A stretch of 36,518 nt of DNA. Origin: an uncultured Eggerthellaceae bacterium (lineage in GTDB: Bacteria > Actinomycetota > Coriobacteriia > Coriobacteriales > Eggerthellaceae). This document shows positions 1 to 36,518 of the stretch, in pieces. The notes beneath the pieces were generated by a model. It searched no databases. It worked only from the letters and a program-made list of their open reading frames with translations, and had not been told where the DNA came from. Where the stretch lies: the NCBI GenBank assembly GCA_904420215.1, contig CAJFUR010000185.1:1-36518 (forward strand), given 5' to 3'. A program made the translations under genes and the position numbers. Positions within the stretch are counted from its first letter, which is position 1, and each line of letters starts with the position of its first letter.

Positions 1-104
1 CGGAGCGAAAGGGGCAGAGAGGACAAGCCCTTAACTCCCGTCCTCTACTCCACGCGGGAAGGAGGTGAACTCTATGGAGCTATCTTAATCGCGCCCAAGC
101 CGAT

Positions 105-1307
105 TTGGACGCCGGGTTTTCCGAATACGTGGCGGGCATGCAGGAGGAGAAGATCTTCGGCGGCTCGCGCGCCGCATCGGCGCGGCTCGCGCGTATCATC
201 GACCAGGCGCGGGACTACTATGCCGTGTACCTCAAGCGGGTGACGCCCATTTTCGGCGCGTTCAAAACCATCACGCTGTCCGTGCTTTCGTTCATTCTCA
301 TTGCAGGGGCGGTTCTCATTGCGGGCGATCCGGGCAATACGCGCCTGATAGCAGCCGTCGTGGTGTTCGTCATTGTTGGCCCGGCGGTGGTGAACCCGTT
401 GCTCGAGCTGGTGGAGCTGGGAAGCGAACTGAACAATCTGGCGCACAAGCTGGGAGAGATAGAAGACGTTCTCGACGAAAGGCCGTTGCCGTGCCCGCCG
501 GCGAGTGCGCCGCGGGCAGGCGCGGAGGTTGCGTTTTCCGACGTGACGTTTTCCTACCAGCCGGCTTCCGATCCGCTGCGCCGCCTTGCCCTGGATCACG
601 TTTCGTTCGTGGCCCAAGAGGGCAAGCTGACGGCGCTCGTGGGCCCTTCCGGTGGAGGCAAATCGACGGTCGGGCAGCTTGTCGCCCGGTTCTGGGACGT
701 TGAGGGCGGTTCCGTGCGCATTGGCGGCGTCGATGTGCGCGACATGACTGCCGACGATTTGATGTCCGCGGTGGCGTTCGTCTTCCAAGACACCTACTTG
801 TTCGCCCAAAGCGCTTACGACAACATCCGCATGGGAAGCCCCGCCACGCGCGAGCAAGTGGAGGCGGCGGCCCGCGCCGCCCGCTGCCACGACGTGCTGT
901 CGGCGCTTCCCCAAGGCTACGACACGCTTCTGGGCGATGGCGGCCACCGGCTTTCCGGGGGCGAGGCGCAGCGCGTCGCAATTGCGCGGGCCATTCTCAA
1001 AGACGCGCCCATCGTGGTGCTCGACGAGGCCATGGCCTTTGCGGACGCGGAAAACGAGCTGGCGCTGCGCGAGGCCATGGACGAGCTGCTTGCGGGGCGC
1101 ACGGTGATCATGATCGCACACCGGCTGTATTCGATCTGCAACGCGGATTCCATCGTGGTCCTCGATGGCGGCCGGGTGGCCGAACAGGGGACGCACGAAA
1201 GTCTCATGGCGGCGGAGGGACTGTACGCCCATTTATGGCACGTGCAGAACGAGAGCGGCCAGTGGAGCCTGTGCGGAGAGGCGGGCAAAGGGGGTCTCCA
1301 TGGGTAG
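105..1307 (+). CDS. ABC transporter ATP-binding/permease protein, N-terminally truncated (most of the transmembrane domain missing)
   Basis: Walker A GPSGGGKST, signature LSGGEAQR, Walker B PIVVLDEA. Only about the last part of a TMD precedes the NBD. Apparent start is TTG at 105, and the frame is closed by an in-frame TGA at 66-68. Confidence 0.8.
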   Translation: MDAGFSEYVAGMQEEKIFGGSRAASARLARIIDQARDYYAVYLKRVTPIFGAFKTITLSVLSFILIAGAVLIAGDPGNTRLIAAVVVFVIVGPAVVNPLLELVELGSELNNLAHKLGEIEDVLDERPLPCPPASAPRAGAEVAFSDVTFSYQPASDPLRRLALDHVSFVAQEGKLTALVGPSGGGKSTVGQLVARFWDVEGGSVRIGGVDVRDMTADDLMSAVAFVFQDTYLFAQSAYDNIRMGSPATREQVEAAARAARCHDVLSALPQGYDTLLGDGGHRLSGGEAQRVAIARAILKDAPIVVLDEAMAFADAENELALREAMDELLAGRTVIMIAHRLYSICNADSIVVLDGGRVAEQGTHESLMAAEGLYAHLWHVQNESGQWSLCGEAGKGGLHG

Positions 1308-3099
1308 GAGCGATGGCGGGCATGGCATGGTCCACCAGTTCACTTTCGGACATCCGCGCGACATAGGGGCGCCGGCGTTTTGGATGTTCCTGAACGAGTT
1401 GGTGGGGTGCTTTCCCGCCATGGTCGTGATCCTGGCCGTGTACACGCTGGGGCCGGCGTTCGTCGCCCCTTACGTGGTGGACGTGGCAATGCTCGGATGG
1501 CTTGCGGTGGCCGCCGGCGTGCTGGTTGTGGTGCAGTATGCGGTCGAAATGGTTTCGTACTGGTTCACGTACCACCGCGCCTACCGCGAGACGGCGGCCA
1601 AGCGCAAGGCATATGTCGCCCACTTGCGCGAACTGCCCCTGGGCTTCTTCTCGTCGAAGAGGTCGGGCGATCTGATCAGCTCGTTCAGCGACGATTTCGC
1701 CAACGTGGAATACACGATGTGCTACTGGCTTCCCTTCCCCATTGGGGTGGGGGCGCTTCTGGCTCTGTGCTTCGTCGGGTTGCTGGCGTTCGACTGGCGC
1801 ATGGCGCTCGCCCTGTACGCGCTTCTGCCCGTCAGCATGGCGCTGTCGTTCGTTGCCGGACGCGTGAAGAAGCGCTTCCGCACAGACGTCCTTTCGGCCA
1901 AGGCGCAGGCGGCCACCCAGCTTTCCGCGTACCTCCGTGGGATGAAGGACCTGAAGGCGCATCGAATGACAGGTGCGGGCTTCGAGGCGCTCGAGCACGC
2001 CTACGGCGAGGTCAAGCGTGCGAGCATGCGCGACGAGCTGGTGGCCGGCACGGCAACGTTTCTGGCATCGGCGGTCACGCGCTTCGTCGTGCCGGCGACG
2101 GTGGCCGTGGGAATGTATGCGCTCTTGGGCGGGAGCATCGACCCTCTCGATTACATCGTGTGCGTCATTGTGGCCACGAAGCTGGCCTCGCCGTTGATGA
2201 TGCTTTCCCAGAGCGTGTCCGCGCTGCAGAACATGGCGGCTTCGGGTGAGCGGCTGGACGCGGTGATGTCCGAACCCGCGCAAGGCGGCAGCGAGTCGGC
2301 GGGGGCGGTGGAAGGCTATGCGTTCGACCGGGTCGCGTTTTCCTATGGCGCCGCCGCAGAGGGCGAGTCTGCGCTCCGTGCGGCGAGTTTCGATGTTCCC
2401 GCGCGGCACCTGACGGCGCTTGTGGGGCCTTCGGGTTCGGGGAAGTCCACCTGCGTGCGGCTTATGGCGCGGTTTTGGGACGCGCAGGGCGGGACCGTTT
2501 TCGCCAAGGGGCCGGCCGGCGCGTCCGATGTGCGCGAGCTGCAAGCCGATTCGCTTCTGGGGAACGTGTCCATGGTCATGCAGGATGCCTACCTGTTTCG
2601 GGGAACCATTCGGGACAACCTGTGTTTCGGGCGTGCCATTCCCGACGACGTGCTTTTGGCCGCCTGCCGCGATGCATCGTGCCTGCAGTTCGTCGAGGCG
2701 CTTCCCGAAGGACTGGACACGCAGGTGGGCGAGGGGGGAGCCACGCTTTCCGGCGGGGAGCGGCAGCGCCTTGCCTTGGCGCGGGCGCTTCTGAAAGACG
2801 CCCCCGTCCTGCTTTTGGACGAACCCACGGCTTCGCTCGACGCCGACAACGAGGCGCTGGTGCAGCGGGCGCTCGACCGCATTGCACGCGACCGCACCGT
2901 GGTGATGATCGCCCACCGGTTGAAGACCGTGCGGAGCGCGTCGTCCATTGTAGTCGTCGAGGACGGGCGCATTGCGGAGCGGGGCACTCACGACGGCCTT
3001 TTGAGGCAAGGCGGCATCTATGCGCGCCTGTGGGAATTGCAGACGGCCGCCCACGCCCTGCGCTTTGCGCAGGCGGGTGCCGGCGCCTCCGATCCGTAG
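1300..3099 (+). CDS. ABC transporter ATP-binding protein/permease (full TMD plus NBD)
   Basis: Walker [10 protein letters not shown], signature LSGGERQRLALARALL, Walker B VLLLDEPTASLD; multiple TM segments. ATG at 1300 overlaps the upstream stop (ATGGGTAG). Confidence 0.9.
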   Translation: MGRSDGGHGMVHQFTFGHPRDIGAPAFWMFLNELVGCFPAMVVILAVYTLGPAFVAPYVVDVAMLGWLAVAAGVLVVVQYAVEMVSYWFTYHRAYRETAAKRKAYVAHLRELPLGFFSSKRSGDLISSFSDDFANVEYTMCYWLPFPIGVGALLALCFVGLLAFDWRMALALYALLPVSMALSFVAGRVKKRFRTDVLSAKAQAATQLSAYLRGMKDLKAHRMTGAGFEALEHAYGEVKRASMRDELVAGTATFLASAVTRFVVPATVAVGMYALLGGSIDPLDYIVCVIVATKLASPLMMLSQSVSALQNMAASGERLDAVMSEPAQGGSESAGAVEGYAFDRVAFSYGAAAEGESALRAASFDVPARHLTALVGPSGSGKSTCVRLMARFWDAQGGTVFAKGPAGASDVRELQADSLLGNVSMVMQDAYLFRGTIRDNLCFGRAIPDDVLLAACRDASCLQFVEALPEGLDTQVGEGGATLSGGERQRLALARALLKDAPVLLLDEPTASLDADNEALVQRALDRIARDRTVVMIAHRLKTVRSASSIVVVEDGRIAERGTHDGLLRQGGIYARLWELQTAAHALRFAQAGAGASDP

Positions 3100-3265
3100 G
3101 CGCCGCATGTGCGCCCGGCCGGCATGGCGTCGGCCGGGCTCGTGCCGCAGTGCCATGCGCGCGGGGCGAGGCCGGGTGTCTGCCGCGCCCCGTGTGCGGG
3201 CGTGTGGGGTGCATGCAAGGTAAACCGGCCCGAAAGGGCCTTTGCAACAAGAGAAAGGAATCGTT

Positions 3266-3907
3266 ATGGCGGAAGCGGTGGCAAAGGGCGGCGCACAGGA
3301 AGGGCGCGGCTTCATCGGCCTGAAAGACCTGGTGTTTTGCGTGTTGATGGGCGTTCTCATGCTGGCGGCGAGCTTGGCGGTGGCTTTCCCCTTCGCGGCA
3401 AGCCTGCCCATGATGTATTTCCTCGTGCCGGCGCTGGCGGCGCTTGTCTGGGGCATCCTGCTCGTCGTCGTCATGGCAAAGTGCCCCCGCACGGGAGCCG
3501 TGTTCGTTCCCTTCATCGTCTACGCGGCGTACTTCCTCGCCAGCGGCAGCGTGTATGTGGCGGCGATGATTGTGGTTGCGGGGCTGCTGGGCGAGTGCGT
3601 GCTTTTGAAGGGCGGCTATGCCTCCACGGTGCGCGGATTCGTTCCCGTGCTGCTTCTCGGCTGGATAAACGCCATGGGGTCCACCCTTACCATGCTCCTG
3701 TTCCGCGGCAGCATGGTGCAAACCTACGTGAACATGGGCATGGATGCCGCCACGGCAGAGGCGGCCATAGCGGCGCTCGAGGTGTTCTGGCTCGCGCCCG
3801 AAAACGTGTTGCTGGCGCTGGTCACCTCTGCGGTGGGCGCGGTCGTGGGCTACGCGGTGGGCGCCAAGTTCCTTCGCCGCCACTTCCGTCCGGCCGGCGT
3901 GATGTGA
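3266..3907 (+). CDS. ECF transporter S component, MptD-like family
   Basis: About 213 aa, hydrophobic, several TM helices, immediately followed by T- and A-component genes; RBS gaaagga before the ATG. Confidence 0.75.
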   Translation: MAEAVAKGGAQEGRGFIGLKDLVFCVLMGVLMLAASLAVAFPFAASLPMMYFLVPALAALVWGILLVVVMAKCPRTGAVFVPFIVYAAYFLASGSVYVAAMIVVAGLLGECVLLKGGYASTVRGFVPVLLLGWINAMGSTLTMLLFRGSMVQTYVNMGMDAATAEAAIAALEVFWLAPENVLLALVTSAVGAVVGYAVGAKFLRRHFRPAGVM

Positions 3908-3949
3908 GTCGATGCGGGCGAGGGCTTTTCCGGGGAAAGGCGGGGTTTT

Positions 3950-4696
3950 GTGGACATGACGGACGGTCGGCGCCGGTCCGATGCGCGCATGCTTTTGGCG
4001 TGCTTGGTGGCAAGCATCGTGGCTGCGGTGTTCGCCGCAACTGAGGCGGCGCTTGCAGTTGCGTTTGCGGGGGCCATGGTGGCGCATGTTTGGTGCGGAC
4101 GTGCGGGCAAGGTGCCCGGATACGTGGCGGGTTACCTTGTCTTGGCGGCGCTTTCGTGGGCGTCGGTTCAGATGATCGCCGCGAATCCGGCTGACACGCT
4201 GGCCATGGGGCTGGGCAGCATCGGCATCGTGGGGCGCCGCGCGCTGCTGCCCCTCACCTTTGCGGCTGCCCTTGCCGAAGTGCCCACAGGCAGCCTTCTT
4301 GCGGCGCTGCGCGCCTGCCGGCTGCCCAAGTCGGCGGGAATTGCCCTTGCGGTGGCGCTGCGGTTCGCTCCCACGCTTTCGGGCGAATACGTGCGCATCC
4401 GGCAGTCGCAGAAGTTCCGCGGCGTGGGACTGGGCATAGTGCGCACGTTGGCGCACCTGCCCTCCACGGCGGAGTGCATTCTGGTGCCGCTCGTCATTCG
4501 CACCATGCGCGTGTCCGACGAGCTTTCGGCGTCCATCACGGTGCGCGGCGTGCGTTTCGATGGCGAGACGACGAGTTTTCGGCCGCTTTCGTTTTCCCTG
4601 CACAATGCGGCCACGCTTGCGTGGTACTGCCTGTGCGTGGCGCTGTCCGTGGCTTTGGCGGCGCTGACCGCCCAGCCCTTGGGGGTCGGCGCGTGA
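3950..4696 (+). CDS. ECF transporter T component (EcfT-like transmembrane protein)
   Basis: Hydrophobic protein with coupling-helix-like 'ALRACRLPKSAGIALAVALRFAPTLSGEYVRIRQSQKFRGVG' typical of EcfT/CbiQ. Confidence 0.8.
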   Translation: MDMTDGRRRSDARMLLACLVASIVAAVFAATEAALAVAFAGAMVAHVWCGRAGKVPGYVAGYLVLAALSWASVQMIAANPADTLAMGLGSIGIVGRRALLPLTFAAALAEVPTGSLLAALRACRLPKSAGIALAVALRFAPTLSGEYVRIRQSQKFRGVGLGIVRTLAHLPSTAECILVPLVIRTMRVSDELSASITVRGVRFDGETTSFRPLSFSLHNAATLAWYCLCVALSVALAALTAQPLGVGA

Positions 4697-6204
4697 GCGC
4701 GCAGTGCATGGCGGCCGATGCGGCGGGCGCTAGGGGCGTTTTCGGTGGGGGGCCGGTGTTGGAACTTTCGGGGGTGTCCTTCGCCTACGCCGGCGCCCGG
4801 AAGGGTGAAAGGCAGCTGGCCGAGGTGAGCCTTTCGGTTGCCGCAGGAGAATGCGTGGTGCTGACGGGTGCGTCTGGTTGTGGCAAGACCACGCTCACGC
4901 GCGTCGTCAACGGGCTGGCGCCGCACTTCTACGGCGGCTCGGTCGAAGGGGCCTATGCCATTGCCGGACGCGACGGGTTCGCGCTGTCGGTTGCGGAACT
5001 GGGGCGGATGGTGGCAAGTGTGTTCCAAGACCCGCGCAGCCAGTTCTTTGCAACCAACACCACGGACGAAGTGGTGTTGGGCATGGAAAACGTGCCCCTT
5101 CCTCGGGCGGAAATGCTCCGGCGCATGCATGAGATGGGCGCGTTTCTGGGCATCGACCGCCTGCTCGACCGGCGCATATTTCCCCTTTCAAGCGGAGAGA
5201 AGCAGCGCATTGCCATTGCGTCGGCGGCTGTCATGCAGCCGCGGGTGTTGGTGTTGGACGAGCCGTCTGCCAATTTGGATGCCGAGGGCATTGCCCACCT
5301 GTCCACGCTTCTGGCGCGCCTCAAGGAGCGCGGTGTTGCCATCGTCTTGTCCGAACACCGCCTGCATTGGGTGCGCGATGTGGCCGACCGCGTGGCGCTG
5401 ATGCGCGCCGGACGCATCGAGAGAATGTGGAGCCGTTCGGAGGCGCTGGCGCTTACCGAAGGGGAACTTGCGGAATATGGCATGCGGTCGTTCGCCGAAC
5501 CCGTGTTCACGGTGGGAGCTTCGTTGGGGGACGCGGGGGCGTTTCTGGACGCCAAGGCCCTTTCTTTCGCATCTGGTCGCACGAATGTGCTCGATGAGGC
5601 GTGCCTGCGTGCGCACAGGGGGCGCGTGCTTGCCATAATGGGCGAGAACGGCGCAGGCAAATCGACGCTTGCGCGCGCGGTGACGGGCGTGCTGCGCGGA
5701 TGCTCTGGTTCGGTGGCGCTTGGCGGGGCGCCGGTTTCGCGGCGGGGTCGCGTGCGTGCGTCGTTCTTCGTGCAACAGGATGCCGACTACCAGCTGTACG
5801 CACCGCGGGTGATAGATGAATTCATGGTGGGCGTCAAACCGACGGCAGAGCGCGAGCGGAAGGCGCGCGAGGCGCTTGCGCGCGTGGGGCTTGCCGGCTT
5901 GGAGGAGCGGCATCCGCTTTCGCTGTCCGGGGGGCAGAAGCAACGGCTCCTTTTGGCGGTCGCTGCGGCAAGCGGACGCGATTTGCTGGTGTTCGACGAG
6001 CCGACCAGCGGACTTGACGGGAGGAACGCCGCCTTGGTCGCCGACTTCCTGCGCTGGCTTGCAAACAGGGGGGCATGCGTGCTGCTTATCACCCACGACC
6101 GCGATCTCATTGCCCGCGCCGCCGATGAGGTGTGCTATTTCGCGCGGGGTAAGCCCGCATACCGTCGGCGCATAGAGGAAGTGGCGAAAGCGCAGGGCGT
6201 TTAG
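4693..6204 (+). CDS. ECF transporter A component with two fused ATPase domains
   Basis: Two Walker A motifs (GASGCGKTT, GENGAGKST) and two signatures (LSSGEKQR, LSGGQKQR); GTG start overlaps the EcfT stop (GTGA). Confidence 0.85.
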   Translation: MSAQCMAADAAGARGVFGGGPVLELSGVSFAYAGARKGERQLAEVSLSVAAGECVVLTGASGCGKTTLTRVVNGLAPHFYGGSVEGAYAIAGRDGFALSVAELGRMVASVFQDPRSQFFATNTTDEVVLGMENVPLPRAEMLRRMHEMGAFLGIDRLLDRRIFPLSSGEKQRIAIASAAVMQPRVLVLDEPSANLDAEGIAHLSTLLARLKERGVAIVLSEHRLHWVRDVADRVALMRAGRIERMWSRSEALALTEGELAEYGMRSFAEPVFTVGASLGDAGAFLDAKALSFASGRTNVLDEACLRAHRGRVLAIMGENGAGKSTLARAVTGVLRGCSGSVALGGAPVSRRGRVRASFFVQQDADYQLYAPRVIDEFMVGVKPTAERERKAREALARVGLAGLEERHPLSLSGGQKQRLLLAVAAASGRDLLVFDEPTSGLDGRNAALVADFLRWLANRGACVLLITHDRDLIARAADEVCYFARGKPAYRRRIEEVAKAQGV

Positions 6205-6384
6205 GGCAGGAGGCCAGCGGCCGAAGTCTGGAGCGCCTTGGGCGGGCAGGGGCAGGGGATAGCATCCGCTGTTCGGGAGTCTCGGGCAGGCAGGGGCGGG
6301 CAGCCTGCTGCTCGGGGCGTCTTGGGTGCCGTATGGTAAAATCGCACCGCGCAAAACGACCATCGGAATGGGAAGGTGATCGGC

Positions 6385-6705
6385 ATGAAATGCCCCTTGT
6401 GCAGCGTTGACCTGGTCATGAGCGAACGCCAGGGAATCGAGATCGACTATTGCCCGCAGTGTCGCGGCGTCTGGCTTGACCGCGGGGAGCTGGACAAGAT
6501 CATCGAACGGTCGGCGGTCGAGGCTCCCGTGCCATCCGCTTCGCCCCGCAACTCTTGTGACGGTCGCTGGGATCGGGAAGGCCGCGACTATGACCGCGAT
6601 TGGGAGCGGCGGCGCGACCGCGACTACGACCGCGACTATCGCCATGGTTCCCACAAAAAGAAGAAGCGCGGTTTTCTGGAAGACCTGTTCGAATTTGGCG
6701 ACTAG
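6385..6705 (+). CDS. TFIIB-type zinc-ribbon protein with a D/R-rich C-terminus
   Basis: CPLC...YCPQCRGVWLDRGELDKII motif; C-terminal DRDYDRDYRHGSHKKKKRGFLEDLFEFGD. Confidence 0.8.
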   Translation: MKCPLCSVDLVMSERQGIEIDYCPQCRGVWLDRGELDKIIERSAVEAPVPSASPRNSCDGRWDREGRDYDRDWERRRDRDYDRDYRHGSHKKKKRGFLEDLFEFGD

Positions 6706-7212
6706 CTGCCTTGCGGCGACTGCTGACTGGAACACCTCGGATAGGCAGGGGCAGGGGACGGCATCTGCTGCCTGAGATGCTCGGGTCGCTTTGCCTGCCG
6801 GGCCGTGGCACGGTCCCCCTCGCTTTCCGCACGCGGCGGCTTCGCCGTCTTTTCCTGCATGCCCTCGCCGGTTTCCCCTGTCTGCCCTCGTTGGGCCACA
6901 CGCTCCTTGCGTGCCGTTTTGCAGTCGGTTGCGTGGCGGGGGTGTTACGTTTCGCCGGTAAATGTGAGAACCTGCGTCATCCTGCCCCGGTGTTTTGATT
7001 ATAATGACTTGTTGTTTTCATGAAGGGCGCTTGCGTCACGGGCCGTCGTGCCTCTGGCTTCGCGCATGGGTTTCTATGCAAGGGACCCACGCGACGCAGA
7101 CACAAGGTGGCGGCGTTCCGGGTGTTTCGCGGGAGTTCGGCGCGCCATGCGGGTCGCGTCGGCGCGCGGGATGGCGGGAAGGCCGCGGCGCAGGCACGGG
7201 AAGGGAGTGAAC

Positions 7213-8043
7213 ATGAAGGTGAAGAAGTTTGCGGCAGTTGCCGCTGCGGGCGCGCTTGCCGCGTCGCTCGCGCTGTTCGGATGCTCGTCGGGTGGCGACG
7301 CTCCTGCGCAGACCGACGAAGGGCAGGACGCCTCCAACGCGGAGGCCGGCTACACGCTGGTGAGCGAGGGCAAGCTGACCATTGCCACGTCTCCGGACTA
7401 TCCGCCGTTCGAGAACCTCGAAGGCGACGAGGCCGTGGGCCTCGACATCGATATCGCCCAGGCCATCGCCGACGAACTGGGCCTTGAGCTGGAAGTGAAG
7501 TCGCTGCAGTTCGACGGCATCCTCACTGCCATTGCCGCCGGTGGACAGGCGGACATCGGCATCTCCGGCATCACGGTCGATCCCGACCGCGCCAAGCAGG
7601 TGGACTTCACCGAAACCTACTACATTGACGACCAGGCCATCGCCGCCATGAAGGGCGGCACGGTGAACAAGGACAACGCCGCCGAAGAACTGAACAAGGA
7701 GGGTGTCGTCATCGCCGTGCAGTCCGGCACGTCGGGCGAGGCGTACTGCCAGGAGAACTTCCCGAACGCCACGGTGCAGCCCTATGGCAACTCCACCGAC
7801 GCCTTCGCCGCCATGCAGGCCGGTCAGGCGGACTACGTGTGCACCAACTACGCCGTGGTGTCCAAGATGCTCGCCGACGCCTATCAGGACGCCGAGATCG
7901 TCCTGCCGGTGGCAACGGGCGAGGAGTACGCCATCGCGGTTTCCAAGGACAACCCCGCCCTGCTCGAGGCTGTCAACGCCGCCATCGAAAAGCTGAAGGC
8001 CGACGGCACGATAGACGATCTGACGAACAAGTGGCTCGGCTAG
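7213..8043 (+). CDS. Amino-acid ABC transporter substrate-binding lipoprotein
   Basis: Lipobox LFGC; 'LTIATSPDYPPFENLEGDEAVGLDIDIAQAIADELGLELEVKSLQFDGILTAIAAGGQADIGISGITVDPDRAKQVDFTETYY' is classic SBP family 3. Confidence 0.92.
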   Translation: MKVKKFAAVAAAGALAASLALFGCSSGGDAPAQTDEGQDASNAEAGYTLVSEGKLTIATSPDYPPFENLEGDEAVGLDIDIAQAIADELGLELEVKSLQFDGILTAIAAGGQADIGISGITVDPDRAKQVDFTETYYIDDQAIAAMKGGTVNKDNAAEELNKEGVVIAVQSGTSGEAYCQENFPNATVQPYGNSTDAFAAMQAGQADYVCTNYAVVSKMLADAYQDAEIVLPVATGEEYAIAVSKDNPALLEAVNAAIEKLKADGTIDDLTNKWLG

Positions 8044-8262
8044 CCTAATCTGGCCCCGGACGCGCGCATTCCCCGCCGCTGCAGCCTGTGCGGCTGTGGC
8101 GGCAGGGTGCGCCGGCGGGCAAAGGATGCGGGTCGGGAGTCGGGCGTGTTGCGGTTTGGCCGTGCAGAGGCCGCCAGACCAGAGCACGCCGGACGGCGCC
8201 GAGGCGCACGGCGGGGCAGCCGCCGTTTTGCGCTGGCGCAGCCTCGAGGAGGAACGGGTTTC

Positions 8263-9663
8263 ATGGTCATGGTGAAGGAACACAGGACGAATGCCGCCGC
8301 GCTCGTTGCAGCGGCATTCGCGTTCGTGCTGGCATGCTGCTTCCTGCTGGCGCCGTTGCAGCAGGCGTTTGGCCTGGACGTGGTGAAGTGCACGGCCCGT
8401 GTGAACGCCGAAGGCTCCAACGAGGTGCTGGGCGGCACCGAGACGCGCGTCACGTGGGAGGGGCAGGCCGCCGCGGAGGAGCAGGTGGCGGGCTTGTCGC
8501 TCACCTTTCCGGCGGGCACCTCCTTTTCCGGCGAAGACGCGCGCATCACCATGCTCACCGGCGACGACCTCATGACGCGCACCTCCATAGACGCGGAGTT
8601 TTCCGTTGACGGCCAGACGCTGCACGCCGCCTTCGCCGAGCCGGCGGAAGCGGGCGGCTATTTCCGCTTCGAGGTGTATGGGGTGTTCTTCCCCGCCGAG
8701 GGCGGCGACATGGTGCTCGCGGGCGCGTACGCCACTGCCGACGGCACCGAGGTGGCTATGGGCGCCATCCCGGCGGTGAGCGTCAAGGGCATAACCGCCA
8801 CCGAACAGCTCTCCTCGTGGCTGGAAGAGCAGGAGTGGGTGCAGGCGTGGAACTCCAACAAGTTCCTGCGGCTGTTTTTGAATCCCCCGCTGCTGGTGAC
8901 CAGCTTCCCTGTGGTGTTCAACGGCTTTTTGATGGCGTTGGGCATTGTGGCCGTGGCGTTTCCGCTGGCCATCCCCTTCGGCCTCGTTTTGTCGCTCATG
9001 CGCATGGCGCGTTTTCGCATCTTGCGCGGCATCGCCTCGCTCTATGTGAACGTGGTGCGCGGCACGCCGCTGTTCCTGCAGATATACATCGCGTTTTTCG
9101 GGCTGCCCTTGGCGGGCATTCAGATTCCGTCGTTCCCGCTGGGCGTGATCGTGCTGGCCATGAATTCGAGCGCGTATTTGTGCGAGATATTCCGCGCGGG
9201 CATCCAATCCATCAGCAAGGGGCAGTTCGAGGCTGCGCGGTCGTTGGGCATGAACGGCGCCCAAACCATGCTGTTCGTCATCATCCCGCAGACGGTGCGG
9301 CGGGTCATTCCCACCATGACCAGCGAATTCATCTTGCTTTACAAAGACACGTCCATGTTGGCCGCCGTGGGCGTCATGGAAGTGGTCATGTACGCGAAAA
9401 CCATCGTGGCCTCCACAGGGTCCATCACGCCCTACATCGTGGCCGCCTGCTTCTACCTGGTGATCACGCTGCCGCTGGCCAAGCTGGTGGGCATGCTGGA
9501 GGCCAAGCTTGCCGGCAACGACGCCGGTGCCTCGGGACGCGGGCGCAAGAAGCGCTCCAAGAAGGGATCTTCGGCGCCTGCCTTGAGCGAGGCCGACGCC
9601 CTGCGCCGCCCTGACGCCGTGGATGGCGGCTTCATCACGCCCGAGCAGATGTCGAGCCTGTGA
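8263..9663 (+). CDS. Amino-acid ABC transporter permease with an extra N-terminal extracytoplasmic domain
   Basis: C-terminal HisM/GlnP-type permease ([59 protein letters not shown]). About 170 aa between the first TM helix and the permease domain. Confidence 0.88.
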
Positions 9664-9674
9664 GGAGGAACCCG

Positions 9675-10538
9675 ATGGACACGAGCGAAAAAGCCTCGCA
9701 GGATTGCGCGGGCGGCCCGGCAGGCCCGGCCGGCGCCGACGCTTGCGCGCAGAGCGTGCCGGATGCGGGCGCGGCCGGCATGGCGGCCTCTGCCCCGGCC
9801 GCCGGCAGCGAAGTGGTGGTGCGCATCGAGGATTTGCGCAAGAGCTTCGGCGACTTGGTGGTGCTGCGCGGGGTGAACTTGGAGGTCCACCGCGGCGAGG
9901 TGGTGGTGATTCTGGGCCCTTCCGGTTCGGGCAAGTCCACGCTTCTGCGCTGCGTGAACCTTCTGGAGACGCCCACCGGGGGACGCGTGTTCTTCGAGGA
10001 TACCGAGATCACCGGCAAGAAGACCGACATCAACAAGGTGCGCGCCAAGGTGGGCATGGTGTTCCAGAGCTTCAATTTGTTCCCGCACCTTTCGGCAAAG
10101 TCGAACGTGATGCTGGCGCAGCGCAAGGTGCTCAAGCGCTCCAAGGAGGAAGCGGAGCGCATTGCCATCGAACAGCTGGAAAAGGTGGGCCTGGGCGAGC
10201 GGGTGGACTACAAGCCCTCGCAGCTTTCCGGCGGGCAGCAGCAGCGCGTGGCCATTGCGCGCGCGTTGGCCATGGACCCGCACGTCATGCTTTTCGACGA
10301 GGCCACCAGCGCGCTTGACCCGGAACTGGTGCGCGACGTGCTGGGCGTCATGAAGGAGCTTGCCCGCGGTGGCATGACCATGATCGTGGTCACCCACGAG
10401 ATGGGGTTCGCGCGCGACGTTGCCGACCGCGTCATCTTCATGGACGGCGGCGTCATCGTTGAGGAAGGCACGCCCGAAGAAGTCTTCGACCACCCGAAGT
10501 CCGACCGCACGAAGGACTTCCTGGGACACATAGCGTAG
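9675..10538 (+). CDS. Amino-acid ABC transporter ATP-binding protein
   Basis: [52 protein letters not shown]; adjacent to cognate permease and SBP. Confidence 0.93.
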
Positions 10539-10569
10539 GGCCCGAGACGGGCGCGCTCGGCCCTGTTTC
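10537..10569 (+). terminator. Candidate terminator hairpin after the amino-acid ABC ATPase
   Basis: AGGGCCCGAG / CTCGGCCCT stem (one bulge) followed by a weak gtttcg tract. Confidence 0.4.
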
Positions 10570-10570
10570 G

Positions 10571-10578
10571 TGTATAAT
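10571..10578 (+). promoter_or_regulatory. Candidate extended -10 promoter (TGTATAAT)
   Basis: Consensus TATAAT at 10573-10578 about 46 bp upstream of the ORF at 10624; no clear -35. Confidence 0.4.
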
Positions 10579-10623
10579 CCAGAGGTTGGGTCGCGAAACA
10601 GCTGAGGGCAGGAGTTCGGCGTC

Positions 10624-10992
10624 GTGAGACAGCGCATGCAAATGAAGGACGTAGTTGAGATGGGGGGCGACTTGGCGCTCAATCTCAACCAGTTTCTCGA
10701 TGACTTTCGCCACGAGACGGAGGATAAAGGCTCGCTGATTGCCATCGAGCCTCCTTTGACGGGCGATCCGTCTTTCGATGCGCGACTTGCCGCAACGGCG
10801 GAGTGTTTGGCGAAAGAAAGCGGCGTGCGCATTCCCTTGTGGGTGTGGCACGATGCACGCTATGCGGCCGAGCCGGTATGGGCGTTTCAGGGGTCGAACC
10901 CCGAAGCACGCATCTACTTGAGGCAGACGACTCCTGCCGAATTTGCCAGTAGGAATCTTTATACGGGCGACAACGTGTTGTCGAGGTGCTGA
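10624..10992 (+). CDS. Hypothetical protein, 122 aa
   Basis: GTG start; follows a TATAAT promoter-like element; non-repetitive globular composition; no family recognised. Confidence 0.6.
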   Translation: MRQRMQMKDVVEMGGDLALNLNQFLDDFRHETEDKGSLIAIEPPLTGDPSFDARLAATAECLAKESGVRIPLWVWHDARYAAEPVWAFQGSNPEARIYLRQTTPAEFASRNLYTGDNVLSRC

Positions 10993-11231
10993 GCCTCTAG
11001 AGGATACGCGCAGGAAGTTGTCTCGGCCTCCCTTTCCGGGCGCATGCCCGCATGCCCGGGTGCTGACGCTTCGGCGACGGGAGGGTGAAACCTCGCGGAG
11101 CGTTCCATGGCGTCTCCAATCCCTGTGATAGAACGAAACCCGCATTTGACAACTGCGCCTGCGACCGCGTGGCCTGCGGCCTCGCGGCTTCGCGCGGCGT
11201 GGTTTCCGTTTCCAGGGAAGGAGTTGAGAGC

Positions 11232-13235
11232 ATGAGCGATCCCCGTCAAGCCGGCGCCCCCGTTTCCGCCGCGCCTGCGTCCGCAGGTGGCTCGGCCGCA
11301 ACTGCGGGTGCCGCAGGTCCGGCCGCCACCGCCACCGCCCCCGCAGCCGGTCCGGTGGGCGCAGCCGGCCGCCCGAGCTTCGCGCGCACGCTGTCGTTCT
11401 TCGGGTTCTTCGCCATCACGGCCTCCATGGTGATGACCGTGTACGAGTACCCGTCGTTCGCGTCGTCAGGTTTCCAGCTGGTGTTTTTCCTCATCATCGG
11501 CGGCGTTCTGTGGTTCTTGCCCGTTGCGCTCTGCGCGGCCGAGATGGCCACCGTGAAGGGCTGGGAATCGGGCGGCATCTTCGCCTGGGTGGGCAACACG
11601 CTTGGCCGCAGGTGGGGCTTCGCCGCGTTGTTCTTCCAATGGTTCCAAATCACGGTGGGGTTCGTCACCATGGCGTTCTTCATTCTGGCGGCCTTTGCCT
11701 ACGTGGTGGGGTGGGATGCGCTGTACAAAGACCCGCTCGTCATGTTCTTCGGCGTGGCCGCCATCGTGTGGCTGCTCACGCTCACGCAGCTGGGCGGCAC
11801 CAAGTACACGGCCCGCATTTCGAAGGTGGGCTTCATGGGCGGCATCATCGTGCCGGTTCTGGTGCTGCTGGTGGGCCTGCTCGTCTACTTCGCCACGGGC
11901 GGCGCGTCTCAAATCGCCATGACGCCGGCCACGTTCGTGCCCGACTTCGGCAAGGTGGACACGCTGGTCATCTTCGCGTCGTTCATTCTGGCCTACATGG
12001 GCGTGGAGGCCTCCGCCTCCCACGTGAACGAGTTGAAGAACCCCAACCGCAACTACCCGCTGGCCATGATCGTGCTGGCCATTCTCACCATCGGGCTTGA
12101 CGCGCTGGGCGGCTTGGCCGTGGCCACCACGCTGCCGGCAAGCGTGTTGGACGGCAACCTGTCGTTCGGCGTCATCGAAGCGTTCCGTGCCATCTACGTG
12201 CAGCACATCAGCCCGAACCTGGGATGGGTGGTGTTCGTGGTGGCTCTGCTTCTGGCGCTGGGTGTTTTGGCGGAAATTTCCGCATGGATCGTTGGCCCGT
12301 CCCGCGCGCTGCTGGACACAGCGCACGACGGCATCCTGCCGCCTTCGTTCAAGAAGGTGAACAAGCACGGCGTGAGCGTGCAGACCGTGGTCATCCAGGC
12401 CGCCATCGTGACGGTGTGGGACGCGGTGCTGTGCGGCTCCATCGCCCTTTCTGGCGGCTCCAGCTCGTCGGTGGGCTACCTCACGGCCATCGGCCTCACC
12501 GTGGTCATCTACCTGGTGGGGTACGTCATGTTCTTTTTGGGGTACTTCGTGCTGATCTTCCGCAGGAAGAATCTGCAGCGCTCGTTCCAGCTGCCGGGCG
12601 GCACGCCGTTCAAGGCCGTCGTGGCGGGTGTGGGCCTCGTCATGACCGTGGCGACGCTCGTCATCTCGTTCTTCCCGTCGTCCGAGCTGGACGCGCAGTC
12701 GAACATGGTGTACCAGTTGACGCTGGCCATCGCGTTCGTCGTGTCCATGGCCATTCCCTTCGTCATCTACGCGAACCGCCACCGCTGGAGCGCCGCGGGC
12801 GCCGCGCCGCACGCGGGTGCGGCAAGCGCCGCCGGCACCGCTCCGCGCGCGGGCGCGTCCGGCTCGGGGCATGCCGGCGCCACGGGCGCCGCGTCCGGCT
12901 CGGCGCCGAGCGGGGCCGAGCCCACCATGCGCGGCGCGGGAGGCGCGGCGCGGGGGCCGCAGCCCACGGGTGCAAGCGGCCTCAAGCGCGACGTGACGGG
13001 GCTGGGCGGCTTCACGGCTGCCGTGGCCAGCGTGACCCGGCGCCCCGCCGCGCCCCCGCAAGACGCCGCCGACGCTTCCGCGCGCCCGGCGCGTCCGCTG
13101 CGGGGCGAAGGCGGCCCCGCGCGCCCGTCGTCCGACATGCGGGACGCAGCCGATTCCGAGCGCCCGTCGTACCCGGCGCATCAGGCGCGCCCGGTGCGCC
13201 GCGCGCCGCAGGCGCACGACGACCAAGGCAAGTAA
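11232..13235 (+). CDS. gadC: APC-superfamily amino acid permease, probable glutamate:GABA antiporter, with a long low-complexity C-terminal tail
   Basis: 12-TM APC-type protein immediately upstream of glutamate decarboxylase; about 150 aa Ala/Pro/Gly/Arg-rich tail. Confidence 0.75.
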   Translation: MSDPRQAGAPVSAAPASAGGSAATAGAAGPAATATAPAAGPVGAAGRPSFARTLSFFGFFAITASMVMTVYEYPSFASSGFQLVFFLIIGGVLWFLPVALCAAEMATVKGWESGGIFAWVGNTLGRRWGFAALFFQWFQITVGFVTMAFFILAAFAYVVGWDALYKDPLVMFFGVAAIVWLLTLTQLGGTKYTARISKVGFMGGIIVPVLVLLVGLLVYFATGGASQIAMTPATFVPDFGKVDTLVIFASFILAYMGVEASASHVNELKNPNRNYPLAMIVLAILTIGLDALGGLAVATTLPASVLDGNLSFGVIEAFRAIYVQHISPNLGWVVFVVALLLALGVLAEISAWIVGPSRALLDTAHDGILPPSFKKVNKHGVSVQTVVIQAAIVTVWDAVLCGSIALSGGSSSSVGYLTAIGLTVVIYLVGYVMFFLGYFVLIFRRKNLQRSFQLPGGTPFKAVVAGVGLVMTVATLVISFFPSSELDAQSNMVYQLTLAIAFVVSMAIPFVIYANRHRWSAAGAAPHAGAASAAGTAPRAGASGSGHAGATGAASGSAPSGAEPTMRGAGGAARGPQPTGASGLKRDVTGLGGFTAAVASVTRRPAAPPQDAADASARPARPLRGEGGPARPSSDMRDAADSERPSYPAHQARPVRRAPQAHDDQGK

Positions 13236-13266
13236 GCGAAATCCGATGCAACAGGAGGTTTCACCC

Positions 13267-14748
13267 ATGGAGCAAACCAGTACGAGTAAGATCCTCGACA
13301 AGATGGACGAAGAGACGAAGTACCTGACGCCCATTTTCGGCTCGGAGTCTTCCGACGCGCAGATGCCGCGCACGAAGATGAACGCGCAGCCGGTGGAGCC
13401 GCGCATCGCCTACGAGATGATCAAGGAATACCTGTCCATCGAGGGCAACGCCACGCAGAACCTCACCACGTTCTGCCAAACCTACATGGAGCCCATGGCC
13501 ACCAAGATCATGGCCGAGGTCATGGAGAAGAATGCCATCGATAAGGACGAATATCCCATGACGGCCGACCTGGAGAACCGCTGCGTCGCCATGATCGGCG
13601 ACTTGTGGCACGCCGACCCGGCCGAAGAGCCCATGGGCACCTCCACGGTGGGCTCGTCGGAAGCCTGCATGCTAGGCGGCCTGGGCATGCTGTTCCGCTG
13701 GAAGAAGCTGGCGCGCGACGCCGGCATCGACATCTACACCTCGCAGCGCCCGAACCTGGTCATTTCGTCGGCCTATCAGGTGTGTTGGGAGAAGTTCTGC
13801 CGCTATTGGGACATCGAGATGCGCCTTGTGCCGCTCGAGAAGGACCACATGTCGCTGAACATGGACACCGTCATGGACTACGTGGACGACCACACCATTG
13901 GCATCACGGCCATCCTCGGCATCACCTACACCGGCACGTACGACGACGTGAAGAAGCTCGACCAGCTGGTGGAGGCCTACAACCAAGAGCACCCGAAGAT
14001 GCCCATCCGCATTCACGTGGACGGCGCGTCGGGCGCCATGGTGGCCCCCTTCGTGGATCCCGACTTGGAGTGGGACTTCCGCCTGAAGAACGTCTGGTCC
14101 ATCAACGCCTCCGGCCACAAGTACGGGCTGGTGTATCCCGGCATTGGCTGGGTCGTCTGGCGCGGGAAGGAAGCGCTTCCGGAAGACCTGATCTTCTGGG
14201 TCAGCTATCTGGGCGGCGAGGAGGCCACCATGGCCATCAACTTCTCCCGCAGCGCCTCGCAGATCGTGGGGCAGTACTACGTGCTGATGCGCAACGGCTT
14301 CGAGGGCTTCAAGGAAATCCAGGAGCGCACGCTGGACGTGGCGCGCTACTTGGCGCTGGAACTTGACGACATGGGCATCTTCGAAATCTACGAGGACGCC
14401 AGCAACATCCCCATCGTGTGCTGGGGGCTGAAAGACGATGCCGGCGTGGAGTGGTCGCTGTACGACCTGTCCGACCGTTTGCGCATGAGCGGCTGGCTGG
14501 TGCCCGCCTACCCGCTGCCGGCCAACATGCAGGACGTCACGGTGCAACGCGTGGTGGCGCGCGCCGACTTCTCCATGCAGCTGGCCATCAAGCTGGTGGC
14601 GGACATCAAGAAGGAAATCGACAACCTGAACAAGGCGAAGTTCGTCACCGGCAACACGCAGGGCGTCATTCAGACGGGCTTCAACCACGGCGGGCGCTCC
14701 GCTGTGGACAAGTCCTCGCAGGAGCAGGCGAAGGCCGCCGCGAAGTAG
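13267..14748 (+). CDS. gadB: Glutamate decarboxylase (PLP-dependent)
   Basis: GSSEACMLGGL, HVDGASGAMVAPF, PLP-lysine region SINASGHKYGLVYPGIGW, C-terminal GFNHGG. Confidence 0.93.
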   Translation: MEQTSTSKILDKMDEETKYLTPIFGSESSDAQMPRTKMNAQPVEPRIAYEMIKEYLSIEGNATQNLTTFCQTYMEPMATKIMAEVMEKNAIDKDEYPMTADLENRCVAMIGDLWHADPAEEPMGTSTVGSSEACMLGGLGMLFRWKKLARDAGIDIYTSQRPNLVISSAYQVCWEKFCRYWDIEMRLVPLEKDHMSLNMDTVMDYVDDHTIGITAILGITYTGTYDDVKKLDQLVEAYNQEHPKMPIRIHVDGASGAMVAPFVDPDLEWDFRLKNVWSINASGHKYGLVYPGIGWVVWRGKEALPEDLIFWVSYLGGEEATMAINFSRSASQIVGQYYVLMRNGFEGFKEIQERTLDVARYLALELDDMGIFEIYEDASNIPIVCWGLKDDAGVEWSLYDLSDRLRMSGWLVPAYPLPANMQDVTVQRVVARADFSMQLAIKLVADIKKEIDNLNKAKFVTGNTQGVIQTGFNHGGRSAVDKSSQEQAKAAAK

Positions 14749-15088
14749 TGGGCGACGGGGCGCAGGCCGGCAGGGCCGGCGCGCCCGCATGGCGAATTGC
14801 TTGGCACGAAGGCGCGGGAGTCCGCAAGGGCGCCCGCGCCGTTGCGTTGGGGGGGGCGGGAACGGGGAGCCGGTCGGTTGGGGAGCGCCGGCGCATGCCG
14901 CAGCGGTGCGCGTTTCGACCGGACAGCGCGCCTTCGCCGACCGATAACCGTACAAATGGTGACATTCGCCGCAAGGTAAGGCTAAAATAAAGCACGACTT
15001 GTCGAATGCGGAATTTGCAAAATGGGCTTTTTCGGATTCCCCGAGAGGTTCGGCTGCTTTGACCGCACAGGGAGGAAGGGAAAGCTGC

Positions 15089-16090
15089 ATGAAAAAGTTC
15101 AAGGCGGTTCTGGCCCTCGCGCTCGCCGGCGTGATCGGCCTCGGTTTGGCGGGCTGCGGCAGCGGCTCGGGCGGCGACTCGTCCGAGGGCGGCACCACGG
15201 GCGGCACCACGAACATGCGCTTCATGACCGGCGGCGAATCCGGCACCTACTACGCCTACGGCAGCGTGCTGGCGCAGTACGCCACCAACGGCGACTACGG
15301 CCTGTCCGTCACGGCCCTGTCCAGCAACGGCTCGCAGGCCAACGTGCAGGCGCTGCAGGACGGCGACGCGGACATCGTGTTCTGCCAGTCCGACGTGCTG
15401 GCGTATGCCTACGACGGGACCAGCCTGTTCGAAGGCGCCGCGTACCAGGACTTCTCCATCGTGGCCAACCTGTACCAGGAACAGGTGCAAATAGTGACGT
15501 GCGACCCGAACATCAAGACGGTGGCCGATCTTGCGGGCAAGACGGTGTCGGTGGGCGCCGCCAACTCGGGCGTGTACTTCAACGCCGTTGACATCCTGGC
15601 GGCATACGACCTCACGCTCGACGACATCGAGCCGGTGTACCAGTCGTTCGCCGACTCCGCCGATTCCCTGAAGGACGCCAAGATCGACGCCGCCTTCATC
15701 GTGGCCGGCGCTCCCACCACGGCCATCACCGACCTGTCCACCACCAAGACCGCGTATCTGGTGTCCATGGACGACGAGCACGTGGAGAAGCTGCTGGCCG
15801 CTTCCCCGTACTACATGAAGGACGTCATTTCCGCCGACACGTATGGCCTTGACGCCGACGTGACCACCGTTTCGGTGGGCGCCGTGGTCATCGCGAACGA
15901 CAACGTTCCGGAAGAAGCCATCTACAACTTCACGAAGTCGCTGTTCGACGGCGCGCAAGACAATGCGAGCGCGCATGCCAAGTACGAGGAGCTGGAGCTG
16001 CAGAACGCCGCTTCGGTGGCTTCCGTGGGATACCATCCCGGTGCCGCCAAGTACTTCGAGGAGCAGGGTGTCACGGTGAGCGCCAAGTAG
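15089..16090 (+). CDS. TAXI-family TRAP transporter solute-binding lipoprotein
   Basis: Lipobox LAGC; 'MRFMTGGESGTYYAYGSVLAQYA' and 'VSVGAANSGVYFNAVDILAAYDLTLDDIEP' typical of TAXI SBPs. Confidence 0.9.
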   Translation: MKKFKAVLALALAGVIGLGLAGCGSGSGGDSSEGGTTGGTTNMRFMTGGESGTYYAYGSVLAQYATNGDYGLSVTALSSNGSQANVQALQDGDADIVFCQSDVLAYAYDGTSLFEGAAYQDFSIVANLYQEQVQIVTCDPNIKTVADLAGKTVSVGAANSGVYFNAVDILAAYDLTLDDIEPVYQSFADSADSLKDAKIDAAFIVAGAPTTAITDLSTTKTAYLVSMDDEHVEKLLAASPYYMKDVISADTYGLDADVTTVSVGAVVIANDNVPEEAIYNFTKSLFDGAQDNASAHAKYEELELQNAASVASVGYHPGAAKYFEEQGVTVSAK

Positions 16091-16101
16091 GTTTCGCTTT
16101 C

Positions 16102-16141
16102 GGGCCGGCCTTCGAGAGGGAGGTCGGCCCGCTGGCTTTTT
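16102..16141 (+). terminator. Candidate terminator/attenuator between TAXI SBP and TRAP permease
   Basis: GGGCCGGCCT / AGGTCGGCCC stem (one G-U in RNA) followed by gctggcttttt. Confidence 0.45.
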
Positions 16142-16517
16142 CGAAGGCTGCTGCAGACCATGGTCTGGCGCGGCCTTCGCTTGGATTTGCAAGTGTTTTG
16201 GGCCGGATTGGCCTTCGGGCTCCCGGCTGTTTCGGCAGTTTCTGGGCGCATCGTCGCATCGCGCTGCCGCATTCGGGGGATTCGCGCAAAATGCCGCATG
16301 CGGAAACGGTGCCCGCAAGACGCAGCGCCCGTGTAGCACGCCCGATAGGCACGCTTTGCGCGCGAGCCAGGTTCATGGGACATGCTGCACGGCAATATCG
16401 TCTGCGCGCCATGCTGCCGTGCGTTGTGTCTGCATCCAAAAAACATTTACGAATCCAAGCACATGTTCGCTGCGTTTCCCTGCCGCGTTCACCGCGGAAG
16501 GCTCGAGGAGGATGCAC

Positions 16518-18668
16518 ATGGTACGGTTCCTGGGGAAAGGCAAGGCCAAGGCGGCTGAAAAGGAAGCTGCCGCCACTGCCGCCACGGCAGCTGCCGGCGC
16601 CAACGGCGCGTCAGCGGAGGCTATAGACGTCGATGAGGTCATGCGCAAGTACGACAAGGAGTCGAACACGCGCATCTGGGAGGGCATTCCCAAGATCGTG
16701 GTCACGGCCTGCATGGTGGCGTTTTCGGTGTACTGCCTGCTCATGACGCTGCTCTCCACCGAACAGGCCGAAGCGCGCCTTGCCCGCTTCTTGGCCTTCG
16801 TCATCCTGATCGGCTACATGATGTACCCCTCGCGGAAAAAGGAGCACCGGGTCAACCACATTCCGTGGTACGACGTGGTGCTGGCGCTTGCCGGGTTCGG
16901 CGCATTCATGTACTTCGCCGTGAACTGCACCGAAATCCTGCTCATGGGCGCGCGCATCGAACCTTTGCACGTGGCGCTGGGCATCGTGGGCATTGTGGTG
17001 CTGGTGGAGCTGTGCCGGCGCTGCGTGGGCCTGCCCATCATCGTCGTCGCGGGCTGCCTGGTCATTTACGCCTTCTACTGGCAGGCCACTTCCGGCGCCG
17101 TGTTCGACGCGGCCGGCGCGTTGCGCAAGGTGGTGCAGAAGCTGTTCTACACCACCAGCGGCGTCATCGGCACGCCCATTAACGTGTGCTACACCTATAT
17201 CATCCTGTTCGTCATCTTCGGCGCGTTTCTGGAGCGCACGGGCATCGCCAACTTCTTCATTTCGCTTGCCAACCGCATTGCCGGCTGGTCGAGCGGCGGC
17301 GCGGCCAAGGTGGCCGTCATCTCGTCGGCCTTGTGCGGCATGGTGTCCGGGTCTTCGGTGGGCAACACGGTCACCACCGGCACGGTCACCATCCCCATGA
17401 TGAAGAAGACCGGCTACAAGCCCGAATTCGCCGGCGCCGTGGAGGCGGCGTCGTCGTCGGGCGGGCAGATCATGCCCCCCATCATGGGCGCGGCGGCCTT
17501 TCTCATGGCCGAGTACATGGGCATCCCCTACATGGAAGTGGCCGCCAAGGCCATCGTGCCGGCGCTTCTGTACTTCGCGGGCATCTTCATTGCCGTGCAC
17601 TTGGAGGCGAAGAAGCTGGGCCTCAAGGGCGTTTCCCGCTCCGAGCTGCCTTCCATAAGCTATTTGGTCAAGAACTGCTATCTGGTGCTGCCGCTGGTGC
17701 TTCTGGTGTGGCTGGTGTCCTCGGGCGCGCGCACCATGGCAGCGAGCGCGGCCATCTCCATTGCGGGCGCGTTCCTCATCGGGTTCATCAACTTCCTCAT
17801 CACGAACTGGAGCCGCCGCGTGGAAGGCGAGACGTTCGGCGCGGTGTTCGTCGAAACGTGCAAGGTGGCGTTCTTCACGGCCGTGGACGCGTTCGCCTCG
17901 GGCGCGCGCAACGCCATCGCCGTGGCCGTGGCATGCGCCATGGCCGGCCTCATCGCGGGCAGCATCACGGTGACGGGCCTTGCCTCCACCATCATCAACG
18001 TCATCGTCATGGCGGCGGGCGACATGATCATCGTGGGCCTGGTGTTCACCATGATCTGCTGCCTCATTCTGGGCATGGGCGTGCCCACCACGGCGAACTA
18101 CTGTATCATGGCTTCCACCTGCGCGCCCATCCTCATGCAGCTGGGCATCGACCCCATCTGCGCGCACTTCTTCGTGTTCTACTTCGGCATTGCGGCAGAC
18201 ATCACGCCGCCGGTGGCCCTTGCCGCCTATGCGGCCAGCGCCATCGCGAAGTCGCGGCCCATGGCCACGGCGGTGAACGCCACCAAGTTGGGCATCGCCA
18301 AGTTCGTGGTGCCCTACATATTCGCATTCAGTCCCATTTTGCTCATGGTGGGCGACGACGTGACCATTTTCGCGGTGGTGGCGAACACGCTGACGGCTCT
18401 GGTGGGCGTGTTCGGCCTGCAATGCGCGCTGACCAACACGCTGTTCGGGCGACACCAGAACCCGCTGTTCCGTCTGATTCTGGCGGCGGGCGGCTTAGGC
18501 ATGATGATTCCCGGCACGGCTTCGGACATCGCGGGCCTTGCCGTCATCGTGGTGGTGTGCGGCGCGCAGTGGATGCTTGCCAAGAAGAGCAGCTTGCGGG
18601 GCAAGGAGCCGGAAACTCTGGACGCCGCCGCGCCGGAACTGATTGAGGAAGTGAAGGAAGAATCCTAG
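16518..18668 (+). CDS. TRAP transporter fused permease (4TM/12TM)
   Basis: Large multi-TM protein with DctM-like 'GGQIMPPIMGAAAFLMAEYMGIPY' and 'LGMGVPTTANYCIMAS'; GAGGAGG RBS 6 nt before the ATG. Confidence 0.9.
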   Translation: MVRFLGKGKAKAAEKEAAATAATAAAGANGASAEAIDVDEVMRKYDKESNTRIWEGIPKIVVTACMVAFSVYCLLMTLLSTEQAEARLARFLAFVILIGYMMYPSRKKEHRVNHIPWYDVVLALAGFGAFMYFAVNCTEILLMGARIEPLHVALGIVGIVVLVELCRRCVGLPIIVVAGCLVIYAFYWQATSGAVFDAAGALRKVVQKLFYTTSGVIGTPINVCYTYIILFVIFGAFLERTGIANFFISLANRIAGWSSGGAAKVAVISSALCGMVSGSSVGNTVTTGTVTIPMMKKTGYKPEFAGAVEAASSSGGQIMPPIMGAAAFLMAEYMGIPYMEVAAKAIVPALLYFAGIFIAVHLEAKKLGLKGVSRSELPSISYLVKNCYLVLPLVLLVWLVSSGARTMAASAAISIAGAFLIGFINFLITNWSRRVEGETFGAVFVETCKVAFFTAVDAFASGARNAIAVAVACAMAGLIAGSITVTGLASTIINVIVMAAGDMIIVGLVFTMICCLILGMGVPTTANYCIMASTCAPILMQLGIDPICAHFFVFYFGIAADITPPVALAAYAASAIAKSRPMATAVNATKLGIAKFVVPYIFAFSPILLMVGDDVTIFAVVANTLTALVGVFGLQCALTNTLFGRHQNPLFRLILAAGGLGMMIPGTASDIAGLAVIVVVCGAQWMLAKKSSLRGKEPETLDAAAPELIEEVKEES

Positions 18669-18758
18669 CGCCGGCGCGTGCGCCGTGCGGCTGAGGGCGA
18701 CGTGTGGGCGGCGCGGCGGGTTGCTGGGTTGCCGGATTGCCGGTAGAGTCGCGGGTTT

Positions 18759-18811
18759 GTCATCCTGAACGGAGACGCGAAGCGGCGGAGTCGAAGGACC
18801 CCCTGCTTTGG
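18759..18811. repeat. Intergenic repeat of the 'GTCATCCTGA...GAGTCGAAGGACC' type
   Basis: gtcatcctgaacggagacgcgaagcggcggagtcgaaggaccccctgc resembles widespread extragenic repeats whose spurious translation reads CHPERS..ESKDP. Confidence 0.5.
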
Positions 18812-18872
18812 GAGCGGGGAAGCAGGAAGCCGCCATGCGGGCGGCTGGGAGACACGCGAAAGCGAGAGGAAC

Positions 18873-19724
18873 ATGGACAGCGGAAACACCGTGTGGGTAA
18901 CGGGCAGCAAGGGTTTTCTGGGCAGCGTGGTCTGCCACAGCTTCGAGCAGGCCGGGTTCACGGTCGTGGGCACCGACGAGGAGCTTTCGGTGTGCGAGCC
19001 GGAGCGCCTGGAGGCGTTCGTGGAGGAAGTGCGGCCGGCGGTGGTGGTCAACTGCGCCGGCATTCGGCGCGACGCCACCACGATGGGCACGCGCGCGAAG
19101 GCATACGAGGTGAACGCGCTGGGCGCGCGCAACGTTGCCGTGGCGGCGAACGTCATCGGCGCCACCGTGGTGCAGATATCGTCCGACGACGTGTATTCCT
19201 CCAAGCTCGACGAGCCGGTGAACGAGTTCGACGGTCCGCATCCCAACTCGGCCTACGGCAAGTCGAAGCGCGCCGGAGAAATGATGGTGCGCGACATCAC
19301 GTCGGACCATCTGATCGTGCGTTCGTCGTGGCTCTATCACGCCTACAGCGGGCGCTTCAAGGGCGTCATGGACGCGGCGCAGGCGGGCGGGCGCTACGAG
19401 GCGCGCACCGACCAGTTCGCCGCCCCCACCAGTGTGCGCACCTACATGAACTTCCTGATAGAGGCGATAAAGCGGGAGAAGAAGGGGACGTTTCACCTGG
19501 TGAGCCACGGGCGTGCCAGCCGCTACGAGTTTGCCGCCAAGGTGCTGGAGTATGCCGGCTACGACCCCGAAAAGGTGCTCGTGCCCACTTCCGACGCCAA
19601 GACGGCGGAGAACGTGGTGCTGGAGAGCATGATGCTGGAAATGGCCGGAGTGCAGGTTCCCACGTGGGAGGAAGACCTCGCCGCCTACATGAAATCCGTG
19701 GGATTGTACGCGCCCAAAGCCTGA
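18873..19724 (+). CDS. SDR-family sugar-nucleotide reductase/epimerase-like protein (RmlD-like)
   Basis: N-terminal VWVTGSKGFLGS Rossmann motif, 'VVNCAGIRRDATT', 'NSAYGKSKRAGE' YxxxK active site. Confidence 0.85.
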   Translation: MDSGNTVWVTGSKGFLGSVVCHSFEQAGFTVVGTDEELSVCEPERLEAFVEEVRPAVVVNCAGIRRDATTMGTRAKAYEVNALGARNVAVAANVIGATVVQISSDDVYSSKLDEPVNEFDGPHPNSAYGKSKRAGEMMVRDITSDHLIVRSSWLYHAYSGRFKGVMDAAQAGGRYEARTDQFAAPTSVRTYMNFLIEAIKREKKGTFHLVSHGRASRYEFAAKVLEYAGYDPEKVLVPTSDAKTAENVVLESMMLEMAGVQVPTWEEDLAAYMKSVGLYAPKA

Positions 19725-19896
19725 CGCGGGGACGCCGCGCGACGCGATGCGGGAGCGCCGCGGGCGGGATGCGCGGCGCCGCGCGGCGGCCGGCGCTTGG
19801 GGTGTCCCGCGCGATAGCGCGTTCGGGCGGCGGTTGGCTCCCGGGGCATGCGTGCGGTACGGCGCGCACCGCACGGGGGCGCCGCGCCGCGTGGCC

Positions 19897-20331
19897 TCAC
19901 GCTTGCGGCGTCTTCTGGGCCACGTGCCCGACGACCTTCTTCAGCAGCATCATAAGCAGCACGAGGCCGGCAACCATGAGCACGCCGCCAACCACGCCCA
20001 CTGCTTCGTACACCGTGTAGGCAAGGGGCGTGGCGGTGCCGGTGAGCAGCGACAGCCCCTTGACCAGCAGGGAGCCTGCGGTAAGCACCACGCCCACGTT
20101 GTACACGATGTAGAAGGGGCGGAACAGCGTTTCGCCCGAATAGTCGGCGCGCAGGGCGAACAGCGTTGCCGCCAGAAAGACGAGAAACCCGCCTACGCCC
20201 AGATGCCAAGGGATGGAGCCCAGAAGAGAGGCGCCCGCAATCCAAGGCTGCTCGGCAATGCCGTGCACGCACAAGGCGGCCACCGCGCCGAGCGCCAAAT
20301 AGACAATCGCCGTGTTGAACAAGGTTTTCAT
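19897..20331 (-). CDS. Small integral membrane protein of unknown function
   Basis: 145 aa with four predicted hydrophobic helices; MKTLFNTAIVYLALGAVAALCVHG start. Confidence 0.65.
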   Translation of the reverse strand: MKTLFNTAIVYLALGAVAALCVHGIAEQPWIAGASLLGSIPWHLGVGGFLVFLAATLFALRADYSGETLFRPFYIVYNVGVVLTAGSLLVKGLSLLTGTATPLAYTVYEAVGVVGGVLMVAGLVLLMMLLKKVVGHVAQKTPQA

Positions 20332-20648
20332 GAGGACACCTTTCGCGAAGCGCAACGGGAAGCGCATCCGTCATCGAATGCACCTGCAAGTATCGCGCAT
20401 GCTGGGAGCTTCCGGCGCGTTCCGCCGCTCAAGCGTTGCCAGCAGGTAGGCAAGCCGTAAGCCTGCCGAATCCCCGCCGCGGGGTGGGGCGGGTTCGTCG
20501 CTCGCGCGCGCTGCCTCGCCTATGCTGGATTCGTCGAAGGTTCGGACTGGGCCGCGCATTCGCCCGAGCGGGAGGCGGGGCGCGCCGGCAGGGCGCGACG
20601 GCGGAAAGCTCGCGTTCGCCCGAACGGGCGGCAGGGCGTGCCGCTTCG

Positions 20649-21269
20649 CTATGCGGGTTCCTTCGCGGACTCGCCCTCCGGGTTCTCCTGCGCGCCCGCC
20701 GCCTTTTCCGCGCTGCCCTTGATGGCCGCAAGGCCGCCGGCTATGAAGGCGTCGAGCGTGCGTTGGATGTCGCCCCAGTCTTCCAGCTTCCCCAAATGCG
20801 AGCGGGCGGTTGCCATGCAGCCGGACAATTGGAAGGTGACGACGGCCTGCGCCTGATGCGGCGAAAGCCCAGATCCCACAAGCGCCTGCTCGTACTCCTT
20901 CATGACCGTTCCTTTGGACACGTGGAACCATGTGCTCATGAAACGCGGATCGGCCAATACGGCTTCGAAGTCGCCGGGATGGCGCGCCTTTTCGCACAGG
21001 GGCACCAATTCCTGCGAGTTGCGGCAGGTCACGCAGTCGAGGTGCTCGTGGAGGGTCTGTATGTCGTCTTGGAAGTCGAGCACCAGCTCGTCGTACACGC
21101 TGGCAAGGCAATCGTAGTGCGTGTAGAACGTGGTGCGGCTGATGTCTGCCTCGCGCGCCACTTCGGCGATGGACACGTCGGCCAGGGGCTTGCTTTTGAG
21201 CACGGCGAGCAGGGCGCGCTTGATGTCGCCTTTCGTGCGTTGCGAGCGGATGTCGGTCTTTCGCGGCAC
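20649..21269 (-). CDS. TetR/AcrR-family transcriptional regulator
   Basis: HTH region 'IKRALLAVLKSKPLADVSIAEVAREADISRTTFYTHYDCLASVYDEL'; probable GTG start (VPRKTDIRSQRTK). Confidence 0.85.
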   Translation of the reverse strand: MPRKTDIRSQRTKGDIKRALLAVLKSKPLADVSIAEVAREADISRTTFYTHYDCLASVYDELVLDFQDDIQTLHEHLDCVTCRNSQELVPLCEKARHPGDFEAVLADPRFMSTWFHVSKGTVMKEYEQALVGSGLSPHQAQAVVTFQLSGCMATARSHLGKLEDWGDIQRTLDAFIAGGLAAIKGSAEKAAGAQENPEGESAKEPA

Positions 21270-21401
21270 GGCCTGCCTTTCCCGGATGCTTCCCAGTACA
21301 GGATACCGCAAGGCCGTGAAGCGGGGAAGACCGCCTACGTTGTGGACGCGGCGCTTCGGTGTCGCAGCCCCCACTTTTCCCAGCTGTATGCCCGCGTGCT
21401 C

Positions 21402-22346
21402 CTACAGCGCCACGAAGGCCACCAGGGGAAGGGTGGCGACGCTGAGCGCGAGCGTGACCGCCGTGATGCCTGCCGCATATTCGCCCTCGCGGCCGTACTG
21501 GCTGGCTATCATGGGCACGACGGTCATGGTGGGCAATGCCATGATCATGGTGAGGCTGGCAACCATTTCATAGGGTAGGCCGGTGAGCATGAGCGCGCTG
21601 CCGCACGCCATGGGCAGGGCGATCATCTTCACGCCAACGCCCACGTACAGCTCTTTGCGTCTGAGCACGCCCATCCAGTTCGAAAAGCACAGGAGCGCGC
21701 CAAGGTACATCATGCACATGGCCGAAGTCGCGTTCTTGACGGTGGCAAGCGCGTCGCACACCACGGAGGGGAGCGGCAATTCGAACACGACGAACACGAG
21801 GGCGAGTACCAGGGCAACGATGTTGGGCGTCAGCAGGTTCCGGGCGTTGAACGAGGCCCGCTTTCGGTCGCGCGCGGTGGCGAGCCAGATGCCGAACGTC
21901 CAGAACAGCAACTGGTCCACCACGGTGAACAGCATCATGTACAGGACGCCCGTCTCGGGAAAGAGGGCGAGCAGAAGCGGAAGGCCCACGAACCCGGTGT
22001 TGCCGAACACGAAGCAGAACATGAAAATGCGGTCCTTGTCATGGGGAAGCCGCAGCGCTTTCGAAAGAAGCCATGTGACGGCGATGACCAGTGCATAAAA
22101 GGCGACGGAAAGGCCCAGCATGGACAGGTTTTCCACGAGGGTTTGGCGGGTAATGCTCTCGTAGGACGAGTAGAACATGAGCACGGGCAGCAGTATCTTC
22201 GTGATCAGCTGGGCGAAGTGGGGCAGGTAGTCTTTCTTGACGACGCCCAGCTTCCCGGCGGCGAACCCGGTTGCCAGAATAAGGAAGAAGATGGTCATGG
22301 TGTTGAGCGTGGTCTCGAATATCATGTTGGCGTCTCTCGTGCTCAT
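21402..22346 (-). CDS. AEC-family transporter (auxin efflux carrier-like permease)
   Basis: Ten-TM-type protein; 'FAAGKLGVVKKDYLPHFAQLITKILLPVLMFYSS' and 'FGNTGFVGLPLLLALFPETGVLYMMLFTVVDQ'. Confidence 0.85.
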   Translation of the reverse strand: MSTRDANMIFETTLNTMTIFFLILATGFAAGKLGVVKKDYLPHFAQLITKILLPVLMFYSSYESITRQTLVENLSMLGLSVAFYALVIAVTWLLSKALRLPHDKDRIFMFCFVFGNTGFVGLPLLLALFPETGVLYMMLFTVVDQLLFWTFGIWLATARDRKRASFNARNLLTPNIVALVLALVFVVFELPLPSVVCDALATVKNATSAMCMMYLGALLCFSNWMGVLRRKELYVGVGVKMIALPMACGSALMLTGLPYEMVASLTMIMALPTMTVVPMIASQYGREGEYAAGITAVTLALSVATLPLVAFVAL

Positions 22347-22611
22347 ACTCCCGCGGGAGCAGGTTTTTCTGCAGTCTCTGGCTTGTGCGCCGTTCCGTCT
22401 GGCGCCGCGTGGCGTGCGGCGGTGTTCCCCTATGGTGGCGTGCGACGTGCGGTGGTGCCCCTCGGCATGCCCTCCCACATGCGCCGACAGCGATTATCGC
22501 GCTTCGGCATTTCTCGTTCAAAGTACGAAATTCTCCCACCTGTTCAGGAATTGACGCATTCGCGGAAAGCGTCGGGAAATCGCCGGGCGAAACGCCAAGG
22601 GGGAATGCGCC

Positions 22612-23043
22612 GTGGTATCATACGTTCGCACGATACTTTGGAAGGCGAGGTTTGCTCGGTTGTTTGAGGCATTGCGTATAAACGAGAAGTCCGGCGTGCC
22701 CGTGTGGGTGCAGATCAGGAACCACCTGCTGTTCCTGATCAAGTCGGAGCAGATCAAACCGGGCGACGTGTTGCCCACCGTGCGCGAATTGGCGGCGCGG
22801 CTGGGGGTGAACTACAACACGGTGCACAAGGTGTACCAAGACTTGGAGGCAGACGGCCTCATATGTTCGAGCAGGGGAAAGCGCTCGTTCGTGGCCGACG
22901 TGGACAGCGGGAAGCTCGATTTGCCCGAGTCGCCGGTTGACCTGGTGATAGACGAGTTGGTGCGCGTCGCCCGGGAGTCGAGCATCACGCTTGCCGACGT
23001 GCTGCTGCGCGTGGAGCAGCGCTTCGGGGAGGGCGGCTGGTAA
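22612..23043 (+). CDS. GntR-family regulator, YtrA-like (short)
   Basis: 'VPVWVQIRNHLLFLIKSEQIKPGDVLPTVRELAARLGVNYNTVHKVYQDLEADGLICSSRGKRSFV'. Start uncertain; true start may lie near 22672. Confidence 0.85.
   Translation: MVSYVRTILWKARFARLFEALRINEKSGVPVWVQIRNHLLFLIKSEQIKPGDVLPTVRELAARLGVNYNTVHKVYQDLEADGLICSSRGKRSFVADVDSGKLDLPESPVDLVIDELVRVARESSITLADVLLRVEQRFGEGGW
22615..22636. promoter_or_regulatory. Imperfect palindrome GTATCATACGTTCGCACGATAC, candidate operator
   Basis: 8 of 11 symmetric base pairs; lies at the GntR 5' region; similar to 24539-24558. Confidence 0.4.
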
Positions 23044-23256
23044 GGAGCCGGCGAAGCGGGTGCAGGGCCGATGGCGGGACGCAGGGCGCGGCGCATAGCG
23101 GCGCGCAGCAGGATGGCATGCGGCAGTGGCTCGCAGCGGCGTGCAGCGGGGGCGGCAGTGTTCGGCGTGCGGCTCGCGGCGGCGCGCGGCGAGACGGGGC
23201 GACACGTGTAGGGGAGAATGGCGCAAGGCAGGGGAAGGCGTCGGAACGGAGCCAAC

Positions 23257-24180
23257 ATGAGCAAGAAGAAGCCCGACGAAGAAGAGCCGAAGGAAGAAAG
23301 CGAGATCACCGAGATCGACGCTGCGTTCGAGGAAACGGCTACCAGCCGTTTTGGTGCCACGCTTCTACGTTGGATCATTACACTGGCGGTGGCGCTCGCG
23401 TTCGGCGCGGCGGCGTACCTGCTGGCGCAGCCCGCATGGGCGGTGGTCGGCGTTGTGGCCGCGGCCATTCTGTTCAGCTGCATGCACGTGGTTCTGGAGT
23501 GGGAACGCGCCGTGGTGCTGCGCTTCGGCAAGTTCAACCGCGTTGCGGGCCCCGGCCTCATTTTCATGATCCCGTTCGTGGAATATTCCGCGGCCACCGT
23601 CGATTTGCGCATGCGCTCGACGGCGTTCAAAGCCGAACACGTGCTCACCAGCGACTTGGTGCCGGTGGACGTGGATGCCGTCTTGTTCTGGATGGTGTGG
23701 GACGCGGGCAAGGCGTGCTCCGAGATACGCAACTACGAGCGCATGGTCTACTGGGTGGCGCAAACCACGCTGCGCGACGTCATGGGCGGCGTGGGCATTG
23801 CGCAGATGGGCGTGCGCCGCACGCAGATAGACAAGGAAGTCGCCGGCATTCTGGAGCGCAAGACCAGCGAATGGGGCATCACCATCGTGTCGGTGGAAAT
23901 CCGCGACATCGAGATACCCGCCGACCTGCAAGAATCCCTTTCCGCCGAGGCGCGCGCGGAACGCGAGTACAACGCGCGCATCATTCTGGCCGAGGTGGAA
24001 AAGGAAGTGTCGGAAATGTTCGTGGACGCCGCGCGCACCTACAAAGAGGAAGACGCGGCGTTGCAGCTGCGCGCCATGAGCTTCGTGGCCGACAGCGTGA
24101 AGGAAAAGGGCGGCCTAGTGGTGGTCCCCAGTGCGCTTTCCGAAGCCTTCGAGGGCTTGGAGAAGATAGCGAAGGGATAG
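23257..24180 (+). CDS. SPFH/stomatin-like (slipin) membrane protein
   Basis: Two N-terminal TM helices then 'WERAVVLRFGKFNRVAGPGLIFMIPFVEYSAATVDLRMRSTAF', 'LRDVMGGV', 'AEARAEREYNARIILAEVEKE'. Confidence 0.9.
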   Translation: MSKKKPDEEEPKEESEITEIDAAFEETATSRFGATLLRWIITLAVALAFGAAAYLLAQPAWAVVGVVAAAILFSCMHVVLEWERAVVLRFGKFNRVAGPGLIFMIPFVEYSAATVDLRMRSTAFKAEHVLTSDLVPVDVDAVLFWMVWDAGKACSEIRNYERMVYWVAQTTLRDVMGGVGIAQMGVRRTQIDKEVAGILERKTSEWGITIVSVEIRDIEIPADLQESLSAEARAEREYNARIILAEVEKEVSEMFVDAARTYKEEDAALQLRAMSFVADSVKEKGGLVVVPSALSEAFEGLEKIAKG

Positions 24181-24333
24181 CCTCGGCAGGCTGTTCGCTC
24201 GTGCCGCGCGCGGTGTGACCGCTTCTCTGCCTGTGGGTTCGGATCCCCGGATGGAACGGCGGGGCGGCCACTTGCGTCGAATACGCCCTTTCATGCACTA
24301 AAACCGCAATCTAGTGCCCATTTGCGGAGCGTG

Positions 24334-24502
24334 GGCACTTCGGCTTTCTCCGATCAAGCTTTGAACGCCCATCCGAAGCAAGCGCGCCCCGTTTCCTGCC
24401 ACTCAAGCTTTGAACGTCCATCCGAAGCGAGGGTGCCCCGCTTCCCATCGGCCAAATATTGTGCCCGTTTGGAATGCGGGCGTTTCGCTTCCGGTCATTC
24501 AA
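24334..24502. repeat. Degenerate ~49-bp-period repeat array
   Basis: 24354-24396 and 24403-24445 match at 38/43 positions with a 49-bp period; more diverged copies on both sides. Confidence 0.65.
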
Positions 24503-24525
24503 GTATTCTTAAAAAAGAATCATAG

Positions 24526-24572
24526 GATACTGCGATAAGTATCATAAATTCGTATGATTTATGATAAGATAC
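24526..24572. promoter_or_regulatory. AT-rich region with nested inverted repeats, candidate operator/promoter of the SUOX-cytochrome operon
   Basis: TATCATAAAT (24540-24549) / ATTTATGATA (24557-24566) perfect IR; GATACT (24526-24531) / AGTATC (24538-24543). Confidence 0.5.
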
Positions 24573-24723
24573 GCGCAGAGGGGTATTGACAAAACCGGGG
24601 GATTCCCGAAAGAGGCGTGGGACAAGTCGGTTTTGCAGTACTGGTTCGCATGTTGGCGTTGTGCTGACAGGTGCGGCGCCGGCGTCATGTCGGCACCAAG
24701 CCGGGAGGAGGGAAAGGAGAGAC

Positions 24724-26319
24724 ATGAGATTCACGCGAAATCGCAAGATGGTGGTCTCTGCCGTGACGGTGGCGCTGGCAGCCGCTGCTTTAGCGGGATG
24801 CGCCCAGAACGCCTCGACGGGGGAGACGACCGAAGAGGCGGGCGCGGTTGGCCAGGCCACCGTGCAGTACCAGTCGGAAGGGCGCTACAAGGACAACGTG
24901 GCGGAATTCCCTGCCGGTATCGACGCCGACTTGGGCACGAAGAACGCCGAGCTCAACGCGCCTTTCAGCTACGTTGACCGCAGCGGCTTCACCGTGCAGC
25001 CGGTGCCGAGCGACGACATTGGCTGGAACATCAGCTACTTGAATGCCGACCAGCGCGGCTGCACCTCGTGCCACACGCTGGAAGACGCGCTCATGATGCT
25101 GGACACGTACCACGGCACCATCTTCATGGGGTATCCCACCGAGCAGACGCTGTCCACGTGCGTGGCCTGCCACATCTGGGCAGACCCGCTGCGCACCTCC
25201 ATCCATTCGACGCACTTGGGCAACGAGCTGTTCGAGAACAAGAACGGCACGTGCGAGTCGTGCCACTACATCGACGAGAACGGCGACTTCAAGCGCTGGG
25301 ATTACGAGAAGTACAACCTGTACAAGGGCATCACCGACGTGGCGGCCAGCGACGCCGACCTCACGGTGACCTACGACCAGGAAACGCTCACCTCGAACGA
25401 CGACTTCTTCTACAAGAGCATCAAGGAATACGGCGACTTCGACGCGAGCGACTGGCGCACCGACGACGGCAACATGGACCCCGAGCTGTACAACAACTGG
25501 GTGTTCTCGGTGGGCGGCAACGTGGAGAACCCCATTGAAATGACGCTTCCCGAACTGGTGGAGAAGTTCGGCACGGTGACCACCGTCATGAAGCAGCAGT
25601 GCACCATCAACGGCGCGGGCAACGCCGCCATCGCGCAGGTTGAGGTCACGGGCGTTCCCATGCAGGCGATCATCGACTACGTGAAGCCGCAGGGCGGCGT
25701 GAACGCGGTGGAATTCCTGACCGAGGACCCGTATCCCAACGTGGGCAAGACCTACAACATCCCCTTCACGGCCATGACCGAGAACGATTCCGTCCTGGTC
25801 ATCGAAATGAACGGCGAGACGCTTCCCAACACGCAGGGCTACCCCTGCTCCGTGTGGACGGCGGGCGGGTCTGCCGCCGGCGGCATCTTCAAGGTGTGCA
25901 CGGGCGTGAACTTCCTGGAGACCGACGAAGCCGACGCCGCATCGGGCTACTTCCTGGGCGGCTTCGAGGATGCCGGCTTGGACGGCGCTCCGGCCGACAA
26001 GCCCAACAGCGCCGTGCTGAACTACCCTTCGGGCGTGGTTCTGGAAGGCGTCGCTGGCACGGAAGTGCAGCTGGAAGGCTTCGCGGACGCGTTCGACGAG
26101 CCGATTGCACGCATAGAGTTCTCGTGGGACCACGGCCAGACGTGGACGACGCTGGAAACGCCGGATAACGACCCGCAGTACTGGACGTACTGGCGCATGG
26201 GCTTCACGCCTCCTTCGGAGGGAGCCTATCTGCTCGACATTCGCACGACCAGCATCCAGCCCGACGGCACGGAGCGCGTGAATGGCGTCAACACCCAGTT
26301 CCTGCTCAATGTGAAATAG
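24724..26319 (+). CDS. Triheme cytochrome c / sulfite-oxidase-like molybdopterin oxidoreductase fusion lipoprotein
   Basis: Lipobox LAGC; three CxxCH motifs (CTSCH 25060-25074, CVACH 25159-25173, CESCH 25252-25266); SUOX-like 'QQCTINGAGNAAIAQVEVTGVPMQAIIDYV...GYPCSVW' and a C-terminal Mo-co dimer-like Ig-fold region ('IARIEFSWDHGQTWTTLE'). Confidence 0.82.
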   Translation: MRFTRNRKMVVSAVTVALAAAALAGCAQNASTGETTEEAGAVGQATVQYQSEGRYKDNVAEFPAGIDADLGTKNAELNAPFSYVDRSGFTVQPVPSDDIGWNISYLNADQRGCTSCHTLEDALMMLDTYHGTIFMGYPTEQTLSTCVACHIWADPLRTSIHSTHLGNELFENKNGTCESCHYIDENGDFKRWDYEKYNLYKGITDVAASDADLTVTYDQETLTSNDDFFYKSIKEYGDFDASDWRTDDGNMDPELYNNWVFSVGGNVENPIEMTLPELVEKFGTVTTVMKQQCTINGAGNAAIAQVEVTGVPMQAIIDYVKPQGGVNAVEFLTEDPYPNVGKTYNIPFTAMTENDSVLVIEMNGETLPNTQGYPCSVWTAGGSAAGGIFKVCTGVNFLETDEADAASGYFLGGFEDAGLDGAPADKPNSAVLNYPSGVVLEGVAGTEVQLEGFADAFDEPIARIEFSWDHGQTWTTLETPDNDPQYWTYWRMGFTPPSEGAYLLDIRTTSIQPDGTERVNGVNTQFLLNVK

Positions 26320-26333
26320 CGGAGGCGACAACA

Positions 26334-27131
26334 ATGGCTGACAAGAAGCAAATTGCAGTAAGCGCCGTGGCCGCCACTTCCTTGCTGCTGGCGGGTGCGA
26401 CCCCGGCCTTGGCGGCAACGGCGGACGAAGCCGCCGGCGCGGCGGGCCAGCTTGCAAGCGAAAGCGCCGCGCAATCGGCCGAGACGGCAGGCGGATACGT
26501 GGCGGCGGACGCCTCCGAGGGGCAGTTCGCATGGGACCAGACCACCATCACGCCGAACTCGGTCATCAGGGAGGTGTTCCGCACGGCTACCAACGCGCTG
26601 TGCAACGCCACGAACGACCTTGCGGTTGACAATCCCCTGCAATGGCGCCTTTCGGTTTCGGGGGACGTGGAGAACGCCTTCAGCGCCACCATCGACGAAC
26701 TGGCGCAGGAACAGGCGGTGCAGCAGACGATGACGTGCACGTGCGGCGGCAACCCGTCGGACGGCAAGGCCATCATCACGGCCGAGGTGAAAGGCATCCC
26801 GGTGAGCTATCTGGTGGGCCGCGCCGCCGCGCAGGAGGGCGCCAACACCATCACGTTCGTGTCCGCCGACGGCACCGAGGCGGCCATGCCGCTGGTGTAT
26901 GCCGTCGGGCACCATGGGGTGGTTTCGTTCGAGATCAACGACGAGGACCTTTCGGCCTCGGTGGGCGGCAACAACCAGCTGTGGCTGGCGGGCGCGCCGG
27001 CGAACTACTTCGTGCGCGACATCGTCGAGATCCGCATCACGTGCGAGGAAACCGTCCCGCCCAACCCCGGCGAGGGCATGGAGTATCCCAACAGCCCCAA
27101 CGTCGGCGTGCTTTCGGGCGCGGTGGCATAG
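26334..27131 (+). CDS. Secreted SUOX-like molybdopterin-domain protein without heme or dimerisation domain
   Basis: Sec signal peptide (...LLLAGATPALA); 'QWRLSVSGDVENAFSATIDELAQEQAVQQTMTCTCGGNPSDGKAIITAEVKGIPVSYLV' parallels the upstream SUOX domain. Confidence 0.65.
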   Translation: MADKKQIAVSAVAATSLLLAGATPALAATADEAAGAAGQLASESAAQSAETAGGYVAADASEGQFAWDQTTITPNSVIREVFRTATNALCNATNDLAVDNPLQWRLSVSGDVENAFSATIDELAQEQAVQQTMTCTCGGNPSDGKAIITAEVKGIPVSYLVGRAAAQEGANTITFVSADGTEAAMPLVYAVGHHGVVSFEINDEDLSASVGGNNQLWLAGAPANYFVRDIVEIRITCEETVPPNPGEGMEYPNSPNVGVLSGAVA

Positions 27132-27193
27132 GGCGGCGAAAGCCGCAGGGCGTCGCGCCGGGTCGCTTCGGCCGTCCGGCGCGGGGCTTGCCG

Positions 27194-27475
27194 CTAGCCT
27201 TCCACGTGAAGCTCGGCGACGGCTGCGAAGGGGCTGGTCCTGCCGTCTTCGGTGACCGACCGCACCTTCAGCTGGTAGACGCCTTCCCGTTGGGGGGTGT
27301 AGGTGTACGTCCAGTGGATCATGAGGTCGGGGTTGGACGCGCGCGTGTCCTGGCGGGTCCAGGTCTTTCCGCCGTCGAGGGAGAATTCGAGGGCCACGAT
27401 GTGGTTGCCGTAGTCGTCGGCGTACCCCTCGAACGTGGCGGGCTGGCCGACCTTTCCTTGGACAGGGGCTATCAT
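27194..27475 (-). CDS. Stand-alone Mo-co oxidoreductase dimerisation-like domain protein (93 aa)
   Basis: 'QPATFEGYADDYGNHIVALEFSLDGGKTWTRQDTRASNPDLMIHWTYTYTPQREGVYQLKVRSVTEDGRTSP' matches the Mo-co_dimer style seen at the C-terminus of the 24724-26319 product. Confidence 0.75.
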   Translation of the reverse strand: MIAPVQGKVGQPATFEGYADDYGNHIVALEFSLDGGKTWTRQDTRASNPDLMIHWTYTYTPQREGVYQLKVRSVTEDGRTSPFAAVAELHVEG

Positions 27476-27556
27476 GCGGCTCCTTTCGGGGCTGATGGGG
27501 AACAACGGGCGGATGCTGGTGACAGTATACCGCTTCGGCAAGGGATTGGAGAAATC

Positions 27557-28234
27557 ATGCGAGACGATACGGGCATCCCACGGCGCACTCTGCTGCAAGG
27601 GGCTGCCGTGTTGGGGGCGGCGGCGCTCGCTGGGGGCGCCGTTGCCGGCGGGTACGCGCCGGCCTTCGCCGAGGACGGCCAGAAGGCCGCTCCGGTGCAG
27701 GCCGGCGGGGATGCCGCGCCGCAAGAGGGCGTTCAGTACGGGTTTTTGGTGCGCATGTCGAACTGCGTGAACTGCCAGCAGTGCGTGGAGGCGTGCCGCA
27801 AGGCGAACAACACGCCGGAGGGCGTGCCGGCGCGCCGCACGGTCGTGCCGTACAAGACGGCGAACGGCCAGAAGGTGTACGTTTCCACCGCCTGCATGCA
27901 TTGCGAGGACCCGGCCTGCGCGACCGTGTGTCCGGCCAAGGCCATTGCCAAGGGCGAGGGCGGCGTGGTGACGGTGGACCGCAACCGGTGCATCGGCTGC
28001 AAGTACTGCTATCAGGCGTGCCCGTTCGGCGTGCCGCACTACACCTCCGAAGGCATGGACAAGTGCGACTTGTGCCTGGAGGCCGGGGTGGCCCTGGGCG
28101 ACACGCCGAACTGCGCTTCGGCCTGCAAGTTCCGCGCCTTGCACTTCGGCACCATCGAGGAGCTTGCGGCTGCGTCGGGTGGACGGGCGCAGCGCATCGA
28201 CGCGTCAACCGGCCCGTCGTATCTGCTGGCTTGA
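27557..28234 (+). CDS. Tat-exported 4Fe-4S ferredoxin-type electron transfer subunit (DmsB/NrfC-like)
   Basis: RRTLLQGAA Tat motif; CVNCQQCVEAC, CMHCEDPACATVCP, CIGCKYCYQACPFGVP, CDLC cysteine clusters. Confidence 0.9.
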   Translation: MRDDTGIPRRTLLQGAAVLGAAALAGGAVAGGYAPAFAEDGQKAAPVQAGGDAAPQEGVQYGFLVRMSNCVNCQQCVEACRKANNTPEGVPARRTVVPYKTANGQKVYVSTACMHCEDPACATVCPAKAIAKGEGGVVTVDRNRCIGCKYCYQACPFGVPHYTSEGMDKCDLCLEAGVALGDTPNCASACKFRALHFGTIEELAAASGGRAQRIDASTGPSYLLA

Positions 28235-28285
28235 GCGCGTCGTGCGAACGGAATGCAGTCCGATATGCAGGTAGGGAGGTAATCG

Positions 28286-29257
28286 ATGGCCGAATTGCAA
28301 TCGGTGTGGGGGTGGCAGCCGGCCCTGTACTTGTTCTTGGGGGGCATGGGGGCCGGCGCCTTCATCATGGCTGCCATCCTGTTTTTCTATGACAGGGAAA
28401 GCAACAAGAGAACCATCGGCGTTGCGGCGTGGGCCGCTACGGTCTGCTTGATCGTCGGCTTGCTCTTGCTGCTGTCCGAGCTGACGAACCCGCTGCGGGG
28501 CATGCTGATGTGGCAAAGCTTCAGCAACACGGCCTCGTGGATGACGTTCGGCGCCTGGGTGGTGTTCGCCGCGGTGGTGGTGTTCGGCGTGATGGCCGTG
28601 CTTTCCACCGAGCGGTGGGTCAAGCCGGTGTCCAAGAAGTGGAAGGGCTATGCCACGGTGCGCAAACGCCTCCGCCCGGTGCTGGCGGTGGTGGGCATGG
28701 CGCTGGGCCTGTGCGTTGCCGTGTACACCGGCGTTCTGCTGATGTCGGTTCCGGGCGTGCCGCTGTGGAACACCGTGCTGCTGCCGTGCCTGTTCACGGT
28801 TTCGGCTTTGGACACGGGCGTTGCCTTGGTGGAGATAGTTGCCGCGTCGCCCAAGCGCGCGGCGCTGTCCGCCAAGACCCACCGGCTTCTGGAGACGTCG
28901 GTGGTGGTGCTGGTCGTGCTGGAGGTTGCCGTGTTGGCGGCGTTCGTGCTGGCCATGCAGGGAAGCGATGCCGGCTCGGCCGTGGGCGCCACGGCTGCGG
29001 CATCGGCAAGGCTTTTGACCGAAGGGCCGCTGGCGCTTGCCTTCTGGCTTCTGGTGGGCGCATGCGGCTTGGTGCTTCCGCTGGTCATGGCCGTGTACGG
29101 CATGATTGCGCACCGGAAGAAGAAGCAGACGCGCCCGGGCATGCTGGTGGGTGCCGCCGGCGCGCTGGTGGGCGGCTGCGCCCTGCGCTTCCTGGTTCTG
29201 ATGGCCGGGCTGCACGCCGACGTGGTGGCGGGCGCGGTTGCGAAGATGGTGGCCTAG
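28286..29257 (+). CDS. NrfD/PsrC-type polytopic membrane quinone-interacting subunit
   Basis: Multi-TM protein starting 'MAELQSVWGWQPALYLFLGGMGAGAFIMAAILFF', typical NrfD N-terminus; downstream of the Fe-S subunit. Confidence 0.85.
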   Translation: MAELQSVWGWQPALYLFLGGMGAGAFIMAAILFFYDRESNKRTIGVAAWAATVCLIVGLLLLLSELTNPLRGMLMWQSFSNTASWMTFGAWVVFAAVVVFGVMAVLSTERWVKPVSKKWKGYATVRKRLRPVLAVVGMALGLCVAVYTGVLLMSVPGVPLWNTVLLPCLFTVSALDTGVALVEIVAASPKRAALSAKTHRLLETSVVVLVVLEVAVLAAFVLAMQGSDAGSAVGATAAASARLLTEGPLALAFWLLVGACGLVLPLVMAVYGMIAHRKKKQTRPGMLVGAAGALVGGCALRFLVLMAGLHADVVAGAVAKMVA

Positions 29258-29259
29258 CG

Positions 29260-29299
29260 GCGTCGCGCTGCGAGGCGTTGCCGCTTCGCAGCGCGACGC
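29260..29299. promoter_or_regulatory. Perfect 14-bp inverted repeat directly after the nrfD-like stop codon
   Basis: GCGTCGCGCTGCGA (29260-29273) / TCGCAGCGCGACGC (29286-29299); 12-nt loop; no U-tract. Confidence 0.65.
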
Positions 29300-29332
29300 A
29301 GGCGGTTGGAGGTCGTTCGGAGGGGAGTTGCC

Positions 29333-29848
29333 ATGGGGAACGGGACGACGACGCGGAGGAATTTCCTGAAAGTGGGCGCCGCCTGCGGTGCGGGCGTGTT
29401 GGGGGCGTCGCTGCTGGGCGGCTGCGCTGCCGGAGAAGGTTCGCCTGCGGGGACTTCGGCGGCCACGCTCGAGGAAGTCTCGTGGGACGGGGAGTTCGAC
29501 GTCGTGGTGGTGGGCTTCGGCGCGGCCGGCGCGTCGGCGGCCATTGCCGCGGCCGAAAGCGGCGCGCGGGTCCTCGTTGCCGACAAGGCCCCCGAAGGGA
29601 GCGAAGGCGGCAACAGCCGCTACAGCTCGCAGCTGTTCGCCTCGGCCGAAAGCGAGGAAGACGCGCTTTCCTACGTGCGCGCCCTTGCGGGCGGCTATGC
29701 CGTGCCCGACGACGTGCTGGCGGCCTATGCCGCCGGCCTGTCCTCCGTGCGCGGCCAGATGGCGGATTGGGGGCTGGACGAGGGGGAGCTGCTCGACGTG
29801 ACCGACGTCACGCCGGACGACATTGCGGCCTTGGCAGAAGGCCGGTGA
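29333..29848 (+). pseudogene. N-terminal half of a Tat-exported FAD-dependent flavoprotein reductase
   Basis: TTRRNFLKVGAACGAGVLGASLLGGC signal; DVVVVGFGAAGASAAIAAAESGARVLVADKAPEGSEGGNSRYSSQLF FAD-binding region; ORF ends before the substrate domain. Confidence 0.75.
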
Positions 29849-29916
29849 CGAAAGGCCGGTAGCGGCGCATCGCGGGGATGCGAGGAATCCCTCGGGCATG
29901 CGGAAAAGGAGGGGCC

Positions 29917-31560
29917 ATGTGCTTTAGACCTTCGAACTCGGAAGCGACCAGCGTGATTGCCTGCCCCAACTGCGGCAAGTCGAACAGCATGGACGCGACG
30001 ACCTGCAAGAGCTGCGGTGCGAGCCTCGACGGCTCCACGCCGCCGGAAATTGCCGCCCCGCAGGCGCCCGTGCTGGCGGGCGCGGTGATTCCCGGGCGCT
30101 ACAACCTGCCGCCGCTTTCCGTCAGCTATCCCGAATTGCCGGGCGCTTCCGCCATCCGGACGAACCTCGTGGGGTCGTCCATCAACGACGGGGCGCTGTG
30201 GCGCTTCCTCAAAAAAGGCGTGGTGGCGCGCAAGGACCGCATCGACTGCTGGTATTCCTCGCCGGTGACGGCGCTCATCCAAGACCCCGAAACCAAGGCC
30301 GTCGTGGGCGTGGAGGTGGAACGCGACGGCAGGAAGCTGAACATTGCCGCCCGCAACGGCGTGGTGCTGGCCTGCGGCGGGTTCGAGAACGACGGGCCGG
30401 GAATCCAGCACTACCTCGACCGCCCGAAGGCGTTGCCGGTGGGGTCGCTGTACAACGAGGGCGACGGCGTGCGCATGGCGCAGGCCGCGGGGGCGCGGAT
30501 GTGGCACATGGGCGCATGGGAGAGCGGGGGCGTGGGCCTGGTTGCCGAAGGCGACCGCACGCGCAGTTTGGGCGAGGACATCGCGTTTTTCAAGTCGGGG
30601 TCGGTGATGCTCGTGGGAGGCGACGCCCGGCGCTACCTTGCCGAAGACGCCGAGCAGCGCGGCGGGCGCGTGCTTGTGGGCGGCACGTGGGTGGTCCCTG
30701 CGCGGCCGGACGCGAACTGCTTCGTGTTCGACGAGGCGCAGCGCCGCGCCATGGAGGAAGGTGCGCTTCCCAAGCCGTACCCCAACTGGAGCGACGATAT
30801 GTCCGAGGAGGTGGCGTCGGGCAAGGTGGCCAAGGCGAGCACGGTGTGGGGGCTGGCCGAGGCGTTGTCCCTCGACCCGGCGACCCTGCAGGCCACCATC
30901 GACGCCTTCAACGCCGCCGCGGCATCCGGCACCGACCCCTTCGGGCGCAAACCCGAAACCATGCGGGCCTTTGGCGAAGGCCCCTATTACGGGCTGGCGG
31001 TGTTCCCTGCGGTGCTTGCCACGCAGGGAGGCCCCGAGCGCACGGCGAAGGCCGAAGTGGTGCACGCCGCCGGCGACCCCATCCCGCACCTGTACGCGGC
31101 AGGGGAGCTGGGAAGCGTGACGGCGCGCAACCGCCAGGGCGGCGGCAGCTTGGCGGAGTGCATGATTTTCGGCAAGATAGCAGGCGAACAGGCGGCAAGC
31201 GAGAAGGAGGACGCCTTTTCCGTGCCCGGAGACGTGGCGTATGGGCCGGGGTCGGGCGACGTTTCGGTGTACGACGAGGCTCCCGACGCGTCGGGCTTAG
31301 CCGCAGGCGAGGCGGTTGGCGTGGGGGAAGGGCTGGGAGGCCCCATTTGGGTGAAGGTGCGCGGCACTGCGGGCGCACTGCAGGCGGTGGAAGTGCTGCG
31401 CCACAGCGAGCACGCCGAAGTGGGAGCCGTGGCGCTTGACGAGCTGGCCGCGCGGATGGCGCAGGCGGCAACGCACGAGGTGGACGTCGTGGCTGGCGCG
31501 ACGGTTACCAGCCTGGGGATGCAGGAAGCGGTTGCGAACGCGCTGGAGGGGGATGCATGA
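29917..31560 (+). CDS. Zinc-ribbon segment fused to the C-terminal half of a flavoprotein reductase plus C-terminal FMN-binding domain
   Basis: AAAGGAGGGGCC RBS then MCFRPSNSEATSVIACPNCGKSNSMDATTCKSCGA; from about 30110 'SYPELPGASAIRTNLVGSSINDGALWRFLKKG...NRQGGGSLAECMIFGKIAGEQA' flavoprotein; DVVAGATVTS FMN motif. Confidence 0.75.
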   Translation: MCFRPSNSEATSVIACPNCGKSNSMDATTCKSCGASLDGSTPPEIAAPQAPVLAGAVIPGRYNLPPLSVSYPELPGASAIRTNLVGSSINDGALWRFLKKGVVARKDRIDCWYSSPVTALIQDPETKAVVGVEVERDGRKLNIAARNGVVLACGGFENDGPGIQHYLDRPKALPVGSLYNEGDGVRMAQAAGARMWHMGAWESGGVGLVAEGDRTRSLGEDIAFFKSGSVMLVGGDARRYLAEDAEQRGGRVLVGGTWVVPARPDANCFVFDEAQRRAMEEGALPKPYPNWSDDMSEEVASGKVAKASTVWGLAEALSLDPATLQATIDAFNAAAASGTDPFGRKPETMRAFGEGPYYGLAVFPAVLATQGGPERTAKAEVVHAAGDPIPHLYAAGELGSVTARNRQGGGSLAECMIFGKIAGEQAASEKEDAFSVPGDVAYGPGSGDVSVYDEAPDASGLAAGEAVGVGEGLGGPIWVKVRGTAGALQAVEVLRHSEHAEVGAVALDELAARMAQAATHEVDVVAGATVTSLGMQEAVANALEGDA

Positions 31561-32408
31561 GAAAGCGTACGGGGAAACGCTTGGCGGAGCACATGGCGGA
31601 GTGCGCGGGGGAGTGCATCGGCCGTCGGGGCTTCGTGGCGGGTGCCGCCGGCGCGGCGCTTGCGCTGGCAGGCGCGGGGCTGACGGGCTGTGCCGCAGGC
31701 GGGCAGCGCAGCGACGCGGCGGGCCGGGGAGATTCGCAGGAGGGCGCCGGTGCGCTGGAAGATGCCGGCGCGCAGGAGGTCGCCGGCAGAGCGGGGGATG
31801 CCGGCGCGGCGGGCGCGAAGCCGCTGCCTGCGCCGGAGGCCGATCCGGCCAGCGAATTCGGCGTGGACGCGAACATCTCCATGCGCACGATCGACGAGTG
31901 GCTTGACCGCGACGACGTGGCGTACCGCGACATGCGCATGCTGTTCGACCCGGCGGACTACGGCGCCATGGGCGGCGACCCCGACCTTTCGGCCACCATC
32001 GAGGGTTTCAAGGTGGTGCCGTTCCCGCTGGTGGCAACGCTGCCGCCCCTGCCCGTGGCGGGGGCGTACACCGGCTTGACGGCGTGGAAGGTCGAGTGGT
32101 CCGACGATGGCGGCGTGTCATCGGCCGCGCCGAACTACCGGGAATCGGAACGCTTGCTGGAGGACTTGTTCCCGAAAGACCGGGCGATCTTCCTCATGTG
32201 CGGTGCGGGCGGCTATGCGGGGCAGATGAAAGCGCTGCTGGCCTTTCTGGGTTGGGACGCGCAGAAGCTGTACAACGTCGGGGGGTTCTGGTCGTATGCC
32301 GGAGCGCGTGCCGTCCAGCTCATCGAGCGCAGCGGCGGCGAAACGCTGCACTGCATGTGGCGGGCCGACGTGGCCCCCATCGACTTCACATGGATGCACG
32401 CCCTCTAG
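31557..32408 (+). CDS. Rhodanese-like lipoprotein
   Basis: RRGFVAGAAGAALALAGAGLTGC signal/lipobox; 'DRAIFLMCGAGGYAGQMKALLAFLGWDAQKLYNVGGFWSYAG' rhodanese-like active-site Cys; ATGA overlap with the upstream gene. Confidence 0.7.
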   Translation: MRKRTGKRLAEHMAECAGECIGRRGFVAGAAGAALALAGAGLTGCAAGGQRSDAAGRGDSQEGAGALEDAGAQEVAGRAGDAGAAGAKPLPAPEADPASEFGVDANISMRTIDEWLDRDDVAYRDMRMLFDPADYGAMGGDPDLSATIEGFKVVPFPLVATLPPLPVAGAYTGLTAWKVEWSDDGGVSSAAPNYRESERLLEDLFPKDRAIFLMCGAGGYAGQMKALLAFLGWDAQKLYNVGGFWSYAGARAVQLIERSGGETLHCMWRADVAPIDFTWMHAL

Positions 32409-32509
32409 ACGCCCGTTAAGGCGGGCGCGGGGCCTTGTTCCTCGAGGAGCGCAAGGGCGCGCCACTCGTTTTCCGACAGTGATCCGCTTGTTCCACTGCC
32501 CCGGAACGT

Positions 32510-32552
32510 CTTGGAACCACTTGGAACTCCATCGGCTCCAAGTGGTTCCAAG
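32510..32552. repeat. Perfect 16-bp inverted repeat
   Basis: cttggaaccacttgga (32510-32525) and tccaagtggttccaag (32537-32552), 11-nt loop. Confidence 0.8.
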
Positions 32553-32683
32553 TCTGCATAGGGGTCGGGGCGATGGACAAGGTTCATCTGCGCCCGGCTC
32601 CCTTTGATTCGGTTTCGGGGTGCTGCGCAACGCGGGGATGCACGGTACGCCCCCCCCCCGTCGTCTCTGCGTTTCGTGTTCCC

Positions 32684-33817
32684 ATGGTAGCGACGTCATC
32701 CGACTATAAGATGGCGAAAATCCAACAGAAGTGCGGCGTCAAGCCGGAAAACATGTTCTATCGAAAATTCGACACATTGCAAATGCCCCTTTATCCAACG
32801 GCGGAGCGCTTGCAGCAAGACATCGTGGAAGCGTGGGAGAGGTCGGACAAAGATGCGCTGTTCTACGTGCTCCTTGACGAAGTGCAAGACGTTGAGGGCT
32901 GGGAGCGTGTGGTCAGGCGGCTTCACTCGCAGGATGGCATCGACGTCTACCTCACCGGGTCGAATGCCAGCATTCTTTCGTCCGATCTGGCCACTTTGCT
33001 TTCGGGAAGAAGCATTGCTCTTGACGTGTACCCGCTTGGTTTCGCGGAGTACGTTGACTTCTCGGAAGGCTTCGGTTCCGACTCTATGGAGAAGCTGTTC
33101 GCCAACTACGTGCGCTATGGCGGCATGCCGAGCCTCTTTTCGCTGATGGAACGTTCGGAAGACTTCATAGAGCGGGAGCTTTCGGCCATTTTCGACACCG
33201 TTTTGCTCAACGACGTGGCCCTGCGGATGGGGATACGCGACATGGCGCTGCTCGAACGTCTGGTGACCTATTTGTTTTCGACGTCGGGCAACCTGTTCTC
33301 CACCCGCAAGATTACGGGGGCGCTTGCAAGCGCAGGTCGCAAGACATCGAACGACACGGTGGACAACTACATCAAGGCGCTCGAAGAGGCGTTCGCGCTT
33401 GTGGGCGTTCAGCAAACGGGCCTCGCGGGCAAACGGGTGCTCTCCCCACTGCGCAAGTTCTATGCCGCTGACACGGGGCTGCGCAACCTGCCGAACGGGT
33501 TCGCTCCGGGCGATTTCGGGTTTCAGCTGGAAGGTGTCGTGTTCATGGAGCTTTTGAGGCGCGGGTACCGGGTGGAAGTGGGGCCGCTCGACCGGGCGGA
33601 AGTGGATTTCGTGGCAATGCGACGCGACGAAAAGCTGTACGTGCAGGTTGCGGAATCCATGCTCGATGCGGCAGTATACGAACGCGAGCTTGCCCCGCTC
33701 AGGCTCATTCCCGACTCGTTTCCCAAGATGGTTCTTGCCCTCGACCGTTTCCGCATGGGCACGACCGAGGACGGTATCCGCGTCGCCAACCTGATGGACT
33801 GGCTGCTCGGCGCGTAG
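32684..33817 (+). pseudogene. DUF4143-type ATP-binding protein lacking its N-terminal P-loop region
   Basis: 'LFYVLLDEVQDVEGWERVVRRLHSQDGIDVYLTGSNASILSSDLATLLSGRSIALDVYPLGFAEY' is typical; no Walker A upstream in any frame; C-terminal DUF4143 nuclease-like region present. Confidence 0.7.
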
Positions 33818-33833
33818 GGGGGTGGCGGACAGC

Positions 33834-35822
33834 TCACTCCCCGCCGTTGCGGGTCAGGTCGATGATGTCTTGCTTGGAGTGGACGCCAAGCTTCTTGTAG
33901 AGGCGCTTCATGTGGGTCTTCGCCGTGTTTTCCGACACGCCCAGCGCGTCTGCCACCTCGATGGTTGAGCAGCCCTGCGCCAGCAGGGAGCATGTCTGCC
34001 GTTCGCGCTCGGTGAGGCCATGCTGGGCCGCAAGACGCGCCAAGTCGTCTAACTTTGCGGCGTCCGCCCTGAATGACGGCGTTGGCGGCGCTGCCGCGGA
34101 CGGTTGCGGCAGTGCTTCGGCGGCGGGTTCGGAAGGGGCCGCTGCAGCCATGGCGGGAGCCTCTTCGTCAGCGGCGCCTTGCATGCCTCCCACCGTTGGC
34201 GGTTGGCGCATGAGCGCCATGAGCTCGGCGCGCGAATGCACGTCGAACGCGCGGTAGATCTTTTGCGTGTGGTATTTCACGGCGCTTTGCGACAAGTAGA
34301 GGTCTTGCGCAATGCGCGCGACGGTGCGTCCCCGCAGCAGCTGCTCGAAGATGGCCGACTCCTGATCGTTGAGGCGCTGCGGGTTCGGGCAGCCCGGTTC
34401 GGGGTCGGGATGCGCGCTGACGTGCGGGAGAGGGGCGGCCTTCCCCGCGCCATGGAGATCCGTGCCGTCGGGGTAGGGGGAATAGGAAGGGCGCGCGTTT
34501 GCCCGTGCGCCACGCAGTGCATTTGCCCCTGCGCCCGATGTCCCTGCGGCATCGATGCGCGAAGGCCCCTCGTCTGAACGGACCACGGATGCGGGTGCAG
34601 GCGGGAAGGGATTGCGGGGGTGCGCCGTGCCCGCATCGCCGTCCGCCTTCACGGCTTCGCCTTCCGGCGCTTCGCGCCGCTTGGGAACGCGGTCGCGTCC
34701 AGCAAGCCACGAGGCGCCCACTGTGAGCAAGTAGAGACACCCCATGCCGATCACGGTGAAGCCCGCATCGGCTTCCGGAAGGTACGCCTCGCAAAGTGCG
34801 CCCGTTGCGCTTCCCGCAAGCAGGCACAGCAGACTGACTGCCTCGCTTGCGGTATAGAGCGGCACCGAGGGGATGTGCGCCGTTTTGCTCACTTCGGCTA
34901 TGGTGCAGGAAAGAATGATGCCGCACATCATGTATCCCGTGGTGGCAAGCGTGCCGGCAAGGGAGGGCGGCACGGCGTCGGTCAGTCCCGGCAGCACCAG
35001 AAAGCCCAGCGCCGAAAGGGGCAATGCAACGCGATAGCTGCTCTCCAGCTTCAGAGGCTGGTGGTAGGCGAGTGCCGGAACCGACATGATGACAAGCACG
35101 CAGGCCGACACCCCCAGCACAAGGTATTGCTGGTGCGTGGGGTCGGCGGCCCCCGGTTCCGCCATGCGCGAGACGAAGCCCGACACCAAGGCGAACAGCC
35201 CAACGGCCAGCACGCCCTTCCCCAGAATGGGAATGACGTCGGGCGCTTGAGCTGCCAGAGAGCTGCACGTGGAGTGGCTTGCGGGCACGAAGCGGGCGCA
35301 GGCCCCTGAAACCGCAAACGCCAAGGCGGTCAAAGGCAGGTACCATCCGGCGGGCAGCAGGAGAACGAGTGCGCACAGCCCCGTGGCGGCGGCATGGCTG
35401 CCGAGCACGTACAGGTAGCTTTGGCGGTAAGTGAGCAGGGGAAGCACCGAAAGCCACAAGAGACTCAGCAGGGCTTGGGCGCAGCCGATGCATGCCGCGC
35501 CCAGACGTGCCGTGGCTCCGATTGTTGGGGTGGGGACCCCTGCCAATTCCGAAGAGCAAGCCATCAGCGCAAAGCCCACAAGGCCAAGGCAGATGCCCGT
35601 TGCAGCGGTTGCACGGGGCGGCAGCGGCTCCGAGGTCTTTCTCCAGAATGCCCCGGCAAGCACCGCGTACACGACGATGCGGGCGAAGGCCGCCGTGGAC
35701 GAGTAGGCGTTGGCGTCGAAGGAGGGCAGGGCGGCAAATGCCGTCGTGGCATGCAGGCTCAGAATGCTTGCCAGAAGAAACGGCGTGTATCCCGCCAAAG
35801 GCGCCCAGGCGCGCAACTTCAT
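33834..35822 (-). CDS. Membrane-bound LuxR-family regulator with two C-terminal HTH_LuxR domains
   Basis: About 12 TM helices then HTH1 'LNDQESAIFEQLLRGRTVARIAQDLYLSQSAVKYHTQKIYRAFDVHSRAELMALM' and HTH2 'LTERERQTCSLLAQGCSTIEVADALGVSENTAKTHMKRLYKKLGVHSKQDIIDLTR'. Confidence 0.88.
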   Translation of the reverse strand: MKLRAWAPLAGYTPFLLASILSLHATTAFAALPSFDANAYSSTAAFARIVVYAVLAGAFWRKTSEPLPPRATAATGICLGLVGFALMACSSELAGVPTPTIGATARLGAACIGCAQALLSLLWLSVLPLLTYRQSYLYVLGSHAAATGLCALVLLLPAGWYLPLTALAFAVSGACARFVPASHSTCSSLAAQAPDVIPILGKGVLAVGLFALVSGFVSRMAEPGAADPTHQQYLVLGVSACVLVIMSVPALAYHQPLKLESSYRVALPLSALGFLVLPGLTDAVPPSLAGTLATTGYMMCGIILSCTIAEVSKTAHIPSVPLYTASEAVSLLCLLAGSATGALCEAYLPEADAGFTVIGMGCLYLLTVGASWLAGRDRVPKRREAPEGEAVKADGDAGTAHPRNPFPPAPASVVRSDEGPSRIDAAGTSGAGANALRGARANARPSYSPYPDGTDLHGAGKAAPLPHVSAHPDPEPGCPNPQRLNDQESAIFEQLLRGRTVARIAQDLYLSQSAVKYHTQKIYRAFDVHSRAELMALMRQPPTVGGMQGAADEEAPAMAAAAPSEPAAEALPQPSAAAPPTPSFRADAAKLDDLARLAAQHGLTERERQTCSLLAQGCSTIEVADALGVSENTAKTHMKRLYKKLGVHSKQDIIDLTRNGGE

Positions 35823-35906
35823 GTTTCGCTCTCCCCACCCCGACAACAAGGCAAGTGCCAGTCCTTTCGACCTCTTGACCCTTCGGCGCGTATTGATGCG
35901 GGTTTC

Positions 35907-35939
35907 GCCCGTGCGGGCTTCTGCCAAGCCCGCACGGGC
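35907..35939. promoter_or_regulatory. Perfect 14-bp inverted repeat in the divergent luxR/flavoprotein intergenic region
   Basis: GCCCGTGCGGGCTT / AAGCCCGCACGGGC with loop ctgcc. Confidence 0.7.
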
Positions 35940-36197
35940 TTCCCCTTAATTCTGCCGTCCCGATTGTACCGGTGGGGCTTCGGCGCGGTTGCGCACAACC
36001 GCCCGCTTTCCGCGGATTTTGGCCGTTTCGGGTGACGGGTTGCCAAGTTGGGCGGGTTTGGGTGATGGCGCCTTCGCCGGAGCGTCCGTATGCTGGGCGC
36101 CAGCCACTTTTCGGGTGGCGGAAATCACGGGAGGGCGGTTTCGGCACGCGACATGCGTTTCGCGTGGCGGAGCCCGGGCGAAAGAGAAGGGACGAAC

Positions 36198-36518
36198 ATG
36201 AAAGACATGAAGCTTTCCCGCAGGTCGTTTTTGGGTTTGGGGGCCACTGCCGCCGTGGTGGCGGGCGCGGGGCTGGCGGGATGCGCCCCTGCGGCGAAGG
36301 GCGACTCCCAAAGCGGCGCAAGCGCCGGGGATGCGGCAGCTGCAAGTGGCAATCCGACGGAATTCACCCCGTCGTGGATGAACCCGCCAGCGCCTATCGA
36401 CGAGTCCACGGTGGCGGAAACCATCGACGTTGACGTGTGCGTGGTGGGCCTCGGCTTGGCCGGCGTGTGCGCGCTGCGCGAGGCTGCCGATTCCGGTGCG
36501 AAGGTCATCGGCATCGAG
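36198..36518 (+). CDS. Tat-exported FAD-binding flavoprotein, truncated by window end
   Basis: MKDMKLSRRSFLGLGATAAVVAGAGLAGCAP Tat/lipobox; 'IDVDVCVVGLGLAGVCALREAADSGAKVIGIE' FAD-binding start; open to the last base (107 codons). Confidence 0.85.
   Translation, partial: MKDMKLSRRSFLGLGATAAVVAGAGLAGCAPAAKGDSQSGASAGDAAAASGNPTEFTPSWMNPPAPIDESTVAETIDVDVCVVGLGLAGVCALREAADSGAKVIGIE

Follow-up and report, generated by a model that had tools for sequence, protein, structure and literature searches.

We propose, with a probability of about one half, that an operon from an uncultured Eggerthellaceae bacterium encodes a menaquinol-oxidising extracytoplasmic electron-delivery complex, in which a pair of proteins with the sulfite oxidase (SUOX) fold would serve as a scaffold, most likely without molybdopterin, and the acceptor would most likely be a flavoprotein. 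Menaquinol would give its electrons to the membrane subunit NrfD, from which they would pass to the Tat-exported FeS protein with four putative [4Fe-4S] clusters, then to the lipoprotein cytSUOX with its three bis-His hemes, and finally to a terminal acceptor, in the window clade most likely the adjacent FMN/FAD flavoprotein of organic-acid-reductase type. cytSUOX and SUOX2 would pair through their SUOX-fold domains as a heterodimer derived from a sulfite-oxidase-family dimer. The genes lie in a window of 36,518 nucleotides, the whole stretch of DNA analysed, which is one whole contig of a metagenome-assembled genome (MAG), with the following features:

22612..23043, + strand: GntR-family regulator (PF00392, 7e-15), a conserved upstream neighbour in four genomes
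22615..22622, no strand: GTATCATA, candidate GntR operator, a sequence that occurs just twice in the window
23218..24180, + strand: SPFH/Band 7 membrane protein (PF01145, 2.3e-35), probable start 23257
24500..24575, no strand: conserved cis-element preceding cytSUOX, with TATCATA/TATGATA as inverted repeats, candidate GntR operator/promoter
24724..26319, + strand: cytSUOX, Sec lipoprotein with a triheme bis-His cytochrome c, a SUOX-fold domain and a dimerisation-like domain
26334..27131, + strand: SUOX2, SUOX-fold protein exported by Sec, in which Cys90, Cys135 and Cys137 are invariant
27194..27475, - strand: dim, leaderless 93-aa Ig-like/dimerisation-domain protein
27557..28234, + strand: FeS, Tat-exported NrfC/DmsB-like protein, 16 Cys for four [4Fe-4S]
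28286..29257, + strand: NrfD, NrfD-family quinol/quinone membrane subunit, by profile match and hydropathy
29333..29848, + strand: flavN, Tat lipoprotein, N-terminal FAD-binding half, fumarate/urocanate-reductase-like (FAD_binding_2 residues 1-99 of 414)
29917..31560, + strand: flavC, leaderless protein with an MCFRP zinc ribbon, a C-terminal FAD domain and an FMN_bind domain
31557..32408, + strand: lipoprotein with an RR signal and the rhodanese-like motif CGAGGYA

All five genes from cytSUOX to NrfD are real. Each is under purifying selection (dN/dS about 0.06-0.24) and the gene order of the window is repeated in three other genomes, which together exclude a chance arrangement. An assembly error in the MAG was also rejected, since the same arrangement occurs in Raoultibacter timonensis and two other genomes. 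All five adjacent genes of the sequence-only reading are present where it placed them; one correction is needed, in that dim is encoded on the minus strand and lacks a signal peptide.

The proposed fusion of a triheme lipoprotein to a SUOX-like domain was borne out, as cytSUOX contains a lipobox, three CxxCH motifs, an Oxidored_molyb match (PF00174, 1.2e-19, above cut-off) and a C-terminal dimer-like region that aligns to SorA. The profile search likewise found the SUOX fold in SUOX2 (PF00174, 3.6e-16, above cut-off); a canonical-SUOX HMM matched 45/45 cytSUOX (median 103 bits) and 45/45 SUOX2 proteins (median 60 bits), and the SUOX Moco-domain profile places both in the SUOX superfamily by fold. 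The six heme-ligand His of cytSUOX (one in each CxxCH plus His130, His161 and His164) are invariant in all 45 members, which fits hemes for electron transfer rather than catalysis. Profile matches and signals agreed with the earlier description of a second secreted SUOX-like protein, a Tat 4Fe-4S protein and an NrfD-like membrane protein: FeS has 16 Cys, enough for four [4Fe-4S] clusters, an RR signal and a Fer4_11 match (5.5e-17), NrfD matches PF03916 (2.1e-33) and an NrfD profile (8.3e-29), and the pair matches the NrfC/NrfD profiles. An NrfD with a four-cluster Fe-S subunit makes this a quinone-reactive module of NrfD/PsrC type. It is not an Nrf nitrite reductase, as the locus holds no NrfA pentaheme nitrite reductase gene, nor a CISM/DMSOR system, as no bis-PGD DMSO-reductase-type catalytic subunit adjoins the module in the window. 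The more distant NrfDs of relatives (loci L167, L169 and L171) adjoin a Tat protein of 831-845 aa with DMSOR-like size and context.

The neighbourhood analysis supported a specific and recurrent association. A SUOX2-type gene follows cytSUOX in 85/85 Eggerthellaceae cytSUOX genes examined, a set in which most loci were found through SUOX2. Of 42 NrfDs of the window's subfamily (at least 50% identity), 36 have SUOX2 no more than 4 kb away, compared with 0/52 of the more distant NrfDs (Fisher p 4e-20, among relatives that are not independent). The quinol-linked extracytoplasmic complex suggested earlier, mixing a SUOX-fold partner with FeS-NrfD, is thereby strengthened, and the test that the sequence-only reading had set for its own refutation does not go against it. 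Five of the six exceptions carry either a 5-6-heme lipoprotein with FeS and NrfD or a flavoprotein with FeS and NrfD, so that cytSUOX occupies the place of the usual electron-shuttling cytochrome; a Tat flavoprotein is also present in four of those exceptions. It counts against our favoured explanation that neither NrfD nor a flavoprotein lies beside most cytSUOX loci.

The flavoprotein downstream of NrfD, whose split and probable role the sequence-only reading missed, is the likelier terminal enzyme. It is encoded by two genes, split around the zinc ribbon, and this split is conserved; a pseudogene was rejected (dN/dS about 0.14-0.27). In flavC, FAD_binding_2 covers residues 139-414 of 414, beside the zinc ribbon and FMN_bind (2.4e-12). 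Its role as acceptor is supported by its conserved position beside NrfD across the four genomes of the window clade, by kinship of flavC with urocanate reductase and flavocytochrome c3, and by the FMN_bind domain; in the window, a hairpin separates NrfD from flavN, which makes co-transcription with the flavoprotein less certain. The rhodanese-like lipoprotein, once taken as a possible hint of sulfur chemistry, matched nothing in Pfam, NCBIfam or PDB, and that hint falls away; its orthologues occupy the same place in three other genomes and also occur in L076.

The upstream GntR and SPFH genes, also overlooked before, belong to the module. The GntR gene probably starts later than 22612, because the operator-like GTATCATA overlaps the annotated start; the second copy, at 24539, falls inside the 24500..24575 element, which is conserved in the four-genome alignment while its flanks have diverged. 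The SPFH gene recurs beside FeS-NrfD modules, and a SUOX-specific role for GntR and SPFH was discarded, given that both also accompany other FeS-NrfD operons.

The dim gene did not behave as the same-orientation operon subunit first supposed, being inverted and leaderless with its own ribosome site. Its Mo-co_dimer score (17.3 bits) is below the Pfam cut-off of 22.7, and it matches the SorA C-terminus at 3.3e-7. An invertible or phase-variable segment was rejected, since the borders lack good inverted repeats and dim keeps its orientation in four genomes. Joining of SUOX2 to dim by stop readthrough or frameshift was rejected because same-strand loci are variously in or out of frame, and is also contradicted by the inversion and separate ribosome site in the window; a pseudogene was dismissed on dN/dS (about 0.06-0.13). 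Conserved leaderless C-terminal partners comprise dim, a SUOX2 C-half and the flavoprotein half, the SUOX2 C-half being present in one copy against up to 11 exported N-halves, and they pose a clear, testable export puzzle. We tentatively suggest, as a broader view that we hold with less than even confidence, a respiratory module specific to the family Eggerthellaceae in which a Moco-free SUOX-fold heterodimer would be the scaffold of an NrfD complex, a counterpart of QrcB/ActB, and its exported subunits would be completed or controlled by separate leaderless C-halves, one copy serving up to eleven exported N-halves.

Whether the molybdenum cofactor is retained was assessed by comparing 45 cytSUOX and 45 SUOX2 proteins with 17 canonical actinobacterial SUOX proteins (domain-alignment numbering). 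His137, Trp78, Trp156 and Arg188 are invariant in 17/17 canonical proteins and replaced in cytSUOX, where only 5/45 keep Arg142; in SUOX2 the His and Trp are missing, and the second half of the pocket is unaligned. Moco is inserted in the cytoplasm, hence Tat export is expected of Moco enzymes. By motif, a Tat signal was found in 0/45 cytSUOX and 0/45 SUOX2, which carry Sec-type signals instead, unlike the FeS proteins, which have RR signals; 11 of the 17 canonical controls have an RR motif. The two SUOX domains are probably Moco-free, because anchoring residues have been lost family-wide and the signals are of Sec rather than Tat type. This conclusion rests on sequence because AlphaFold2 models (three sequences) reached pLDDT values of only 31 and 33 for cytSUOX and SUOX2, too low for use. 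Cofactor-less subunits are known in the DMSO-reductase fold, as in QrcB and ActB (PMC6303296).

The Mo-ligand Cys, kept in 45/45 cytSUOX and 45/45 SUOX2, counts against a pure scaffold, which would have no need of it, and the two further invariant Cys of SUOX2 suggest a chemistry of its own. The SUOX pair might be an extracytoplasmic terminal reductase with a non-molybdenum site, a redox-active thiol or metal, and the flavoprotein a separate enzyme. The site Cys (cytSUOX Cys293; SUOX2 Cys90, Cys135 and Cys137) are invariant across deep paralogues, most cytSUOX-SUOX2 loci have no adjacent flavoprotein, and up to nine strong paralogous matches per genome resemble a reductase family diversified for substrates. 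We nevertheless consider this unlikely: many exported SUOX2 copies lack the second half of the fold, the FeS-NrfD of the exceptions, which is of the same kind, makes do with an ordinary multiheme cytochrome, and no SUOX-fold enzyme is known to work through such a site.

We also regard as unlikely the working molybdoenzyme of the sequence-only reading, in which cytSUOX and/or SUOX2 would bind Mo-molybdopterin through the retained Cys and carry out redox chemistry on some substrate with quinol electrons arriving via NrfD, FeS and the hemes. The significant Oxidored_molyb matches, the Cys invariant in 90/90 and the pterin-loop Lys155 retained in 35/45 cytSUOX speak for it, and leaderless dim and C-halves would make sense if the complex folded in the cytoplasm before export, but the five anchoring residues are lost or nearly so, half the SUOX2 pocket is missing and Tat motifs are absent from both families. 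Reverse flow, with an extracellular donor reducing the menaquinone pool through the hemes and NrfD, recalls Qrc, which is built from the same set of components in a different fold (PMC6303296), but is very improbable, as no donor enzyme (hydrogenase, formate dehydrogenase) was seen in the locus and the same FeS-NrfD subfamily adjoins flavoprotein reductases.

The menaquinol-oxidising complex with a SUOX-fold scaffold would add a further class to the respiratory repertoire of gut Eggerthellaceae, which have large sets of respiratory enzymes with drugs, plant compounds and host molecules as substrates. The cytSUOX-SUOX2 class occurs in 34 of 140 family genomes (E <= 1e-20; up to nine strong matches per genome), our literature search found no description of it, and it is widespread and apparently undescribed. 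The NrfD-complex partners listed in the review PMC8076601 are bis-PGD, heme, Fe-S and hydrogenase subunits, with no SUOX-fold partner, and surveys such as PMC13060105, confined to flavin- and DMSOR-type enzymes, would miss the class.

Among known systems, SorAB/SorT and MsrP/YedY-type enzymes share the SUOX fold, Mo-ligand Cys and dimerisation domain, whereas the window proteins lack the Moco-anchoring residues and have a Sec signal, a triheme fusion and an NrfD link. The NrfB-NrfC-NrfD arm of NrfABCD follows the same route, from quinol through NrfD, NrfC and a multiheme cytochrome to a terminal enzyme, but the window operon has no NrfA, and its cytochrome is a triheme, SUOX-fused lipoprotein. 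The Eggerthellaceae operons L161-L164, with the same NrfD subfamily (54-62% identity), a Tat FeS protein and an extracytoplasmic flavoprotein, have a plain 5-6-heme lipoprotein in place of triheme-SUOX and SUOX2. QrcABCD and alternative complex III (ActABC) combine an NrfD-type subunit, a four-cluster Fe-S protein, a multiheme cytochrome c and a cofactor-less molybdoenzyme-fold subunit (PMC6303296), and the window operon has this part list, with the cofactor putatively absent. In those complexes the fold of that subunit is of the DMSO-reductase (bis-PGD) type, whereas in the window operon it is the sulfite-oxidase fold, paired, with one member fused to the cytochrome.

Profile searches and sequence features located in the window all the genes named by the sequence-only reading, which had proposed a candidate respiratory complex encoded by five adjacent genes:

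24724-26319, cytSUOX, a triheme lipoprotein fused to a SUOX-fold domain (lipobox, three CxxCH motifs, Oxidored_molyb match at 1.2e-19)
26334-27131, SUOX2, a second exported SUOX-like protein (Oxidored_molyb, 3.6e-16)
27194-27475, minus strand, dim, a stand-alone dimerisation-like protein (own ribosome site, no signal peptide)
27557-28234, FeS, a Tat 4x[4Fe-4S] protein (RR signal, 16 cysteines)
28286-29257, NrfD, the membrane quinol subunit (PF03916, 2.1e-33)

The dimerisation-like assignment of dim, which lies on the strand opposite to the other named genes, was sustained by a match to the SorA C-terminus (3.3e-7) but not by Mo-co_dimer, whose score fell under the cut-off. The window is one entire contig of a 185-contig MAG, and the same gene order with the inverted dim recurs in three further genomes: Raoultibacter timonensis, an uncultured Gordonibacter MAG and G086. 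An AAA_14/DUF4143 ATPase gene (32573-33817) lies downstream of the operon. Within 11085-18668 an amino-acid permease gene is paired with one for a PLP-dependent decarboxylase; genes for an NMT1-like lipoprotein and for a DctM-type TRAP transporter subunit come next.

At E <= 1e-20, SUOX2 was present in 34 of the 140 genomes of the family, with up to nine strong matches per genome. Among 300 sampled genomes of the class, matches came from this family only, and in the phylum sample extra-family proteins aligned over the SUOX domain only. The neighbourhood comparison bore out the proposed grouping: a SUOX2-type gene directly follows cytSUOX in 85/85 cytSUOX genes of the fetched loci, a count that is strong yet not unbiased, because most loci were retrieved via SUOX2. 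In a search for NrfD run independently of SUOX2, 36 of the 42 proteins with about 50% identity or more lay within 4 kb of SUOX2, spread over 26 genomes, versus 0/52 of the more distant NrfDs. The NrfD-linked members require at least three changes on the cytSUOX tree, and therefore the link is either old with repeated loss or was gained more than once.

All six NrfDs of the window subfamily without SUOX2 were inspected (L161-L166). L161, L162 and L164 carry consecutive genes for a Tat flavoprotein, a 5-6 CxxCH lipoprotein, FeS and NrfD, and at L165 the set consists of a 5-CxxCH lipoprotein, FeS and NrfD. L163 combines a Tat flavoprotein with FeS and NrfD, its low-GC cytochrome gene being left unresolved by the simple gene caller; L166 lies at a contig end. 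Since most of these loci use a 5-6 CxxCH lipoprotein with FeS and NrfD, cytSUOX occupies the position of the shuttle cytochrome. More distant family NrfDs (L167, L169, L171) have as neighbours FeS and a Tat protein of 831-845 aa, a combination that, judged by protein size and context, is the usual DMSO-reductase-type setting. GntR and SPFH genes also stand beside these three operons and beside the FeS-NrfD operons with a 6-CxxCH lipoprotein and flavoprotein at L172 and L173; SPFH may thus partner NrfD complexes generally within this family.

Using 17 canonical actinobacterial SUOX proteins as controls, we found the Mo-ligand cysteine retained in 45/45 cytSUOX and 45/45 SUOX2. In cytSUOX, His137, Trp78, Trp156 and Arg188, all invariant in the controls, are substituted, and Arg142 is retained in 5/45; SUOX2 is without the His and Trp, shows no alignment to canonical SUOX in the second half of the pocket, and carries invariant C90 and C135 in addition to C137. 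No Tat motif was found in the 45 cytSUOX or the 45 SUOX2 proteins, unlike the FeS proteins, which have RR signals. Moco insertion is cytoplasmic, and because the Tat motif is absent, Moco is unlikely in either SUOX protein.

The six heme-ligand histidines of cytSUOX are invariant (45 sequences), as would be expected for electron-transfer hemes. A flavoprotein comes after NrfD in the window clade; its C-terminal region, similar to urocanate reductase and flavocytochrome c3, bears an FMN_bind domain. From homologous complexes (PMC8076601) we infer that electrons would pass from menaquinol to NrfD, the four [4Fe-4S] clusters, the three hemes, FMN/FAD and finally an organic acceptor, a putative mechanism that is moderately supported. 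A hairpin lies between NrfD and flavN, the N-terminal flavoprotein half, and dim and FeS are arranged divergently, so the genes may belong to more than one transcription unit.

Several partners lack leaders. Stand-alone dim starts at MIAP or similar and is signal-free in all cases, whether it follows SUOX2, sits upstream on the far side of a LuxR gene, or is inverted. In the sister clade SUOX2-dim is a single fused, exported protein, and in a third group an exported N-half (s2N) stops at about SUOX2 residue 165, the remainder plus dim forming a separate leaderless gene (s2C-dim). G135 has eleven s2N versus one full s2C-dim (L115-L119, L127, L128) and G005 five versus one (L113); the two are unlinked in G134, G136 and G001 (L123). 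Each of G135, G005 and G001 has a single C-half/dim gene, which is sometimes hundreds of kb from the N-halves. The dim domain is also fused, without signal, to a tyrosine phosphatase (PF13350, 2.4e-48 in the L075 copy tested); such fusions (L066, L072, L075, L077 and L078) occur near cytSUOX loci. The flavoprotein of the window clade (29333-31560) is split in the same manner as SUOX2, into flavN, a Tat lipoprotein with the FAD N-half, and flavC, the signal-free C-terminal half starting with an MCFRP zinc ribbon. Four genomes (window, L042, L080, L081) share the split point, and the L053 relative is unbroken across it. MCFRP zinc-ribbon segments are frequent elsewhere among relatives. Purifying selection acts on dim, flavN and flavC. 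Tat co-export of a folded complex would solve the export of flavN/flavC; for SUOX2/dim there is either no evident export route or a cytosolic role for dim.

Upstream of cytSUOX, a ~70-bp AT-rich inverted-repeat element (24500-24575) is kept in four genomes whose flanks have otherwise diverged. Within the window the only other copy of the element's 8-mer GTATCATA sits at the start of gntR (22615-22622), and this shared sequence suggests GntR control of both gntR and cytSUOX, with the two sites as probable, predicted GntR operators.

Among known systems, Qrc and alternative complex III come closest; both combine a multiheme cytochrome with an Fe-S subunit, NrfD and a DMSO-reductase-fold subunit devoid of cofactor (PMC6303296). 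Their part list is similar to that of the window operon, which however has a SUOX fold where they have the DMSO-reductase fold, and for this reason we do not class it as a member of either. The operon is a real and widespread variant of the NrfD-linked respiratory complexes that has apparently not been described.
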